Origin: a virus | Length of the DNA: 64,000 nt | Virus record (IMG/VR): IMGVR_UViG_3300009078_000003 | Span: 1-64,000 of that record | Strand: one strand, 5' to 3' | Shown here: positions 1 through 64,000 of the stretch, piece after piece | How positions within the stretch are numbered: position 1 is the stretch's first letter | How the letters are laid out: every line of letters begins with the position of its first letter | The notes under the pieces: generated by a model | Told to the model about the DNA's origin: nothing | Seen by the model: the letters and a program-made list of their open reading frames with translations, nothing else | The model's database searches: none | Position numbers and translations under genes: made by a program

Positions 1-471
1 AGTCATATCCTTTTGGGGCTTCCTGATTTTGCCCCCCTGCGGTTCTATGAGCAGGATTCCCTTGTCTCTTGTTATACACAGATTAATAGCATGAGGCCCC
101 CTAACAGGATCTTGATACCATATATCTCCAAAGGCCCATGGGTGCTTCTCATTTTCAGGTATCTTCCCCTTTTTATATTCGTCATATCTGCGCCTTACTA
201 TATCAGCATGAAGTAATAAGGCAAAATCATCACAATTTTCTATCTCGTCTATATATTCATATCTTATAACCGGAGAGTTAAAAACTGCCCACTCAAGTTC
301 GTTCTCCAATGGCATGACATAGTCAGTGTCAGCAGGCCATAACCTGCCTGGATTCAGCCAGGGCCATGCCTCAAGGAGCTTATTCAGTACCTTGTTTATA
401 GGCAGAACAACCGAAGTATCCACTACAACAGGTTCTTTCTTCCGTTTATGCCAGTTAAATAGATTCCACAT
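1..471 (-). CDS. Partial protein resembling the MOA/agglutinin C-terminal papain-like domain
   Basis: An open frame of 157 codons from an ATG at 471 runs off the left edge, so the C-terminus is missing. A Cys in a CDDFA context (residue 80), a His in PHAIN (127) and a Glu in LLIEPQ (143) are spaced like the Cys-His-Glu triad of the papain-like C-terminal domain of Marasmius oreades agglutinin, a domain I recall seeing annotated in phages. That assignment is inference from motif order. A 14-codon mini-frame (516-472) with a CAGGAG site ends immediately before this ATG, so translational coupling is possible. It is the last late gene visible, next to a peptidoglycan hydrolase. The gene is well supported and the function only moderately. 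Confidence 0.55.
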   Translation of the reverse strand, partial: MWNLFNWHKRKKEPVVVDTSVVLPINKVLNKLLEAWPWLNPGRLWPADTDYVMPLENELEWAVFNSPVIRYEYIDEIENCDDFALLLHADIVRRRYDEYKKGKIPENEKHPWAFGDIWYQDPVRGPHAINLCITRDKGILLIEPQGGKIRKPQKDMT

Positions 472-532
472 TTACCTGTTCTTCCAGCTATACCTGATAT
501 GCTGCACTGTAGTCATACTTTACTCCTGTTTC

Positions 533-964
533 TTATTCAGTATTAATCAGAAAGGGATCTAAAAACCCCTTAATCAGAGATCGAGATCGAAAAGGACGTA
601 CTTTGATATAGGCATTCTGATCAGAAGCATTTTGCTCAGTTAAGGTACTGCTCCCCCCTCCGGAGGCCCCTATTGACAATTCATTATCCAGACACAACTC
701 TACATGAATCACTTTACCAGAACCATTTTCCCAAAAGACCAGGCAGCCTTCATAAGGATGTTCAACCAGTCTGTCCTTAAAGAGCTCCCAGAGGCTGTGA
801 GCAGTCCAGTCTCCCTTACGTGGCAGTGCCCCCACACTCTTTAATATTTCTACAACCATACCCGAACAGTCAAACGACTCTATGGGATCATCCCCACCCC
901 ATTTATAGGGCAGACCCCACATCTTCCAGGCTATAGCTACGGCTATCTTTCTTTTCTTTTCCAT
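533..964 (-). CDS. NlpC/P60-family peptidoglycan endopeptidase
   Basis: A 143-residue protein with the NlpC/P60 signature. The catalytic Cys sits in FDCSG (residue 33), preceded by the YKWGG strand typical of the family, and the catalytic His lies in VIHVEL (87). Family members cleave stem-peptide bonds of peptidoglycan. The length matches a bare catalytic domain with no binding domain and no signal peptide, so it probably acts as a virion-associated or holin-released lysin. It sits at the end of the tail/host-contact block, 2 nt downstream of a glycosyltransferase gene. The start is preceded by CAGGTAGAA. Confidence 0.8.
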   Translation of the reverse strand: MEKKRKIAVAIAWKMWGLPYKWGGDDPIESFDCSGMVVEILKSVGALPRKGDWTAHSLWELFKDRLVEHPYEGCLVFWENGSGKVIHVELCLDNELSIGASGGGSSTLTEQNASDQNAYIKVRPFRSRSLIKGFLDPFLINTE

Positions 965-966
965 TT

Positions 967-1608
967 CTACCTGTTTTTAGACTGAGCAATCCTTGACAAC
1001 GTATCCTGGACCCCCTTCAAAGAACAGGTTCTCTGGTGATCACAGAACAAATCAAAATCTATAAACAGCTCATACCCAAGCTTCTCAGCCTTTTGAAAAA
1101 TATGGAAATCACAAGTCAGGCTGAGAGTTCCATCCGGGTAGTACAAAAACTCATAGGGTCTCTCAATCTTCTCAAAGATCTCCCTGCGGAACATTACACA
1201 GGCGCCCCCCGTAGCATCAACCCGCTCAATTCCCTTGCCATAGTAAACCGTATACTGCTTCTCTTCGTTATACCGCAGAGTTACCGGATATGGAAAGTAT
1301 TCCCCATTGTCAGCCTTCATTGAGAAGCAGGTGGCTCCTATTATATCTTTCTCTGCACTGACCAATCTATGCAGGGCTTCTGGTGATGGGACGATGTCAG
1401 CGTCTATAAACCAAAGATAATCTGCGTTGGTCTCCAGAAATGCCTTAACACACCTGTTTCTTGCAGAGTCCAACGGGAATATGCCCTCCGGCATATAGGG
1501 AGTCGGAACTATGTACCTGGTATCATGGGTCCAGTAAATCAGATTGGATACTAACCCTGGCACAATATTTCCCATATTCGGGACTGCTATAAAGATCCTC
1601 TTTTTCAT
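967..1608 (-). CDS. GT-A fold glycosyltransferase (family 2-like)
   Basis: A protein of 213 residues. It starts with a Rossmann-like strand (KRIFIAVP) and carries a DxD-type metal/nucleotide-sugar motif, WFIDADIVP (D69, D71), typical of GT-A enzymes. A downstream CDFHIF/HQR segment could be the acceptor side. I chose the second in-frame ATG (1608) because AGGATG lies 8 nt before it and because the first ATG would overlap the stop of the upstream propeller gene. Its place among surface-carbohydrate genes suggests a role in modifying phage or host glycans. Donor and acceptor are unknown. Confidence 0.72.
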   Translation of the reverse strand: MKKRIFIAVPNMGNIVPGLVSNLIYWTHDTRYIVPTPYMPEGIFPLDSARNRCVKAFLETNADYLWFIDADIVPSPEALHRLVSAEKDIIGATCFSMKADNGEYFPYPVTLRYNEEKQYTVYYGKGIERVDATGGACVMFRREIFEKIERPYEFLYYPDGTLSLTCDFHIFQKAEKLGYELFIDFDLFCDHQRTCSLKGVQDTLSRIAQSKNR

Positions 1609-1610
1609 GT

Positions 1611-2258
1611 TTAACATCCTATATTTTCATGTGAAATTCCCTTCACCATCCCCCCTGGACTGCTAAAACTGTCCAAAATAGTTGCGGTAAAGCCATTGTG
1701 TTTATAAATCCTGGATCCTGAATCCCAACCTGGGCTTGTTGTAGTATAAGTATTTATACCATCCCAATCTAATCCAAAAACGCTGGCAAGGTTAGGTTCA
1801 AAACTGTCCAGAATTGTGGCTGAAAAGCCGTTATGTTTGTAAACCTTATGTACAGAAGCATCTATGCTAAGTAAATTTGGGCTGTCCCAACACAATTCAG
1901 TCGGGTAGGTATTTGGGCTGCTGAAGCTGTCAAGTATGGTACTTGAAAAGCCGTCATGCTTGTAAATCTTAGTAGCTCCTTGATCGCTGCTAAGAATGTT
2001 TGTCCCATCCCAACTTACACCCATAGGGTTTGTAGTAGGAGTGCTGAAACTGTCCAAAATTGAGGCTGAAAATCCATCATGTTTGTAAATCTTATCTGCC
2101 GTATATACATCAGTACTTAAAATATTTGCTCCATCCCAAGATAGCCCATACGGATAACCTTCAGGGGAGCTAAAGCTATCTAATATTGTGGTTGAAAAAC
2201 CACTATGCTTATAGATTTTATTAACCTGGTCATCTGCACTAAACAGATTTATAGCCAT
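1611..2258 (-). CDS. Five-repeat beta-propeller-like protein, copy 1
   Basis: 215 residues made almost wholly of five repeats of about 43 residues with the core KIYKHxGFSxTILDSFSSP followed by GLxWDGxN. Each repeat looks like one four-stranded blade, and five blades recall tachylectin-2-type lectin propellers (inference). The start MAINLFS is preceded by GAGGAGGT. It ends in the shared tail ENIGC. It is one of four paralogs in 3.5 kb and is probably a host-contact or sugar-binding virion component. Confidence 0.75.
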   Translation of the reverse strand: MAINLFSADDQVNKIYKHSGFSTTILDSFSSPEGYPYGLSWDGANILSTDVYTADKIYKHDGFSASILDSFSTPTTNPMGVSWDGTNILSSDQGATKIYKHDGFSSTILDSFSSPNTYPTELCWDSPNLLSIDASVHKVYKHNGFSATILDSFEPNLASVFGLDWDGINTYTTTSPGWDSGSRIYKHNGFTATILDSFSSPGGMVKGISHENIGC

Positions 2259-2271
2259 CTTAATTACCTCC

Positions 2272-2907
2272 TCAACACCCTGTGTACTCAAGTGCTAGCC
2301 CATAAGAATAAGTTGACGGGCTGCTGAAACTGTCTAGTATTGTGCTTGAGAAGCCATCGTGCTTGTAAATCTTATCTGTTCCAGAGTCAGTGCTATAAAT
2401 ATTTGTGCCATCCCACGAAATACCATGGAGAACACCCCCCGGACTGCTAAAGCTGTCCAGTATGGTGTTTGAAAAACCATTGTGTTTGTAAATCTTACCA
2501 GTTCCGAAATCTGAACTGTAAATATTTGTTCCATCCCAAACCAAACCTTCTGGATAGTGGCCAGGACTGCTGAAGCTGCTGAGGATACTGTTTGAAAAGC
2601 CATTATGTTTATACAGCTTCTCCCCCCAGCTTCCAGCACTGTACAGATTGGTCCCATCCCAGGCCAGACCAGTGTAACCCTCAGCGTATGAACAGTTAAA
2701 ACTGTCAAGTATCGTTGCGCTGAACCCCTGGTGCTTGAATATAGTTCCTTCACCATAATCAGAACTTAAGAGATTGGAGCCTTCCCAAGCCAGACCCCAG
2801 GGTTGATATAATGGGGCACTGAAACTGTCTAGAATAGAAGTGGAGAACCCATCGTGCTTATAAATCTTGTGGGAATCTTCATCAGTACTGAACAGATTTA
2901 CAGCCAT
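2272..2907 (-). CDS. Five-repeat beta-propeller-like protein, copy 2
   Basis: 211 residues with the same five-repeat architecture as the neighbouring copies and a start of MAVNLFS. Repeats two and three diverge most (YKHNGFSNSILSSF). The ATG lies 1 nt beyond the stop of copy 3, with only a weak AGGGTG site, so translation is probably coupled to the upstream copy. It ends in EYTGC. The nearly identical repeat units between copies would allow recombination to reshuffle blades. Confidence 0.75.
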   Translation of the reverse strand: MAVNLFSTDEDSHKIYKHDGFSTSILDSFSAPLYQPWGLAWEGSNLLSSDYGEGTIFKHQGFSATILDSFNCSYAEGYTGLAWDGTNLYSAGSWGEKLYKHNGFSNSILSSFSSPGHYPEGLVWDGTNIYSSDFGTGKIYKHNGFSNTILDSFSSPGGVLHGISWDGTNIYSTDSGTDKIYKHDGFSSTILDSFSSPSTYSYGLALEYTGC

Positions 2908-2908
2908 C

Positions 2909-3547
2909 TTAACACCCTATATTTTCATTAGTTAATCCGGTTGGAGTTCCAGAGGGACTGCTAAAACTATCCAAAATAGTACTTGAAATACCACTGTGTT
3001 TGTACAGCTTGTCAGTACCTGTATCTGCGCTATATAGGTTCGTTCCATCAAAAGTTAGTCCAGATGGCAAACCCCCCGGACTGCTGAAACTGCCTAATAT
3101 TGAAACCGAAAAGCCATTGTGCTTGTAAATCTTATCTGAATAGCATGAGTCGCTTATGAGATTCCCACTAGCCCAAGTAATACCCTGGTCTGCCACACCC
3201 CCTACTGGATCATTAAAAGAACTTAAAATAGTACTGGAGAAGCCATTATGCTTATAAATATGGCTACTCCCCTGATCGACAGAATAAAGATTGCTGCCAT
3301 CCCAAGCCAGATCACGTGGGCCTGTCCCAGGACTGCTGAAACTATCCAGTATTGAAGAGGTAAAGCCGTCATGTTTGTAAAGTTTGTCTGTGGTTGCATC
3401 AGAACTATACAAATTCGTTCCATCAAAAGTCAGCCCCTGCAAGAGAGTACTAGGGCTACTGAAACTGTCTAATATTGAGGCTGAAAAGCCATCATGTTTG
3501 TAGATTTTGTTCGTTGTCCTATCTGCACTAAATATATTTATAGCCAT
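2909..3547 (-). CDS. Five-repeat beta-propeller-like protein, copy 3
   Basis: 212 residues, again five blades with YKHDGFS and ILDSFSSP cores. The start MAINIFS was chosen because GCTGGAGGTAATCAAG precedes it; a longer frame would overlap the deacetylase gene. The fourth blade is longer (GGVADQG insert). The C-terminus ENIGC is identical to that of copy 1. No signal peptide or catalytic motif is visible, so binding is the likely role. Confidence 0.75.
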   Translation of the reverse strand: MAINIFSADRTTNKIYKHDGFSASILDSFSSPSTLLQGLTFDGTNLYSSDATTDKLYKHDGFTSSILDSFSSPGTGPRDLAWDGSNLYSVDQGSSHIYKHNGFSSTILSSFNDPVGGVADQGITWASGNLISDSCYSDKIYKHNGFSVSILGSFSSPGGLPSGLTFDGTNLYSADTGTDKLYKHSGISSTILDSFSSPSGTPTGLTNENIGC

Positions 3548-3552
3548 CTTGA

Positions 3553-4059
3553 TTACCTCCAGCTCTTCCACTGAGCGACTGGATTAAAATACTCAGCACC
3601 GCAGTGTGTATTATAAGGTACCTCCAAGTGCCCATCAAACCACTTGATTGTAGTCTGGTGGGCTATCCCGGCAAAGCCAAGCTTCCTTAATATTCCTTCA
3701 GTCTTGGCCAACACTCTAAATCCTGGAGGCCGGTACAGGAAATTCTCTGGCAGGAAAGGTTTCAGGATATTGGTGGCTGCTTGGATATAAGCCTCCTGAT
3801 CCTCCCTGAAACCTTCCTGCGGTCTCAGATGATCATAGCCATGTACCCCAACTGTAACCCAGTCTTTGTTGGCTACCCACCAATCGAAGAACTCAGAACT
3901 CCTGGATATGTTCTCTATCCCCCGATAGTTGGCAATCACAAAAGCTATCAGTTTTGTCTCAGGATACTGCTCTTTGATCTCAAGCCAGTAATTCCAATAC
4001 TTGAGATTGGAAGGGCAAACATCATCCGTAGTGAGGACTTTATTTTGCCAGGGCCTCAT
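3553..4059 (-). CDS. Polysaccharide deacetylase-like (CE4/NodB fold)
   Basis: 168 residues carrying the order of NodB-homology motifs: TTDD (D12, D13) for the catalytic/metal Asp, HGYDH (H73, H77) for the metal-binding HxxxH, and RPPGFR (R110) for motif 3. It lacks a signal peptide and is shorter than typical CE4 enzymes (about 200 residues). The family removes N-acetyl groups from chitin-, peptidoglycan- or capsule-type polymers. Standing between propeller genes, it may be a virion depolymerising or deacetylating activity. The start overlaps the end of the upstream gene by 20 nt. Confidence 0.7.
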   Translation of the reverse strand: MRPWQNKVLTTDDVCPSNLKYWNYWLEIKEQYPETKLIAFVIANYRGIENISRSSEFFDWWVANKDWVTVGVHGYDHLRPQEGFREDQEAYIQAATNILKPFLPENFLYRPPGFRVLAKTEGILRKLGFAGIAHQTTIKWFDGHLEVPYNTHCGAEYFNPVAQWKSWR

Positions 4060-4489
4060 CTAGAACCTCTTTGAAGGATCTACTCTTCGTTATTCCGGGT
4101 TCCTTACTTTCAGGATCAAGGGCCTCTTTCTCCTTCTTACTCAGAGATTCCCCCCTAGCCACCTTTGCACTGATCGCAATAACCTTTGCAGAGTCAGTTA
4201 TTCTCTCAACCTGCTCAGTCCAGTCATCCCCCAAAGCCAGAGCATCATCATACGGAACCTCCTGAGCAGTGGGGTTCGCCAGGAACTGCACTGCATCGGC
4301 ATCGTCCACCCCAATTAGAATAGACTCGTCCCGATCCCCTCTGGCCACGACTTTGTCAAAGTTCTTCTTTAAAGAACTCTCGTATACCGGGCCAAACCGG
4401 ACCTTCCTGGCGTCATACTCTTTCGGGTACACATAGCTTGTTTTCTCTGGTGTACGATTCCTTCCAATGGACATCTTGATTAATTTCAT
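4040..4489 (-). CDS. Unknown protein, hydrophilic, 149 residues
   Basis: I do not recognise this protein. It is acidic and basic-rich, with a structured-looking middle (SILIGVDDADAVQFLA) and a lysine/glutamate-rich C-terminal half likely to be helical (LSKKEKEALDPESKE). The start has a perfect AAGGAGG site. It lies between two propeller genes and overlaps the deacetylase gene, so it is co-translated with host-contact proteins. It could be a small virion or chaperone protein, but no motif decides. Confidence 0.6.
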   Translation of the reverse strand: MKLIKMSIGRNRTPEKTSYVYPKEYDARKVRFGPVYESSLKKNFDKVVARGDRDESILIGVDDADAVQFLANPTAQEVPYDDALALGDDWTEQVERITDSAKVIAISAKVARGESLSKKEKEALDPESKEPGITKSRSFKEVLDEALAK

Positions 4490-4501
4490 ATTATTTCCTC
4501 C

Positions 4502-5128
4502 TTAACAACCTGTTTGTTCTAAAGACAAACCCCATGAAAAAGTACCTGGACCACTAAAACTGTCCAGAATAGTTGTGGAAAAACCATTGTGCTTGTAAAT
4601 CCTATCTACACCACTATCTGCACTATACAAATCAGTTCCATCCCATGTTATACCACGAGGCTCTTCACCAGGACTGCTGAAGCTATCCAAAACAGTAGCT
4701 GAAAAGCCACTGTATTTATAAATCTTATCGGTTGATAGATTTGAACAAAGAGTATTTGTGCCATCCCAAGCAACACCCTGCACACCTATTCCTGAACCCT
4801 GGGCAAAACTATCCAATATGGTATTAGAGAAACCATTATGCTTATAGACTTTACCGACCCCATAATCAGTACTGAGGAGATTAGTACCATCCCATTCCAA
4901 ACCTTGATTATAGTGATCCGATCGTAAAAAACTGTCTATAATAGAAGCTGAAAAGCCATCGTGTTTGTAAATTTTATCCCAATAATCACTGTTACTAAGC
5001 ATATTAGTACCATCCCAGGCTACATCAACAGCACCATACTTACCAGCACAGCTGTCCAGAATTGAGGCTGAAAAGCCATCGTGTTTATAAATCTTATTTG
5101 AGTCTTGACTGAATAGATTTATAGCCAT
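4502..5128 (-). CDS. Five-repeat beta-propeller-like protein, copy 4
   Basis: 208 residues with five repeats of the YKHDGFSASILDS / WDGTN pattern. It is separated from the other three copies by the deacetylase and an unknown gene. The start MAINLFSQDS has AGGAGG upstream, and the end EQTGC resembles EYTGC of copy 2. The first blade lacks the FSSP loop (replaced by CAGKYG). It was probably made by the same duplication series as the other copies. Confidence 0.75.
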   Translation of the reverse strand: MAINLFSQDSNKIYKHDGFSASILDSCAGKYGAVDVAWDGTNMLSNSDYWDKIYKHDGFSASIIDSFLRSDHYNQGLEWDGTNLLSTDYGVGKVYKHNGFSNTILDSFAQGSGIGVQGVAWDGTNTLCSNLSTDKIYKYSGFSATVLDSFSSPGEEPRGITWDGTDLYSADSGVDRIYKHNGFSTTILDSFSGPGTFSWGLSLEQTGC

Positions 5129-5137
5129 AACTTCCTC

Positions 5138-6472
5138 CTACGAAAGCAGATCCTCTTCTCTAATTAACGAATGCCGCTGTATCTGGTCAGGATTAAACTG
5201 AGCTTCCTCAACCAGTCTCTTCAAACTCAGGACTTTGTCAGAGGGAATCAAGCCAGCCCTATTTGCCAGGTAAGATAATATCTGATCCGGGGTCTTACAT
5301 TTGAGATATTCTACTGCCGGCACACTGTTCCTAAACTTTGAAAACTTGTAATAATCAGAATCCAGAATCTCCCCATGCATGATATTGTTTGGCACATAAT
5401 TGATCAGCTTGCCAGCTTCCGCTTCCAACAAAGTAAATGGCTCAATATCATAACCCCTGAAAGTGTGAGTAACCCGGAACTCCTGGTCATCTATCGCTGA
5501 AGTAAGAGCCAGATCTGCCACACTGTAAATCCACAATACAGTGTCCGGGATCTCCAGATTATGAGCGATTGTCCGAACAACTGTCTCTGGCTTATCAAGA
5601 TCCAAGTAAGGAATATGCCTGTTTCTGCAAAAACCGTCATAGCAGTACTCTCTCCTAACAGTCCGCATATATTTAATGGGTATTATCAACAGCTCTTCAC
5701 ACTCAACAGGAGCAAACGATACTGAATCTTCAAAATCCGATGCATAGGGAAAATCCCCACCCACCGGGTGATAGCAAAACTTATTTGGCTTAATTACCCT
5801 AGCTACCTCCTGTTTGTCAGCCATAACTTTCCATTCCCGCCATGGATAGTCTTTATAGATAATCGTAACATGCTGCACCCAGGTCTTTTCTTCAAACGCA
5901 ATTCTTATAATAGGCGTTTCATCACCAAAATACCCAACGTCATACGGCTGCCAGTATTCACTAGGGTCCTTGTTCAGTACATTTTCGATGGGATCTCGGG
6001 TTGTAGACAAATTCGCAGAAATACTAGTTCCAGGCACAGTGTTCAGCACATTCTGCTTGTTAAAATTGAAAACCTTTATCTGAACAATAGCCGAAGGCGC
6101 AGGGTATTTTTCATCCCTACTCATAATCCTAACCGGGGACCCTTCACTAGCTCTTCGTGTTATATCTGCTGCAGAACAATCGCAGAAATAGACATCCGGC
6201 CTGTCAAGCAATTCCACCATCTTCTGCCTGTATAATTCTCTCCGATCAGACTGCTTCACCACGAAATCAGGTGTAATTCCAAAAGCAATCAGATCCTCCA
6301 GAAAGTAATTCTGCAGGCTTACACGCTCCCCAGTAAGCTTGATCCCATCCAGTCTGAGAAAGAAGGTCCCCTTATTCTGCTTTGCCCAGATATAGTTATA
6401 CAGGACATTAACCAAATGTCCGATGTGCAAACGTCCAGAGAGTGAAGGTGCAAATCTTGTGGTTACTTTCAA
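5138..6472 (-). CDS. GluQ-RS/glutamyl-tRNA synthetase-like enzyme with an inserted beta-sandwich domain
   Basis: 444 residues. The N-terminus matches class Ic synthetases: RFAPSLSGRLHIGH with the HIGH motif at 16-19, LRLDG at 39-43, then QSDRRELY. A zinc knuckle like that of GluQ-RS (CxC then YxxxC) is present as C97/C99 and Y278/C282, but about 170 residues are inserted between its two halves. The insert (roughly 125-272) has a discoidin/galactose-binding look. The catalytic core resumes with TSAIDDQEF and THTFRGYD, and KFSKF (376-380) stands in for KMSKS. There is no anticodon-binding domain, as in GluQ-RS. The reaction is probably amino-acid adenylation, but the acceptor is unknown. Its ATG overlaps the stop of the upstream gene by 4 nt within the glycan cluster. 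Confidence 0.75.
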   Translation of the reverse strand: MKVTTRFAPSLSGRLHIGHLVNVLYNYIWAKQNKGTFFLRLDGIKLTGERVSLQNYFLEDLIAFGITPDFVVKQSDRRELYRQKMVELLDRPDVYFCDCSAADITRRASEGSPVRIMSRDEKYPAPSAIVQIKVFNFNKQNVLNTVPGTSISANLSTTRDPIENVLNKDPSEYWQPYDVGYFGDETPIIRIAFEEKTWVQHVTIIYKDYPWREWKVMADKQEVARVIKPNKFCYHPVGGDFPYASDFEDSVSFAPVECEELLIIPIKYMRTVRREYCYDGFCRNRHIPYLDLDKPETVVRTIAHNLEIPDTVLWIYSVADLALTSAIDDQEFRVTHTFRGYDIEPFTLLEAEAGKLINYVPNNIMHGEILDSDYYKFSKFRNSVPAVEYLKCKTPDQILSYLANRAGLIPSDKVLSLKRLVEEAQFNPDQIQRHSLIREEDLLS

Positions 6473-7506
6473 TGCAGGACCTCCACAACCTTCTCAATAA
6501 GCTGGGTCATATTCAATCTCTGCGAAGAAGGAACTACAGGCACCTCATAAGAATACCCCAAAGGAAACTGCACCGTAATCCTGGAATTGGAAGGCCAGAA
6601 GTTCTTATCCGGTATCACTGTCAGTATCCTGGAATCCAAAGGCAGTATTCTAACACTGACAGCATCCATCATCCCTGCCAGCAACCCCATGTGGAGCCTT
6701 CCACTAAGAACTTCTGGCCTTCCAAACATGTGAAGTGCCATCCAATCAAGATCTGAAACATACCTAGCATTCTCCAAACCCAAAGTTACCGCTGAGTAGG
6801 TATCCTCCGCAGAGACTGAATAAACGTCCGCCCCTTTTGTTTTAGCATACTCCACCTGGATACGCAAAAACTCATTTAGGTAGCCCTCTGGCAAAGAATT
6901 CTTAGACAAAGAATATCTTGGATCTTGAAAAATACAAAGGGGGCTACTTATAAATCCCCTTCTTCGGAGCGTTTGTAGTGCCCACCTGGAGGTATCTTTT
7001 GACAGATATGATTGTATACCCAATTTACTAAACACAGCCTGAGCCATTGCGTCTCTGGTTACAACCAAATCAAATCCCCCAAAAAGAGTTGAGATATAGT
7101 TTATCGTCTGTGGGAATAGCACCAGCTCACTGTAAACCTGGTCAAAAGAATCAAACTTTACTAGTCTGCTGGAATCAACAGCATATAAGGGAAAACAGGA
7201 ACCTACACCTAAAGCTATCTTCTTGGCCTGGGGGAACCTTAGTATAGCTTTCAAGAGAACCTGAGCCTTCAAAGAATGCTCAAGACCAAACCATAACCAA
7301 GGAGAGCCTGCCAAAACCAAGATGTCCACATCTCCCCAATAAAATTGGCTCATGTAGGTATCCAACTCTTTCTCAGCCCTAAGAGCATCAAACATCAGGA
7401 ACTCTACATCCGGGTCTACTGTCCTCAGAATCTCTTGGGTACCCCTGTAAGTAAGCAGGTCCCCGATATTATAATTTGAAGTTGGGTGCAGAACTAAGAC
7501 TCTCAC
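6469..7506 (-). CDS. Polysaccharide pyruvyl transferase-like protein
   Basis: 345 residues. The start HPTSNYNIGDLLTYRG matches the N-terminal strand-loop of the polysaccharide pyruvyl transferase superfamily (N-x-GD). Middle elements VDILVLAGSPWLWFG and DLVVTRDAMA, plus a late SGRLHMGLLAG (histidine-containing, like the family RxHxxxxA), complete the pattern. Known members add ketal pyruvate from phosphoenolpyruvate to sugars, and others act as glycan-modifying transferases. It overlaps both neighbours by 4 nt, so it is tightly co-translated with the synthetase-like and radical SAM genes. Confidence 0.72.
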   Translation of the reverse strand: MRVLVLHPTSNYNIGDLLTYRGTQEILRTVDPDVEFLMFDALRAEKELDTYMSQFYWGDVDILVLAGSPWLWFGLEHSLKAQVLLKAILRFPQAKKIALGVGSCFPLYAVDSSRLVKFDSFDQVYSELVLFPQTINYISTLFGGFDLVVTRDAMAQAVFSKLGIQSYLSKDTSRWALQTLRRRGFISSPLCIFQDPRYSLSKNSLPEGYLNEFLRIQVEYAKTKGADVYSVSAEDTYSAVTLGLENARYVSDLDWMALHMFGRPEVLSGRLHMGLLAGMMDAVSVRILPLDSRILTVIPDKNFWPSNSRITVQFPLGYSYEVPVVPSSQRLNMTQLIEKVVEVLH

Positions 7507-9332
7507 AATTTACTCCTTATTCTGTCATACAGCTGATGTGTAGCTTCCAGCTGCTCTGGTGTCTTAACTGCCCTGTCAAAGTGGTACAAATGAGGGACCA
7601 TGGCCTTACCTACCAAAGCCTCCGGCCTAAAACCTTCATGTAGCTTCCCAAACCACCGGACTTTCCCATCCACCCTTAACAACTTGGGATTCTGGGAAGG
7701 ATACGACTCAGGCCACATAACCTGGGTTCTTTCCAGATCAGCATAGTACCTGTGTGGCAATTTCCACCCATCGTAGTTGTTACTCTCCAACAGAGGCCAG
7801 ATCTCCGGGAAGTCTTCCCCTACCTGCATATCAGAGTCAACATAAAGCGCCCATTCTGTTTCTACAAATTCCAGTGCCTTATTTCTTACCGCAGCAAAGT
7901 CATCCACCCAGTCAATGTGCTCTACTCTTATCCTATAGGTTCTTACAATCTCTACAGTATCATCCGTAGACCCGGTATCACACACCAGGACTTCCACCCC
8001 ATTAAACCCGACAACATTATCCAGACAATATCTTATATAGTTTCCATTGTTCTTTGTAAGGACAACAACAGTCAGCTTACCCTTAGCTCCCGTCTGTCTG
8101 TTCCGTTTGTACTGCCCAGGCAGGAACCAGCTGTTAGTGATTCTTTTGACCTCATCTATAATCCCGCAATATTCAAGATAGCTGGCATCAAGGAGCCTGG
8201 GGTTATGGTAGTCATACAAACTCAGGGAGCCAAAATCCATATTGTCATGAACAGTCCCCCGCTTCTTTGCAATATCCCAGAACTCTGTCCCTGGATAAGG
8301 AGTGGCTACATGGAACCAAAATTTGCCGGTCTTTACTTCCTGGCACCAGCGCATCAGATCGAGTGTCTGGTTCATATCTTCTATGGTCTCTGTGGGAGCG
8401 CCAAACATATAACTGCCATTTACGTTGATATGGTTTTCCAGGGCTGTAAGGGTGTTCTGTTTGAGGTTAGCAACACTAGCTCTTTTACTGGCCTTCAGGT
8501 ACTTCAAGATCCTATCAGACCCAGACTCAAATCCAGTGTTAATATTTGTAACCTTTAACCTCTTCAAGCGTTCCCACAGGTCTGGCGAGAGAGGATCACA
8601 GAACCTTGCCTGAATGTGCATATACTTAATTTTATCCAGCAACCCTTCCCGCACCAGGGCATCATACAATTCGTCAAGCCGGGACTCCCCTATGAAAGCG
8701 TCATCCCAGATACCCAACCCCTGACCATATTTGAGGGCACTGGCTATTTGCTTGATAAGCTTATCCATACTCAGCTTCCGGTAGCCTTTCTCAAACTCTG
8801 TAGAACAGAAAACACACCGGAAGGGGCAGCCTCTGGCTGTCATTGTCCATATTATTTCAGACCTACGCACAAACTTATCATAGTTCAAGCTAGGGAGCTC
8901 TGCCTCTGTAAGTTTACCCACACTGCCAACTTTAAATCCCTTAATGTGGGCATTCTCAATCTCCTCAAGAGGTACTCCTTTAATCAGTTGCTCCACAGCC
9001 TTCTCAGCGTCTCCCCTAATAACAGCATCAAACACTGTACCCCGCAAAGAGGCCGGCAAAGGAGTTGTGTGGTGGCCCCCAATCACCATAAGACCACCAA
9101 ATCCCTGGTCCCTGAACTCCCCGGCCAGCTTGGCAACAACATTAAAATCAACAGTACTGCTGTAGAAACCCAGGATGTCCGGCTGAAATGTTCTAACATC
9201 CTGCTGCAGCTTGTGCTTAGGCCCATAGGAAACCTGGATATGAGCATCATCATCTATATAGCTAAGGATAGATAACGCTCCCAAATAAGAGGCTCCAAGC
9301 CAGTCCGGGACCATGAGCAGGAATTTCTTCAT
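7503..9332 (-). CDS. B12-binding-type radical SAM protein fused to a family 2 glycosyltransferase
   Basis: 609 residues in three parts. Residues 1-135 look like the Rossmann B12-binding domain of the radical SAM/B12 class (DILGFYSST, VIGGHHTT). Residues about 160-400 form a radical SAM barrel with the 4Fe-4S motif C169-P-F-R-C173-V-F-C176. Residues 419-609 are a GT2 domain: TVVVLTKNNGNYI, CDTGSTDDT and the DSD metal motif at 499-501. The canonical B12 His motif DxHxxG is not obvious, so cobalamin use is uncertain. The fusion suggests radical modification and glycosyl transfer on one substrate. Confidence 0.78.
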   Translation of the reverse strand: MKKFLLMVPDWLGASYLGALSILSYIDDDAHIQVSYGPKHKLQQDVRTFQPDILGFYSSTVDFNVVAKLAGEFRDQGFGGLMVIGGHHTTPLPASLRGTVFDAVIRGDAEKAVEQLIKGVPLEEIENAHIKGFKVGSVGKLTEAELPSLNYDKFVRRSEIIWTMTARGCPFRCVFCSTEFEKGYRKLSMDKLIKQIASALKYGQGLGIWDDAFIGESRLDELYDALVREGLLDKIKYMHIQARFCDPLSPDLWERLKRLKVTNINTGFESGSDRILKYLKASKRASVANLKQNTLTALENHINVNGSYMFGAPTETIEDMNQTLDLMRWCQEVKTGKFWFHVATPYPGTEFWDIAKKRGTVHDNMDFGSLSLYDYHNPRLLDASYLEYCGIIDEVKRITNSWFLPGQYKRNRQTGAKGKLTVVVLTKNNGNYIRYCLDNVVGFNGVEVLVCDTGSTDDTVEIVRTYRIRVEHIDWVDDFAAVRNKALEFVETEWALYVDSDMQVGEDFPEIWPLLESNNYDGWKLPHRYYADLERTQVMWPESYPSQNPKLLRVDGKVRWFGKLHEGFRPEALVGKAMVPHLYHFDRAVKTPEQLEATHQLYDRIRSKL

Positions 9333-9892
9333 GTAATACCCCCCTCTGCCACAAAAACACCAACTGTTCTAAAGGGGAACTGCCATAAAAAGGGTCCAAG
9401 GGTCTTGAGGAGCTCCTCATACTGCCACTCATAAAGATGCTTCTCATAGATGTTCTCTTTGTAATCTGTCTCTGGCTGCCCTAAATGACCGTACCCCCGG
9501 AACCAGGGCCTAAAAGGTGCCAAAGGAAGAGACAACCACAAGAACTTGGTCCTCTGCTTAAGCCTTACCCAAGTCTGTATAGCCTCATCTTTATTAAGGT
9601 GTTCCAGGACATCGCCAAGAATAATGAGATCGTAAACTGTTTCTGCAAATGCAGCCTTCTGGATATCACAGACATAAATTGTGCCGTACTTTTCCAGAAG
9701 GCAGTACCTGTCAACATAGGGAGCAAATATCTCTACGGCCTCAACACATGCCTCCGGCTTGACACTCTTTATTATATCACAGTAAATACCCAACCCAGGC
9801 CCCACATCCAGCACTGTACTTATCTGGTCTTTGAAAGTCTGAAACCAGTCCTCAAATAAAAGTTTTCCTTCATTTGCACTGCTGGGCATCAC
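9329..9892 (-). CDS. SAM-dependent methyltransferase, class I
   Basis: 187 residues. Motif I VLDVGPGLGIY (from about residue 28) binds S-adenosylmethionine, an acidic residue ends the second strand (AVEIF), and DLIILGDVLEHL is the DxxxxxxVLEH signature of sugar/small-molecule methyltransferases. It overlaps both neighbours by 4 nt. The substrate is probably a sugar or nucleotide-sugar of the same cluster (inference). Confidence 0.78.
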   Translation of the reverse strand: MMPSSANEGKLLFEDWFQTFKDQISTVLDVGPGLGIYCDIIKSVKPEACVEAVEIFAPYVDRYCLLEKYGTIYVCDIQKAAFAETVYDLIILGDVLEHLNKDEAIQTWVRLKQRTKFLWLSLPLAPFRPWFRGYGHLGQPETDYKENIYEKHLYEWQYEELLKTLGPFLWQFPFRTVGVFVAEGGIT

Positions 9893-10407
9893 TTCACCTT
9901 CTTTATGATAATGTCAAAAGACCAGCGATTGTGAAGAGAATCAAAGCTCAGGAGTTCATACCTCCAACCCATACTGGATATGATTGAAAGCATATCCTCC
10001 GGCCAGTAGTCTCTGGTATGTGCCGGGTTGGCATCCGGGTGGCCCACGTGGGGGTAGTGGTCCCCATGGGGAGTCAGAGTAAACAACACTCCCCCAGGTT
10101 TAAGTATACGCCAACACTCTTCAAGACCTTCTCTTGGGTCCACCAGATCTTCCAAAATGTGGGAAGCCACCACAAACTCAAACTGCTCATCCTGAAACAT
10201 GTGCAGGTTCCTGATATCTGCAACAATCTCAGGCTCTGCTCCAGGCCACTTATCCACTTCAGTCAGCCGGCCTCTCCACCATTGTTTATCAGCATTCTTC
10301 GGATCTGACTGGTGTAGCGGCCCGCACCCCAGGTCCACCCCCGTCTTAGGGGTCACACCATACTCACCAAGATACTTCTCTAGTAATTCCCGCTCACTCT
10401 GTATCAT
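9889..10407 (-). CDS. SAM-dependent methyltransferase, Methyltransf_11-like
   Basis: 172 residues. Motif I GVDLGCGP, acidic EIVADIRNL, then EFVVASHILEDL and WRILKPGGVLF, the post-motif strand found in Methyltransf_11 enzymes. A histidine-rich loop (HGDHYPHVGH) follows and may hold the substrate or a metal. It is unlike the adjacent methyltransferase in sequence, so two separate methylations are likely. It is part of the overlapping gene chain from GT9 to the synthetase-like gene. Confidence 0.78.
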   Translation of the reverse strand: MIQSERELLEKYLGEYGVTPKTGVDLGCGPLHQSDPKNADKQWWRGRLTEVDKWPGAEPEIVADIRNLHMFQDEQFEFVVASHILEDLVDPREGLEECWRILKPGGVLFTLTPHGDHYPHVGHPDANPAHTRDYWPEDMLSIISSMGWRYELLSFDSLHNRWSFDIIIKKVK

Positions 10408-10409
10408 AG

Positions 10410-11546
10410 CTATCTCATCATAAAGTCTTTCTGGCCTACCTGGCCAGCATCTGTCACCATGTACTTTGGATAGGTGTCAACTAACACCTCGTTCAAGAGT
10501 TCCTCCCCGTACATATTATAAAAGATAGCACCAGGAGGGGCTTTTCGTACTAGACTGTATCCCCCAGTAAGCCACACAACATGGACATCTTGGGCACCCT
10601 TATTGAACACATGCCACTGTACTTTGTCTGTGATCCACCGCTCCTCAACAGAACGGCTCGGCAAAGCCTTAATCTGCTTCTGGTATATAGAACCCTTTAG
10701 CATTCTCATCATGGTCTGCATTACATGGTAGCTTGGCCTCTTTTCCCCACTCTCAGCCACTAACCCCCACCCTTCGTACTGAAGGGCAAACCATATTGAA
10801 TAATCAATACCCATAGAATTAAACAGGATATTCTGCTCTAACAGAGAAACTGCCTGCCGCTCCGGAGTTTGTATTATATGATAAAATGCTGGATCCCCGG
10901 AACAGGGAACTCCAAACTCAGAGACCACTATAGGCTTAGAAACCTCCCACGTAGCAAGGAGTTCATTAACTTTTCCCATCCCAACGAATATGTTTTTGGT
11001 TCCCCCATAACCATAAACGTAAAAATTGAGACTAACAAAATCCAAAACATCACCTATCCAGTAACCTAGGCATTCTCGCAGAAAGCCACTTCTGTCATCG
11101 TTCCCTAAGAGACCATTAAACGTGGGGGTAATCCAACCACAGCCCCCTATTGTGTTCTCAGGATCTATCTCTTTGCCTGTGTAATAAAAAGCTGACATCA
11201 AATCTACAAACTGCTTTGGGCTCCCCCCAAACCTGCACCCAGCCTGATCCGGTCTTGTTTCTGGCTCTCCACCAAAATCCCAGATACTGATAAGCCCGTT
11301 GTACTTCTTGAACATATCAGCAAAATGGTTCTTTGGAACCTGAACCGTGTTCTTCGGCAGTACGAGCTTCCCAATCAACTTCGTCCCAGAATCAACTACC
11401 TCTTTGCAGACATCAATCGAGGGTTGATATATGTGTAGCGGCAGCTGAACCAGGTCCGGCTTCACTTCCAAAACCAGATTCTTGTACTTGTCCAAACTCC
11501 CCGCTAGAGCTACCCCATACTGACTGATCTCCCACTTTTGTATCAT
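10410..11546 (-). CDS. Glycoside hydrolase-like TIM barrel (clan A type)
   Basis: 378 residues. An alternating strand/helix pattern is followed by SIWDFGGEPE (E94/E96), which resembles the acid/base NEP motif of clan GH-A, and by PIVVSEFGVP (E210), which resembles the nucleophile strand. The C-terminal third (VQWHVFNKGAQDVHVVWL) is probably a beta-sandwich. The best family match is cellulase or GH39/GH5-like, but I cannot place it exactly. GGAG lies 7 nt before the ATG. The gene starts inside the end of the GT9 gene (134-nt overlap in another frame). Confidence 0.65.
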   Translation of the reverse strand: MIQKWEISQYGVALAGSLDKYKNLVLEVKPDLVQLPLHIYQPSIDVCKEVVDSGTKLIGKLVLPKNTVQVPKNHFADMFKKYNGLISIWDFGGEPETRPDQAGCRFGGSPKQFVDLMSAFYYTGKEIDPENTIGGCGWITPTFNGLLGNDDRSGFLRECLGYWIGDVLDFVSLNFYVYGYGGTKNIFVGMGKVNELLATWEVSKPIVVSEFGVPCSGDPAFYHIIQTPERQAVSLLEQNILFNSMGIDYSIWFALQYEGWGLVAESGEKRPSYHVMQTMMRMLKGSIYQKQIKALPSRSVEERWITDKVQWHVFNKGAQDVHVVWLTGGYSLVRKAPPGAIFYNMYGEELLNEVLVDTYPKYMVTDAGQVGQKDFMMR

Positions 11547-12519
11547 CTTTCATCTCCTTACCGTTAGAAAGCAATTTTCTAAGAGAGGACATTACCATCT
11601 CAGGTGTTATGCTCTTCATACAAACCATATAATAAGACACATCCCTACAGGCCCCCATCTGCCAATCCCAACAAGGGCAGATCTTGCAGGTATCCTTCAA
11701 GAATAAAATCTCCTTGCTGCCGTAATACTTTACCCGGAACCTAGGATCAATAGGGCCAAAAAGCCCAACAAAGGGGATACCCAGAAACCCACAAGCGTGG
11801 AGTATTCCTGAATCCACCACTATTGCAGCTGAACACTGAGAAAGAACAGAGAACAACTGCATGATATTAACCCTTCCAGTAAGATTTATAAGACCAGCCC
11901 TCTTTTCAAGCTTAACAAACTGATTGTGCAGAAGAACAATGGCATACTCCCTACTCAGGAGGGTCCCAACAACCTCTTCCCAATTAGGCCAAGACCGTAT
12001 TGGAGCAGTAGCCCAGGGAGCTAAGGCTATAATCCTGTTATTCCCAAACTCCTTCAGCTGGGTTCTTCCCCAATCCCCCCAGGCAGGGTCTACCTTAATC
12101 CTGTAATTAGCAACAACATCAGAAGGTCTAAGACCAACACCCATAGCCATAAGATCAAGTCTATGGTAAGCAGCACAGTGGGGCAAGTAATCTACCTTGT
12201 CCTGAAGATTAACTATAAAGGAACCAGTAGAACTACCATCCAAACAGACAGAGTCTACCAATTTCAGTTTTGTTATAAGTTTTTTGTACGGTGGGCTGGT
12301 TATCAGATGGACTTTACAAAACTTTGGGGGCAGTTTTCTACGCAGACTGTGGGAAACCAGAGCAGCCATCAGGACATCCCCTAAGCCTTTCGTTCTCCTA
12401 ATATAAACGTCCAGCTTTTTATGACAAGAAAGCTCTGCCAGGGTACCCTCAGCTACCCCATGAATGAATAAAGACTTTCCAGGAGTAGCCGGTGGGGCAG
12501 GCTTATGGAAAGTTGGCAT
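11413..12519 (-). CDS. Glycosyltransferase family 9 (heptosyltransferase-like)
   Basis: 368 residues. RRTKGLGDVLMA is the GT9 N-terminal signature (R-x-K-x-x-GD). Later elements are IIALAPWATAPIRSWPNWEEVV, VVDSGILHACGFLGIPFVGLFGPIDP (the GT-B donor site with the conserved D-S-G/P-x-H-x-A-A pattern, here HACG), and a Cys-rich segment CKICPCW. The family transfers heptose or other sugars from nucleotide donors. The last 45 codons (acidic, Gly/Ser-rich) overlap the next gene in another frame, so the true enzyme probably ends near residue 325 with a dispensable tail. Confidence 0.75.
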   Translation of the reverse strand: MPTFHKPAPPATPGKSLFIHGVAEGTLAELSCHKKLDVYIRRTKGLGDVLMAALVSHSLRRKLPPKFCKVHLITSPPYKKLITKLKLVDSVCLDGSSTGSFIVNLQDKVDYLPHCAAYHRLDLMAMGVGLRPSDVVANYRIKVDPAWGDWGRTQLKEFGNNRIIALAPWATAPIRSWPNWEEVVGTLLSREYAIVLLHNQFVKLEKRAGLINLTGRVNIMQLFSVLSQCSAAIVVDSGILHACGFLGIPFVGLFGPIDPRFRVKYYGSKEILFLKDTCKICPCWDWQMGACRDVSYYMVCMKSITPEMVMSSLRKLLSNGKEMKDDTKVGDQSVWGSSSGEFGQVQESGFGSEAGPGSAAATHISTLD

Positions 12520-12534
12520 CTCCCGAGCCTCCTG

Positions 12535-12978
12535 CTATCTGCTATTGGCAACCACTTCTACGTAGATATCAACCGCCCCGCTTATTGGTGGGTTTTCAAA
12601 GTATATTTTGTCCACTAGAAAGTCATCTTCCTCAGTAAACTCCCAGATATACCCCATGGCAGTTACATCAAAGACAACCATATCCCCAGTTGGGGAGTTA
12701 AATCGCATGTTAACCGTAGCCGAGGTCCTGATATGCCCGGACTTCGCTTTCAGGACAGCCCCAATATCAACCAAGTTATCAGCAAATGTTGACCCTACTG
12801 CCACAGTAATATTCCAGGAAGCAGGGTTGGCTGGGGCATCCAGTGTCTTCACAAAATCAGAGTGTGCAGCCAGAGAGTATGGGGTGGCTATGGATTCCCC
12901 AGGCTGAACCACTTGTTTCTGGCGGTCCACATCTCTGACTTTGTAGGTAACAGAACCATCATTTCTATAGGTTGGCAT
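12535..12978 (-). CDS. Small virion-type beta protein of unknown function
   Basis: 147 residues, beta-rich, with no catalytic motif. The start MPTYRNDGSVTYKV is typical of phage tail or fiber-attached proteins with a short exposed N-terminal strand, and the C-terminal half alternates hydrophobic and polar residues (DKIYFENPPISGAVDIYVEVV). A perfect AAGGAGG precedes the start. It stands at the border between glycan genes and tail genes. I assign no function. Confidence 0.65.
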   Translation of the reverse strand: MPTYRNDGSVTYKVRDVDRQKQVVQPGESIATPYSLAAHSDFVKTLDAPANPASWNITVAVGSTFADNLVDIGAVLKAKSGHIRTSATVNMRFNSPTGDMVVFDVTAMGYIWEFTEEDDFLVDKIYFENPPISGAVDIYVEVVANSR

Positions 12979-13032
12979 TATTATAAACCTCCTTGTAGTA
13001 TTCTATCCACATCCCTATGGGGGTGATAAATC

Positions 13033-13308
13033 TCAGTTCTTCCTTGAATGACCTACCTTAGAAAGCCTCCCTGAAATGGAGATCAATCTTCTCCGGTAGA
13101 ATAGCTTAGTTTCCAAATAATGTACACAAACATACTCCCTGGTTTTCAGAACATCCAGCCATAAAGTTTTTATGTACTCCTTCCACTCCCTGTAAAGACA
13201 TTTGTAATAGAGATCATCTTTTATGGAATCCTCATAAAGACCATCTGGTTCATAAGAGTCAAAACCAAAGCAATTATTTCCATCTGTACTGCAATCGTAA
13301 GTGATCAT
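13033..13308 (-). CDS. Unknown small protein, aromatic and Cys-rich
   Basis: 91 residues. Many Tyr/Trp/Cys in the first half (YDCSTDGNNCFGFDSYEPD) and a basic C-terminus (YRRRLISISGRLSKVGHSRK). The ATG is preceded by AAGGAGAAATGG, a good ribosome site, and only 10 nt separate it from the upstream gene. Not recognised; possibly a fiber accessory protein. Confidence 0.55.
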   Translation of the reverse strand: MITYDCSTDGNNCFGFDSYEPDGLYEDSIKDDLYYKCLYREWKEYIKTLWLDVLKTREYVCVHYLETKLFYRRRLISISGRLSKVGHSRKN

Positions 13309-13318
13309 CCATTTCTCC

Positions 13319-14932
13319 TTAAAATCTACTTTCTGGCGTTAAAGCCATACTAAATTCAGTCTCACTGTCATTAGAATAATCAATGGTCCCTGAGTATATT
13401 GCATACAATAAGATCCAAGAACCAAAAATATTTCTCCTGTAACAGCCCTGATTACAGGTTATCGAACGAGTAAAAATAAGCTCCGGGGCTGTGTAAGCAG
13501 GTAAACAGCCAAATAAATCAGATAGGATACATATATTCTCTTTTGCAAATGTATCGCTTGGGAGCCACCTACTAGATCCCCAAGTTGTAATTAAAGCATG
13601 ATCATAATAAGAGTCTACACAGGGTGGGCAAAGATTAACTTTTATCTCATAACCAGATACATTTGGGCAGTAACCAGAGGGTTCTTTAGACACCTCCCGC
13701 ACATACCGCTGATCACACACTTCTGGGGAGATATACTCTGCGGTGTCACATACAAGCGAACAAGGATCAGACCAATGAGGATCTTTTTCCAACATTCTGC
13801 TCTCACTCCTGTACAGGAGATTCAGGTTAGTAAAATCAACTAAGTAAACCACATAAGATTTACTATCAATTATCTCCGTTGTCTTAACACAACTCCCTAG
13901 AGGAATATCATGGAGCCTCTCTCGTACAAGGACAGCATTCAAGTCTATATCCGGTGCCCCCAGAGCCACCTTCTGTACCTCTAAAGAGAAATGCCCAGAA
14001 ACTTCAGTAAACTGTATATTAAAATGGATGATCTCCCCCTCTACCACCCAAAGCACACCACCATCTTCAATCGTAGAACCTGCCGAAGGCCAAACAGGTT
14101 CTATATCCCAAGTTACCCCTCCTGACACACAACGACACAAACGAGATATCCCAGAAACAACCACATCTATGAGATCTCCCTCAGCTTTTACTGTACCTGC
14201 AGCCCATCCAGGAGTCCCTACAGGCACTTCAAAATAATGAGTAAAATATTTACTAAGGGCACCATTGTTCAGGAAGATCTGCTCTTCCCCAGTCCCAGAC
14301 CCTTCCATAAATGGGCCACAAAGCCCCCCAGGTTCTACAATGTTAGACTCACTATCCTCTCCAAGGCTTACTGTAATCTCCTCTCCCCCAAGAGCAGGTG
14401 TAAACCCATTGAAAGTCAATCTGAGATAATACTCACAGGCTCTCGGAAGCAAATCCTCAAAACCAACAATATAGTACCTACTGCTACCCACCTCACTGGC
14501 CTTTGCCAACAAAACCCTATCCCCCTCATGGAACGCAGAGGCACCCCCTTCTGTATTGCCTGGGGAACAGTGATAGAAAAAGGGGACCCTCTCCATCCAG
14601 GTCTCTAAATCATATACCCCAGTATCCCTCCAAAGAACCCCACCATCTATTATAACCCCACCATCTGTAACCCAGTGAGGCTCGGTATCCCCTGTCATAC
14701 CCGCCACAATACAAACATACTCATGGTTATTATCCGCACTGGGGCCTACTTTGTTTCCAACAACCTTAGTAGTATAGACTTCCCAAGGGGTTGTTTCGTA
14801 AGGCTGATCTTTATCAATACGGACATTAGCTGTGATTGGGTCAGATGAATTCATCTCTTTGATCTCCCCAACCAAGATGTCCTGATCATAGGTTTGTGCT
14901 ATCCTAACCTGGTTCTTTCTCAAGCTATCCAC
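13319..14932 (-). CDS. Large tail/host-contact protein with repeated GGVLW motifs
   Basis: 537 residues, Cys-rich. A motif of the type W..(D/S)GG..I.DGGVLW occurs at least twice (around residues 82-104 and 275-290), as in phage fiber/baseplate proteins with small beta repeats. The C-terminal part has CxxxC pairs. The start appears to be a GTG overlapping the stop of the upstream gene by 8 nt, which makes coupling likely. It is one of a run of large beta-rich proteins after the tail hub. Its role is inferred from position only. Confidence 0.6.
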   Translation of the reverse strand: MDSLRKNQVRIAQTYDQDILVGEIKEMNSSDPITANVRIDKDQPYETTPWEVYTTKVVGNKVGPSADNNHEYVCIVAGMTGDTEPHWVTDGGVIIDGGVLWRDTGVYDLETWMERVPFFYHCSPGNTEGGASAFHEGDRVLLAKASEVGSSRYYIVGFEDLLPRACEYYLRLTFNGFTPALGGEEITVSLGEDSESNIVEPGGLCGPFMEGSGTGEEQIFLNNGALSKYFTHYFEVPVGTPGWAAGTVKAEGDLIDVVVSGISRLCRCVSGGVTWDIEPVWPSAGSTIEDGGVLWVVEGEIIHFNIQFTEVSGHFSLEVQKVALGAPDIDLNAVLVRERLHDIPLGSCVKTTEIIDSKSYVVYLVDFTNLNLLYRSESRMLEKDPHWSDPCSLVCDTAEYISPEVCDQRYVREVSKEPSGYCPNVSGYEIKVNLCPPCVDSYYDHALITTWGSSRWLPSDTFAKENICILSDLFGCLPAYTAPELIFTRSITCNQGCYRRNIFGSWILLYAIYSGTIDYSNDSETEFSMALTPESRF

Positions 14933-16448
14933 CCATACTCATCACATGCCAAGGCATGATAACCACATCACCCCCAGGCTCACTCTTCTTTGTGTAACTA
15001 CACACAATATCTACAACCTCATCCCTTTCACCACTTGGAGCTATAGTCCAGCAAAGGGGGACTACCCACTCCCCAGTAGCTAAGTTAATCTGGCCAGAAG
15101 TACAATCCCCACTACAAACCCCACTAGGGTCAACCACAACAGTCATCTCAGTTGTGAGCCAAGCAGGAAATATCCCCATAACTGGCCCTGGCAGAAGGGT
15201 GTCATAGCTTGTCTTAATTGTAATCGGAGAGTTAGGGTCTATCGGAGCCCTGGAAAGATTAGACAGATTGGGGTAACAGGTACCATCAGACTCTCCCAGT
15301 TTCTCTAATGCTACTGTTTCTGCTGGAGTATCCTCACCAACACCTAAACATGAGTCAGAAAAGGGTTCTCCATACCTCTTTCCCAGTTTCTTGAGGAAGA
15401 CGTGGGTGCCTATTGCATACCCAGCAAAGTCGGTAGCAGTAACCTCTATAGTCTCTCCTTCTGCTTGAACTTTATATTTTAAAGACAAATCCCCATAAAC
15501 ACCACATACAGGGTATGTCTTGTCCCCCTCTTCCAATCCTGCCCAACCCAGAGAGTCTGTGTAGTAGTCAAGCAATTTTCCCCCAGTCCAGGTTGGGGTT
15601 GCAAAGAATGTCATACCCACAGTCCAAAATTTCCCAGATGTGTGGTAACTATACTCTCTAAAAAAGCAACAATCCCCATCCGAGACATCACACATTTTAA
15701 CCGGGCATGTTGGTTTAGATATCTCCATACCCCCACTCCCACCAACTACAATTAAAGCAAACAGTGCTTCTCCCGGCAAAGGCAGATCCTTTCTATGGAC
15801 CTTCCACTGAAGCTCCCCCGTCTTACGCAGCTGCCCGGACTCTTCAGATCTTTCCCAAACCTCCTCCCCAACATAAGCATCAAAACCTAAACTACCCAAC
15901 AAGTACGCCCTCTTTGGCAATGCTCCAGAAGGAAAGCACTCAGAGCAAGCTCTTTTAATAACCCACCCATCAGGGACACGACACTTAAAAATCCAGTACT
16001 CAGTAGTCTTAGTTGACGGCCCAAATGCTGTGTATTCAAGAGTGACTTCCTGTTCCCATCTTATAGTCTCCAACTCAGCACTTTCAAATGGATCACAGTC
16101 ACCTGGAGAAAGTGGCACCTCCCAAAAATCACCAACCCTGGGCTCATTTGTAGTAGACTGCAATGGAATTGTATATACAGGAACAGATAATATTTCATCT
16201 TCAGAAGGCCGGTCTTCCAGTGCGCACTTGGCTGCCAACTCACACAACTCAAGACTTCTTTCAAGGTATTCTACTTTTTCAGTATCCCCCAAAGCCTCAT
16301 ACATTTCTATAAGTGCTTGAATAAATGAACAAAAATCAGAGATAGTATCCTGACTCCCCCTTTCAGCCGAGGGCAAAGAATCGTGAGTTTTCTCTATTGC
16401 TTTCCCTTTCGGCTCTCGTGGACAAAGATTTATTGTGTATTCACTCAT
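14925..16448 (-). CDS. Large Cys-rich virion protein carrying a CSGDC module
   Basis: 507 residues. The N-terminus is helical (EALGDTEKVEYLERSLELCELA) and the rest beta-rich with many cysteines. Near the C-terminus a segment reads VVVDPSGVCSGDCTSGQINL followed by an ATGEWVV strand. The same module (GTCSGDCSAGTLNMETGVW) occurs in the virion protein at 21315-22733, so the two share a domain. It overlaps both neighbours by a few nt. Tail or baseplate periphery is likely. Confidence 0.6.
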   Translation of the reverse strand: MSEYTINLCPREPKGKAIEKTHDSLPSAERGSQDTISDFCSFIQALIEMYEALGDTEKVEYLERSLELCELAAKCALEDRPSEDEILSVPVYTIPLQSTTNEPRVGDFWEVPLSPGDCDPFESAELETIRWEQEVTLEYTAFGPSTKTTEYWIFKCRVPDGWVIKRACSECFPSGALPKRAYLLGSLGFDAYVGEEVWERSEESGQLRKTGELQWKVHRKDLPLPGEALFALIVVGGSGGMEISKPTCPVKMCDVSDGDCCFFREYSYHTSGKFWTVGMTFFATPTWTGGKLLDYYTDSLGWAGLEEGDKTYPVCGVYGDLSLKYKVQAEGETIEVTATDFAGYAIGTHVFLKKLGKRYGEPFSDSCLGVGEDTPAETVALEKLGESDGTCYPNLSNLSRAPIDPNSPITIKTSYDTLLPGPVMGIFPAWLTTEMTVVVDPSGVCSGDCTSGQINLATGEWVVPLCWTIAPSGERDEVVDIVCSYTKKSEPGGDVVIMPWHVMSMGG

Positions 16449-17239
16449 CCCACTACTATAGAATCATTTTCCAGTAAATCCGCATCACTCGGCGTGTACC
16501 CAGGAGCAGTAACCCTTATAGTATGAACTCCTTTTGCCAGCAGCCCAACATTAATTCTCCCATCCTCACCAGAAACAGAGTTAATCAAGTTTCCATCCAC
16601 AACTACCTGGGCTCCTTCAACTTTATAGTTACTGTCACAAGCATCAACTATAACCAAAATAACATCTTCAAAAACTGCATCTGCTACCTCCAGCTCATAA
16701 AAGGCACATGCCTCTTTCCCTACTTCCTCACAATTTCTACAAACCAGGATAGATTGACGCCCTGACTTTACCGGGGAAAAGGCAAGTGAGGCATAAGAAT
16801 ATCCATAAGTAACCTCAAGCACACCATAAACAGCTATAGACAATGTAACTGTGTCACTCCCCTTTTTTGCAATAACCGAGGGCAGTATTTTGCTATGAGG
16901 AAACTCAGCATCCAAAGCAGAACCTATCCACTTATACGAAAAAGACCCAGACAAGAGGTATGTAAGATTGGCCTCCGTTTCCCCATCAAAGGTAAGCTCC
17001 TCTGTGTGTGTCCCTACTTTGTTTGGAGATAAAATAGAAAAAGTGCCCCCAAGAGTAGAGTAAAAAAGATAGCTGTCAGTAGGGTAGACTTTAAAAAATA
17101 TCTGCTCTCCCAATTCAAACTCAGAGCTGCCACCATTTAACACATCGTCCAGCTCCATGGAGATTTCACAGCTCTGCTCTGCCTGCTCTGCCTCCTCACA
17201 TGACGCCTTAAAAGTTACTGAGAGAGATTCACTAGACAT
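16445..17239 (-). CDS. Virion-type protein with a C-terminal Ig-like (PEGA/carboxypeptidase-regulatory) domain
   Basis: 264 residues. The first 170 resemble the neighbouring 160-residue protein (SVTFKASCEE, MELDDVLNGG, FELGEQIFFKVY), so it arose by tandem duplication. The last 70 residues (GAQVVVDGNLINSVSGEDG and GVHTIRVTAPGY) match the PEGA/CarboxypepD_reg type of Ig fold, often used in phage particles to bind surface carbohydrates. The start overlaps the stop of the upstream gene by 8 nt. Confidence 0.65.
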   Translation of the reverse strand: MSSESLSVTFKASCEEAEQAEQSCEISMELDDVLNGGSSEFELGEQIFFKVYPTDSYLFYSTLGGTFSILSPNKVGTHTEELTFDGETEANLTYLLSGSFSYKWIGSALDAEFPHSKILPSVIAKKGSDTVTLSIAVYGVLEVTYGYSYASLAFSPVKSGRQSILVCRNCEEVGKEACAFYELEVADAVFEDVILVIVDACDSNYKVEGAQVVVDGNLINSVSGEDGRINVGLLAKGVHTIRVTAPGYTPSDADLLENDSIVVG

Positions 17240-17714
17240 TGCCGGACACCAGAACCAGTACAGGATATTCCTCTACACCCTTGTCTGACAGAATCAAAGA
17301 GTACACATCATACTGAGTTGTGTAACTGACAGCTGCTACAGCCACTCCTGTTTTGGCTGCTCTGATTGAGGTGTCCCCAGTTTTCAATATTGTACCAAGA
17401 GACCGACCAAACCATGAATAGCTCGTAATCGACTTAATAAATTTACTCAGGCTCCCAATGTTTTCATTGGCAAAAGAGACATTCTCTGTCAGACTCTCTA
17501 TAGAATTTACAGACTCTAAAAAGATCGTACCATCAGATGACCCAACAGTTATAGTTAAATTAGGGGAATGGTAAATTCGGAAGTAGACTTTCTCCCCATA
17601 CAAAAAACAGGACCTGTCTCCATTAAGCTCATCATCCAATTCCACTGACAAGTAACCGTCAGCCGATTCACAACTAGTCTTAAATTCTACAAGTATACTG
17701 CTTTCAATAGTCAT
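17232..17714 (-). CDS. Virion-type protein, paralog of the adjacent 264-residue protein
   Basis: 160 residues. VEFKTSCESADGYLSVELDD and LYGEKVYFRIY align with the N-terminal part of the next protein, but the Ig-like C-terminal domain is absent. The tandem pair overlaps by 8 nt. No enzyme motif is visible. It is probably a structural subunit of the tail tip. Confidence 0.6.
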   Translation of the reverse strand: MTIESSILVEFKTSCESADGYLSVELDDELNGDRSCFLYGEKVYFRIYHSPNLTITVGSSDGTIFLESVNSIESLTENVSFANENIGSLSKFIKSITSYSWFGRSLGTILKTGDTSIRAAKTGVAVAAVSYTTQYDVYSLILSDKGVEEYPVLVLVSGNV

Positions 17715-17965
17715 CCCGATATTCTTACCCTCACTACTGATGGATTAGAAAACATGCTGGAATCCAGAACCACCCACCCTTCAGAAGATTTACCCACAGT
17801 TACTCTCTGCTTTGGAAGGAGTTCTTTTGAAGAAGAAGCCAAAAGCATCATGTTCCCTGTAGCTATCTGCCACTTCCCATTTTTCTTTGCCTTATACACC
17901 CTCCCAGGCTTGATTGTCTGGGGCTTCACAAGCAACACAGATAAATTATTTAGATTATGTCCCAT
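17711..17965 (-). CDS. Small unknown tail-region protein
   Basis: 84 residues, basic, beta-rich, with a short SH3-like feel (KPGRVYKAKKNGKWQIA and GWVVLDSSMF), which is only an impression. It overlaps the next gene by 4 nt and is 2 nt downstream of the hub gene stop, so it is fully embedded in the tail operon. Confidence 0.55.
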   Translation of the reverse strand: MGHNLNNLSVLLVKPQTIKPGRVYKAKKNGKWQIATGNMMLLASSSKELLPKQRVTVGKSSEGWVVLDSSMFSNPSVVRVRISG

Positions 17966-17967
17966 AC

Positions 17968-20586
17968 CTACCTCTCAAACTGGATAGCCTGAATATTAGA
18001 GCAAACCTTAAGAACACCAGAGACCCTGGACGCCTCTATACTATGGCTGTCCACAAGAGCATTGCCAAACACATTAGATTCCTCACTAATTATAGACACA
18101 ACCTCCCCATCCATGGCTGTACTACAGGGCACATAGATACTCCGGATCAGCTTCGTGTAAGCATTATCATCAAGCCAGGCAGTACCAGCCTCTATTGCTG
18201 CCTCAATAGAGGTAAGAATTGGCCTGTCCAAACTCTCAGCTTCCAAATCTCCATCATCCCAGTACACAAGGGCAACAATTCCACCACTCTCGCTTGGGAC
18301 ACAGACAATCAGAATAGACCCTTCACTACTTCGGGTTATTTTCCAGACATCATAACTAGTTGTATATCGAACCTCCCCCAAAGCAGCCACAGTATCATCC
18401 ATCAGGGTTATCTCATTCTGCCTGCTTACATAATCAAACCCCGAAGGGGATATCCCATCCCAGGCTATACTTTCCAAATCTGTTATAGGATACCGAACAG
18501 ACCCCTTACCCCCAACGAAAGATACAACCTCTGTCTGTTTGATAGCTTCCTTATACAAGTACACCGGGGTTCCCATAGAAGATACCAAAGTATAACCAAC
18601 CCCACCTAAAGCGGGGTACACCTTAATCCTGGCATCCTGCCCCACAACCGTACAGCTATCTGCCTCCAAATTTATGGAATAATTACTTAAATCAGAGTAA
18701 CCATATACTGTAACAGCATTCTCCCCAGTCCCTAAAATTCTGGAAACACTTAAGGATATAAGGTTGGAATTCCTGTCAAAGGTATCAACAGCAGCAACGT
18801 AGGGCAGATCCACAGGTCTGACAGTATATCTTTTTTCAACATGTAAACCAGTACCATCCGGGTAGGTCCTAATTACCGCACCAACAGCACTTGCCAACTC
18901 CTGCAGATTCTGAACAGGAGTACCCGTTACTGTCCAGCCTTCAGGGACCATCCAATCAACTACATTCCAGGTTATCGCCAACTCTGGAACCAGATTTGCT
19001 GCAACAACAGAGGCAAGGGTATCTGTTTCCAAAACATAACTACTTTTGATTTTAAAAGGAGTGTCACACTTAGCCGCAGCTATAGACCTTCCCCAAACAG
19101 AAAAGCTCCGCTCATAATTAGAAACTTCCTCTACCAAAAAGAACCAGGCAGTTCCTTTATAAATAACCTCAATGTATGAAGTCTCACTCCCCACAAGACC
19201 CTGCAAATCCAAATAAAAAGCTGAGTCAATACTGTTTATAGACAGAGTATCAAATAATGTCTCTCTACCCATTATTAAAGATAGGGATTGAATTTTATTG
19301 GTAACGGGAACTCCATTCAAATACACTTCTATGGAGCAGTCCGGATACAAAGCTGGCTGATCCTCCATAGAACCAAGAACAGAGAAAATCGTCTGGATGT
19401 CATTCTGCAAAGCCAACTCACCAATCAAAGAGTTCCTTACTGTAAGACTATCACTCAAAGAGGCTATAAGCGCCTGAGTTTTACTCAAAGAATCAGAAAG
19501 ATCCAGTAAAGGCCACTGACTAAGAAAATCAGATTGAATTGAAGAAAGGAGATCCCGTTTAAAACTGAAGGGATCTCCGGCAGACAGTGAGTTTAAGAGT
19601 TTTTGACTACTATTCAGATAGTCTGATAACGTGTTAATAAAAGATTTGACTTCTATCTCTGCCAGTGGGACAACTGTGAAGTGCTCCAAGGAGTCCCCCA
19701 TGGGATTGAACAAACTGAAAGCATCATTTACTCCGAGAGCAGATAGAAAACTTACTCTAGATAAGATAGCCTCTACCGGAGGAACCCCTAAGCCATACTC
19801 CTCTGTTATATTCACATAGGTAGATGAGTAACCCCCAAAACTCAGGGCCTCCGTCATAATCCCGCAACCACCAAGGGATAACCTAGCTGTACTCAAGTCT
19901 CCCCCAGCTGTCCAGGTAGTTCCGTCATACTCCTCAGTTGAAACCAGAAGGCTTGAGTTATACCCACCAAAACACAGGCCCGCTGCCTGCAAACCGCAAC
20001 TCGCTCTGGAGTATCCTCCAGTCAGCAAATCCGATACAGTAGCCCAACTTGTACCGTCATACTCCTCCGTCCGCTTCATATAGGAGTACCCACCTATACA
20101 CAGGCCCGCTGTCTGCAAACCACAACCTGACAGAGAATGCCTGGCTACTGATATATTCCCCCCAGAAGACCAGACTGTACCATCATACTCTATGGAAGTA
20201 TTCGTTGTTGAGTAGCCGTAATAACCACCAAACCCCAACCCAGCTGTCTGAGTACCGCAGCTTCCATGTTTTGATCTGGCTGCTGGCAGGACTCCCCCCA
20301 AAGACCAAGCAGTTCCGTCATACTCCTCAGTAATATCAGTCTTACCCGCACTGACATAACCACCAAAACAGAGACCTGCTATCTGGGTACCGCAGCCACC
20401 AGGGTACTCTGTAGCCGTTAATAAATCCCCTCCGGAAGCCCAAGATGTCCCATCATACTCCTCAGTAACAGTTAAATAGGTAGTAGAGTAGCCCCCAAAG
20501 CTGAGGCCGGCAGTAAGCAACCCACAACCAGCCACACCCTGACGGGCAGTAATAAGATTACCTCCTGCAGACCAGATCCCTGGCAT
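17968..20586 (-). CDS. Baseplate hub-like tail protein with six N-terminal kelch-like repeats
   Basis: 872 residues. Residues 1-285 are six repeats of about 45 residues with the core GCGxQTAGLCFGGY and TEEYDGTxW, a kelch-like propeller motif common in phage fibers. A helical linker follows (about 285-410). The rest (SIEVYLNGVPVTNKI to RYTVRPVDLP, then beta-rich) resembles hub proteins of the gp27/gpD type: a first strand pair, GRETLFDTLSI, and QNLQELASAVGAVIRTYPDG. Such hubs cap the tail tube. Having the receptor-type propeller at the N-terminus of a hub protein is unusual. The start has no strong ribosome site and probably depends on coupling 2 nt after the upstream stop. Confidence 0.68.
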   Translation of the reverse strand: MPGIWSAGGNLITARQGVAGCGLLTAGLSFGGYSTTYLTVTEEYDGTSWASGGDLLTATEYPGGCGTQIAGLCFGGYVSAGKTDITEEYDGTAWSLGGVLPAARSKHGSCGTQTAGLGFGGYYGYSTTNTSIEYDGTVWSSGGNISVARHSLSGCGLQTAGLCIGGYSYMKRTEEYDGTSWATVSDLLTGGYSRASCGLQAAGLCFGGYNSSLLVSTEEYDGTTWTAGGDLSTARLSLGGCGIMTEALSFGGYSSTYVNITEEYGLGVPPVEAILSRVSFLSALGVNDAFSLFNPMGDSLEHFTVVPLAEIEVKSFINTLSDYLNSSQKLLNSLSAGDPFSFKRDLLSSIQSDFLSQWPLLDLSDSLSKTQALIASLSDSLTVRNSLIGELALQNDIQTIFSVLGSMEDQPALYPDCSIEVYLNGVPVTNKIQSLSLIMGRETLFDTLSINSIDSAFYLDLQGLVGSETSYIEVIYKGTAWFFLVEEVSNYERSFSVWGRSIAAAKCDTPFKIKSSYVLETDTLASVVAANLVPELAITWNVVDWMVPEGWTVTGTPVQNLQELASAVGAVIRTYPDGTGLHVEKRYTVRPVDLPYVAAVDTFDRNSNLISLSVSRILGTGENAVTVYGYSDLSNYSINLEADSCTVVGQDARIKVYPALGGVGYTLVSSMGTPVYLYKEAIKQTEVVSFVGGKGSVRYPITDLESIAWDGISPSGFDYVSRQNEITLMDDTVAALGEVRYTTSYDVWKITRSSEGSILIVCVPSESGGIVALVYWDDGDLEAESLDRPILTSIEAAIEAGTAWLDDNAYTKLIRSIYVPCSTAMDGEVVSIISEESNVFGNALVDSHSIEASRVSGVLKVCSNIQAIQFER

Positions 20587-20588
20587 AG

Positions 20589-21305
20589 CTAAATCTTATA
20601 CTCTGCTTTAATTTGTTTTTGAACACTGGGATCCAACCCCTTTAAAACAGCATCAACCAAACCTTTTTCAATACATACAAGCATCCCTGTCCGGAGCTGT
20701 CCAAAAAGATTCTGCCGTTCAGAGGGGCTTCCCCCACTCCCCATAACTATAGCCTGGTTAATCCAACGCCTCGTGTACCCGAGCAACTGAGAGTTATCAA
20801 CATCTTCCAGATCCTCCTGGCTCATCCTACTGGCCTCTCGCTCTTTGATCTCTGACCAGTTTTTCAGTTCCCGGACCCGAGCTTTAGCCACTCTCTCCTG
20901 CTGTGCCCTGATAAAGTTTCGCTTATCCCACTCTACCTGTAGCAATTCTTTTTGAAGAGCATCTCCAAGGCTTTCCACATCCCTCTTGATCATCTTCATT
21001 TCAATCAAGTTCTTACGATACTCAAATGAGAGCATCATAAGTTCTGAAAACATCACATTCTGCTCTCGCATCGCCTGCCAATACTTAATTGCGGGGGTGG
21101 GAAATTTGATCTCATTAAGCACAGAGACTTCCATCTCTGTCCTAGTCCTAAAGAGCTGAGTTTTATTAGCAGTTTCCAGTAACTCCTCAGCCATACCCTG
21201 AAGGACCTGTTGATCTTCTTTAGAAAGCACAACCAGGTTTTCTTCTGGAAACAGAGTTGGGATACTTGAATCCTTACTCCTACTTACAAAGTCAACCACT
21301 TTCAT
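20589..21305 (-). CDS. Coiled-coil tail-region protein
   Basis: 238 residues, almost all helical and highly charged (residues about 95-165 with strong heptad character: KRDVESLGDALQKEL, QERVAKARVRELKNW). No catalytic motif is visible. Position between the virion protein at 21315 and the hub suggests a tail-tip or assembly factor. The start follows the neighbouring gene by 9 nt. Unrecognised. Confidence 0.6.
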   Translation of the reverse strand: MKVVDFVSRSKDSSIPTLFPEENLVVLSKEDQQVLQGMAEELLETANKTQLFRTRTEMEVSVLNEIKFPTPAIKYWQAMREQNVMFSELMMLSFEYRKNLIEMKMIKRDVESLGDALQKELLQVEWDKRNFIRAQQERVAKARVRELKNWSEIKEREASRMSQEDLEDVDNSQLLGYTRRWINQAIVMGSGGSPSERQNLFGQLRTGMLVCIEKGLVDAVLKGLDPSVQKQIKAEYKI

Positions 21306-21314
21306 AGGTTTCTC

Positions 21315-22733
21315 CTATTCACAGTAGAGTCCCAAAACCAACAAGTTAAAAGGCTCTGCCGCAGTAAGAGCTGGAACTATTTCTTTTAACCAAACCCCCA
21401 CCGCAGAAGCTACAGTCTTAAATGTTACTGTATCCCCTAATACCCAAGACCCACTCCAACCGTCTTTATCTAAAGTAAAATAGGGCAGCCCAGTATTCGG
21501 GTTAATAGGGGCAAAGTCTGATGTCACTATCCCACTTCCAAGACTCCCTTCAGCAACCCCGGCACAGCCAAAATGCGTTGCGTCCGTAAAGGTGATAGTA
21601 AATGAGTCCGTAACAGTCCCAAGATTGCTCAGCACCAAAGGATAAGTTGATTCATCATACGTTCCGGCTGATGAGATCTCCACCCAATCTAAAAAGACAG
21701 GCTCGATATCCCCAAGCTCCAGACATATTCCCACATAGGTCTCCGCAGCCAAGTAGTTATTTGCCAGCATATCATCCAAAGCAATGGTAACTACACTGCC
21801 TGACCAGGTATGTGCCCTCTCGTGGTACGTAACTAAGATGTCCTGTGCATTCTTCGGAGCAGATGTCCAGGTAATATCTACAGTCCAGACTCCAGTTTCC
21901 ATATTCAGGGTCCCAGCAGAGCAATCCCCTGAGCAGGTACCATCAGCAGCTACATTCACAGTCATAGCCACATCCGCTCCATCAAGCGTAGTCACAACAG
22001 GGAGCTTGTCTGAGTCCAGACAAATTGGCACGTTGGCCAGGGTTGTCAGTGGTGGGGCTGTATCAACCCCGTCACCAGTGCCTATGTCCTCAGCGGTATA
22101 CACCGGATCAGCGATACGAAGCCACTCTTCCGTGTCCGTAGGCTGGATAGTCATTACCTTTGAACCACCCAGGTACAAGCCATTCGGATAGATAACATCA
22201 TCCGTATGAGCTATCGGCATCCACTTGGAAAGGGGGACACTGTACTCTACAGAATCCCCTATCCGGGCAGTGGTATCCACCGTCCCAGACTCATACTTAT
22301 TCGCAATATGGATTAATCCACCATTCAAAATATCAACATCTGTGTTCTCCATGGCAATCGCCACAGTCACACCCCCCGCAGACACCCCTGCATTAAGTGG
22401 CCCGCAAGAGGCCCACTTATAGGTACTATCAAGGTCATTCTGGGTGTCCTCTTTTGTACCTAAAGCGGCCAGAATACGGTCTCCTGCATTGGTAGGGAAC
22501 TCCAGGTATACCAAAGCAGAGTAGGCAATCTCATCAGCAGAGTTTTCATTACAAATAAACTGCTTCCGGTATCTAGTAACCCCCGCAGTCCGTTCTGACT
22601 TAGTCACTCTGGGAAACAAATTATGCTTCACCCCAGACAGTATTTGCACATAGCCAACTCTTCCACCATTGGCCACAGTATCAGTCACCACAACTGACTT
22701 TCTAAATTTTATATCATCTGCTGAAACGCTCAT
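21315..22733 (-). CDS. Tail structural protein with modules shared with other virion genes
   Basis: 472 residues, beta-rich. A CSGDC module (residues about 260-310) recurs in the 14925-16448 protein. A C-terminal region with DSFTITFTDATHFGCAGV followed by LPYFTLDKDGWSGSW parallels the major tail tube candidate at 31165-32058 (WVVTFDDATHYSVFG, HPYFTI). It is directly downstream of the tape measure block, so it is probably a distal tail or tube-related protein. It starts 10 nt after the next upstream gene. Confidence 0.62.
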   Translation of the reverse strand: MSVSADDIKFRKSVVVTDTVANGGRVGYVQILSGVKHNLFPRVTKSERTAGVTRYRKQFICNENSADEIAYSALVYLEFPTNAGDRILAALGTKEDTQNDLDSTYKWASCGPLNAGVSAGGVTVAIAMENTDVDILNGGLIHIANKYESGTVDTTARIGDSVEYSVPLSKWMPIAHTDDVIYPNGLYLGGSKVMTIQPTDTEEWLRIADPVYTAEDIGTGDGVDTAPPLTTLANVPICLDSDKLPVVTTLDGADVAMTVNVAADGTCSGDCSAGTLNMETGVWTVDITWTSAPKNAQDILVTYHERAHTWSGSVVTIALDDMLANNYLAAETYVGICLELGDIEPVFLDWVEISSAGTYDESTYPLVLSNLGTVTDSFTITFTDATHFGCAGVAEGSLGSGIVTSDFAPINPNTGLPYFTLDKDGWSGSWVLGDTVTFKTVASAVGVWLKEIVPALTAAEPFNLLVLGLYCE

Positions 22734-22744
22734 GGCTCATCTCC

Positions 22745-23134
22745 TTATGGTAAAACAAAAAGTTTTATCTTCCCAAAGAAATAGGAATGGGAATCATCAG
22801 TCCGCTCCTTTCTTGGGATTATAGGTTCTATATCCAAAACCGGGGGATCCTCACTTCTAAACCTGACTGTGAAAGTCTCAGTCCGGTAAACCAAAGTGTA
22901 GGTAGCCTTAGCTACAGAAGCAAGGGCTTTAATCTGCATCAAAACAGAATAGGAAATCCACCCCATACTAGCTGTACAAACAAGGTCAAAGACCTCCCCT
23001 CCTTGGATATTATTCTCCCAGATAATCAGGCTGCTCCCTAGCGACCGCTCTACCTCAGCAACTACTCCAGTCCAACCATGAGCAGGTACTATGTACATAT
23101 CATTAGGGAGAGTTATTCCTCCTAAAGTAATCAT
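22745..23134 (-). CDS. Distal tail-like small protein
   Basis: 129 residues, beta-rich (ITLPNDMYIVPAHGW, TYTLVYRTETFTVRF). The ATG overlaps the tape measure stop (ATGA), the usual position of a distal-tail or tail-tip protein in siphophages. The sequence itself gives no family. Confidence 0.6.
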   Translation of the reverse strand: MITLGGITLPNDMYIVPAHGWTGVVAEVERSLGSSLIIWENNIQGGEVFDLVCTASMGWISYSVLMQIKALASVAKATYTLVYRTETFTVRFRSEDPPVLDIEPIIPRKERTDDSHSYFFGKIKLFVLP

Positions 23135-26100
23135 GCCGGCAATCCTCTAACAAGCTCCTGCCTTCTCAACTCCGACTGGAACCTGTCCAGTACACTCTTG
23201 GTTGTTCTTCCAGAAAGAACTGCGCTACCAATATTCAGAACAAATTCATACCTACCAAGCGTTTCCCCTTCTTTACTCGCAACAGCCGGCTGAGCTGGGA
23301 CTCTGGTGAGTTTGTCTGCAAGATTGATTATAGAACTGACCATTTTACGCAGGCTCTTAGTATCAACAGGCTGCTCCAGTAAAAGATTACTACCACCAAC
23401 CACGCCACCAGCCTCAAACTTGGCGAGCTTACTGAGTTTTAATAAACCAGCATTCAAGGCTGACAAGAATGGAACCCCAAATTTACTTACACTGTCCTTT
23501 TTAACAACAAACTCTCCCGGAGTAAGCATAGCCGGGACAGTATCCCCGGTGCCAGTACCCGGCACTGTCCCCCCAGATGCTCTGGTGATCACACCTCCCT
23601 TAGCTTTATTCAGGGTGTCCGGCCTGTTAACCTCATCATAATAAACAGTTATGGTCATACTCCGATCACGGACTATCTCATCCAGGTTTTTTCCAATTTC
23701 AACAAACCTGGTGTTGAGCATATCGGCAACAAGCTTCCATTGATCTGCCCTCTCCTGAGCAACCTCTATCTCTTTCTTCTTTGCAATCTCTGCCAGATCA
23801 CCTGCTTTCTCTTGAGCAGCTATAATCTGATCCTCAACAGCCTTTATTGCATCCTCGGCAGCTTTAGGGGTAACTGGAAGCTTGATCTTCTCCTTGTTTA
23901 TTGCATCAATTTTTTCTTTCCACTCATCATAAAGTTTCTTTGCTTCCTTCTTGTGCCCTTCCCCCCAAAGCTTGTCTGCCTTAAGCTTCAGGTCATAGGC
24001 TTCCTTAAGTGCGTCAACTTCTTTTTTATGAGCCTGAGCAGCTGCCACCCCCAAATCAGCCATGGCTTCCTGATATTCCTGGTACAGTTTTATAGCTTTA
24101 TCAACATTTGCGGCCACCTCAGTAGCCATAAGTTCATCTGCCTGGGTTTTCTTTTTACAAGCCTCTGCATAATCACTGGCAGCCTTCTGAGCCTCAGTCA
24201 TACCTGCCTGGGCAACTTTAAGAAGCAAGTTCTTTGTCTTCTCAGTTGTTGCCTCCAACTGCTCAGCTGTTTTTCTACGGATATCCTGAATATCCTGCTC
24301 AAGTTTTATAACAGCAAGAGCGTACTCCCGAGTATGCTCAACAGCCGTATCATACTTATCCTTGAGGTAATCAGACCACTCTGTCAGGAGCTCATACCTG
24401 GCTTCCACCGATTCTTTACTGATCTCGACAAGCTTTTCATTTAACTCTGCTTCTGCCTCTCCCCGCTTTTCATCATCCTCCTTGTACAGCTCCAGGGCTC
24501 TATCTAAAGAATCCTCAGCAATCTGGACCCTCCGCTTGTGGTACACATCCTCATCAATCAATCTTTTGGAGAAAGATTCTTCCGCAATGGCTGCTATCTC
24601 ATTATAGCGGGCCTGCTCCAGGGAGACCAAAGCACCCCCCAATTCAGCTATCTCTCTAAGACGGCCACCTTCCAGGTTTACAAGAGTCTCCCCGGTAGCT
24701 CTCTTGTGTTCCAACTGAGCCTCTGTCTTTGCTATCTCAAAATCATAATAGCTGTTTACATCAGCCGTTCTCCGATCAATACTCTCCTTATAACTGTCTG
24801 CCTCCCTCTTATAAGCAGCCTCAGCCCTAGAAAGTCTCTCATCCATCATTCCATTCAAAAGTGCGTTAGCCTCTGCAAATATTGCCACCTTCCGGTTAGC
24901 TGTGGTTTTCTCCAGGTCAGCTATACTATCCTGCATTTTTTCAGCAGACATCCCGGAATTCAGAATAAGCTGCTTTTCCTTCTCATACCCCATTTCTAAG
25001 ATAGTAAGTTTCTTCTTAGCCTTTTCTGCAACAATATCAGCAATCCGATCATATACTTTACCTGAAAGGTCAGGCAGCCTTTTGGCTCTTTCTATCTCTT
25101 CATCATAGGCTTCACTGACTATCTTTAACCGATCTGAATGGGCTTCCCGAACAGCAATTATCTCTTTATTAAGGAGGGCCTCCTTGGTGTGTGTCAGTTT
25201 GTAAAACAAATCCAAAGCCTTCTTCACACCCTTTTTCTCCTGCTCTGTGTACCCATCCCGAGCAGCCAGGAGTTCCAGGTACATCTTAAGGTGTTCCTCG
25301 GTAATCAAAGCAGTAGCATCTGTTACTAGATGTTCAATTCCCTCATAAGAAGCCCCAGCCTGAACCATTTGGGCAGCCCACACTTTCTGGGTCATATCAC
25401 CAAATTTCATCAGGCCAGTCGCCATCTTCCCATGGGCTTTTGTGTGCTCATCTGCCAGTTTGTTATACCCTTCCGTCCTATCTTCAAGAGCAGCTGCCAA
25501 CTCTTTCTGGCGAGATATCATAGTCAACAAGGGAGCATCAAGACTCTTAGCCCAATCTACAGTTGTTTCATAAACACCCTTCTCACTCTCAGAAAGACCC
25601 TCCTGTGCCAGCTTAGCTTCATTTACCAGCTTAATCTGTTCCTTAAGAGCCGCTTCAGTATCCTCATACACCTGAACAGCTTCTAACAGCTGAGTAACCA
25701 TTGCAGAGTTGTCAAAAGCACCAAGAGCATCTTCCCACTCATCCAACCGATCCTTATTTTCTGAGATAACCTCTTCCTGATTTTTAATTATCCCAGTAGA
25801 CTTATCTACTTCAAGATTAAGATCCCCCATCGTTGCCTGAAGTTCTAAAAGAGCATCTGATCGCCTTCTTTCACTAACTGTCTCATCCCGGATAAGGGTC
25901 ACTAAGTTTCTAAGCTTTTCCAGCCTTTTACGCTCTTCCGCCCTAACTGCTTCAGCAGCCTTCACCCAATCAGTACTTACCTCAACATTTTTCTCAGCAG
26001 ATCCAAACAGCAATTTGTAAAGCCCATACAGTATACCAGCAGCTATTGCTATTAAAACAAACCGCTTGCTCAGGGCTGCCAGAGCCAATTCCCAAGCTCC

Positions 26101-28815
26101 CGTTGCTGTGGTAACACAGCCTATATTCACAGCAAGAGCCATAACAGATGCAGCCATAGCCTCTATTTTCAAAAGCCCCCAGACAGCTTTCACAGCATAT
26201 AGAGCAGCTACCCAAGCACCTATAGACAGGACTGCCTCACCAACCCCAGAACCTACAAAACGGATCAGCTGATCCAAAACCCACTGCAGACTATTCCCAA
26301 GCACCCTAAGTGCCCCAGTAACCCCAGCCTTTCCGAGAGCAAGAGCCAAATCCGTGGCCTTATCCATAGCCTGCTTGTAAATAAGGCCAAGACCTTCCAA
26401 CTGCTTTGCCTGCATTTCCAAAGCAGATCCAGTTCTCTTTGTTGCTGAAAGCAGAGCATCGAAACCAGCTACACCCTTTGACGAAAGGGCTGCAACCACA
26501 GAAGCGGATCTCAGTGCAAACATCTTAAAAGCTGCTTCCGCATCAGGGACAACAATAGACAGCCTTCTGATAATATCCCGCATGGAATTCGTTTGGGTAT
26601 TGAAATCTTCCGTAGTATAGCCAGCCGCTTCCAAAGCCGCCTTAAAAGCCTCAGTAGGCTGAATCAACTGTTGGATAGTCCTGCGGAGACCAGTTCCCAT
26701 CGTGCTTGCCCGGATACCAGCATTGGCCAACAGCATGGTCATAGCTGTCGTTTCCTCTATTTCTATACCTGCCTCAGCAGCAATCGGGCCAATATAGTTG
26801 AAGGCTATCCTTAATTTATCAATCGTCAGTTTTGATCTGTTCACTGCGTTGGCAAAGATATCAGTTACCCGAGTAGCTTCAGAGGTTTCCAGATCAAAGG
26901 CCCTTATGGCAGTCGTGATAAGATCCACCACAAGATCTATATTAGTTAGGGTCCCTGCAGCCAAAGCAGCCACAGAATCTATAGACCCCAAAGCCTCTGT
27001 TGCAGTAAAGCCAGCCTGACCCAGGGTCCTCATAGCTGCAGCCACTTCGATTGCAGAGAACTTTGTTGTCCGACCAACCTCCCGGATCTTGTCATTCATC
27101 AAAGCGACTTCCCTGTCTGTAGACTGGGTAATGGCCTGAAGATCATACAGAGCCTGGTTATATTTAACCACAGCTGAAATGGCAAAACCAAAGGTAGCAA
27201 CTACTGCTGATATGATGGTGGCCGCAGCAGCATACGCAGCAAAACTCTTCATGTGGGACACTAAAGAAGACATAGCCCTGCTAAGGAGGGAAGCCTTAAC
27301 AGTTGTCTGACCCATCCCAGCACGCATCTGGTTGAGCAGTTTATCAGCTGTGGCTACTGGCATGTGGCCTGCTGCCACTTTCTGGGAGAGGTAGGACACC
27401 TCCTTACTTAACATGGGATACTTTCTGGCCAGACCCTCCAGACTTTTGGTAGTGCCCTCAATCGCTGCTATGTTCTTTAATTTTATCCTACCTAAAGCAT
27501 CAATTTCCCCAGCCAGACTCTTGTTGGTTTTTCTCAACTCATCAGAGGCTTTAGAAACTCGACCAATCTGACCAGCAGCCGTGGAATGTTTTTTAGTCAA
27601 GGCATCCAGATGTTGGCTTACTTCCGCATAAGACGCCCCCTGGGCCTGCATTCGTTTGGTTATCTCTTGTATACTACTAATCCGGGCACCAGTAGCCTTA
27701 GCTAAAGCTGCCTCTTTCTTTACAACATCACCCTGCTCCTTAACTGTGGCTTTATAAGCTGCAGTTTGTTTGTTAATCTCTGTGACAGCTCCAGAAATAG
27801 ACTTTGTTCTCCCATACATAGCATTGGTTTCTGCCTGTATGGTTGATAAGGACTTACCGGAAACAGCAGCCAGTTTTTCCTCAGCCTTGTTCAAAACAGC
27901 CATGGACTTTGTGTGCTGGTCCAACTCTACCCTAGCAGCTTTGTTATAATTGGCAGCATTGAGGAGTTCCCCATTGCTTACTTTTATTCTTTTCCCTAAT
28001 TCCCTGGCAGACAAGCCAAGATGCTGGTAAGAGTCATACATCTTCTGGGCCTGCTGGGTAGTAATAGTGCCGGCCCGATGCAGAGAGGTAACATGCTCTC
28101 TCCAAGTATTATCTACTTTGGTGAGGGTAGCTACCTGACTTTTAAAAGCTGCTCCCTGAGTCCCAACAGCTCCAGATATTTTCTCGATCTCTGACCGGAA
28201 AGCAGGGCTTCTCCCAAGGGCCTTCTCCATAGCCTTGTCATAGTCAGTAAGACCTGATCTGGTGCTCTTGAGCCCTTGTGCGAGGTTCCGGTTTGTCCGG
28301 TCAAAAAGCTCCTGACCAGTCACATGGGCAGAAACAGCCATACCAGAGGCTACCATGGCTGCCTTCTGTTTATTAATTTCTGTTAGGGAGGCCCTTAGAG
28401 CAGGCACCCAGGCTTTCTGGGCATTAGCTGAGTAGGTGTACTTCTGGCCGAGCATACCTACAGCTTTAGATAAACCTTGAATTTCCCCACCACCAAACTT
28501 CCACTCAGCAGCCAGCTGTTCTGTTATCAGTTTCTGCTTCTCGGAAGCCTTGGTCAGTGAACCTACAGTCTGAGCAGCTAGGGTGGCATTGGTGGCCAAG
28601 CTCTTAACCCCACCAGAAGCCTTAACAGCTCCCTGGGCAACCCTCCCCATGGCCATGGACATGTGCCCAAGGGCATTAGCTGTTGCTGTGTCTCCCATCT
28701 TTGCAAGTTCTACAGCTGTTTCCCTGAACTCCTGCTGGAGTTTGTTCAACATGCGTATAGAACCTGCTGAGACGATAGCAGTTATGGTTCCCTTTACATC
28801 AAAGTTTGTACTCAT
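23131..28815 (-). CDS. Tail tape measure protein (TP901 type)
   Basis: 1894 residues. Long helical N-terminal third. Residues about 555-800 carry the TP901-like core (REVGRTTKFSAIEVAAAMRT, GIEIEETTAMTMLLANAGI). Hydrophobic segments lie near 518-545, 857-880 and 910-935. Coiled-coil stretches are followed by a Gly/Pro-rich patch (GGTVPGTGTGDTVP). Tape measures set tail length at about 1.5 angstrom per residue, so this predicts a tail near 280 nm (estimate). The start comes right after the frameshifted chaperone stop. Confidence 0.92.
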   Translation of the reverse strand: MSTNFDVKGTITAIVSAGSIRMLNKLQQEFRETAVELAKMGDTATANALGHMSMAMGRVAQGAVKASGGVKSLATNATLAAQTVGSLTKASEKQKLITEQLAAEWKFGGGEIQGLSKAVGMLGQKYTYSANAQKAWVPALRASLTEINKQKAAMVASGMAVSAHVTGQELFDRTNRNLAQGLKSTRSGLTDYDKAMEKALGRSPAFRSEIEKISGAVGTQGAAFKSQVATLTKVDNTWREHVTSLHRAGTITTQQAQKMYDSYQHLGLSARELGKRIKVSNGELLNAANYNKAARVELDQHTKSMAVLNKAEEKLAAVSGKSLSTIQAETNAMYGRTKSISGAVTEINKQTAAYKATVKEQGDVVKKEAALAKATGARISSIQEITKRMQAQGASYAEVSQHLDALTKKHSTAAGQIGRVSKASDELRKTNKSLAGEIDALGRIKLKNIAAIEGTTKSLEGLARKYPMLSKEVSYLSQKVAAGHMPVATADKLLNQMRAGMGQTTVKASLLSRAMSSLVSHMKSFAAYAAAATIISAVVATFGFAISAVVKYNQALYDLQAITQSTDREVALMNDKIREVGRTTKFSAIEVAAAMRTLGQAGFTATEALGSIDSVAALAAGTLTNIDLVVDLITTAIRAFDLETSEATRVTDIFANAVNRSKLTIDKLRIAFNYIGPIAAEAGIEIEETTAMTMLLANAGIRASTMGTGLRRTIQQLIQPTEAFKAALEAAGYTTEDFNTQTNSMRDIIRRLSIVVPDAEAAFKMFALRSASVVAALSSKGVAGFDALLSATKRTGSALEMQAKQLEGLGLIYKQAMDKATDLALALGKAGVTGALRVLGNSLQWVLDQLIRFVGSGVGEAVLSIGAWVAALYAVKAVWGLLKIEAMAASVMALAVNIGCVTTATGAWELALAALSKRFVLIAIAAGILYGLYKLLFGSAEKNVEVSTDWVKAAEAVRAEERKRLEKLRNLVTLIRDETVSERRRSDALLELQATMGDLNLEVDKSTGIIKNQEEVISENKDRLDEWEDALGAFDNSAMVTQLLEAVQVYEDTEAALKEQIKLVNEAKLAQEGLSESEKGVYETTVDWAKSLDAPLLTMISRQKELAAALEDRTEGYNKLADEHTKAHGKMATGLMKFGDMTQKVWAAQMVQAGASYEGIEHLVTDATALITEEHLKMYLELLAARDGYTEQEKKGVKKALDLFYKLTHTKEALLNKEIIAVREAHSDRLKIVSEAYDEEIERAKRLPDLSGKVYDRIADIVAEKAKKKLTILEMGYEKEKQLILNSGMSAEKMQDSIADLEKTTANRKVAIFAEANALLNGMMDERLSRAEAAYKREADSYKESIDRRTADVNSYYDFEIAKTEAQLEHKRATGETLVNLEGGRLREIAELGGALVSLEQARYNEIAAIAEESFSKRLIDEDVYHKRRVQIAEDSLDRALELYKEDDEKRGEAEAELNEKLVEISKESVEARYELLTEWSDYLKDKYDTAVEHTREYALAVIKLEQDIQDIRRKTAEQLEATTEKTKNLLLKVAQAGMTEAQKAASDYAEACKKKTQADELMATEVAANVDKAIKLYQEYQEAMADLGVAAAQAHKKEVDALKEAYDLKLKADKLWGEGHKKEAKKLYDEWKEKIDAINKEKIKLPVTPKAAEDAIKAVEDQIIAAQEKAGDLAEIAKKKEIEVAQERADQWKLVADMLNTRFVEIGKNLDEIVRDRSMTITVYYDEVNRPDTLNKAKGGVITRASGGTVPGTGTGDTVPAMLTPGEFVVKKDSVSKFGVPFLSALNAGLLKLSKLAKFEAGGVVGGSNLLLEQPVDTKSLRKMVSSIINLADKLTRVPAQPAVASKEGETLGRYEFVLNIGSAVLSGRTTKSVLDRFQSELRRQELVRGLPA

Positions 28816-28820
28816 AATAG

Positions 28821-29623
28821 CTAGATAGCCTGCTTAGCCCAGATCTTGTGCTTACCCAGCATTTTCTGGGTCAGCTCTTCCCGCTCTTCCGGGGACATGT
28901 GCTCATATTCTTTAGGATCACCAAACATTGGAACCCTCTTATCCTCATTTTTTACACTGTCAGAACCACCAAGCTTAACTCCATGAAGGGCAGCATCAAT
29001 ACGAAGCCTACCCTCATCTTCTTCAAGTTTATACTCATATAAAGCTACTGCCTGTTTGAGTGTTAGCCCCCCCTCAAGAAAAGTTTTAGAATAAAAATCC
29101 TCTAACCGATATCCTCCGTACCACCGGCAGACTGCAGCGATGACCTCCTCTGTACTGACCCCCGACCTCCCTGATTCTGTGCCCTCTTCCAGAGGGCTAT
29201 CAAGTTTTTTGAGGGGCTTTCATAGTTAACTTCGTAGATGATATCAGCAATCTCTGACAACTGCAGATTGGTAATAGCTTCCAAAGAAGCCTCCTCCTCC
29301 GGGGGCAAAACCAACTTTAGAATGGCAGCCAGGTTTTCTTTAATAATGTCAACCACAATCTTTATGCCTTCAAAATTGGAGAGCTGCCCAGACACCTTCT
29401 TGACATCAAGAACACTGTCAGGGTTCTCTGGAAGGAATTCCCCAGCATTTCCCAGGGTAGATAAATTTGTTATGATACTTGTGAAAGCTTCTGAAAGCAG
29501 ATCAGACATCTTCATCTGATCAGCAAGTGAGAGGGGGTAAATAGTTATTGGCCTGAGTTCCCGAACACCAATAAGAGTTTCCCTGGTTTGAGGGTTTAAC
29601 TTTAAAACAGTTCTTGTTACCAT
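28821..29623 (-). CDS. Tail assembly chaperone GT fusion, made by -1 frameshift
   Basis: The 173-residue G frame changes to the -1 frame at the heptamer A-AAA-AAC (29210-29204) and continues open to a TAG at 28821. This gives 267 residues (803 nt plus one re-read base is 804, divisible by 3). The T part has no start of its own; it begins SKKLDSPLEEG and ends KMLGKHKIWAKQAI. G/GT pairs just upstream of the tape measure are a conserved lambda-like arrangement, and both proteins coat the tape measure during tail assembly. Confidence 0.82.
29102..29623 (-). CDS. Tail assembly chaperone G
   Basis: 173 residues, the zero-frame product. It is a helical protein (LSLADQMKMSDLLSEAFTSI, ENLAAILKLVLPPEE) of the usual G length. 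It ends 35 codons after the slippery site. The ATG has AAGGAG upstream, and a 24-nt hairpin (29654-29677) of a family repeated elsewhere in the window lies 30 nt before it. Most ribosomes should make this form. Confidence 0.8.
   Translation of the reverse strand: MVTRTVLKLNPQTRETLIGVRELRPITIYPLSLADQMKMSDLLSEAFTSIITNLSTLGNAGEFLPENPDSVLDVKKVSGQLSNFEGIKIVVDIIKENLAAILKLVLPPEEEASLEAITNLQLSEIADIIYEVNYESPSKNLIALWKRAQNQGGRGSVQRRSSLQSAGGTEDIG
29204..29210 (-). other. -1 ribosomal frameshift heptamer A AAA AAC
   Basis: On the minus strand the codons read TCA AAA AAC, which contains the classic X XXY YYZ site A-AAA-AAC in the correct phase. The -1 frame is open through the whole downstream region up to the tape measure. 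This is the expected place in a G/GT gene. Confidence 0.82.
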
Positions 29624-29653
29624 GGTAAATTCTCCTTAGAGATTATATTATTA

Positions 29654-29677
29654 GAAGCAAGGTCTTTACATTGCTTC
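29654..29677 (-). promoter_or_regulatory. 24-nt intergenic hairpin, copy C
   Basis: On the minus strand it has stem GAAGCA/TGCTTC with a 12-nt loop starting ATGTAAA. The same 24-nt format occurs at 51295 and 54734 (plus strand), each time a short distance upstream of a ribosome site. Here it precedes tail chaperone G. A possible translational operator or processing site. Confidence 0.6.
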
Positions 29678-29720
29678 GAGGTACTCCTTAAAAGGATTGA
29701 GAAACTAAATTTTAATTTAT

Positions 29721-29963
29721 CTACAGCTCTTCTTCGATAATATCCTCCGGGGTCTCCAATAATCCAGGCAGCTCCTGTTGCACCAGAGTCCCTGGGCTAC
29801 CTACAGCTATTACTCGACACACCGCCCGGCAGGACATTCCATAATAGGCAGCTATCTCCCTAATAGGAACTTGGTCAGCTGCCTGAGACAAGATATCAGC
29901 GTCCCTCTCACTCAGCCCTGCTGGTGTGTCTCTAACTTCCGTCTTCTTTTTTTTCTTAGTCAT
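29721..29963 (-). CDS. Small protein with helix-turn-helix-like middle
   Basis: 80 residues. A lysine run (MTKKKKK) is followed by SERDADILSQAADQVPIREIAAYYGMS, whose IREIAAYYGMSCRAVCRVI resembles a helix-turn-helix. The C-terminus is acidic (ETPEDIIEEEL). I take the ATG at 29963, 8 nt beyond the upstream HNH stop; a longer frame would overlap it. It could be a small DNA-binding regulator or a leftover of the HNH insertion. Confidence 0.5.
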   Translation of the reverse strand: MTKKKKKTEVRDTPAGLSERDADILSQAADQVPIREIAAYYGMSCRAVCRVIAVGSPGTLVQQELPGLLETPEDIIEEEL

Positions 29964-29971
29964 TTTTACAC

Positions 29972-31099
29972 CTATATATGTTTCCAAGAAATTCCCAATT
30001 TTATTCGACTTATCATTTCACGAGAAACGCCAAACTGCCTAGCAATTTCACTACCGGATAGTCCATCGTTTAACAGAGCTTTTATCTTCAAAACATTTTG
30101 CCTTGCCAATTTAATTACTGGCCTATCTGGTCTCTCCTTTACCTTACCTGGGTAGCCCCAACAAACTTTTCTCCTTGCCCACTCTAAGAGCCCCTCTGGA
30201 ACTCCAAACTCTTTAGATATCTCCTTAGTTAGTTTACCTTTTAAGAAAGAAAGCTTAACCAACCGAACCTTGTTTTCTGATAACCCACCTTCTTTCTGTA
30301 AGTGTTCACTAACCTCAGCATCATCCCTATTAGATTTGTAAGACCCTAGATACATGTGAGTGGGAGAAATGCAATTCCGTCTATCGCAAACATGACACAC
30401 CAGCTTTCCTTTAGGAACATCCCCAACAAAAGTTGCGTAAGACAATCGAGTAACACTAAACCTTTTCTGCCCTATCCCTAATTCCAAAGATTTTCCCTCC
30501 CAAAGCCAACAATGGGATTCCGGGTCAATCTGTACTCTTGATAAAAGTATCTGAGCCAGATCAGTTTTCCTTTTAACAGATATTGCTTTATATCTTGTTC
30601 CCTCAATAGCCCCTTTAGGCATATCCACCAGTCCCTCTGGGTCACCTGAGCGCCTCCAACGATCATAATGCACATTACAATACCCATGAGCATGAGCAGG
30701 CTCTGAGCAGCCTTTAACAGAACATTCCCCACGTACCCGAGAGAAGTTTGCCAGAGGGTCTCCATACAACTCCCACCTCTTATAGTGCTTTGAACACAAC
30801 CCACGGGCCTGAACAGGGTTCTCACAACCCTCAATAGAGCAAATAGGATTTTCCTTTCTTGATATCCCGCCATAATTAATCTTTAAAGGATCCCCATATT
30901 TTTTAAAGCGCTCATAATGTTTTCTACAATAACCTTTACCAAAGTGCTTTCCATCACAACCCTCAACAAGGCACCCTATCCGAGGACCTGGAAAGACAAT
31001 CTCAGGATCACCATATTTTCTAAACCTTTCGTAATGATAACTACAATAACCTTTTGCATAGTGCTTTTGATCACATCCAACAATTGAACACTTTTTCAT
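29972..31099 (-). CDS. HNH homing-type endonuclease with four tandem Cys/His fingers and a C-terminal HTH
   Basis: 375 residues. The first 150 contain four repeats of about 35 residues with C-x4-C then GYCxxHYxRW (for example GYCSYHYERFRKYGDP). The HNH core follows (LVCHVCDRRNC then SPTHMYLGSYKSNRDDA). The C-terminus (GSEIARQFGVSREMISRI) is a helix-turn-helix. The layout is that of free-standing HNH genes that copy themselves between phage genomes. It splits the tail tube gene from the chaperone gene and has its own promoter-like sequence. Confidence 0.82.
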   Translation of the reverse strand: MKKCSIVGCDQKHYAKGYCSYHYERFRKYGDPEIVFPGPRIGCLVEGCDGKHFGKGYCRKHYERFKKYGDPLKINYGGISRKENPICSIEGCENPVQARGLCSKHYKRWELYGDPLANFSRVRGECSVKGCSEPAHAHGYCNVHYDRWRRSGDPEGLVDMPKGAIEGTRYKAISVKRKTDLAQILLSRVQIDPESHCWLWEGKSLELGIGQKRFSVTRLSYATFVGDVPKGKLVCHVCDRRNCISPTHMYLGSYKSNRDDAEVSEHLQKEGGLSENKVRLVKLSFLKGKLTKEISKEFGVPEGLLEWARRKVCWGYPGKVKERPDRPVIKLARQNVLKIKALLNDGLSGSEIARQFGVSREMISRIKLGISWKHI

Positions 31100-31128
31100 A
31101 AGGACCTCCTGCTATAGTTTTTAGAGTT

Positions 31129-31157
31129 ACCATAGCAGAAGGTTCATTAGTTGTCAA
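31129..31157 (-). promoter_or_regulatory. Sigma70-like promoter for the HNH gene
   Basis: On the minus strand TTGACA (31157-31152) and TATGGT (31134-31129) are separated by 17 nt, pointing at the HNH start at 31099. The -35 box is perfect and the -10 matches 4 of 6. It suggests expression of the endonuclease independent of the late operon. Confidence 0.45.
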
Positions 31158-31164
31158 CTCCTAA

Positions 31165-32058
31165 TCAATCGAAAAGTATAACCCCGATTGGCATAGAATT
31201 CCATACGGCGTTGCCTCCAACTACACCATCGTCACTCCTTTTGCCCTCGAAAATTATTGGCGCAGCTATCGTATCCTCTGCAGCCCAGTCAATCTCCACT
31301 GAAGAGGTGACATTGGCCCTCGGGAAGATAACATACATGTGGTTAGTCTGGTTGGGGTAGGTATACACAGCCTCCATCCGGACAAAGTCAGGGGACCTTA
31401 GATCCCCAAGTTTGACAGTTCCAGAGTGGGCAGATGAATACCCACCATCAGCCACATAAGCTGTGGTCTTAAAAGTGTAGGTCTCATCAGCCAGCCAGTT
31501 TGCATCAAAATAGGCAGCCGGAATGGTGAAGTAAGGATGCCCACCATTATCGGGCGCACAGGCAGCTGAAATAAGAGTTCCTACACATAGAACTCCAGTG
31601 GCCAATCCAAATACTGAATAATGAGTGGCATCATCAAAAGTAACAACCCAGGTGTCACTTACCACACCTCCAGTGTTGTCTACCGTGATAGCCCCAACAA
31701 TGCCACCACCTACTGTAACAGACCCCAGCAGTTCTATGGTGGCAGCTACTGCAGCTGACGGGTCTATACCACGAGCCAGCGCCAGGTTGTATGGAGTAAG
31801 TTCTTTGAAAGCACACTCCAGTGATGCAGATTCTCTAATTGGAATAGAGAGATCCTCCAAAAGTGGGAAGCCTGATTCAAGTTTCCAATAATCAATGGCT
31901 CCCGTAAACTTAGTGTTTGCAAGGGCACCAATCGAAGCTGCCGCCAATAGGACTGAGGTAATGCTAGCTATGTTTGCAGCACTGTTCCCCACCCGAATTT
32001 GAGCGAGCCCTAAAGGGATAGTCGAGGTATCCTTAGTTGTGGGGCCTGATCTCGCCAT
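31165..32058 (-). CDS. Probable major tail (tube) protein
   Basis: 297 residues. It lies between the neck genes and the tail chaperone/tape measure, the standard position of the tube protein. N-terminal helix-poor segment MARSGPTTKDTSTIP, then beta-rich with an Ig-like insert (VSDTWVVTFDDATHYSVFG, GHPYFTIPAAYFDANW) shared with the 21315-22733 protein. The start has GAGGAG upstream. The assignment rests on order and composition, since no tube motif is diagnostic. Confidence 0.65.
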   Translation of the reverse strand: MARSGPTTKDTSTIPLGLAQIRVGNSAANIASITSVLLAAASIGALANTKFTGAIDYWKLESGFPLLEDLSIPIRESASLECAFKELTPYNLALARGIDPSAAVAATIELLGSVTVGGGIVGAITVDNTGGVVSDTWVVTFDDATHYSVFGLATGVLCVGTLISAACAPDNGGHPYFTIPAAYFDANWLADETYTFKTTAYVADGGYSSAHSGTVKLGDLRSPDFVRMEAVYTYPNQTNHMYVIFPRANVTSSVEIDWAAEDTIAAPIIFEGKRSDDGVVGGNAVWNSMPIGVILFD

Positions 32059-32071
32059 AATTTATTCTCCT
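32050..32071. repeat. 22-bp direct repeat, tail-gene copy
   Basis: 22 bp covering the ribosome site, ATG and first codons of the tail tube gene. An exact second copy lies at 32706-32727, upstream of the inserted HNH-AP2 gene. Confidence 0.85.
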
Positions 32072-32682
32072 CATAAGATATTCAAACAGGCAAACTCACC
32101 AAAATATTTTTCAGCTGCTTCATTGTAAGCCAGAGCTGCTTCCTTCTCTGTAAGGAATGAACCTAAATAAATACACATACCATCCAGGTAAATCCTTGCG
32201 TAGTAGGGCTTTGACCTATCTTGTAACACAACACCTTTATATCTTGATAGCCCACCTCTTTGAGGTTTCTGGTTAAATTGATTTTGTTGATTTGTACAGG
32301 GTCTAAGATTCAACCGCCTGTTATTCAGACTGTCTCCATCTATATGATCCACCCACCTAGTATGCAAAAGTAGTTGGTGCAAAAATGCAAAACCTTCTTT
32401 GGATTTCCCAGAAATACGTACATACTTTCTTCCTGAAAAATTATACTTATAAGGTTTTACAATCTCATAATCAGCCCTATCCACAACAGCACTTGCTATT
32501 TTATTTCCACTCCTGTCATACAAAAGAATGTGACAGTCATTTCCATAAAACTCAAATTCCTGTGGGAGGCTTCTATTCCTTGCAATCGGAAGTATTTTAC
32601 CAAACCTTCTCATTTGCAAATAATGACGGTTACAATAACCTAATTTACCGTCATCCCCTTTGCACCAATGAACTTTACACAT
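32071..32682 (-). CDS. HNH-AP2 homing endonuclease
   Basis: 203 residues. One Cys/His finger (CKVHWCKGDDGKLGYCNRHY), an HNH core (WVDHIDGDSLNNRRLNLR, residues about 109-127), and a C-terminal AP2-type domain (SRYKGVVLQDRSKPYYARI, YLGSFLTEKEAALAYNEAA). This combination is typical of phage homing endonucleases. The ATG follows, after 2 nt, a nine-codon frame that duplicates the start of the tail tube gene, so the enzyme seems to use a copied ribosome site. Confidence 0.85.
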   Translation of the reverse strand: MCKVHWCKGDDGKLGYCNRHYLQMRRFGKILPIARNRSLPQEFEFYGNDCHILLYDRSGNKIASAVVDRADYEIVKPYKYNFSGRKYVRISGKSKEGFAFLHQLLLHTRWVDHIDGDSLNNRRLNLRPCTNQQNQFNQKPQRGGLSRYKGVVLQDRSKPYYARIYLDGMCIYLGSFLTEKEAALAYNEAAEKYFGEFACLNIL

Positions 32683-32684
32683 AC

Positions 32685-32714
32685 CTACAGCTCCACCGGA
32701 CCACTTCTCGCCAT
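32685..32714 (-). CDS. Nine-codon remnant leader MARSGPVEL
   Basis: ATG with AAGGAG upstream, followed by MARSGP as in the tail tube protein but with synonymous codon changes from the fourth codon, then VEL and a TAG. It ends 2 nt before the HNH-AP2 start, so ribosomes that terminate here can reinitiate on the endonuclease. Confidence 0.55.
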   Translation of the reverse strand: MARSGPVEL

Positions 32715-32727
32715 AATTTATTCTCCT
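32706..32727. repeat. 22-bp direct repeat, HNH-side copy
   Basis: Exact copy of 32050-32071, 656 bp away. The pair brackets the HNH-AP2 gene and is best explained by insertion with duplication or co-conversion of the tail gene start. Confidence 0.85.
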
Positions 32728-32736
32728 TATGCTGTA

Positions 32737-33009
32737 TTATTTCCTTGGTGGAATTGAAAGCGCAGCCTCTTCAGGCTTCTCAGAACGAGATTGCATAACG
32801 AAAGTATCAGGAAAAAAGTTTAATATATTTACATGCCCACATGATCTTCTCGTGCATTTAAAGCTTAGACTACCATAGATAAGAATGTCAACTACTGGTT
32901 TCCCGTCCTTAGCAGTCTTCCCAAATTTGAAATGCCACATCCCATTTGAGTATCTCTCCAATAACTTCTTCCCGCATTTCTCACAGCATACAAAGGAAAC
33001 CTTAGCCAT
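32737..33009 (-). CDS. Com-like zinc-ribbon protein
   Basis: 90 residues. CCEKCGKKLLER in the N-terminus and FKCTRRSCGHVNIL later form a two-knuckle zinc ribbon like the Mu Com family (CxxCGKLL ... CPRCxxxN). Com proteins bind mRNA to control translation, but related ribbons in phages have unknown roles. It starts directly after the neighbouring stop with a weak ribosome site. The C-terminus is a basic tail. Confidence 0.6.
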   Translation of the reverse strand: MAKVSFVCCEKCGKKLLERYSNGMWHFKFGKTAKDGKPVVDILIYGSLSFKCTRRSCGHVNILNFFPDTFVMQSRSEKPEEAALSIPPRK

Positions 33010-33492
33010 CTAAACTTTAGCACCCCATTTAAACTCCAGGGAGAAGTACCTGAATTTTGTACCATCCTCCGCCTCATAGTTAGAGGAGTCAGCCCTGCCG
33101 GCAGGTACAATAATAACTCCTTTCCCAATGCTTACCCAACTTACAGGGTTGGAGGTGTCATATAAAGTAACCCTGGCGAGCCCATCTGTCTGGGTTGTAT
33201 CAATCAGGTAATTGAATATTTTGTCCCTCAATAAATAGAGGTTTGCAGCCTCCGGATCTCTTCGACTGAACATGTAAATAGAGAACCTGAGCTCTGACAG
33301 CGTATCTACTACCACTGGGTCAAAGGCTATTATAGCCCACTGATCCACCCTGTCCGGGAGGGCTTTGTATACTTCCTCATAGGATTTCCCGAACTCTACA
33401 TGAATGGACTCTGCTGTATACAAACTATCCACAAAGTACTTCTTCAGGGAGTTTACTATGTTAGAGAGCTTTGCTGTGTTATCCAGCGGCAC
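33010..33492 (-). CDS. Tail terminator/completion-like protein
   Basis: 160 residues, mixed alpha/beta (KLSNIVNSLKKYFVDSL, then WAIIAFDPVVVDTLSELRFSIYMFSRRD, and a late SWVSIGKGVIIVPAGR). Length, helix-then-strand start and position just upstream of the tail tube fit tail-terminator (gpU-like) proteins. The identification is by context only. It overlaps the upstream small gene by 14 nt. Confidence 0.55.
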   Translation of the reverse strand: MPLDNTAKLSNIVNSLKKYFVDSLYTAESIHVEFGKSYEEVYKALPDRVDQWAIIAFDPVVVDTLSELRFSIYMFSRRDPEAANLYLLRDKIFNYLIDTTQTDGLARVTLYDTSNPVSWVSIGKGVIIVPAGRADSSNYEAEDGTKFRYFSLEFKWGAKV

Positions 33493-33691
33493 CTTTCAAA
33501 TCCTCAATTAAATCTTTCAAAGCTGGCCATAACTTTTTAACTACATACTCCTGAGCCTTTTCCTGAAAATCATTTTTCCCATCATACGTCAGCTCACAAT
33601 TACTCAAAAACCATTCCAGCATAATAACTTCTTCCGGGGTGAACTCTACATTTACCACTACCTGCTTTACTGTTATCCCTTTTACAAGCAT
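33479..33691 (-). CDS. Small neck-region protein
   Basis: 70 residues, acidic, helical second half (DFQEKAQEYVVKKLWPALKDLIEDLKG). Sandwiched between a tail-completion gene and the gpS/gp10-like gene. Not recognised. Confidence 0.5.
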   Translation of the reverse strand: MLVKGITVKQVVVNVEFTPEEVIMLEWFLSNCELTYDGKNDFQEKAQEYVVKKLWPALKDLIEDLKGAAG

Positions 33692-33694
33692 AGG

Positions 33695-34597
33695 TTACTT
33701 CTTTTCAGGTCCTCCCCTTCTCCACTTGATAGCCCCGGTTTCCCTCATTTTCAACCCAGCAACCTCAGCAAACTTATCCTCATAAATAAATGTGGAGATC
33801 TCCCCTCCCAGCTTAACCCCAGGTAAGGCCCCCCGCTTATGCCCTTTCCCCAATTTACCAGCATAACCAACCCCACCAATTCCACTAGTCTTTGCAAGGT
33901 TTCTACTAAGTCTTTTAAAATCCTCTAGAAGGGAAGCCCTAATAGCCTTAGTCAACTCCGGAAGGTGGTCCTTCGTAAACTGAAAAAATGTAGGGGTAAA
34001 CAATGGCCTAGGGGGCTGCCCCCCAGAATACTGAGTTGCCCTGGTTCCAAATTCATTCCAGAAAGCATAGGTAGAAGGACGAACTTTTGTCCGCTTCAGC
34101 TTGATCTTCTCTCCGGTCTCCCGGTACTTCCTTATACTAAAACCCCCAGCTTCCCCCCTCATTATAGAATAGTTAATTCTAGTTACTGGAGTATTATATA
34201 AAATCCCAACGCTTCTTCCAGCCTCCATCCTCCGCTTCTGAACACCAATACTATTAAAAATAGTCCCAGAGAGATCCCATTGACCCTTATCCGGGGCATA
34301 CTCTCTCTTAAGTGTATCGTACACTGGAGACAAAGCCGGCCACTGAACCGGCAGCCGTGCCCCCCCAGTAGCAATATTCTCCTTGATCATCCCAACAACC
34401 AGCTCACAACAGGAAGCCGTAAATCTCTCCCCCCCAACTAAGTTATCACACGTAGCATCCGAGAAAGAAGCAAAGTGGTATTTAGAAAGGTTAAGGGCCT
34501 GTTCAACCTGGGTAATCTTCCCTACAAATTGGCCAATGGCTTCCCTACCCAAGGTAAATAACCGACCAGAAGAGCTTTTACCTACCAAACTCTGCAT
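33695..34597 (-). CDS. HK97-gp10/virion-morphogenesis-like neck protein
   Basis: 300 residues. WPALSPVYDTLKREYAPDKG followed by WDLSGTIFNSIGV, then YAFWNEFGTRATQYSGGQPPRPLFTPTFF is the pattern of the HK97 gp10-like/P2 gpS-like tail-completion family (W-x-E-F-G-T-x-x-x-x-x-x-R-P-F). The N-terminal 70 residues, with a zinc-like CC pair, are extra. It sits in the head-tail connector block and overlaps the next gene by 1 nt. Confidence 0.68.
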   Translation of the reverse strand: MQSLVGKSSSGRLFTLGREAIGQFVGKITQVEQALNLSKYHFASFSDATCDNLVGGERFTASCCELVVGMIKENIATGGARLPVQWPALSPVYDTLKREYAPDKGQWDLSGTIFNSIGVQKRRMEAGRSVGILYNTPVTRINYSIMRGEAGGFSIRKYRETGEKIKLKRTKVRPSTYAFWNEFGTRATQYSGGQPPRPLFTPTFFQFTKDHLPELTKAIRASLLEDFKRLSRNLAKTSGIGGVGYAGKLGKGHKRGALPGVKLGGEISTFIYEDKFAEVAGLKMRETGAIKWRRGGPEKK

Positions 34598-34785
34598 TAA
34601 ATTCGATACTCCTCTGGAATGGTAAGCCTACTCCCAGTTCTCGTAATAGTGATGAGGGGGTTCTCCACCTTAACAGTATAGTTAGACCCCCCAACAATAA
34701 TCACATGAACACCATCAGGAAGCCTGCTATCAACCACATGCTTCACAATAGCTTGTTTCTCTTTCTTACTGACTAACCTGCCCAT
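34597..34785 (-). CDS. Small neck-region protein
   Basis: 62 residues starting MGRLVSKKEKQAIV. I chose this ATG because GGAGG lies 10 nt upstream and the ATG overlaps the preceding stop (TGATG). The second half is beta (VHVIIVGGSNYTVKV). Not recognised. Confidence 0.55.
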   Translation of the reverse strand: MGRLVSKKEKQAIVKHVVDSRLPDGVHVIIVGGSNYTVKVENPLITITRTGSRLTIPEEYRI

Positions 34786-35408
34786 CAACGGGTATCCTCC
34801 GATATTCCACAAGCATAAACAGCATCAAATTTCCTCTTCTCCACGAAGTCCACCTTATAGTACTCAGTACCAGAAATCCATATCCTATCCAGGGGTTTAA
34901 CACCATAATATGCCGGGATGTACACCTGACTGTCTAGTATATCAAATTCCAAAAGGTCCTTTGGCTCCAGAAGCTTAAGGTTAGTCCCAAAGAAACGCTC
35001 AGTAAGCAGGACTGGAATATTTGTATAAATATCCGTCCAGGTTATCTCCCTCTGATAGGAACCGGACCAACCAGTCTTGGCTGGCCGCTTTACTGTAATG
35101 ACCTCATTGCATTTATACATAACAGCATTGTAGGATATTATTTCATTTTCAAACATCTCCCCAGTGAGATTCATTATCAGAAACTTTCGACCATCAGCAC
35201 TGAAAGTCAACACATCCCCGCTCGCAGCTCCCGTATTATAGGCAAAGGTAGATTCTATGAAAAACTCCCGGATGAAGGGCTTAGTAACCTGCCTGTTTAT
35301 ATCAAAATCAATATACTCAGAAATCGAAACCCCCGTAGCCGGATGAAAGATGCTCACAAGAATACCCACTTCCGGGAGGATCTCAGCTATGTCTGGCCCA
35401 ATAGTCAC
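34785..35408 (-). CDS. Head-tail connector region protein
   Basis: 207 residues, beta-rich, one of three adjacent neck genes between capsid and tail. It contains a putative tube-lining beta stretch (EYIDFDINRQVTKPFIREFF). No diagnostic motif; the function is inferred from gene order only. Adjacent genes overlap by 1 nt on both sides. Confidence 0.55.
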   Translation of the reverse strand: MTIGPDIAEILPEVGILVSIFHPATGVSISEYIDFDINRQVTKPFIREFFIESTFAYNTGAASGDVLTFSADGRKFLIMNLTGEMFENEIISYNAVMYKCNEVITVKRPAKTGWSGSYQREITWTDIYTNIPVLLTERFFGTNLKLLEPKDLLEFDILDSQVYIPAYYGVKPLDRIWISGTEYYKVDFVEKRKFDAVYACGISEDTR

Positions 35409-35854
35409 TATGCTACCTCAGTCTCCTCTTCATTATCTATCCCCATAAAGTCATAAGAGAACGTATTGGAAATATAATCCGGGAACCCCCACCCACCATC
35501 AGGCACCGGGAATAGAGCTGGGTTGTCCTTTGCAGCTTCCAGGAATTGCTTGTCCATCAATTCCAGCAATTTGAAATAGTGCTCAAACCTATGCTGAAGA
35601 TTTATCTGCTTATACTTAAACTTCTTGGCAGACTCGATCAGGAAGATCTGCATCAGGTGGCGTTTGCCCCTCTCCAGAAACCAATAAACTTTAAATGCGT
35701 CTGTAATAGGGTAAGTCCACTCTCCCAAGAACTCAGCTATTGTCTTATCACTAGCCTGATCACACCAGCCAACCCCGATACTACCAGATAAGCCACCCAT
35801 CTCCAGAGAGACTTTGGTAGTAAAATCTGCAAGATCATTTATAGAAACAGTCAT
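35408..35854 (-). CDS. Head completion/connector-like protein
   Basis: 148 residues, mainly helical (DAFKVYWFLERGKRHLMQIF, KYKQINLQHRFEHYFKLLEL) as in gp6-type head-tail connectors. The C-terminus is acidic. The position after the capsid genes supports the guess. Confidence 0.55.
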   Translation of the reverse strand: MTVSINDLADFTTKVSLEMGGLSGSIGVGWCDQASDKTIAEFLGEWTYPITDAFKVYWFLERGKRHLMQIFLIESAKKFKYKQINLQHRFEHYFKLLELMDKQFLEAAKDNPALFPVPDGGWGFPDYISNTFSYDFMGIDNEEETEVA

Positions 35855-35866
35855 GAGACAACCCCT

Positions 35867-36262
35867 TTATATGGTGTTCAGCTTGTTCCTTAATTTACCT
35901 TTCTTGGTCTTCTTCTTCTTTTGGGTAACTGGGGTATTGCTTTCTGGGGGGTTTCTCCACTTCGGCTTAGACTCCTCTACACCCTTTGCTTCTTCCACAA
36001 CTTCAGAAGGGGCCTCTGCCATCCTCTCTGGCTCCACTGGAACCTCCGGGGTGACCCTGATCTCTTCTACTATTTTCTGCACCACCCTACCTAGCTTCGT
36101 GTCTTCCTCAACAATCTCAAAAAGGCCACTGCCCTTTGCCAGCTCATCCAGGATAAACTGCGGGATAGGGTCCCCAACCACAGCGTTCATGGCAATTATT
36201 CCCCGGTTAAACCGATCCTTAACCGAACTGTTCTTTATCGTTCGTAAAGCCTTTACCTTCAT
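35867..36262 (-). CDS. Unknown protein with acidic and lysine-rich tail
   Basis: 131 residues from the ATG with GGAGGG upstream. The N-terminal half (MKVKALRTIKNSSVKDRFN, GDPIPQFILDELAKGS) is a small folded domain seen in phage capsid-side proteins. The rest is acidic Pro/Glu/Val and then a KKKKTKKGK stretch. Possibly a head-completion or DNA-binding protein. A terminator lies upstream of its start. Confidence 0.5.
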   Translation of the reverse strand: MKVKALRTIKNSSVKDRFNRGIIAMNAVVGDPIPQFILDELAKGSGLFEIVEEDTKLGRVVQKIVEEIRVTPEVPVEPERMAEAPSEVVEEAKGVEESKPKWRNPPESNTPVTQKKKKTKKGKLRNKLNTI

Positions 36263-36295
36263 TTTCCCTCCAGAAATTGAATTGAACTCCTCAAG

Positions 36296-36323
36296 CAAAA
36301 AGAGCCTGTATTAAACAGGCTCT
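36296..36323 (-). terminator. Rho-independent terminator after the capsid gene
   Basis: On the minus strand an 8-bp perfect stem AGAGCCTG/CAGGCTCT with a 7-nt loop is followed by TTTTT. It lies 32 nt after the capsid stop and probably sets the high capsid-to-downstream ratio, with read-through needed for neck and tail genes. Confidence 0.85.
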
Positions 36324-36354
36324 TATGTATTCCACTTTACCACCACAGTGTCTA

Positions 36355-37581
36355 CTAATACACTGTCAGTTTGTAAGAAGTATCCGGGTGATACAACACC
36401 GGGATTCCTTTATCCTGTAGACGCAAATAGATGCCCTCCGGATCCCACTGATCCTTGGTATCAGCATACATGCCCCAATGCCTGCCAAGTCCAAAAGGAG
36501 CTTCCATAAACTCAGCGATCTTCTCCCCTTGAGCAGTATCAGCAAACATGAAGAAGACGTTATCCGGAATAAACTTCTTCCGCATAACTACCTTATCCTC
36601 ATTTGCCTTAAAGGACATCGTAGGAGCCACAGATACTGTAACTGTCCCGGCAACCACATCCACAGAAGCTATGGTTTCATCTTCCCAGGTATTAACTTCT
36701 GACATGTCAATAAAGCGGAGGGTCCCCCCAGCCTCAAAGTCAGAAGCGTCATCCACAGGAATAGCTACAGTGGCACCACCAGTAACATTTCCAGTCAGCC
36801 ACCCCGTGACCTCAAACATCTCATCATATACCACAAGCGGCCCAACCCCCAATAGGGTTCCAATAACCATAGAGGGGTTCTTAAACAGGTCCCCGTCCCC
36901 AAAGGCGCTGCTCTTCAGAAGGTCCTGAATAGATGCCTTCATAAGAAGAACCTTCAGCAGCTCACTATTTAAAACAGCATAGTTTGGCTGCGACAAGGAG
37001 TCTTCTGAGATAACCTTCTTCCCATCAAAGACATCCTCTACAGGCTGGGAATCGGCATGGGTGACATTCCAACGATCATTGCCTGTAAGGGTAACTTGGT
37101 GGGTAGTGGGGACACCATAACTGATACTGAACCTGGTCCCACCCTTCTGAAGATAAGAGAGGGTCCCATTTATCAGCATATTAGCGGTCATCCATTCCCG
37201 CCGGCGGTCACAACGGTTACGGAGCTTCATAGCCCCACGGGCCAGCTTTCTTTCAGCTGTCTGATATGTAGCCCAGGTTCCGGGCTCCCGCAGGTTGTTG
37301 AGAAACTCCTCGTCAAAGTACATTTTTTCTTTCCAATAAGCAGCCTTCGCAGACGCTTCCCCAACCCCGTCTATCCCAATCGCTGGGGCAATAGAGCCCG
37401 GAGCAACAAACGGGGTCATCCCGGATGTGCCATACTCTATCTCCCATTTAATGGAATCAGAGTCATACGGTTGGGTAGGAAACAAGTTCGAGAAGAACAT
37501 AGAAGGCGCTCTGTCAAACTTGCTGATCAATTTATTAAGCGTTACCAGCTCTAATGCTGGTATGCCAGCTGATCCTTTCAT
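36355..37581 (-). CDS. Major capsid protein (lambda gpE-like)
   Basis: 408 residues. Its features match the E-type capsid family: an N-terminal ALELVTLNKLISKFDRAPSM helix, EWMTANMLINGTL, then the C-terminal DKGIPVLYHPDTSYKL strand. It lies between the decoration protein and neck genes and is followed by a strong terminator. The start has AGGAGGTG upstream. The length is above lambda E (341), so it may carry an extra domain (SGMTPFVAPGSIAPAIGIDG or the 260-325 strand-rich insert). Confidence 0.85.
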   Translation of the reverse strand: MKGSAGIPALELVTLNKLISKFDRAPSMFFSNLFPTQPYDSDSIKWEIEYGTSGMTPFVAPGSIAPAIGIDGVGEASAKAAYWKEKMYFDEEFLNNLREPGTWATYQTAERKLARGAMKLRNRCDRRREWMTANMLINGTLSYLQKGGTRFSISYGVPTTHQVTLTGNDRWNVTHADSQPVEDVFDGKKVISEDSLSQPNYAVLNSELLKVLLMKASIQDLLKSSAFGDGDLFKNPSMVIGTLLGVGPLVVYDEMFEVTGWLTGNVTGGATVAIPVDDASDFEAGGTLRFIDMSEVNTWEDETIASVDVVAGTVTVSVAPTMSFKANEDKVVMRKKFIPDNVFFMFADTAQGEKIAEFMEAPFGLGRHWGMYADTKDQWDPEGIYLRLQDKGIPVLYHPDTSYKLTVY

Positions 37582-37596
37582 TATACAAGCACCTCC

Positions 37597-38295
37597 TTAT
37601 TTAAGAATTGTGAACTGCCCATCATCTACAGTCCCGAGGGCTGTAGCTGCAGCAGCGTCAAAATAGACCAGGGAGTTGGTGTACAGAATGGCGTTAGACA
37701 CTAGAACCGGGGTGATAGCTCCCTTGGCATTCGACCCCTTACCAGTATCAACGTCTTTGTCCAGAATGTATTTAGCGGTAGACAACTTTCCAGAAGCCCC
37801 CGCCGCTACATAGCAGCCCACACCATTTGCCACAGTCCACTTTCCAGTAGAGGTGGTCAGTGTCGTGAAAGTGATCACTGCATAATGTGGATAAGTTGTT
37901 CGATCAATGGTTACAATGGCTCCACCATCATGGTAGGCAGGTCCGTCACTCTGTGCAATTATGAGATCATCCCCAACAGTAAACTTGTAGGAATCATCCA
38001 TCAGCACATTAATGGTGGTGGCACCATCCCCAACATTGGCAACTGCAAAAGCCCTGCCAACATCCAGCTGATCAAAAGCAGTCATGGCATAAGGTACTAA
38101 CTTCCCCTTGTTGCCTGCTGCTGAGACATTCTCAGCCAGGATGGTCCCTGCCCTCAAGACCCCGTAACCGGCCTGAATAGTTTTATCTAGTAAGAGTGCA
38201 ATCTCACGAATTGAGTAGTACAGCCTTTTGTATCCAGGCTGTTCTGGTCCCCAATTCTGTTGAGGGATGCTCCCCCCTAAAGCTCCACTTGACAT
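37597..38295 (-). CDS. Head decoration protein-like
   Basis: 232 residues, small residue-rich and beta (AGYGVLRAGTILAENVSA, KLVPYAMTAFDQL). It contains the V-x-x-G-T-x-L/I start and an N-terminal arm as in gpD-type decoration proteins, but is about twice as long. It is next to the major capsid gene in the standard D-E order. The start has AAGGAGG. Confidence 0.75.
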   Translation of the reverse strand: MSSGALGGSIPQQNWGPEQPGYKRLYYSIREIALLLDKTIQAGYGVLRAGTILAENVSAAGNKGKLVPYAMTAFDQLDVGRAFAVANVGDGATTINVLMDDSYKFTVGDDLIIAQSDGPAYHDGGAIVTIDRTTYPHYAVITFTTLTTSTGKWTVANGVGCYVAAGASGKLSTAKYILDKDVDTGKGSNAKGAITPVLVSNAILYTNSLVYFDAAAATALGTVDDGQFTILK

Positions 38296-38321
38296 AAGTA
38301 AACCTCCTTATAGATGCCTAA

Positions 38322-38885
38322 TTAGTGAGTTGTGTCCGGATGGCTCTGGCCTACATAGCCCAACATCCTGTCAACCATAGCATCACTGTCTAATTTCTCG
38401 TGGGAACTTCCCCCTTCTACACTCCTTCCCAAGAGAGAGAAACCTTGCACGTCCTCCTGGGAAACGTGAGACCCCCAATCCTTTATCTCAGCCTTAACAG
38501 CCTCAGTAAAGGCTTCAACATTGAAGCCCCCGTCTTCCCCCATGAAAGATGCCCGCTGAACATGCTTTTGAACCTTTGCATGTAACCATTCTGGCAAACC
38601 ACTGTTGGCCAACTCAGATTTCCAGATACTGGCAGCTTTAAAATTCATAGCTTCCTCTTCTCTGAGGACATCCTTCTTCTCCAAAGCCAGGACTCTGGCC
38701 TCGGTTGTCTGCAAAGTCACAGTGAGGGTTTCTTTTTCGGCTGCCAAAGAAGAAATTTCACCATCTTTCCCAGCGAGCTTGCTTGTAAAGGCGTCTTCCA
38801 GCTCCTTAGCTGCCGCCTCTTTGGCCTCAGCCATCAGAGCCTCATACTCCTCTGGGGACTCTTCTTTAAGCTTTTCAAGATCCAT
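38322..38885 (-). CDS. Nested scaffold protein (internal start)
   Basis: An internal in-frame ATG (residue 309 of the fusion, MDLEKLKEESPEEYEAL) has a perfect GGAGGT 7 nt upstream. Starting here gives 187 residues of acidic coiled-coil, just the scaffold part. This is the same arrangement as lambda Nu3 nested inside gpC. Confidence 0.6.
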   Translation of the reverse strand: MDLEKLKEESPEEYEALMAEAKEAAAKELEDAFTSKLAGKDGEISSLAAEKETLTVTLQTTEARVLALEKKDVLREEEAMNFKAASIWKSELANSGLPEWLHAKVQKHVQRASFMGEDGGFNVEAFTEAVKAEIKDWGSHVSQEDVQGFSLLGRSVEGGSSHEKLDSDAMVDRMLGYVGQSHPDTTH

Positions 38886-39809
38886 ACCGAATACCTCCAT
38901 TTTGTCATTTGTTAATTCTTGTTCCTCAACCGTCCTGATACTTTCTACTTCCATATCCAAGTGCTGGCCATTGTCTGAGAAGACCTGCGCTATGGTCTTA
39001 TCATCATAACCGAAAACACATATTGAACATTCCATATATTCTGTCTTCCTCCAGACAGTCCCTGGTCCCTTAAGAGTCAGGCCATTAACTTTTACAGACT
39101 GACCCTCAGCGATCTTTTCTATAACCAGGGGCTTACCATAAATGGACGCCTGGTAAGGAAAACCTTTAAAAGCATTTTCAACAAATTTAACGGCCTCTTC
39201 ATTTTCCAGAAGGGTAGCATTTTTGTTTGTAAATACCAGACCTTTCCCAGCCTCTACAGCAGGCTTCTTGGAAAAGCCAATCTCCCGGTTGGTGTCATGG
39301 TCCCTCAGAATAGGATACTTCGGCTTGTTAAAAAGGAAACCAGCCAGGTCTATGGCCAGATTACCCCAGTACCAATGGTTCTTTATAATACCCCCGGAGT
39401 AACCTATCATAGAAAAGTTATAGCTGGCACCCTCTCCCTCTTCCTTCTTAAACAGACACTCATGAATCTCAGGGTCCATAATGTGTAGAGCATTAATCCC
39501 TACATTAAGGGTCTCCATATCTATCTGCTGTTTCTTTTTGTCTTCGCCCATCCCAATATCCTTTGCATGTTTATTTATGTGTGAGCTGACCTTTGTAGAA
39601 GCCTTCTTTCCTGACCGGGCTCCGCCAGCCGCCGACCTAGCTGCAGCAAGTCCTCCCCTGTGCAGGTACATCACCCCACCAGAAATCCAGTGGTGCGGGT
39701 ATTTTCTGTTTTTGCTATCTGCAAACGCACTGTCAGGTAACTTTGTTTTGTCCACAGATCCCCATGAGGGTTCTTTCTTTGCCACCTTTGAAGTGTGTGC
39801 GTATGCCAT
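38322..39809 (-). CDS. Prohead protease-scaffold protein
   Basis: 495 residues. The N-terminal 75 residues (KLPDSAFADSKNRKYPHHW then LAAARSAAGGARSG) are a module common before head-protease domains. Residues about 95-300 look like a mixed alpha/beta protease domain. The rest (about 310-495) is acidic and coiled-coil (EEYEALMAEAKEAAAKELED, LEKKDVLREEE), as scaffolds are. Order portal-protease-decoration-capsid is canonical. Catalytic residues were not verified. Confidence 0.65.
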   Translation of the reverse strand: MAYAHTSKVAKKEPSWGSVDKTKLPDSAFADSKNRKYPHHWISGGVMYLHRGGLAAARSAAGGARSGKKASTKVSSHINKHAKDIGMGEDKKKQQIDMETLNVGINALHIMDPEIHECLFKKEEGEGASYNFSMIGYSGGIIKNHWYWGNLAIDLAGFLFNKPKYPILRDHDTNREIGFSKKPAVEAGKGLVFTNKNATLLENEEAVKFVENAFKGFPYQASIYGKPLVIEKIAEGQSVKVNGLTLKGPGTVWRKTEYMECSICVFGYDDKTIAQVFSDNGQHLDMEVESIRTVEEQELTNDKMEVFGMDLEKLKEESPEEYEALMAEAKEAAAKELEDAFTSKLAGKDGEISSLAAEKETLTVTLQTTEARVLALEKKDVLREEEAMNFKAASIWKSELANSGLPEWLHAKVQKHVQRASFMGEDGGFNVEAFTEAVKAEIKDWGSHVSQEDVQGFSLLGRSVEGGSSHEKLDSDAMVDRMLGYVGQSHPDTTH

Positions 39810-39812
39810 AAG

Positions 39813-41447
39813 CTAATCCTCCTCATCTCCAGAAGGTTTCTCTTCCTTCTCTTCCTTCTTCTTCTTCTTTGGTTCAGCAGCAGACTCCGCCTCTCCTGTT
39901 ACTAGAGTCGGGGGGAGATTAAGCTCCTCCTCCGCTGCCTCATATCTCAATTTCCTGTAATTACTGAAACCCAACTTCTGAGCAACCGCCTTTTTAGATA
40001 TCCCCAAAGTCTCAACCACTGAACCATGCTTAACACCCAAAAGAGACTTTGTAGATCCTTCCATATTAGAGATCTCAGACTGTGGAAAACTGACCTCCAC
40101 AAGTTTGTGCGGGGATTTCCGAACCCATCTGGTAATAGGTTCCTTCTTCTTATTAAAACCTATGACCTCCTGCACCCTGAACTTGTCCGGGAAGCCTGTC
40201 GCAGCAGAGTGTAAGAAAAATATAGCTCTCCAGAAATCCAGAAGCAGAAATCTCTTAAAATAAGAAAGGTCATCCTGAAGCCTGTCAGCCTGCGGCCCTC
40301 TGGTTGCCTTTATACCTGCAAAGGTGGTCCCGGAGGACACCCCGGTAATCATATCCTCTGGCCGGTTCAGTCCTGATACAGCCATCCGCATAATATCAGT
40401 GTCCGCCCCAGATATGTTTGTAAGCTGTGGGTTAATACATTGGAGCTTCATACCCGGAGGGACTACCAAAGTACCACCTGGGGTTTTCTTGGCCATCAAC
40501 CCAGTCTCAGCCTTTTCGTCTGTGGACAGAGCCATCCAAGTTCTAAAAGCCCGCATATCCTCAAACATAGCCACCCACAAATAAGCCCCTGAAGACTTTT
40601 TGTGGTCAATTTCATATTTCTTTAAAGTTTCATAGTGGTTAAGCCATTCTATAGTAGTCCTTATGTGGGACACGTTGCGAGGGGTAAGGTACCCTTTATT
40701 CCAGGAGACTATGAAGGTGTTGAAACCCCCAAAGGCGCTATAAGGCTTCCCTGCTTTCTTGGAGTATTTTACATTTCTGCCTGTCAAACTCTGGTGGCCC
40801 TTTATCAAATCATAAAGACCGGGGTAATAAGCCAGGTAGATAGAAGGGTAAGCATGCACCTCTGTACCATGAGCTGTGCTGACATTAAACAGGTACATTA
40901 AAGGCATAGTAGGCTTTTTGGGATGGAAAACTATCCCACTGTTCCTGTCCCCTCCCCCCCGCAAAGAGGAGGGGTCAGCAAAATCCACCTCGACAAACCC
41001 ATCCTGGTGCAGAGTTACAGGCAGGAATAGTTCCCCTTCCACCTCAGACCTGGCAACGTACTTTGTAAGATTGACCATGAGGCTGTTCCGGGGGTCATCT
41101 ATTATGAGGTCAAGTACATCGTTTATTTCAACTATTTCTGAGGAGAAACCAAAACCAAAACCAGTAAGATTACCAGCGTAATCCCTTACGTAGGAGTTTA
41201 TCTGTGGATTCCGGACGAACTTAGTCCAGCATTGTTTTTGAAGAAGGTGAAAAGAAGAAAAATCAGTTGCGGAGGCTAGTAAGGGAAAGCCATCTTCATC
41301 AACACTGTCTTTCCCCACATCTATGGTCTCCCCGATGAATGGGTTTACAGCAAAGGCCAACCGCTGCAGGACCTCATCAGGGATATCTGCTACTTCCTCC
41401 TCCATACCAGTGAACAACTTGGCAATATCTATAACCTTACTTCCCAT
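39813..41447 (-). CDS. Portal protein
   Basis: 544 residues from the ATG with GGGGGTAC upstream. Acidic N-terminus, then alpha/beta portal-like segments (YVARSEVEGELFLPV, GGFNTFIVSWNKGYLTPRN, QLTNISGADTDIMRMAVSG) and a charged lysine/glutamate-rich tail (KKKKKEEKEEKPSGDEED). Such proteins form the dodecameric DNA gate at the capsid vertex. The gene lies between packaging and protease genes as expected. Confidence 0.78.
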   Translation of the reverse strand: MGSKVIDIAKLFTGMEEEVADIPDEVLQRLAFAVNPFIGETIDVGKDSVDEDGFPLLASATDFSSFHLLQKQCWTKFVRNPQINSYVRDYAGNLTGFGFGFSSEIVEINDVLDLIIDDPRNSLMVNLTKYVARSEVEGELFLPVTLHQDGFVEVDFADPSSLRGGGDRNSGIVFHPKKPTMPLMYLFNVSTAHGTEVHAYPSIYLAYYPGLYDLIKGHQSLTGRNVKYSKKAGKPYSAFGGFNTFIVSWNKGYLTPRNVSHIRTTIEWLNHYETLKKYEIDHKKSSGAYLWVAMFEDMRAFRTWMALSTDEKAETGLMAKKTPGGTLVVPPGMKLQCINPQLTNISGADTDIMRMAVSGLNRPEDMITGVSSGTTFAGIKATRGPQADRLQDDLSYFKRFLLLDFWRAIFFLHSAATGFPDKFRVQEVIGFNKKKEPITRWVRKSPHKLVEVSFPQSEISNMEGSTKSLLGVKHGSVVETLGISKKAVAQKLGFSNYRKLRYEAAEEELNLPPTLVTGEAESAAEPKKKKKEEKEEKPSGDEED

Positions 41448-41507
41448 GGGAGTACCCCCAATAATGTAGTACAACAAAGAAAAACAAACTGTCAAGCATT
41501 ATCTAAA

Positions 41508-41864
41508 TTATTTTAGCAATTCCCAGGTTCCATTAACTAAGGCTTCCACCTTTAAATTCTCGGGGAGCATCATCTCTGCCACAAGTTCCTCAAGAGTTTT
41601 CCCCTGAATAACCTCATCTGCCTTACGATTAAGCCACAACTTAAATTCCTGGTTACTAGCAAGATTCTTAAAAGCTTCTCTGATGTTGGACTGCCTATCC
41701 CGATTAGACTGGCCTGTGACAACAACACCAGATTCAGAGTGTGTTATACGGACACAATTCTGGTGCTTGTTCCTGTATTGACCACCAGCACCAGTACCGG
41801 AATAATAGTCTATTCTCAAATCTTTCTTAGTAACTGAAAACAGTAATTCTCTTTTGATGCTCAT
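41508..41864 (-). CDS. GGQ peptide-release-factor-like protein
   Basis: 118 residues, starting at the ATG that overlaps the TnpB-gene stop (ATGA). It has the RF-1 catalytic motif GTGAGGQ (G27-G28-Q29) and RNKHQNCVRITH with the conserved R/N-x-x-x-x-VR pattern. Codon-recognition domains are absent, as in ArfB/YaeJ-like rescue factors. The C-terminal helix is basic but shorter than the ArfB tail. It could release stalled ribosomes or hydrolyse peptidyl-tRNA. It has no ordinary ribosome site, and a 6-bp hairpin covers the region before the ATG. Confidence 0.75.
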   Translation of the reverse strand: MSIKRELLFSVTKKDLRIDYYSGTGAGGQYRNKHQNCVRITHSESGVVVTGQSNRDRQSNIREAFKNLASNQEFKLWLNRKADEVIQGKTLEELVAEMMLPENLKVEALVNGTWELLK

Positions 41865-42928
41865 CGGGCACCGCCCGACGATTCCAGAACTCCGAGGCTG
41901 CACCCCAGCCCAGACTTGAGAATTACTTTAGCCGCATTGACGTCGCGGTCGTGTTGCGCCCCACAAGCGCCACATTTCCAAGTCCTTACAACAAGCCCGC
42001 TTAATCCAGTAGGTCCTGTTAAGGAACCACAAATTGAACAGGTCATGGTGGTGTATTTCGAATCAACCAAGACAACTTTTCTACTGTGCTGAGCACCCTT
42101 GTAGATAAGGAATTGTCTTAATTGAGAAATACCCGCGTCTGAAACCGACTTGCCAAATATTTTGGCTTGTCCACGCAGGTTATCGTTGGTGATGTAAATT
42201 TCTTTAAAGTTTTGAACTATTTGTCGAGAAACTTTATGGTTATAATCCTTCCGTCTACTTGAAATTCGTTCGTACAGTCTTGCAGCAAGTTTCTTTCTAC
42301 CACCGCGTTGTGCTTGAGCAAGTCGTTTTTGTCCTTTGACAAACTCCCTGCCGTTGGAAAACTTCTTACCAGTGGATAGTATGGCTAAGTCTTTGAATCC
42401 AGTGTCAATACCGACTGCTTCGTCAGTGTTTTCAACTGGAAAAATGTGGACTGTATCAATACAGATCTGACAATACCAACCCAAGGCGCGCTTAACTATG
42501 CGAGCTTGCTTGATTGAACCTTCCGGCAAGTCTTGTTTGTAGAAACGAACACTTTTTAATCCAGGCAGAGAAATTCTATTTTCGGAAATACGCTTTCCAT
42601 TTAGTGGGTCTGGAAAACAAATTGACCGCAGCTTGTTTCTAACGGACTTAAGTTTGGGTTGTTTAGAAACCTTCTTAAAACACCTCTCCCATGCATTATA
42701 AGCCTGAAGAATAGTAGCCTGTATTGTGTGAGAAGGAATGTCCAACTTTTTGGACACACCAGAGAGGCTGTTTTGGAAGGCTAACTTTCTGTGATAAATT
42801 TTGTCTTGCGCATCCAGCTCTATCTTTCGAGAAGCCCAATTATAAACACCAGTAAGACACCACAACCACTCGTTGAGTGTAGCTTCCTGTCTTTTTGTTG
42901 GTTTAAGTTTTAATTCTCTTACAAGCAT
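41861..42928 (-). CDS. tnpB: TnpB-like RNA-guided nuclease family protein, possibly catalytically dead
   Basis: 355 residues from the ATG with GGAAG upstream. RuvC-I Asp in AVGIDTGFKD (D175), zinc ribbon C297/C300 and C319/C322, RuvC-III in HDRDVNAA (D329). The RuvC-II strand reads IYITNDNL (247-251), with no Glu at the expected place. In the subgroup where that Glu is moved to an REWxC site, this protein has VRTWKC (T316). No tnpA-type gene is nearby. It lies in the late operon, minus strand, with its stop overlapping the next gene. Confidence 0.75.
   Translation of the reverse strand: MLVRELKLKPTKRQEATLNEWLWCLTGVYNWASRKIELDAQDKIYHRKLAFQNSLSGVSKKLDIPSHTIQATILQAYNAWERCFKKVSKQPKLKSVRNKLRSICFPDPLNGKRISENRISLPGLKSVRFYKQDLPEGSIKQARIVKRALGWYCQICIDTVHIFPVENTDEAVGIDTGFKDLAILSTGKKFSNGREFVKGQKRLAQAQRGGRKKLAARLYERISSRRKDYNHKVSRQIVQNFKEIYITNDNLRGQAKIFGKSVSDAGISQLRQFLIYKGAQHSRKVVLVDSKYTTMTCSICGSLTGPTGLSGLVVRTWKCGACGAQHDRDVNAAKVILKSGLGCSLGVLESSGGAR
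41864..41878 (-). promoter_or_regulatory. Hairpin at the TnpB stop/release-factor start
   Basis: TCGGGC/GCCCGA stem of 6 bp with a 3-nt loop covers the last TnpB codons and touches the release-factor ATG. It may be part of a 3' omega-RNA-type structure, or it may mask the start. Confidence 0.4.
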
Positions 42929-43064
42929 TTTTGTCACTTCCAAAATCACCCACCCAAAAACTAGACTACTTTCTATGGATAAAGAACCCCTCTGACCCCT
43001 AATATGCCTGGATAGAAATTGACAACAAACCTTGAGGCTACCGAGCCTGAGAAAACAAAGAACT

Positions 43065-43538
43065 TTAAGAGTAAGAAGTTTTCAAAAGTAAGTTATCAAA
43101 AATGCTAAGCATAAACCTGGGCTGATGGATTCCGGCAGTATTAAAGGGTGTAGTGGTTTCTGTCATATTGTCAGCAGGAGTTTTTACGGTATACTCGAAC
43201 CACCGGCCTGGTGTCTCACAAACACACATTCCCCAACAAGGAATGGGCCTCTCAGACACAGAGCTTTCTTCTCTCTCCAAGGAGGGTTCCTCTACCCTGC
43301 AGAGCTTCCGGTTCCTTTTTGCTGAAGCAGAGAAAAGAGAAGTTTCCAACTTTCGTATGGGGGAGGACATGTACCAGGTTTTATCCTTGAAAACCGCAGG
43401 TATTTGAAAGGTAGCCTGACTATCCCGGCCTGTACGGGGGGATAACTCGGCAGGAATAAATATGGTATTGCTCTTGACAACATGGGTATCATGCTGTATT
43501 ATATGCACATTGGCATATATACTGCTATTTTTCAACAT
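43065..43538 (-). CDS. Unknown protein between TerL and tnpB
   Basis: 157 residues from the ATG at 43538 (a GTG start 9 nt upstream is the alternative). Codon use matches the late operon. Visible segments include KSNTIFIPAELSP, FQIPAVFKDKTWYMS, a Cys pair (CWGMCVCE) and GRWFEYTVKTPADNMT. It looks like a secreted or virion-bound beta protein but has no family I recognise. Its 5' end overlaps the candidate small RNA on the opposite strand. Confidence 0.5.
   Translation of the reverse strand: MLKNSSIYANVHIIQHDTHVVKSNTIFIPAELSPRTGRDSQATFQIPAVFKDKTWYMSSPIRKLETSLFSASAKRNRKLCRVEEPSLEREESSVSERPIPCWGMCVCETPGRWFEYTVKTPADNMTETTTPFNTAGIHQPRFMLSIFDNLLLKTSYS
43474..43502 (+). promoter_or_regulatory. Sigma70-like promoter on the plus strand
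   Basis: TTGACA (43474-43479), 17-nt spacer, TATTAT (43497-43502). It points away from the surrounding minus-strand genes and leads 90 nt later into a plus-strand terminator, which suggests a short RNA. Confidence 0.6.
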
Positions 43539-43629
43539 GCTCTGCACCCAACAGAGTTGTTGCCAGCCGGGTCAGCTGGTGACAGAAACCGTGGCCAGGA
43601 TGAGAAATCGTCCTGGCTATTTTTGTTTT
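43509..43629 (+). ncRNA. Candidate small RNA of about 120 nt, antisense to the orphan gene start
   Basis: It is bounded by a strong promoter and a Rho-independent terminator. Three hairpins in a row are visible: CAACA/TGTTG (43549-43562), CCAGC/GCTGG (43563-43579) and the terminator stem. No ribosome site is present. The first 30 nt are antisense to the start of the 43065-43538 gene and to its upstream region. Function unknown. Confidence 0.5.
43594..43629 (+). terminator. Rho-independent terminator of the small RNA
   Basis: 7-bp perfect stem GCCAGGA/TCCTGGC with a 10-nt loop, followed by TATTTTTGTTTT on the plus strand. There is no T run on the minus side, so it is oriented plus. Confidence 0.75.
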
Positions 43630-43742
43630 GGGGACCCTGCCCAAAACAAGCCTGTTTTTATTCTTACAAAAAGAATCCATAAAGAGTTATTTATTACATT
43701 TTAATTTAAAAAACAAGCATATTTTCTTAAAAAATATCCTGA

Positions 43743-45578
43743 TTAATATTTACCATAGACCGGCTCCCTGAAGAATTCCCCGAAGACCATATTGGAGGAT
43801 CTTGGTCTGAAGTTCTCCACAGTAAAGTTCTTCCCACTCCAGACCCCCCATCCCAGTGCAAAGACAGAGTCATCCTGTATCCCATACTTTTCATGTTTGT
43901 TCGGGGAACCATAGGTGCCCTTCCTGGGGTTGTAGTCGAAGTTCAGCACTTCTTCCTTGAGGATATCCCTTCCCCTGACTCCCGGCACCTTGATCTGGGG
44001 GACTTTGATCATCCCACCTTTATAAAGCTGGTACAGTTCTGTGAACGCTTCTTTCTGCCTGTTCGTGGTCGGGTTTATCGGGATAAATAAAATCTCATTA
44101 TCTTCGCACCAGGTTGCCAGATCCCACAAACCCCACCGCTCTCCGCCGACCACGTCTATGCCGTCATATTCCGAGTGCACGCAGGACAGCTCCAGCTTTA
44201 TGTCTTCCATCCCGGCTGAGGCTATGTGTGCCAGGTGGAGGATAAAGTAAACATAACTGTGCACACCAAGGTTAAGCATCATTGAAGGGTCAGACCTGCT
44301 GCCAGGCAGACCCTTGGCCATAGCAACAAGAATAGTCCTTGCTCCGGAAACTCTTTTCAATGGATCACTCCGGTCCAGGCCAACCAGGATCGCCCAGTCA
44401 GTGTCATACAACCTGGTAAGCGCTTCCAGCTCCTGCTTGGTAGCCATCCTGGGGGTTTCTCCATCGCACAACTGATAAACATCGCTTACTTTCCTCAAAG
44501 GAGTAGTAGCTGCCCTGATTCTGCCTTCCAGATCCTCTATGGCCATGGACTTGCCCCTTCTTTTAAGATCCAGGTTCCGGAGCCGGGCAATGGTGTTCTT
44601 GCTCTTTACATAAGTTTTGAGTGCATTGATAACAGCTCCCTGCATCCCGAGGCTTTTGTCATACCCGATAATATTGGAAGCCAGGACCAGCTCCGGCTCT
44701 ATCAGGTGGTGGGAGCCGGCAGACCATGTATTCCTGAAATACTGGTTGAACTCCTGAGCGGGGAACTTGGCCTGGTAAGAGTCAAGCTGCTGCTGTGTCA
44801 TAGCCGGGTGCCAGAAATCCCGGTAGTCTGCCTCGGGGGAAGACCTGTGAGAGAAGAACAGGGTCGGGTCTTTCTTCTCCAGCCATAACTTGTACAATCG
44901 AAACAGGATATGTTCCTTGCCGGAGACAGTGGTGTCTATAATTCCAAGGGCATTGGGAATATTCCGGATGCTCCCGTCCAGCTGGTAAAAGAACTTGGGG
45001 TTCTTGAGATCGAATATTTCAGAAAACGTATACCCGGTGATGTTGGACACAATTCCAGAGAAAGAAGATATGGACCGGATAGTGCTTTTGACAATGCCAT
45101 CCTGATCCCTGAGCCGGATTTCCTTCTCCTGGATATTTTTCCTTCCGGTGATCCTCAGCAGTTTGGGGGAATTAAGAATAATATCCCTCATAATGTCAAA
45201 GTGGACAAACTTAACCTGGTCCCTTGAATTAGCCCCGAGGGCAATCAGCTGTGCAGGGAAGTTATAAAACTTCCACAGCTGGACAAGGCAGGTAAGGAGA
45301 GATTTCCCTTCACCCCGTTCCCAGCAGAAAACTATCAACCGATGATTAAACTGACCGATCTCGTTAACCGCCAGGGCCTCCCTGACAACCGTGCACATAT
45401 TATCCCAGAAACTCTTCGGAGACCTGAGAGTTTCCGGATCAGGCCAATCCGGCAGATCTGATATGGGAGTCCAGACCGGGAGGACACTGTTACGGGTATA
45501 GACTGGTATGCAGACCTCATTCCGGCACCATTTGACAAACCCCTCCCCGCCAAACCGATACTCCTCTATTTTGCCCAT
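43743..45578 (-). CDS. Terminase large subunit
   Basis: 611 residues. ATPase Walker A CWERGEGKS (residues 85-93) and a nuclease-type acidic strand AILVGLDRSDP (about 390-400). A long insertion (SAGSHHLIEPELV through EELARLY-like helices) is present. It lies next to the putative small subunit with a 13-nt overlap. It packages DNA at the portal and is a distant member of the family, so cleavage type (cos or pac) cannot be told. Confidence 0.82.
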   Translation of the reverse strand: MGKIEEYRFGGEGFVKWCRNEVCIPVYTRNSVLPVWTPISDLPDWPDPETLRSPKSFWDNMCTVVREALAVNEIGQFNHRLIVFCWERGEGKSLLTCLVQLWKFYNFPAQLIALGANSRDQVKFVHFDIMRDIILNSPKLLRITGRKNIQEKEIRLRDQDGIVKSTIRSISSFSGIVSNITGYTFSEIFDLKNPKFFYQLDGSIRNIPNALGIIDTTVSGKEHILFRLYKLWLEKKDPTLFFSHRSSPEADYRDFWHPAMTQQQLDSYQAKFPAQEFNQYFRNTWSAGSHHLIEPELVLASNIIGYDKSLGMQGAVINALKTYVKSKNTIARLRNLDLKRRGKSMAIEDLEGRIRAATTPLRKVSDVYQLCDGETPRMATKQELEALTRLYDTDWAILVGLDRSDPLKRVSGARTILVAMAKGLPGSRSDPSMMLNLGVHSYVYFILHLAHIASAGMEDIKLELSCVHSEYDGIDVVGGERWGLWDLATWCEDNEILFIPINPTTNRQKEAFTELYQLYKGGMIKVPQIKVPGVRGRDILKEEVLNFDYNPRKGTYGSPNKHEKYGIQDDSVFALGWGVWSGKNFTVENFRPRSSNMVFGEFFREPVYGKY

Positions 45579-46117
45579 TTCCCACCCTTGACAAGACGGC
45601 TGACTCCAGGAGGCCGGCCCCTCCTCTTCTGCAGGGGCCTATCCACTGCAACCACCTCCTCAGGTATATCACCAGCAGCCCCGGCCTTTTCCATAAGCCG
45701 GTAATAATCCCCGGCATCACTGCCAGGAGTTTCCCGCTTTCCGCTGGCCTTTCTGGGAAGGGTCCTCAAAACCGCCTCAATGGAACGTAAGACCTCCCGC
45801 ACCTCCCGGCCATGGGCAGAAGACTCATCCTTCATAAACTTCATCTTGGCAAGAAACAACTGGTTAAACAGGGGACAGAGCATAGTCCCGATCTTGAGCT
45901 GGGTAAGGCTGTCCCTGGACAAGGACCTTGTCAGCATGATCACAACCGACCGGATATATGTTTTCCTGAACCCACACTTCCCTACCTTGGGAAACAGACA
46001 CTTATCATAAATTATGCACTTCTTCCCGGTACACTCAGGAACCCCTTCCCACAGAATCTGAACACCCCCGTAAGTATGACAGGGAGTTCCCATAAGCATG
46101 TTCTTTCTTCTATCCAT
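45566..46117 (-). CDS. Putative small terminase or Cys-rich packaging protein
   Basis: 183 residues. Six Cys in the first 60 residues (CTGKKCIIYDKC, FPKVGKCGF) suggest a metal site, and a basic AT-hook-like C-terminus (KRRGRPPG) could bind DNA. GAGGGG precedes the ATG. It directly precedes TerL, the place of a small terminase, but the usual HTH is not obvious. Function by position. Confidence 0.5.
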   Translation of the reverse strand: MDRRKNMLMGTPCHTYGGVQILWEGVPECTGKKCIIYDKCLFPKVGKCGFRKTYIRSVVIMLTRSLSRDSLTQLKIGTMLCPLFNQLFLAKMKFMKDESSAHGREVREVLRSIEAVLRTLPRKASGKRETPGSDAGDYYRLMEKAGAAGDIPEEVVAVDRPLQKRRGRPPGVSRLVKGGKWAK

Positions 46118-46421
46118 AACCCCTCATTCCGGTACTCTTTTTCCTGAACTTCTCTACCCCCTTAATCTGCAGGATACCTTTTCGCACAGTAGCAGGATCC
46201 ATATCAGCTATATCACACCAGAAAGAAAAATCCTTACTGAACCGATCTGCAAATATCCAGTTCTCCGCTTTGCTCCTTATATCAGCATTCCTGCGGATAA
46301 GGTCCTTAACCGCCCCGGCAATAACAGCAACAGCCAGCTTCTGACACTGTCTTACATTATCCTGCATAGTTTCAGTATAGAGATGCTGGTCCCCCTGTGC
46401 AAGTCTTTTTGCACAATTCAC
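46110..46421 (-). CDS. Small helical protein at the head of the late operon
   Basis: 103 residues if read from a GTG at 46421, which has no clear ribosome site; an ATG at 46367 is the alternative. The core WIFADRFSKDFSFWCDIADM followed by DPATVRKGIL resembles a motif I recall in small phage proteins near terminase genes. It could be a terminase cofactor or transcription regulator. It overlaps the next gene by 8 nt. The 16-bp inverted repeat covers its start. Confidence 0.45.
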   Translation of the reverse strand: MNCAKRLAQGDQHLYTETMQDNVRQCQKLAVAVIAGAVKDLIRRNADIRSKAENWIFADRFSKDFSFWCDIADMDPATVRKGILQIKGVEKFRKKSTGMRGYG

Positions 46422-46460
46422 TAGTAAAACTTTATAAACAGGGTGTTTTACTAGTGAATT
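46415..46460. repeat. 16-bp perfect inverted repeat around CTAG
   Basis: AATTCACTAGTAAAAC (46415-46430) and its exact complement (46445-46460) are separated by 14 nt. It lies at the start of the late operon and shares the CTAGTRAAT box with two copies at 46536 and 46586. Possible protein-binding site. Confidence 0.75.
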
Positions 46461-46727
46461 CTATCTGAAAATTCAGAATTATGAGTAGGCCCCCCTGTCT
46501 GAATCTGAGGGAAAAGCCCCATAGTAGATTTCCCCCTAGTGAATCCTGTCTAAAAAATCCGCAAAAATAAATGTGGAGAAAACCCCTAGTAAATCCCATC
46601 TAAAAAATCCGCAAAAACAATTGTGGTTGCGTCCCCTCCCGTTTAAAAAAAGGGTAGGTGTAAAAAAATAACTGGTATGGGGATCGCACATTGTAGGAAA
46701 CATACCACAAAGGGAGGTATCAATTAT
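46422..46727. other. Intergenic region between the divergent operons, left part
   Basis: No gene. It holds the 16-bp inverted repeat, two CTAGTRAAT-containing tandem units and, near 46674-46706, GGTATG and CATACC half-sites separated by 21 nt, like the palindromes near 49650. A 15-nt motif (AAAAAAAGGGTAGGT, 46645-46659) recurs at 49732-49746. It is probably where late and early promoters meet. Confidence 0.5.
46533..46632. repeat. Two 50-bp tandem repeats with CTAGTRAAT boxes
   Basis: Units 46533-46582 and 46583-46632 share CCCCTAGT, TCTAAAAAATCCGCAAAAA and TGTGG blocks. On the minus strand each begins TTTTTGCGGATTTTTT. Candidate pac, origin or regulatory iterons near terminase genes. Confidence 0.7.
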
Positions 46728-46820
46728 ATGTCAGTAGAATTCGGTTTGTTGGTCCTGATTAGCTTTTGTCTTGGAGTGCTTCTCTTAATCGTATGGCATA
46801 CTGCCAAGGCAATGCCATGA
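46728..46820 (+). CDS. Small single-pass membrane protein
   Basis: 30 residues with one hydrophobic segment (FGLLVLISFCLGVLLLIVW). GGGAGG lies 8 nt upstream. The next gene's ATG overlaps the stop (ATGA). It may be a membrane-acting phage factor or a holin-like peptide. It is short and has no database-type signature. Confidence 0.6.
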   Translation: MSVEFGLLVLISFCLGVLLLIVWHTAKAMP

Positions 46821-47011
46821 GTAGCAGCACGGTTACATACTATCGGTGGATTGAGGCCATGCGCAAGCGGGTAGCTACCTTAACGCTTACATACAAGGAC
46901 ATGGCACAATTAGAAGAGATATCAAGGTCCAAAAAGCACAAATTTCAGATACCGGCGGATTATGTTCGAGCTGCTGTTATTTGCAGCAATACGCTTAGTG
47001 GATTGCGATAG
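46817..47011 (+). CDS. Small unknown protein
   Basis: 64 residues, starting at the ATG that overlaps the stop of the membrane peptide gene (translational coupling). It is basic and helical (YYRWIEAMRKRVATLTL, DMAQLEEISRSKKHKFQIP). Followed by the hairpin-rich region. Not recognised. Confidence 0.55.
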   Translation: MSSSTVTYYRWIEAMRKRVATLTLTYKDMAQLEEISRSKKHKFQIPADYVRAAVICSNTLSGLR

Positions 47012-47593
47012 TATCTATATATGTTAGTATGCAGTGTATTGTTGTACTGCATACAATAGATATATAAATACATACCTACATTGATATCCTATCAATATCA
47101 ATAGTAGTAAGCTTGTACATGCTTGACAATCGTATATATCCGATTGTCAGTGCTTTGATTACAAGCTGCTGATAGCAAGTGCAAACAGAATGCAGCAATC
47201 AACGCTTGCTATAATAACACAATGTTGATTAACTCATTAACCATATTAATTAGATAATGAGTTATGTTTGTTGTATAGTTTAGTTGTTAGATATAGTGCT
47301 ATTGCAGCTTAATACTGACATATAGGTTATATTATAGATATCAATAGATATCGTGTTGCTATTGATTGCCAATATAGTTTATATGTATCCAGCTATAACT
47401 AATAACTTATCATTCTATGTGACACATGTAACTGCTAATTAATAGCTTATGTTTAAAATAAGTTTGTATCTCTTCATCCAATAAGAGGCTGGTTATATAT
47501 ATCAATACATATATGTTTGATAAACATGTAGTATTGCTTTATATAGGGCATTATCACTGTATCGTAATAAGAGATACAATAGTTTAGTGAGCT
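47012..47593. repeat. Hairpin-dense AT-rich noncoding region
   Basis: No gene. Perfect or near-perfect inverted repeats follow each other. At 47012-47062 arms TATCTAT and GTATGCAGT are nested. At 47110-47166 TGACAATCG pairs with CGATTGTCA inside AGCTTGT/ACAAGCT. At 47174-47210 the arms are AGCAAG/CTTGCT, and at 47230-47264 they are 10 bp (TAACTCATTA). At 47503-47535 CAATAC/GTATTG has an inner ATGTTT/AAACAT, and at 47576-47599 there is ACAATAG/CTATTGT. Base composition is much more AT-rich than around it. Confidence 0.75.
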
Positions 47594-47627
47594 ATTGTTT
47601 ATGTGCTCTATTGTATAGACGTTTAGC
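47594..47627. repeat. 34-bp inverted repeat, left arm
   Basis: Matches the reverse complement of 48031-48064 at 33 of 34 positions. The arms flank 403 bp containing a tandem repeat tract and one gene, as in a miniature mobile element. There is no transposase inside. Confidence 0.8.
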
Positions 47628-47746
47628 TTGACCTTGGCCTTGGCTTGGCCTTATGGCTTGGCCTTATGGCTTGGCCTTGGCTTGGCCTTATGGCTTGGCC
47701 TTGGCTTGGCCTTGGCTTGGCCTTATGGCTTGGCCTTGGCCTTAAC
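47625..47746. repeat. Short tandem repeat tract (GCTTGGCCTT units)
   Basis: About ten units of 10-12 bp made of GGCTTGGCCTT with or without AT, unlike anything else in the window. It sits between the left inverted-repeat arm and the small gene. It could form hairpins (TTGGCC/GGCCAA) or vary in copy number by slippage. Confidence 0.8.
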
Positions 47747-47773
47747 GTCCAACAATATAGGAGTATATATATC

Positions 47774-48019
47774 ATGGCAAGTAAAAGGATAAAGATCCAA
47801 TACGTAACGAAGGAAGTAGCTGTTAATCCAACTGCATTAAGCAATGGTAATTCCACTTTTACTATAGATAATGACGGGAATTATACAATGTCGGGGAATA
47901 TCAATTCACCAGTAAGACCATCTAATTCAGGGAAGAGTCTGCTGGTAGCTACAAAAAATTGCCCGTATGAACATAAGGGAATTGCCTACCGAATCAACTG
48001 GAATTTCTCTAAAGTATAG
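47774..48019 (+). CDS. Cargo gene of the inverted-repeat cassette, unknown protein
   Basis: 81 residues, MASKRIKIQYVTKEV onward, beta-rich (TFTIDNDGNYTMSGNI). The ATG has TAGGAG upstream. An in-frame extension through the tandem tract would add a hydrophobic repeat peptide, but it lacks a ribosome site. It is the only gene between the 34-bp arms. Not recognised. Confidence 0.55.
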   Translation: MASKRIKIQYVTKEVAVNPTALSNGNSTFTIDNDGNYTMSGNINSPVRPSNSGKSLLVATKNCPYEHKGIAYRINWNFSKV

Positions 48020-48030
48020 CTTTTAACATT

Positions 48031-48064
48031 GCTAAACGTCTATACAGTAGAGCACATAAACAAT
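48031..48064. repeat. 34-bp inverted repeat, right arm
   Basis: Complement of 47594-47627 with one mismatch. It begins 11 nt after the stop of the cassette gene. Confidence 0.8.
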
Positions 48065-48190
48065 TAGTATTCAGTTACTGAATATTATACTGCATGTGAT
48101 ATATATCACAATACATAATAGATCAGTTAACATATCAGTAACTGTATACTCATCCACATGCGCAAGATGTGAGTATGGCGTACTATGAGG
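48065..48190. repeat. Palindrome cluster to the right of the cassette
   Basis: No gene. Palindromes include ATTCAGT-T-ACTGAAT, GTGATATATATCAC and CAGTTA/TAACTG (9-nt loop). They continue the hairpin-rich character of the left flank. Confidence 0.65.
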
Positions 48191-48192
48191 GA

Positions 48193-48633
48193 TAAACAAT
48201 CAGGGCAAGCCCCACTTGCCTAAGACCAGGAGCCCTTATCCATAGAGGACCAGACCCACCTTGTAAGAGTGGACAGGTAGGTAAAGACCCTAAAGGCCAA
48301 AAGGGACAGGTAGGTCAGCGCCCTAAAAGCCAAAAGGGAAAATCAGGCTCGAAAGGAGGTGATCCGAAAGGGCGTAGTAGGCCAAGACCCGGACAGGCCG
48401 AAAGGGCGTAGTAGGACAGGAATCTGAACCGCCCTGATGGACAGGTAGGCTCTGTGGACAGGACTATTGTGGGGATAGATCCGTCCACAGCGAACCCTGG
48501 ATTGGAGTATAGACAGGACTTTAGACAGCCCTGATTGGCGCTTAGACAGGCCCTGGGGAAGCCCCGATTGCGGGCTGGGACAGGCCCTGTGGAGGCCCTG
48601 ATTGGGACATAGACAGAAACTTAGGAGACAGAG
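48193..48633. repeat. Degenerate GACAGG repeat region, noncoding
   Basis: No start codon-led gene. About a dozen GACAG(G) copies, two copies of CCGAAAGGGCGTAGTAGG, and three to four degenerate units of about 34 nt (GACAGGCCCTG..GATTG) near 48500-48610. An 8-bp stem CTGTGGAC/GTCCACAG is also seen. A stretch reads Gly/Lys/Gln-rich in one frame but lacks a start. Confidence 0.6.
48351..48365 (+). other. 15-nt exact complement of the 16S rRNA 3' end
   Basis: GAAAGGAGGTGATCC is the reverse complement of the 16S 3' terminus (GGATCACCTCCTTTC, Firmicutes-type), including the full anti-Shine-Dalgarno core. It is not followed by a start codon and lies in a noncoding repeat region. Confidence 0.6.
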
Positions 48634-48849
48634 ATGATAGAGTTCCCGACAACATGCCAGAATTGTGGAAAGACCTTCCCTGGCAAAGAAGGGTTCTGCA
48701 CAAGGGCAGGAAAGTACTTCTGTAGTCAGGAGTGCCTTAAGGCAGGCGATCCTGATGCCCTACAGAAGGAAGAGCATTACAAGTACACACAGGTGATGGC
48801 TGACAAGATCAGAAAAGCCCGCCGTTACAGGATAGGAGAGACAAGATGA
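48634..48849 (+). CDS. Small zinc-finger protein (TRASH/MYM-like)
   Basis: 71 residues. CQNCGKTF then GFCTRAG and YFCSQECL form a Cys-rich finger of the C-x2-C...C...C-x3-C type. The C-terminus is basic and helical. The start has GGAGACAGAG upstream. It overlaps the next gene by 4 nt. Probably binds nucleic acid or protein; role unknown. Confidence 0.62.
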   Translation: MIEFPTTCQNCGKTFPGKEGFCTRAGKYFCSQECLKAGDPDALQKEEHYKYTQVMADKIRKARRYRIGETR

Positions 48850-49058
48850 CAAACAACAGCAACCGAATATTTGCAATCCCCTGTAAGAAACATTACAGGG
48901 ATCTGGGGTTTGGAATTGCCCAGTTGAAGACTCAGCCAGGGCAGATAGCAGAAGTTCACCCGATAGTGAATAATAAGACACAGCTATACACTATCCCAGC
49001 CAGGAGAACCTGGGAAGAGGCTGATGACCGAATCCTGTGGGAGCCTATAGGAGAATAA
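48846..49058 (+). CDS. Small unknown protein
   Basis: 70 residues, ATG overlapping the upstream stop. It contains RIFAIPCKKHYRDLGFG and YTIPARRTWEEADDRI. Not recognised. Confidence 0.55.
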   Translation: MTNNSNRIFAIPCKKHYRDLGFGIAQLKTQPGQIAEVHPIVNNKTQLYTIPARRTWEEADDRILWEPIGE

Positions 49059-49061
49059 TCC

Positions 49062-49241
49062 ATGAAGAGAGTTAAGGACATGAGTTATGGGGAGCTTCTG
49101 GTGGCGATTACAAACGCCAGAAAATCACTCACCACCACGGGGATATATTTAAAAACCCTGGAAGCCAGAAAAGAAAATCTGGCCACCTCCGTAACTCACC
49201 GGAGGAAATCCCCTGGGAAAAAGATAATCCTGGTATACTGA
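49062..49241 (+). CDS. Small helical protein, 59 residues
   Basis: Starts MKRVKDMSYGELLVAI, basic and helical (NARKSLTTTGIYLKTLEARK). TAGGAG lies upstream. The stop is followed by a 700-nt region with few genes. Not recognised. Confidence 0.55.
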   Translation: MKRVKDMSYGELLVAITNARKSLTTTGIYLKTLEARKENLATSVTHRRKSPGKKIILVY

Positions 49242-49632
49242 GAAAATAATCAGGGGTAATTACTTTGAGAAAATAATCCAGAAAATACCCTAATTCGACT
49301 CCCTCGGGAAAAATGTCAGGAAAATCCCCGAAAATATCATTCCCAATAATATCAGGAAATTAAGTGATCCAAAAAGTGGGTCAGACCCCCACTTATCATA
49401 GGAAAATCCATTTTTGGGAAATCATGAATTCCGGCCACATGTAATAATATCAGCATGTTACCAGAAAACATCCTGAGACAGGACCAGAAATCTGGAAAAT
49501 CCAGAAAATCCCTGAAAATATTTTCCTGAATAATATCAGGGGGGTTTACTAGGTCGGAAAGTGGGCTGGACCCTGTAGATCATTGGGGAAAAATTCATAG
49601 AGGAAAAGGAGGAAAATATAAAGACTTTTTGA
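49242..49632. other. Intergenic region with duplicated GAAAAT-rich block
   Basis: No gene. Two related blocks of about 90 bp (about 49310-49405 and 49500-49595) share GAAAATAT, AATAATATCAGG, AAAGTGGG and a GG-GACC-like hairpin around CAGACCC. These look like old tandem copies of a regulatory or structural element. Confidence 0.5.
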
Positions 49633-49641
49633 GTGTAGAAC

Positions 49642-49660
49642 GGTATGAATTATTCATACC
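49642..49660. promoter_or_regulatory. Operator-like palindrome 1
   Basis: GGTATGAAT-T-ATTCATACC, a perfect 9+9 palindrome. It sits in a 28-nt direct repeat whose second copy starts at 49667. Confidence 0.65.
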
Positions 49661-49675
49661 AATAGCGTGTAGAAC

Positions 49676-49694
49676 GGTATGAATTATTCATACC
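49676..49694. promoter_or_regulatory. Operator-like palindrome 2
   Basis: Identical to palindrome 1, 34 bp further on (about three helical turns), with identical flanking GTGTAGAAC. Tandem spacing suits cooperative binding of a dimeric regulator. Confidence 0.65.
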
Positions 49695-49743
49695 GATAGA
49701 GGGAAAATATAGTAAGAATGGGCGTATGCTCAAAAAAAGGGTA

Positions 49744-49764
49744 GGTATGATGATTTATCATACC
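49744..49764. promoter_or_regulatory. Operator-like palindrome 3
   Basis: GGTATGAT-GATTT-ATCATACC, same half-sites GGTAT/ATACC with a longer centre. It lies in the 5' region of the plus-strand operon after the 15-nt AAAAAAAGGGTAGGT motif. Confidence 0.55.
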
Positions 49765-49869
49765 GGCTGAGTCCCTACTCCCATGCGGGTTTCAGCCCGT
49801 CATTCCCCCCTATGCATAACGATCTAACCCTCAAGGTGGACTCTTACTGCTTCTAATGTTTATCTATCC

Positions 49870-49925
49870 CACAAAGGGCAGAAAAGCCCAGAAAAGCCCA
49901 CAAAGGGCAGAAAAGCCCTACCACA
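49870..49925. repeat. Short direct repeat of CACAAAGGGCAGAAAAGCCC
   Basis: Two close copies of an about 20-nt unit with GGGC/GCCC arms in the leader of the operon. Confidence 0.6.
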
Positions 49926-49949
49926 GGGTATTACTCAGGAGGAAAATTA

Positions 49950-49991
49950 TGTTTAAGCAAAGGTTCCTTAAAGGAGGAAATCATGAATAGT
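49950..49991 (+). CDS. Possible 13-residue leader peptide
   Basis: ATG with CAGGAGG upstream, reading MFKQRFLKGGNHE and stopping with a TAG that overlaps the first codons of the next gene. The arrangement would couple translation of the next gene. Low weight. Confidence 0.35.
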
Positions 49992-50213
49992 CTACGGGAT
50001 GTTATGAAGGACAGGCTTATGGAAACGCTTCTTAAAGCGTTTCCTGAACTTGGGGAAGAGGTTATGAACAGGGTTGTTTATGACTTGGCTGATGTAGCCT
50101 TTGATACCCTGGGGGTACCCTCAGAAACACAGGATCTTGTATATGTGGAGGGGTTTAGCAATGGAGTTTGTAGACCCCTGGTATTTGGGGGGAATTTGGA
50201 GGAGGATCTTTAA
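49983..50213 (+). CDS. Small unknown protein
   Basis: 76 residues, acidic (MKDRLMETLLKAFPELGEE) and with a helical first half. AAAGGAGG upstream. First clear gene of the plus-strand operon. Not recognised. Confidence 0.6.
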   Translation: MNSLRDVMKDRLMETLLKAFPELGEEVMNRVVYDLADVAFDTLGVPSETQDLVYVEGFSNGVCRPLVFGGNLEEDL

Positions 50214-50270
50214 CTAGGTCTAGTAGAATTGGAGAATATAGACGAGGATCTTTAACAAGGAGGAAACAAC

Positions 50271-50456
50271 ATGAGGAAAATCAAAGAAGTAAGTTACTCA
50301 AAGAAAATGGCGAAAACAATCACCAGCTTGTGTGTTGACTACACACTTGACCAGATCACTGAAGGTACCTTCATAATAAATCTGGACACTATGGTGCGTG
50401 CCATGAAGGAGAATCTTATGAACAGCAGGATGCAGAGAAAAAACAGTACATTGTAG
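50271..50456 (+). CDS. Small unknown protein
   Basis: 61 residues, basic and helical (SYSKKMAKTITSLCVDYTL). AAGGAGG upstream. Not recognised. Confidence 0.55.
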   Translation: MRKIKEVSYSKKMAKTITSLCVDYTLDQITEGTFIINLDTMVRAMKENLMNSRMQRKNSTL

Positions 50457-50477
50457 GAAAAAACAGGAGGAAATACC

Positions 50478-50651
50478 ATGAAAAGAGAATTTGAGATTTA
50501 CTATCGGGATTTGAATGTAACGGCCAAAGAACGACTTCTTCAGGAGTTTGAGACTTCCGAAGAGGAAGAAAATTGGGAAGTTATGCCTCTCGCTGTTATT
50601 GAGCGGGAGATGATTGATGGTGAATACGTAGAAGTTTCCGGTACAGAATGA
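50478..50651 (+). CDS. Small acidic protein
   Basis: 57 residues: MKREFEIYYRDLNVTAKERL then an acidic patch EETSEEEE-like. CAGGAGG upstream. Not recognised; may be a DNA-mimic-like acidic peptide, but that is only a guess. Confidence 0.55.
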   Translation: MKREFEIYYRDLNVTAKERLLQEFETSEEEENWEVMPLAVIEREMIDGEYVEVSGTE

Positions 50652-50668
50652 GTTTAAGGAGAAAAACT

Positions 50669-50923
50669 ATGCTGGAAAAAAGGGATTATGCAAATGCGGT
50701 AATGGTACAGAACGCCTGCAATTTATCCGGGGTTGTCCGGGAGTTTGCTATTGTTTGTAAGAAAATCTGGGACGAAGCCTGGGAAAAGGGGCATGGAACT
50801 ACATGGGTGAATACTCACCCAATCTGCCGGATGTATGCCGAACAGATTAACTTTCTGGCCTCTGGAAGAGATTATATGGAGGCTTATGAGGAATGTGAGA
50901 AAAAAGGAGGATTAAAACCATGA
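50669..50923 (+). CDS. Small unknown protein
   Basis: 84 residues from an ATG with TTAAGGAG upstream (a start 21 nt earlier would overlap the previous gene). It is helical (NACNLSGVVREFAIVCKKIW). The stop overlaps the next ATG. Not recognised. Confidence 0.6.
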   Translation: MLEKRDYANAVMVQNACNLSGVVREFAIVCKKIWDEAWEKGHGTTWVNTHPICRMYAEQINFLASGRDYMEAYEECEKKGGLKP

Positions 50924-51291
50924 AAAGAGAAGAAGTATTAGATCGTTTCTGTTACCTCAAGATAAAGAAAGAAGAGATTGAGGAGGAGCTGGCGAAGCTC
51001 CAGGGAACTATGCTGGGGTGGAAAAACAGGGTTGAGAAGGAAAAAGTCCCCCCTTATGGAACCCTTACCCTGATCAAGAGAAGTAATTGGAAGATTTTAG
51101 ATATCCCTGGAGTGTTTAAGAAGTTGGGGAGGGAGACATTCCTGGGAATTTGCAGCGTTCCGGCAGGGAAACTCCAAAAGGTTGTTGGGGATATCGGGTT
51201 TGACAAACTTCAGGAATTGGGAATTGTCAAACAGGATGAGGATACGGAGTACTATACCCTGAAGAAGAATGGGGTGTTCAAGAACAAATAA
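50920..51291 (+). CDS. Coiled-coil protein of unknown role
   Basis: 123 residues. The first 35 are a coiled coil (YLKIKKEEIEEELAKLQGTM). The middle reads like a small beta domain (YGTLTLIKRSNWKIL). The gene overlaps its upstream neighbour by 4 nt (ATGA). Gam-like or nuclease-inhibitor roles are possible but unsupported. Confidence 0.6.
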   Translation: MKREEVLDRFCYLKIKKEEIEEELAKLQGTMLGWKNRVEKEKVPPYGTLTLIKRSNWKILDIPGVFKKLGRETFLGICSVPAGKLQKVVGDIGFDKLQELGIVKQDEDTEYYTLKKNGVFKNK

Positions 51292-51294
51292 CAG

Positions 51295-51318
51295 GAAGCA
51301 ATGGAAATTCCTTGCTTC
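51295..51318 (+). promoter_or_regulatory. 24-nt intergenic hairpin, copy B
   Basis: Stem GAAGCA/TGCTTC, loop starting ATGGAAA. It lies 26 nt before the ATG of the next gene. Same family as 29654 (minus) and 54734 (plus). Confidence 0.65.
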
Positions 51319-51343
51319 AAACAATGTAGTAAGGAGGAAGAAT

Positions 51344-51625
51344 ATGACACCTGAAGAGAAAAGAGAAATCAAGGAGCTGGCAAACAAGCTGTCAAGGTTT
51401 GTCAATGGTTGTACTCAGGATGGAGTAGTGGCTTTGGCCGATGAGATCCTTCGTGAGCACAGGACGCTACAACAGCAGACCTTCGGGCTCTTCCTGACAT
51501 GTATCAGGAAGTGGGCTGCTCTGGGAGAGGGCTGGTACGACCTGAGAAATGAATGGACGGTGCAGACCTGCAAGAAAATCGTGGAAAAGGTGGAGGATGT
51601 TCAGTACTCCCCACCATTTGTATAG
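51344..51625 (+). CDS. Small helical protein
   Basis: 93 residues from the ATG with AAGGAGG upstream (a longer frame would run into the hairpin). Helical and acidic (TPEEKREIKELANKLSRFV, GWYDLRNEWTVQTCKKIVEK). A hairpin of the repeated family precedes its ribosome site. Not recognised. Confidence 0.6.
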   Translation: MTPEEKREIKELANKLSRFVNGCTQDGVVALADEILREHRTLQQQTFGLFLTCIRKWAALGEGWYDLRNEWTVQTCKKIVEKVEDVQYSPPFV

Positions 51626-51641
51626 AGGGAGGGAATAAGAG

Positions 51642-52109
51642 ATGAAGAGAGAACCAGGGATTTTAGTAAGCAGGGAACATGGAGTGAACCCCTCAATGGG
51701 AGTTTGCGTTAATTGTGGAGAGTCTACAGGAGAAATTATCCTGGTGGGGAAGTGCAACAAGCACATTTGCAGAAATTGCAAACTGGAAATCTACCAGAAC
51801 GGAACACCTCAGAAGTGTCCCCGTTGCGGATCAGGGGATACTTTCCTGAAGGAGGTAGACGTTGCTGCTCCCAGGGAAATGCCTCATGGCCTCTGTGACA
51901 AGTGCAAGGCAGACAATGAGAGAATGGGAGCCTTAGTCCGGCAGGGGGGAATCTACTGGAGATGCCCTGCATGTGGGTCTAATGGGGTTATCCTACCAGG
52001 GAAACCCTTGGCCTTGGCAGTGAGGCACCAGCTACAACTTGCAGCCCCGAAACCCTGTGGGGTTGAGCTAACACCAGAGCAGTGCCCAGTCTGCTCTAAA
52101 AGGAGGTAG
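51642..52109 (+). CDS. Multiple zinc-ribbon protein
   Basis: 155 residues. It has at least eight CxxC-type knuckles: CVNC, KCNKHICRNC, KCPRC, LCDKC, RCPAC and CPVC, arranged as three or four small zinc ribbons. It ends in a CSKRR tail. It may bind nucleic acids or act as a transcription or anti-host factor. Typical AGGGAGGG site upstream. Confidence 0.62.
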   Translation: MKREPGILVSREHGVNPSMGVCVNCGESTGEIILVGKCNKHICRNCKLEIYQNGTPQKCPRCGSGDTFLKEVDVAAPREMPHGLCDKCKADNERMGALVRQGGIYWRCPACGSNGVILPGKPLALAVRHQLQLAAPKPCGVELTPEQCPVCSKRR

Positions 52110-52114
52110 AAAAT

Positions 52115-52453
52115 ATGGATAGTGCAGAAATAGGAAAAGATTTACGGATTTTACAGAATCTTGCATGGGCTTTGGATAAGCCCCTGGAAGAGGCGCTTTC
52201 CATAGTCATTCAAAATGCAGTGAGAAAGAGAGACTACCCGAAGATCTGTTTAGCCTGCAAAAGGCCGGACAGTTGCTCAGGGTGTTTCTTTCAGCCCAAG
52301 GATCCCTTGAGTATTGAAGAAATCAGGGATTGGCTGTGGCATCACCCCTGGAGTCACCCCGATTGGTTGTATGCCAAACAGGGGACAGATAAATACATAG
52401 AGATGAACAGGGAGAGGTTGTCCCAGTTTATCCAAAAGGAGGAAAGATTATGA
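52115..52453 (+). CDS. Cys-containing small protein upstream of the AAA+ gene
   Basis: 112 residues: helical N-terminus (IGKDLRILQNLAWALDKPL), a Cys cluster (CLACKRPDSCSGCFF) and Trp-rich helix (IRDWLWHHPWSHPDWLY). It overlaps the MoxR-type gene by 4 nt, so it may work with that ATPase. Not recognised. Confidence 0.58.
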   Translation: MDSAEIGKDLRILQNLAWALDKPLEEALSIVIQNAVRKRDYPKICLACKRPDSCSGCFFQPKDPLSIEEIRDWLWHHPWSHPDWLYAKQGTDKYIEMNRERLSQFIQKEERL

Positions 52454-53454
52454 AGGCAAGTATGGTAGAAGTTCTCCTGGAGAAGGCTATTCGGGGTTTC
52501 CGGCCAGTCCTTCTTGTAGGAGCGCCTGGTGTAGGGAAAACAAGCCTGACAGATCAGGTGAGAGATCGCCTGAAATGTGACATGCTGGTTTCCCACCCGG
52601 TTGTAAATGATCCAACAGATGCAAAAGGAATGCCTGCCATAGTGAAGGGCAAGGCTCTATTCCTTCCCTTTGGAGATCTGGAGTATGTCATATCCTACAA
52701 GGGAGAACTGTTGATCTGGTTGTTAGATGATATTGGACAGGCCCCTCCAGCAGTTCAGGCCAGCTATATGCAGCTGCTCTTGGCCAGGAGAATCAACGGC
52801 CACAAACTCCCCAATTCAGTGGTGTTTGTTGCAGCCACAAACAGGAGGGGAGATCGAGCTGGAGTCTCGGGGGTTCTGGAGCCAGTAAAAAGCAGGTTCC
52901 ACATGATTATTGAGTTGGAGGCAGACGCTGAAGACTTGATAAAGTGGGGGATGAAAACAGGGAAGCTCAGAAAAGAAGTCTGTGCTCTTCTCAGGCTATT
53001 CCCGGAGTTGCTGATAGAGCCCCCGGCCAAGGACATAAAGCCAAGTGTGTGCCCAAGGGTATGGGAATTCTGCTCACAAACTCTGGATGACTTTGACAAC
53101 ACAGAACATCTGTTTAGTGCTCTGTGTTCCACAATAGGGGATGGGCCGGCTGCTCAGTTATATGGACTGATGACAGTATTCAGGGATCTTCCCACTGTGG
53201 CCTCTATAAAGAAATCCCCAGAGGGAGCCAAGTTACCGGAGAAGCCTTCAGGGTTTCACGCAATGAGCACTGTACTCAGCAAGCACTTGGGGAAACACCC
53301 AGAAGATGTCTCCCCAATATTCTCCTATGTAGAGAGAATGCCTGGAGACTTTGCGGTGTGCACTATCAGAGATACCCTGACAATAAGGCCAGAACTGGCT
53401 GATACTGAGGCGTTTCAGAAGTGGAACGCAAAGAATGTCGGCTTGTTCATATAA
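52450..53454 (+). CDS. MoxR-type AAA+ ATPase
   Basis: 334 residues. Walker A GAPGVGKT (24-31), Walker B LIWLLDDIGQ (D93-D94), and sensor-1 VAATNRRGDR. The domain order matches the MoxR/CobS/NorQ group. These ATPases work with VWA-domain partners as remodelling chaperones. Downstream are a helical protein and an HExxH/VWA protein, so the three probably form one module. Confidence 0.85.
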   Translation: MKASMVEVLLEKAIRGFRPVLLVGAPGVGKTSLTDQVRDRLKCDMLVSHPVVNDPTDAKGMPAIVKGKALFLPFGDLEYVISYKGELLIWLLDDIGQAPPAVQASYMQLLLARRINGHKLPNSVVFVAATNRRGDRAGVSGVLEPVKSRFHMIIELEADAEDLIKWGMKTGKLRKEVCALLRLFPELLIEPPAKDIKPSVCPRVWEFCSQTLDDFDNTEHLFSALCSTIGDGPAAQLYGLMTVFRDLPTVASIKKSPEGAKLPEKPSGFHAMSTVLSKHLGKHPEDVSPIFSYVERMPGDFAVCTIRDTLTIRPELADTEAFQKWNAKNVGLFI

Positions 53455-53475
53455 CAAATAATAGGAGGCAGTATT

Positions 53476-53781
53476 ATGTATGAAATTCACATTACAGAGA
53501 CAGCAAGAAACTCTCTCAAAGAAGAAGCTCACAGTTTCAATAGTTTCCGGCGGGAGCTCCCTGATATTGATTCAGTCAAGGGTGCTCTGATTGATATGTA
53601 TGGAAAACTCCCAAAGGGAAGGCAAAAGGTGTACATAGACACACTTTCCGGCGAAACACAGGAAGTTGGCTTCCTACACTCTTTCTGGAACAGAGACGTT
53701 TCTCACAACTCAAAATCCTGGTACCAAACCGACTGGATTTCTATATACGAGGTAACAAGAAAGCCAGTCAAAATTATCTAA
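53476..53781 (+). CDS. Small unknown protein
   Basis: 101 residues with a charged, alpha/beta makeup (YEIHITETARNSLKEEAHSF, IDTLSGETQEVGFLHS). The C-terminal KPVKII is basic. Located inside the AAA+/VWA module. Not recognised. Confidence 0.55.
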   Translation: MYEIHITETARNSLKEEAHSFNSFRRELPDIDSVKGALIDMYGKLPKGRQKVYIDTLSGETQEVGFLHSFWNRDVSHNSKSWYQTDWISIYEVTRKPVKII

Positions 53782-53812
53782 CCCTAACAGGCAGCATAAT
53801 CAGGAGGTTATT

Positions 53813-54718
53813 ATGCCAAACATCTCAGAAAAAGCGGTTCTTGTCAGGTTGAGTCTGTCCCAGTGGACAGCAAGGAAATACGACAAACGTGTTTCCTTGG
53901 AGATTGCCGGACAGCATGGAATCGATGCGGATCTCGGGAGATATAACAAGGTGCTGGTGGACAGCAATGAGATCAAGAAGATTTCCAAGGTGGCCAATGC
54001 CACCAGAACTTTCTTCTATACAAACACCCTCCCCTGGTCAGCTGAGTACTGGATACGTCCTACTCAGGGGTACATGCAGTTTATGACATACCTGGGGGAA
54101 TATAGGGCAGAGTTTGATTCCAAAGTCCGGGACTTCTGTGGACTGTATGAACAACTGAGGGAAGATGCCCGAAGGAACCTGAAGGGGATATTTAATCCCA
54201 GTGACTATCCCCCTGTAGGAGCTATTAGCAATAAGTTCGGGTTCAGCGTAAATGTAATGCCCTTGGCAGGGGCGAAGGACTTCAGGATTGACCTATCCCA
54301 GGAAGAGGTTGATCAGATGGGCAGGGCTCTGGAAGCTCAGAATAAACGGGCTGTCCAACAGGCCATGAAAACAGCCTGGTACAGACTATATGAGGCTGTG
54401 GCCCACATGTCAACCAAGCTGAATGACACAGGGAGCAAGCAGATATTCCGGGATTCCCTGGTAGGAAACCTTGAGGAACTGACAAAGATTCTACCTGTGC
54501 TCAACGTAGCCAATGACCCAGAGCTTACAAGGATGTGTGATGAGGTAGAGCACCAGCTCTGTAGCTTTGATCCTGAAAATCTGAGGGCAGATGACAAAGC
54601 AAGGCAGACCACCGGAAGGGCAGCTATGTCTCTGGCAAAGGAACTGGAAGAGATAATAGACAAGCAGGTGGTAACTGAGGAGGCAGACCTGCTTGACAGT
54701 ATTATAAATGGCCTGTAA
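53813..54718 (+). CDS. Helical partner of the AAA+/VWA module (DUF3150-like)
   Basis: 301 residues. VRLSLSQWTARKYDKRVS start and a long helical body (DSKVRDFCGLYEQLREDARR, AQNKRAVQQAMKTAWYRLYE). The size and position between MoxR ATPase and VWA protein recall DUF3150 proteins found in the same neighbourhood in other phages. I recall this from memory and cannot verify it. The function is unknown. It ends 64 nt before the next gene. Confidence 0.58.
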   Translation: MPNISEKAVLVRLSLSQWTARKYDKRVSLEIAGQHGIDADLGRYNKVLVDSNEIKKISKVANATRTFFYTNTLPWSAEYWIRPTQGYMQFMTYLGEYRAEFDSKVRDFCGLYEQLREDARRNLKGIFNPSDYPPVGAISNKFGFSVNVMPLAGAKDFRIDLSQEEVDQMGRALEAQNKRAVQQAMKTAWYRLYEAVAHMSTKLNDTGSKQIFRDSLVGNLEELTKILPVLNVANDPELTRMCDEVEHQLCSFDPENLRADDKARQTTGRAAMSLAKELEEIIDKQVVTEEADLLDSIINGL

Positions 54719-54726
54719 TTTAACAG

Positions 54727-54764
54727 ATCACTTGAAGCAATGAAAATACACTGCTTCAAGTGAT
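54727..54764 (+). promoter_or_regulatory. 24-nt intergenic hairpin, copy A, extended to a 13-bp stem
   Basis: ATCACTTGAAGCA pairs perfectly with TGCTTCAAGTGAT around a 12-nt loop. The inner part (54734-54757) is the repeated 24-nt unit with GAAGCAATGAAAA. It lies 18 nt before the start of the VWA gene. No U tract follows, so it is not a terminator. Confidence 0.68.
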
Positions 54765-54782
54765 TAAGTGAGGAGAACAAAT

Positions 54783-55901
54783 ATGACAATAGAACAAGAA
54801 GTAATGAAGGCAAAGATTGCCTTGCTACTCAAGGAGAGATTGTTCGGGGGTTTAGTTACATTCCTGGATATCTATTCTACAAAGGACAGTGAGGTTATCA
54901 CTGCTTGTACTGATGGGGAGGTGATAGAGTACTCCCCCAAATTTTTCAAGCAATGCACCAGGTCACAAATAGTTGCTGTCCTGGCCCATGAGGTCCTGCA
55001 CTGCGTTTTCGGGCACCATATATACAGGGACAACAGAGACCTTAAACTTTGGAATCAGGCTGGAGACTATGTAATCAATCCCATTCTGGTAGATAGCTAT
55101 TTTGAACTACCAGGGGAGCCTTTACTGGATAATCGGTTCCGGGGAATGAATACAGTTCAGGTGTATAATATCTTGGCAAAAGAGCAGGGTTTACCCAAAG
55201 ATGGTGGGACAGGAGGATCTCCCTCCCCAGGGGAAGTTACAGACTCCCCGTCCAAGAGCAACCATGAAAAACTGAATCAGGAAGAGCAGGTCTGGAAACA
55301 GAGAGTTGCTCAAGCTCTGACAAACGCAAAACTGGCAGGAGCTATCCCCTCCGGACTGGAAAGGGCGCTCTCTACTCTACTTATCCCAAAGGTATCCTGG
55401 AGAGAGGCTCTTTGGGAGGTGGTACAAGAGAAAGCCCAGGATGACTACAGTTTCCTCAAACCGAACAGGAAGTATACTGCCGGCTCTATAATCCTGCCCA
55501 GTCTATTCAGTGAAAGGATTAAGGCCATCGTGGTAGCAGTTGATACTTCCGGCTCTGTCTCTACAGAAGAGCTTACCCAGTTTGCCTCAGAAATTGAGGA
55601 AATACAGGCAGTAATGGGCACAGATATAGCTGTGGTTTACTGTGATACCAAAGTTCAAAACTTCCAGAAGTTTGAACCTGGAGACCCAATAAAACTGGAG
55701 CCCAAAGGTGGAGGTGGTACAAGATACTCCCCAGTATTCTCCTGGGTAGAGAAGGAAGAGATTAACCCCTCCTGCCTAATCTATCTTACAGACGGCCAGT
55801 GTTCAGACTTTCCCAAGGAGGCTCCCTATGATTTCCCAACCCTTTGGGTTACTAACCGGAGTGGGTGGAAACCCCCATTTGGGACTGTAGTTGAGTTTTA
55901 A
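54783..55901 (+). CDS. Metallopeptidase-like VWA protein (DUF2201-like)
   Basis: 372 residues from the ATG with GAGGAG upstream. AHEVLHCVFGHH has the zinc-binding HExxH (H69, H73). AGDYVINPILV resembles the AaDyaiN motif of the same family. The C-terminal half has a VWA fold: VVAVDTSGSVS (MIDAS DxSGS) and a GGGGTRY segment. Such proteins pair with MoxR ATPases. The role in this phage is unknown; a substrate-remodelling or host-targeting complex is plausible. Confidence 0.78.
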   Translation: MTIEQEVMKAKIALLLKERLFGGLVTFLDIYSTKDSEVITACTDGEVIEYSPKFFKQCTRSQIVAVLAHEVLHCVFGHHIYRDNRDLKLWNQAGDYVINPILVDSYFELPGEPLLDNRFRGMNTVQVYNILAKEQGLPKDGGTGGSPSPGEVTDSPSKSNHEKLNQEEQVWKQRVAQALTNAKLAGAIPSGLERALSTLLIPKVSWREALWEVVQEKAQDDYSFLKPNRKYTAGSIILPSLFSERIKAIVVAVDTSGSVSTEELTQFASEIEEIQAVMGTDIAVVYCDTKVQNFQKFEPGDPIKLEPKGGGGTRYSPVFSWVEKEEINPSCLIYLTDGQCSDFPKEAPYDFPTLWVTNRSGWKPPFGTVVEF

Positions 55902-56004
55902 ACTGGGTAGCTCGTTATGCATAGTTGGGAATAACGGTCTGAAACCCACAAGGAGAAAAGCAAGTCAGGATTAAACAAATAATAACACACCAGGAGGAAA
56001 AGAC

Positions 56005-56286
56005 ATGAAGCGAGTTATCAACAAAAAACTGTATGACACAAGCACAGCGGAACTTATAGCAAACAATGAGTTCCAGGATGGGGCAAACAAATTTAATCAG
56101 GGCAGAGCAGTCTACCTCTACCGTACCAGGAAAGGGCAGTTCTTTGCTCACTATGTCACTTGCTGGCAGGGAGAACAGGACTCAATAGAATCCCTAACTA
56201 TTCCAGAGGCTATAGAACTCTTTGAGTTTATACCCGGAAACCCGGATGTCTGGCCGGAGGAGTTCGGACCGCTCGAAGATGCATAA
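56005..56286 (+). CDS. Conserved-looking small phage protein
   Basis: 93 residues: KRVINKKLYDTSTAELIAN then an exposed beta-hairpin (AVYLYRTRKGQFFAHYVT). I have seen similar LYDTSTA starts in uncharacterised phage and plasmid proteins. CAGGAGG upstream. No function. Confidence 0.6.
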   Translation: MKRVINKKLYDTSTAELIANNEFQDGANKFNQGRAVYLYRTRKGQFFAHYVTCWQGEQDSIESLTIPEAIELFEFIPGNPDVWPEEFGPLEDA

Positions 56287-56316
56287 ATAAGATAATACAT
56301 CAGGAGGAAAAAGACC

Positions 56317-56868
56317 ATGACTATGTCACACCAACAGGTAGCAGAAGAATTTGCCCACGGAGCCACGAAGGGGCAGGGCTCCAGGATGTTCATAGAGGGG
56401 GACACCATTTACAGCTATGGACATCACTTCCCAATCGCAAAAAGATACAAAGGTGGGTACGTTTTTACAGAGGACGGATACTCATCCTCAACAAACCACC
56501 ACAAATCTATAGTTCAACAAGCCATTCACTATGGAATCCTCTGGTACGCACCAGGCTGTAACGAATTACGGATCGTAGAGGGGGCTGCTGCTACCCTAGA
56601 GCATAATCTGAATAGGATACCCCAAAGCAGGTCACTGTTCTCTCACTATGTTCAGGGAGCTAGGCAGGCTGTCAGTGTAGCCCAAATAGCATCAGAAAGT
56701 CTAGGGTTAAGCATGGCCCCCATGTACAAGGTAATGGCTACGGAGAAAGCAACTCAGGCCATAAAAAAGATAAGCAGGAAGGCCCCGGAGGAGCTGGAAC
56801 TTATCTACCTTTACGGTAAGGCTCAGTTCTTAGCCAACCGAAAAGGCACAGTTTTAGCTGACCTGTAA
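56317..56868 (+). CDS. Unknown protein, related to the 59502-60077 protein
   Basis: 183 residues. THGATKG-type start, then GSRMFIEGDTIYSYGHHFPIA, which resembles QSYGLYVEDNKLFSRGRNQ in the later protein. The middle is helical. CAGGAGG upstream. Likely duplicated by the phage; role unknown. Confidence 0.6.
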   Translation: MTMSHQQVAEEFAHGATKGQGSRMFIEGDTIYSYGHHFPIAKRYKGGYVFTEDGYSSSTNHHKSIVQQAIHYGILWYAPGCNELRIVEGAAATLEHNLNRIPQSRSLFSHYVQGARQAVSVAQIASESLGLSMAPMYKVMATEKATQAIKKISRKAPEELELIYLYGKAQFLANRKGTVLADL

Positions 56869-56900
56869 AGAAAGAGTAAGTATTAGCCGGCAGTACCGCA

Positions 56901-56932
56901 TTCTACCACGGGTATATATACCTGTGGTAGAA
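56901..56932. repeat. 32-bp near-perfect palindrome
   Basis: TTCTACCAC and GTGGTAGAA flank GGTATATATACC with one G/T mismatch. The GGTAT/ATACC centre recalls the operator-like sites near 49650. It lies between two genes. Confidence 0.7.
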
Positions 56933-56955
56933 AATACATAAACAAGGAGCAGACC

Positions 56956-57597
56956 ATGGAAAACAGTCCAGTAATCACCGAAGAGTATAAAGGATACACA
57001 GTAGAAGTGCACTATGATGATGATGCAGAATCCCCCCGAATGTGGAGCAATCTTGGAACTATGGTGTGTTTCCACCGTAGATATTCTCTAGGGGATGTAG
57101 AAAAAATATACTCTTCCCCGGAGGAGTTTGTTCTGCACCTGGCACGAAACTATATGAACCAGCACATCGCTGAGTCAGACTATGAAAACCTTTCTGACAG
57201 GGCATTTATAACTAAATATATGAAGTTGCTTGACAGGTACATCATTTCCCTCCCTTTGTACCTCTATGACCACAGTGGAATTACCATAAGCACAGCTCCC
57301 TTTAACTGCTCCTGGGATAGTGGACAGGTTGGGTGGATATTTATTGCCAGAGAGTCTGTTAGAGAAGAGTTCAAGGTCCAGAGGATCGGCCCGAAGCTGA
57401 AGAAGAAAACCCTTGCTGCTCTAAGGGGTGAGGTAGAAGTCTATGACCAGTTTCTCCAAGGAGAGGTCTATGGGTATGCAGTCAAGGACTCCGAAGATAA
57501 GGATGTGGATTCCTGCTGGGGATTTTTTGACTCCCCTGATAAGGTCCTGGTAGAAGGCAAAGAAGTTGTGGACGCCATAATAAAACACGGAAAATAA
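56956..57597 (+). CDS. Conserved-looking phage protein with DHSGITIS motif
   Basis: 213 residues. EYKGYTVEVHYDDDAESPR start, then LYLYDHSGITISTAPFNCSW and DSGQVGWIFIA, motifs I recall from uncharacterised phage proteins. AAGGAG upstream. The C-terminal DSCWGFFDSPDKVL is part of the same family look. No assigned function. Confidence 0.65.
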   Translation: MENSPVITEEYKGYTVEVHYDDDAESPRMWSNLGTMVCFHRRYSLGDVEKIYSSPEEFVLHLARNYMNQHIAESDYENLSDRAFITKYMKLLDRYIISLPLYLYDHSGITISTAPFNCSWDSGQVGWIFIARESVREEFKVQRIGPKLKKKTLAALRGEVEVYDQFLQGEVYGYAVKDSEDKDVDSCWGFFDSPDKVLVEGKEVVDAIIKHGK

Positions 57598-57627
57598 CAC
57601 TTAAGAAAACAACAGGAGGAGCAAACT

Positions 57628-57843
57628 ATGGCACTATACCTGGTAGTAATACACGGGGATGTTGACCCTGGGTTAGAAGGACCCTTTAACTCAGAGGATG
57701 AGCGGGACAAGCGGGCTCTGGAGTTCCGGGAAGAGTATGGGGATTCCAGTGGGGTGTACATGCTGGATGTTAATTATCCGGGACCCATACTCCAAAATGC
57801 TGTAGAAATATCAGCCTATACCGGGGGGTTCTTTGAGCCATGA
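57628..57843 (+). CDS. Small unknown protein
   Basis: 71 residues, acidic, starts ALYLVVIHGDVDPGLEG. CAGGAGG upstream and the stop overlaps the next ATG. Not recognised. Confidence 0.58.
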   Translation: MALYLVVIHGDVDPGLEGPFNSEDERDKRALEFREEYGDSSGVYMLDVNYPGPILQNAVEISAYTGGFFEP

Positions 57844-58091
57844 ATACTCGACAATGTGCAGTATGTGGGGAAACCCGACCAGTAAAGGAATGTGGGGATG
57901 GTATTCATGTACCAAAGACTACCTGTCTGTGGTGTATGAAAGAGAAATATGACTACATCCCATTGTTTGTATCCTTCCCCCCTCAAGTGAAGAAAAAGAA
58001 AAAGAGGAAACCACTCAAAGCCCTGGCTGCTTTGGCTAAAAAGAGAAAAGCTCTGGCTGCCAAGAGGGAGGAAAATGCTGACCTAAAATAG
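57840..58091 (+). CDS. Zinc-finger protein with lysine-rich tail
   Basis: 83 residues. CAVCGETRPVKECG and CLWCMKEK form a small zinc ribbon. The tail is a KKKKKRKPLKALAALAKKRK type stretch. It probably binds nucleic acid. ATGA overlap with the upstream gene. Confidence 0.6.
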   Translation: MNTRQCAVCGETRPVKECGDGIHVPKTTCLWCMKEKYDYIPLFVSFPPQVKKKKKRKPLKALAALAKKRKALAAKREENADLK

Positions 58092-58184
58092 GTATCAGCA
58101 CATTAATATATAAAAGACATGGTACATGTCTCCTATAAAAGCCCTGGGGCACGGCGATAAAAGGCCCCAAAGGAGGTAACTTCA

Positions 58185-58865
58185 ATGCCATCTAATGAGG
58201 AATTGATTGACATGTTTGTTGCTGGGGTTCGGGTTAAAATTCCTCTGAGGAGCTACAGCTTGAGCTTACTAAGAGATCACCTGGTTATTCGCATACATCC
58301 CACTCCTGATACATATCAAAGCTCTGTTTATTGGTGGGGAGACCCAACCCTTATGAGAAGATACCCGGAAGGGATCATTATAAGTCCTATAAATGTTCCC
58401 CAAAAGAAAGTTGCACTAGAGAAACTAACATCCCGGAGAGTCCCTTTTTGGGAAGCTCCAAACTGTGAGAAGGATAGTCTAATCGGGTATCAGGTAGATA
58501 ATATTTTAGTCCTGTTAATTAAGATTGTAAACCTGAATGGGGGCAGTCCCAAAGGAGTTTTTCTTCCTCAACCACTGATCCCTTATACGTCTGTCTTAAG
58601 CAACACCCCAAAGAAAAAGGACTTTATATCTTTTGCTAAAGAAACACAGGCTCTGATCAGGCTAGCCCAAACAACGGCAAAGCACTGGGGACTACCCCTA
58701 CATCTCTTGTACTCTCTCCTAAGAACTAACACATCAGTAACAGCTTTTTCCATATTAAGAGAACTGGGATACTTGCCCTTAGAACTTGCAACAGAGTTTT
58801 CCAAAGCCCAGATAATGCCAGAAAAGTCCACGTATTTTACAATTCAGGGGGTTCTCGTTCCATAA
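58185..58865 (+). CDS. Unknown protein, 226 residues
   Basis: Helix/strand mixture (MPSNEELIDMFVAGVRVKIP, SLIGYQVDNILVLLIKIV, LIRLAQTTAKHWGLPLHLLY). AAGGAGG is close to the ATG, and a GGGGC/GCCCC hairpin precedes it. Upstream noncoding sequence also has GACATG/CATGTC. Not recognised. Confidence 0.6.
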   Translation: MPSNEELIDMFVAGVRVKIPLRSYSLSLLRDHLVIRIHPTPDTYQSSVYWWGDPTLMRRYPEGIIISPINVPQKKVALEKLTSRRVPFWEAPNCEKDSLIGYQVDNILVLLIKIVNLNGGSPKGVFLPQPLIPYTSVLSNTPKKKDFISFAKETQALIRLAQTTAKHWGLPLHLLYSLLRTNTSVTAFSILRELGYLPLELATEFSKAQIMPEKSTYFTIQGVLVP

Positions 58866-58893
58866 TCAACCGAATAACAAGGAGGAATAAACC

Positions 58894-58986
58894 ATGAAAA
58901 AAGTAACTGCTGTAAACAAACTGGAAAAGGAAAGAGACAAACAAATCGAGGATGACCAAGAAGGAGGCACAGTATGGCTTTCTTAA
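58894..58986 (+). CDS. 30-residue peptide
   Basis: Basic and acidic, MKKVTAVNKLEKERDKQI. AAGGAGG upstream; the stop lies inside the next gene. Not recognised. Confidence 0.45.
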   Translation: MKKVTAVNKLEKERDKQIEDDQEGGTVWLS

Positions 58987-59153
58987 TAGGCGCAGCAACC
59001 AAAGAAGAAATTAAGGAGATGGAAAGCCTTGGATGGGAAGTTGAGAAAGCCCCGGAGGCATTTGCAGATATAGCTGTGGGGGAGGACAAGGCGGTCCTGG
59101 TATACGTTGATAATGACATAGCAAAAATAATTGCAGACTGGAGTAAGGAGTAA
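58974..59153 (+). CDS. Small acidic protein
   Basis: 59 residues: MAFLIGAATKEEIKEMESL, acidic. AGGAGG sits in the end of the previous gene. Not recognised. Confidence 0.5.
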   Translation: MAFLIGAATKEEIKEMESLGWEVEKAPEAFADIAVGEDKAVLVYVDNDIAKIIADWSKE

Positions 59154-59158
59154 ATAAT

Positions 59159-59287
59159 ATGAAGCTGATAGTTCTTTTGATAATGCTGTGGGTTTTGTGC
59201 AAGTACGACAAGCCTACCAAAGGCGGGGGAAATCCGAACTACCAGAGGTATGCTATGAAGAACGATCTTATGAGAATGTTCAAATAG
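59159..59287 (+). CDS. Short membrane-anchored or signal-containing peptide
   Basis: 42 residues. The hydrophobic N-terminal segment LIVLLIMLWVLC followed by a basic and polar tail suggests membrane insertion. AAGGAG upstream. Not recognised. Confidence 0.5.
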   Translation: MKLIVLLIMLWVLCKYDKPTKGGGNPNYQRYAMKNDLMRMFK

Positions 59288-59303
59288 CTTTTAGGAGGAA
59301 ACC

Positions 59304-59483
59304 ATGAGCTTTGGAAAGACCTTTCACACCTACAAAGAGGCGAAACACTACCTCAAAAAGAGGGAAGCCCGAAAGCTCCTCTATCCCAAAGAGACAATAA
59401 GGAAGCTCTCAAAGAAACTATTCCCCAGAAGGAGGAAACTTTACCATGTGGGAACATACATAGACTTCCTTAATTTTGATTAA
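59304..59483 (+). CDS. Small basic protein
   Basis: 59 residues, strongly basic (KHYLKKREARKLLYPKETI and FPRRRKLYH). TAGGAGG upstream. Possibly nucleic-acid binding. Confidence 0.5.
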   Translation: MSFGKTFHTYKEAKHYLKKREARKLLYPKETIRKLSKKLFPRRRKLYHVGTYIDFLNFD

Positions 59484-59501
59484 CCCAGGAGGCAGTACCA
59501 A

Positions 59502-60077
59502 ATGACTAATGACCAGTTAATACACAGATTCCTTGACGGGAAAACCAAAGGAGGGGAACAGTCCTATGGCCTTTACGTAGAGGATAATAAACTGTTCTCC
59601 CGAGGGCGCAACCAGTGGCCAATAGCTACCAGGGAGATCTTGAAAGAGAAAGCGGTGTTCATCATTGAAAGTTATTACTTAAACTTAGCAGCGAGCCAGA
59701 AACATCGGGAACAGGTAAAAGCCCTAGCCCTGCTTGATCCCACCCGTATAGTCTATGAAGCCCCACATGCAGACCCAGCTAAAGTTGCAGATACACAAAA
59801 AATCCGCTTCCAAGTAGTACTACGCAGTATGCAAAGTTCTGTAAAGTGTGTCTTAGAGGATATCCCAACTGTACTGGAAGCTCTAAATAAAATAGAAGAA
59901 TTTAAGAATCTTATGGGTCTAGATAAGAGGCTTGGCGTCCTTGAAAACCCTGCCGATTTTCAGGAGTTATTCAGTTGGCTGTTAGATAGCAACTCTTTAA
60001 TTAATGAGGAGGATAGGGAAATACTGAGGAAACTGTGGACTATCTCTATGCTGTTCCAAAACAACAATCCAAAATAA
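59502..60077 (+). CDS. Unknown protein, paralog-like to 56317-56868
   Basis: 191 residues. The N-terminal part (TKGGEQSYGLYVEDNKLFSR) matches the 56317 protein in layout. The C-terminal half is helical. CAGGAGG upstream. Role unknown. Confidence 0.6.
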   Translation: MTNDQLIHRFLDGKTKGGEQSYGLYVEDNKLFSRGRNQWPIATREILKEKAVFIIESYYLNLAASQKHREQVKALALLDPTRIVYEAPHADPAKVADTQKIRFQVVLRSMQSSVKCVLEDIPTVLEALNKIEEFKNLMGLDKRLGVLENPADFQELFSWLLDSNSLINEEDREILRKLWTISMLFQNNNPK

Positions 60078-60164
60078 AATATAATCCCCTAAAGGCCAAG
60101 GCCAGTAAAGGTCAAGGCCAGTTAATAAGACAGGAACAATTTACTAAACACTGGAGGTAAGAAA

Positions 60165-60386
60165 ATGGCTAAGTTTGACGTGTACCTACTGACCCCTACG
60201 GCCTCTTGGGAGGGTATTGAAGCCCCCACCGAAGAGGAAGCTATAAACATCGCAAGAGAAAGCGATCAACTGTTAGATTATGTTTACCAGGATTCTGGGG
60301 AACCCTACCAATATATTGCCCTACAAACAGATGATGACGAAGATATGGAGGAGGTGGAGAAGACAGAAGAGGCAGATAATAACTAG
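60165..60386 (+). CDS. Small acidic protein
   Basis: 73 residues: FDVYLLTPTASWEGIEAPTE with a DDDEDMEEVEKTEEAD tail. CTGGAGG upstream. A direct repeat (AAGGYCAAGGCCAGT, two copies) precedes the gene. It could be a DNA-mimic or interaction domain; not recognised. Confidence 0.55.
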   Translation: MAKFDVYLLTPTASWEGIEAPTEEEAINIARESDQLLDYVYQDSGEPYQYIALQTDDDEDMEEVEKTEEADNN

Positions 60387-60394
60387 CTAAAGAG

Positions 60395-60423
60395 TTGACA
60401 GACTCTATAAAACTATATATATA
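60395..60423 (+). promoter_or_regulatory. Sigma70-like promoter before the helicase
   Basis: TTGACA, 17-nt spacer, TATATA. It starts a new transcription unit for the helicase-primase genes within the plus operon. Confidence 0.5.
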
Positions 60424-60434
60424 GATAAACCAAT

Positions 60435-60491
60435 GGGGGCTGACAGGAAAAGTCCTCCTGCTCTTCCTATCTGATAGGGTCAGCAGCCCCC
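60435..60491 (+). other. Three-stem structured 5' leader of the helicase transcript
   Basis: Outer stem GGGGGCTG/CAGCCCCC encloses AGGA/TCCT and CCTAT/ATAGG hairpins. It sits right at the predicted RNA 5' end and before the AAAGGAG ribosome site, so it could protect the 5' end or regulate it. Confidence 0.45.
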
Positions 60492-60509
60492 CTTCTAAAA
60501 GGAGAGACC

Positions 60510-61910
60510 ATGATAACTCTGAAAATATTAGACCCAGTTCATATAGAGACCAACATGGAGGGTAAGGCTAACCTGAATAAACTGCTCAGTTACCAAGCCT
60601 ACTATTGGCACACAGGGAAAACCAAATCCGGGTACGGAAAGAAACGGGTGGACTACCCAGTGTACCTGATCCAGACTTTAAGTAACAGCAAACATATATT
60701 TCTTACAGGGTTCCTCCCCAAAGTTATCAACTTTCTGGAAGAATTGAAAATGCCCTATGAAATAACCGGGGAGATCCCAAAGGTGGCCTATGATCCGCCA
60801 GATATCCCTGGCATAATATACAGACCAGACCAGAAAAGATTGATCGAAGCCGCTCTGGAGAATGGCAGAGGTGTACTTCAGGCACCTTGCGGGTCCGGTA
60901 AGGGCTTGATATTATTAGCTTTAGTTAAAGCCTTTGGACAAGAGAATATTCTATTCCTATGTCATAGTGTCACCATAATTTCCCAGTTCAAAGAGGAACT
61001 GCTCAAATGGGGGTTCAACCCCAAAGAAATTGGAGTTCTATCCGGGAGTCAGAATACCACCGGCAGGATTCAGCTGGCTTCTATACAGTCCTTCTCGAAG
61101 CTCATACCGAAAACTTATGTGGACAAATATGATGTGATCCTAACGGATGAGTGCCATGGTATTTCTAGCCTAAAAGGCATGTATGGGTTCGTTCTCCAGA
61201 GAACTCTGGCACCAGTCCGAATAGGAGTAACGGCTACGATGCCCTATAGAGATGAAGCAATATTCGCTCTTGAGGGATTGATAGGCCCGAAGCTGGGGGA
61301 ACTTACTGTCAAGGAAGGGAATGAGATAGGGATTATAGCCAAACCAGAAATCCAAATCATAGAAGTCCCCACCATAGATGGCCTTGAGGAGTGTAGGAAT
61401 TATCAGGATGTTTACCAGGTGGGGGTTGTTGAAAACTTCACCAGGAATATGCTGATTTTCGCTTTGGCTAAGAAGCAGGTTGAGAAGGGGAAGTCTGTAC
61501 TGATCAATGTCAACCGGCTTGAGCATGGGTACAGACTGGAAGCCCTCGGCAATGAGTGGGGTCTGGAGTGCAAGTTTATCCATGGAGATGCGGATGAGGA
61601 TACCCGGAACAGAATCAAACATGCTCTGGACAGCAAGGAAACCATGTGTGTCATAGCCTCAACAATCTTCAAAGAGGGAGTAAACATCCGCTCACTGGAC
61701 ACCTGTATAAATGCTGCCGGCCAGAAGAGTGAGATAGCCACACTACAGGCCCTTGGCAGGGGGCTCAGGACCACTGAGGATAAAAAGACTGTCCTTATCA
61801 TAGACTTCAAAGACATGGGACATAAATACCTGAGAAGCCACTACAGAGCACGGTACGCAATTTACAAGAAGAACGGATGGATAGAAGATCCAGAGGAAGG
61901 AGCAAAATGA
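60510..61910 (+). CDS. SF2 helicase (UvsW/type III restriction-helicase like)
   Basis: 466 residues. Q-like N-terminal region, Walker A APCGSGKG (125-132), Walker B/DEXH LTDECHG (D213-E214-C215-H216), RIGVTATMPYRDE (motif III), and a late QALGRGLRTTEDK (motif VI). The N-terminal 100 residues (VHIETNMEGKANL) form an extra domain. Such helicases branch-migrate or restart replication. The stop overlaps the next ATG. Confidence 0.85.
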   Translation: MITLKILDPVHIETNMEGKANLNKLLSYQAYYWHTGKTKSGYGKKRVDYPVYLIQTLSNSKHIFLTGFLPKVINFLEELKMPYEITGEIPKVAYDPPDIPGIIYRPDQKRLIEAALENGRGVLQAPCGSGKGLILLALVKAFGQENILFLCHSVTIISQFKEELLKWGFNPKEIGVLSGSQNTTGRIQLASIQSFSKLIPKTYVDKYDVILTDECHGISSLKGMYGFVLQRTLAPVRIGVTATMPYRDEAIFALEGLIGPKLGELTVKEGNEIGIIAKPEIQIIEVPTIDGLEECRNYQDVYQVGVVENFTRNMLIFALAKKQVEKGKSVLINVNRLEHGYRLEALGNEWGLECKFIHGDADEDTRNRIKHALDSKETMCVIASTIFKEGVNIRSLDTCINAAGQKSEIATLQALGRGLRTTEDKKTVLIIDFKDMGHKYLRSHYRARYAIYKKNGWIEDPEEGAK

Positions 61911-62158
61911 GTAAGGAAGACTGGAACACGCACACAGACCCACCCCCCTGGGAAGCGGAACCAAATTATATAACCCTGGTCTTTGACGAGTTGCTACACA
62001 CCACAGCCAAGGCATACTTAATATCCTTTGGGGACAAAGAAATATGGGTGCCCAAAAGTATTTCTACGATCCGATCAACCAACCACCAAAACTTTATAGA
62101 CATAAAAGAGTGGTTTGTAGAGCAAAACGAGTTGGAAATTTATGAGGAAGAGAAATAG
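61907..62158 (+). CDS. Small unknown protein
   Basis: 83 residues starting MSKEDWNTHTDPPPWEAEP; the ATG overlaps the helicase stop (ATGA), so it is coupled. The central part (TLVFDELLHTTAKAYLISFG) is alpha/beta. Not recognised. Confidence 0.58.
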   Translation: MSKEDWNTHTDPPPWEAEPNYITLVFDELLHTTAKAYLISFGDKEIWVPKSISTIRSTNHQNFIDIKEWFVEQNELEIYEEEK

Positions 62159-62160
62159 AT

Positions 62161-62295
62161 ATGGCAAAAGAAATAGGAAAGAAAATGGTATCTACCGGAG
62201 TAGGTATAGTAAAGGTTGGAGCAGCTATAATGGTAATTGGGATATCAATAATATTTATAGCTGTCTGCATTGTTGTTGCGATTGTATTAACCTAG
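62161..62295 (+). CDS. Small hydrophobic protein, single pass
   Basis: 44 residues with a hydrophobic segment of about 25 residues (VGAAIMVIGISIIFIAVCI). Not listed elsewhere; possible membrane factor. It begins 2 nt after the upstream stop. Confidence 0.5.
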   Translation: MAKEIGKKMVSTGVGIVKVGAAIMVIGISIIFIAVCIVVAIVLT

Positions 62296-62306
62296 GGAGG
62301 GAAATT

Positions 62307-62456
62307 ATGGCCAGTTTTATGGAATGGTTAACAATAGCCCTGTTTATGTTTTCCATAACAGTTAACAGTATCCTACCTTGTATAATTCTGGTTTTGTTAT
62401 CCCTATTCTCTGGGATATTGGGGTATAAATTATTTGGGTCCTGGAGAAGCTCATGA
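62307..62456 (+). CDS. Small membrane protein, two hydrophobic segments
   Basis: 49 residues: WLTIALFMFSITVNSI and ILPCIILVLLSLFSG, with GGGAGGG upstream. Overlaps the primase start by 4 nt. Holin-like shape, but in an early operon a different role is likely. Confidence 0.5.
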   Translation: MASFMEWLTIALFMFSITVNSILPCIILVLLSLFSGILGYKLFGSWRSS

Positions 62457-63357
62457 AAAGAAAGGACTACTCTGACTTTGATATAGTAGCCTTCCTTGAA
62501 GATCAGGATATCTATCACAGATTTTCAGGGAAGAATGTTGGAAGGAATTGGGTAGGCTTCCAATGCCCTTTTGCGAAGGCCACGGAGAACATGGGGGTGC
62601 CAGTCTTGACCATAAGACCTTCTCCTGCTGGCAATGCGGAGAAGGGGCATCCCCTCCAAAACTAGTCAAGCAAATTCTTGGGTGTTCCTGGGCAGAGGCT
62701 TATCGTACTGTTGAGCAGTACTCTCAACTGGACACAGACAGGCTCTTCACCCAGGTCCCAATATCTGAGAGAAAGAGCCTAGTAGAACTTCCACCTTTAT
62801 CTGCCCCTCTGGTAGGTCCAGGTGGGGGGTATATCAAATCGAGGGGACTCGACCCTGGGGTTTTGGAGGCCGAGTATGGAGTAAAAGAGATTGGGGTACT
62901 GGGAGACTACAGGCTCCGGCTTATTATACCAGTGTATGTAGACAATACCTTAGTAACCTTTACCACACGGAGGTATGTTGAAAACAGTGAACCCAAATAC
63001 AAAGCTCAACCCCCAGAGAAAGCAATCATCCCAATCAAGCACTGCCTGTATAATATAGATACAGTTAAAGATCAGGCGATTATTGTTGAAGGCCCTGTGG
63101 ACGTTTGGAAACTGGGAATAGGATCAGTGGCTCTGTTTGGAACATCCAGCACAGTAGAGCAGCAAGAGATGTTGGTAAACCGGGGAGTAAAAAGAGTTTT
63201 TATTATGCTGGACCCAGGTACAGAAAAGCCAGCAGAGAAACTTTACTTCTCTTTGATTTCCCTCATACGGGAAATAAAAATAGTAAGACTGGAGGGCTTA
63301 GATCCTGGGGGCATGACACAGGAAGAGGCCATTAATCTTAAGTTACAGCTGCTTTAG
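62453..63357 (+). CDS. DnaG-like primase in two frames (CHC2 finger plus Toprim)
   Basis: If a -1 shift is made at 62566-62572, the product is 301 residues. Its zinc finger then reads WVGFQCPFCEGHGEHGGASL, followed by FSCWQCGEG. The second part has the Toprim motif IIVEGPVDVWKLG (acidic E/D) and VFIMLDPGTE. The zero frame alone ends at 62665 (70 residues) and destroys the finger, and the second frame has no good start. The enzyme makes RNA primers for DNA replication. Either a frameshift is programmed or one base is lost in the T run. Confidence 0.72.
62566..62572 (+). other. CCCTTTT heptamer at the primase frame junction
   Basis: Zero-frame codons are TGC CCT TTT, giving an X XXY YYZ-type C-CCT-TTT in phase. 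The -1 frame from here reads CPFC and continues open. Five Ts instead of four would also restore one frame. Confidence 0.55.
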
Positions 63358-63439
63358 TAGCTTGACACAACAGGGGCTTTTTTATAGATTGAAACCTACC
63401 CTTAAGTACAAACTCCAAGGCAGATTAACGGAGTAGTCT

Positions 63440-64000
63440 ATGGAAGAAATCAAAACTTGGCAGGAGAAGATCCACAATCAAGGCAAGGTTATTAAAAGGA
63501 AGAGGCCATCTCTGGCAGATAGAGATGGCCCCAAAAACAGAAAGGCAAAACCAGTACCAAACACACCCAGATGTGTAAATATAAAATCAGAAGACACAAC
63601 TGTCAAGCCCAAACTTAATAGATCTCTCTTTGCCAATCCGGCAGGGGCTAAATACAAGACTAAAGAACCAAAGAATCTACAGGCTACTAATACTGTAAGA
63701 GAGTATATCACCATCTGGAACACCTCAAAATTCCCTAAATTAAGGGAGTTCAAACCTGGAGGATCCAAGGCTCAGACAAAAAGATTCAAAGAAACTGTAA
63801 GAGCCTTGAAACATCTGAACTCCGGGAAATTATTCTCCGGGGAAATTCCTGGTGTGCGGTTCCCCCCCTCCTTTAAACCCAGAGTACTTAAGATACCCCC
63901 GGATAGGTTCAAATTCCTGGTAGAAAATCTGGAAAAAAAGGCTTTTAATCCAGATTATTTGCCGAGAAACAAATCTTTCCTGGCAAAAACCAACTTATTA
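63440..64000 (+). CDS. Partial basic protein at the right edge
   Basis: 187 codons open to the edge, so the C-terminus is missing. GGAG lies 5 nt upstream. The N-terminal 75 residues are very basic and unstructured (KVIKRKRPSLADRDGPKNRK), and later segments (TVREYITIWNTSKFPKLREF) look folded. The place after helicase and primase suggests a replication protein, but there is no motif. Confidence 0.5.
   Translation, partial: MEEIKTWQEKIHNQGKVIKRKRPSLADRDGPKNRKAKPVPNTPRCVNIKSEDTTVKPKLNRSLFANPAGAKYKTKEPKNLQATNTVREYITIWNTSKFPKLREFKPGGSKAQTKRFKETVRALKHLNSGKLFSGEIPGVRFPPSFKPRVLKIPPDRFKFLVENLEKKAFNPDYLPRNKSFLAKTNLL

Follow-up and report, generated by a model that had tools for sequence, protein, structure and literature searches.

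The window analysed here, 64,000 nucleotides of an IMG/VR virus record with a full length of 64,089 bases, carries on its minus strand a gene for a protein that resembles a glutamyl-type aminoacyl-tRNA synthetase (Table 1). The open reading frame has exactly the coordinates proposed in an initial annotation made from the sequence alone. It lies on the minus strand and has 444 codons, and the plus strand of the same interval is broken by stops. The TTG start overlaps the TGA stop of the upstream gene, and GGAGGT lies 6 nt ahead of it, so the gene looks like an ordinary, translationally coupled member of a late-direction operon. All motifs listed in that annotation occur at the residues given for them: HIGH (16–19), LRLDG (39–43), QSDR (74–77), IDD (327), VTHTFRGYD (334–342), and KFSKF (376–380), as well as the zinc-type residues CDC (97–99) and Y278...C282.

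Table 1. Features of the synthetase-like gene and its neighbours, in window coordinates.
Feature	Position	Strand	Basis
GT2/GT21-like glycosyltransferase	967–1617	−	PF00535, 1.3e-7
DUF2334/polysaccharide deacetylase-like	3553–4059	−	PF10096, 1.3e-6
Synthetase-like gene, 444 aa, TTG start	5138–6472 (including stop)	−	ORF list; Pfam, NCBIfam and profile matches
C-terminal catalytic-core half, residues 321–434	5171–5512	−	Own E-value 2.9e-5; pLDDT mostly 88–97
KFSKF, residues 376–380, KMSKS-type loop	5333–5347	−	K379 aligned in 61/61 relatives
IDDQEFRVTHTFRGYD, residues 327–342; R339 aligned with the acidic-side-chain arginine	5447–5494	−	Alignment with relatives
Residues 283–320, connective-peptide remnant, no recognisable similarity	5513–5626	−	Profile gap; RxDG and PTY missing
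Y278-D-G-F-C282, second zinc-knuckle half	5627–5641	−	Shuffle probability 1.25e-4
Insert, residues 100–277, probably all-beta	5642–6175	−	No family match; low-confidence models
C97-x-C99, first zinc-knuckle half	6176–6184	−	Aligned with CxC of relatives
N-terminal catalytic-core half, residues 1–110 (RFAPS, HIGH, LRLDG, QSDR)	6143–6472	−	PF00749; pLDDT mostly 90–98
GGAGGT Shine-Dalgarno, 6 nt before TTG	6479–6484	−	Read from sequence
Polysaccharide pyruvyl transferase, overlaps start of synthetase-like gene	6469–7506	−	PF04230, 8.8e-7
B12-binding radical SAM fused to GT2 glycosyltransferase	7503–9332	−	PF04055, 8e-17; PF00535, 6e-17
Two small methyltransferases	9329–10407	−	PF08241/PF13489
Possible glycoside hydrolase	10410–11546	−	No Pfam match; weak PDB glucosidase match, E 0.023
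GT9 heptosyltransferase-like	11413–12519	−	PF01075, 2.8e-13

The gene had been described as lying among glycan enzymes within phage late genes, and the Pfam matches of its neighbours agree with this. An NlpC/P60 gene is also present, on the same side of the synthetase-like gene as the deacetylase-like gene, the GT2 gene and a set of repeat proteins. The latter are four related proteins (1611–3571 and 4502–5128 of the window) built of 41-residue repeats (KIYKHDGFS...ILDSFSSP; 123-nt period), which by eye resemble beta-propellers. Taken from their longest starts, the GT9 gene and the gene of the possible hydrolase share 134 bases; the hydrolase probably begins later than that.

Both halves of the protein's catalytic core match the glutamyl-type class Ic family, as the motifs had led the initial annotation to propose. 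Residues 2–109 match Pfam PF00749 (tRNA-synt_1c) at 1.9e-24 (86.6 bits; curated cut-off 23.4). The C-terminal half is not detected by Pfam and was recognised with a profile of 61 phage relatives from which the query was excluded: residues 273–444 alone gave an E-value of 2.9e-5, the joined core gave 2.6e-30, and none of 200 shuffles of the C-terminal half was reported at E ≤ 10. Unguided alignment with the 61 relatives in MAFFT places HIGH, the DD pair, the RG arginine, and the second KFSK lysine in the family columns, and the HIGH- and KMSKS-type motifs align in all or nearly all of these relatives. Full-length MAFFT alignments with few sequences misaligned the C-terminal half, which did align once all 61 relatives were included. 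The protein ends about 65 residues past KFSK, and no anticodon-binding domain was found, again in line with the original description. Structure prediction, which had been suggested as a check, models the two core halves with confidence: AlphaFold2, supplied with an alignment of relatives, gave a pLDDT of mostly 88–98 for residues 1–110 and 321–430 and mostly below 50 for the remainder. Foldseek searches returned GluRS and GluQRS structures, among them the GluQRS 4a91 (TM 0.67 by target length) and the GluRS 6b1p (E 3.7e-16). Because the AlphaFold2 alignment contained GluRS relatives, the modelled fold is consistent with the homology rather than independent evidence for it.

The two halves are separated by a region of altered architecture. 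The profile stops at residue 111 and resumes at 322: in place of the whole connective-peptide region, about 73 profile positions long, stand some 210 residues that show no similarity. In the GluRS/GlnRS class, this region contains the domain that binds the acceptor end. The distance from C99 to Y278 is about 178 residues, compared with 11–23 in relatives that have the zinc motif. For YDGxCR, on the far side of the insert, the shuffle probability is 1.25e-4, so the zinc half-motifs at either end of the insert are probably genuine, and the idea of a zinc knuckle split by a long insert is probably right. This part of the AlphaFold2 model has a pLDDT below 50. The further proposal of a discoidin-like beta-sandwich found no backing in our searches. 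Against a 10-sequence discoidin profile the insert scored −1.6 bits, within the shuffle range; its residues 117–277 (161 aa) matched nothing in Pfam at E ≤ 10 except DUF807 (E 0.024); and it had no match in the PDB, nor did anything else in the window or in the fetched loci resemble it significantly. Modelled alone, the insert is all-beta at low confidence (pLDDT 41), and the top Foldseek matches of this low-confidence model are often galactose-binding-like (DDR1, a chitosan-binding CBM, neuropilin), none of them significant (E ≥ 1.1, probability ≤ 0.11). From these models, the insert is probably all-beta.

Among named families, the protein matches GluRS, GlnRS, and GluQRS exclusively. GluQRS (TIGR03838) ranks first in NCBIfam with 90.9 bits, short of its curated cut-off of 276.7, and bacterial GluRS ranks fourth with 74 bits; all matches are far below their cut-offs. 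The protein is unmatched by PADLOC. In a tree of 50 proteins, its end branch measures 5.4 against a median of 0.25, about twenty times as long and too long for placement; holding it with GluQRS is neither supported nor rejected (p-AU 0.42). The fitting name for the protein is ‘divergent glutamyl-type synthetase paralog’ rather than GluQRS. The earlier label ‘GluQ-RS-like’ thus named the top-ranking family correctly, but with a score far under the cut-off and no placement in the tree it is a best guess only.

Like GluQRS (YadB, tRNA glutamyl-Q(34) synthetase), the phage protein has a glutamyl-type class Ic core without an anticodon domain, the residues of a CxC...YxxxC zinc motif, and an arginine at the acidic-side-chain position; GluQRS activates glutamate without tRNA (PMC9437257). 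Unlike GluQRS, it has the long C99–Y278 interval, its connective peptide is unrecognisable, and EDxDxxR, RxDG, and the Y are lost. With GluRS (GltX) it shares the catalytic core, the HIGH-/KLSK-type motifs, and IDD...THxxRG, but it has no C-terminal anticodon-binding domain and its acceptor-binding region is replaced. Short GluRS-like proteins of other phages (about 260–325 aa) are likewise phage-borne and free of an anticodon domain; they differ in keeping nearly all tRNA-side motifs (DDTDxxR, GxPTY), in mostly missing the zinc knuckle, and in having no insert. These short phage forms, together with the top rank of GluQRS and the p-AU of its grouping, speak for a genuine GluQRS- or GluRS-type enzyme that charges or modifies a tRNA, with the insert as an extra tRNA-binding domain. 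We nevertheless regard such an enzyme as quite unlikely, given the score so far under the GluQRS cut-off, the unrecognisable connective peptide, and the loss of EDTDxxR, RxDG, and PTY, motifs that, with few exceptions, are present exactly or as close variants in both GluQRS and the short phage forms. Moreover, the window has no tRNA gene, and the record, which may be incomplete, has no Rfam RNA and no QueC (queuosine/7-deazaguanine modification).

The 61 phage relatives have 28 near-invariant columns; the protein matches them at 16 and departs from them at 12, compared with 21% identity elsewhere. The kept columns belong mainly to the ATP/adenylation site, together with R339 (R6, P9, S10, G13, H16, G18, R40, D328, D329, K379), and the losses include P11, D43, D45, R48, G317, Y321, and R380. 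An apparent loss of H365 is probably an alignment shift, as H366 aligns in another alignment. Three otherwise near-invariant motifs are gone, namely EDTDxxR (DGIKLTG here), RxDG, and PTY; GluRS uses EDTDxxR and PTY near A76 and glutamate. From the E, Y, and R of GluQRS, positions that we take to have glutamate-binding roles, the arginine is kept as R339, the glutamate corresponds to D42, and the tyrosine to L321. Because the Y321 position is presumably an amino-acid contact in GluRS/GlnRS, its loss means that glutamate specificity, or activity itself, may have been lost.

The main rival to an active enzyme is a catalytically dead synthetase fold that serves for binding or as a scaffold, for example in the virion or in host takeover, with the insert as its working part. 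The extreme length of the end branch, the loss of residues as close to invariant as those listed above, and the presence of the gene in one phage only, within the searches made, all fit such a protein. Against it, a sequence with 21% identity elsewhere has retained R339, HIGH, the DD pair, and both KFSK lysines, which points to selection on catalysis, and we consider a dead fold unlikely. The retention of activation residues, the loss of tRNA-side residues, and the replacement of the acceptor-binding region lead us instead to an enzyme that would have kept amino-acid activation and acquired a new acceptor. What speaks most strongly in the sequence for a changed acceptor is the loss of the remaining acceptor-binding region and of several near-invariant residues. 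The initial annotation, which had noticed the insert, missed these losses, and the change is larger than it described.

We therefore favour, at a little short of an even chance, a predicted aminoacyl-adenylate ligase that has moved to a non-tRNA acceptor. It would be an ATP-dependent ligase derived from a glutamyl-type (GluRS/GluQRS) catalytic domain, forming the aminoacyl-AMP of an acidic amino acid, which is probably glutamate, and transferring this amino acid to an acceptor other than the tRNA 3′ end. The insert between the zinc-knuckle halves, in place of the connective peptide, would present the new acceptor. MshC offers a functional likeness: this CysRS paralog ligates Cys to GlcN-Ins, following a glycosyltransferase and a deacetylase (PMC9736012). 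As a class I synthetase paralog that couples an amino acid with a sugar amine, and whose pathway includes both of those enzymes, MshC may show how the phage protein works, but it derives from CysRS rather than GluRS and is not a homologous case. Given the gene neighbourhood and this analogy, the acceptor of the phage ligase would most likely be a component of a glycan or glycosylated virion surface produced by the neighbouring enzymes, such as a sugar amine released by the deacetylase-like protein encoded nearby. To our knowledge, MshC has no insert of this kind.

In its most specific form, the proposal is an aminoacyl:glycan ligase of the GluRS line in which the tRNA acceptor-binding domain has been swapped for a glycan-binding insert and which decorates surface sugars with glutamate. 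This version is tentative, well short of likely, and the same modest chance applies to its reading as an MshC counterpart of independent origin acting on phage or host surface sugars. We infer the link to glycans from the gene neighbourhood in a single phage. The acceptor could instead be a protein (a tail protein or beta-propeller) or a metabolite of the radical-SAM/methyltransferase branch. The B12-radical SAM/GT2 fusion, the methyltransferases, and the four repeat proteins next to the gene are in keeping with this, and PoxA provides a precedent for protein aminoacylation by a synthetase paralog (PMC3542578). No specific link to any such candidate was found, and most recognisable neighbours act on sugars, so we hold a protein or metabolite acceptor to be improbable. 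Few synthetase paralogs are known to have non-tRNA acceptors (MshC, PoxA, and some others). One that derives from GluRS, and in which the acceptor-binding region itself has been exchanged, would illustrate cleanly how this fold is put to new use, and it would direct attention to amino-acid-decorated glycans in phages.

Searches of viral contigs, by protein and with a back-translated DDx4[VI]THxxRGYD pattern, gave no relative bearing the insert, and tblastn against annotated phages matched only the N-terminal part, in ordinary enzymes. A protein search of genome contigs, which detects near-identical 8-mers only, also returned no insert-bearing relative. The same was true of 395 genomes from the phylum of a Desulfobacterales MAG and of 395 and 392 genomes from two further phyla (about 1,180 genomes in all, covering three large phyla, with E-value limits of 1e-15 or stricter). 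The phyla were chosen via MAGs holding related terminases and may not include the host. The lack of relatives is provisional, as it reflects this threshold over these genomes and near-identical 8-mers elsewhere. Relatives of the radical SAM–GT2 fusion, the pyruvyl transferase, and the possible hydrolase were not found either.

A tRNA-synt_1c gene occurs in none of 22 related-phage records, many of them fragments. Piece-by-piece comparison with five related phages shows conserved structural genes, whereas all that these phages share with the glycan island is an NlpC homologue and weak matches to GT2 and GT9. Absent from the related records and located in a non-conserved island, the synthetase-like gene is probably accessory cargo. 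Four terminase relatives with 45–48% identity come from MAGs of Desantisbacteria, Paludibacteraceae, Desulfobacterales, and Mollicutes. This spread over four unrelated groups is probably binning noise, and it makes host assignment from MAGs unreliable for this phage group.

Elsewhere in the window, a TnpB-like protein with a zinc-ribbon end (41861–42949) and two proteins that look like HNH-type or repeat zinc proteins (29972–31099 and 32071–32682) were seen by eye among the structural genes, and an early-direction module (52450–55901) combines an AAA ATPase with DUF3150 and DUF2201 (metallopeptidase/VWA). The short, anticodon-domain-less GluRS-like proteins of other phages form a group of 17, often from very large phages, with 14 falling in one supported tree clade.
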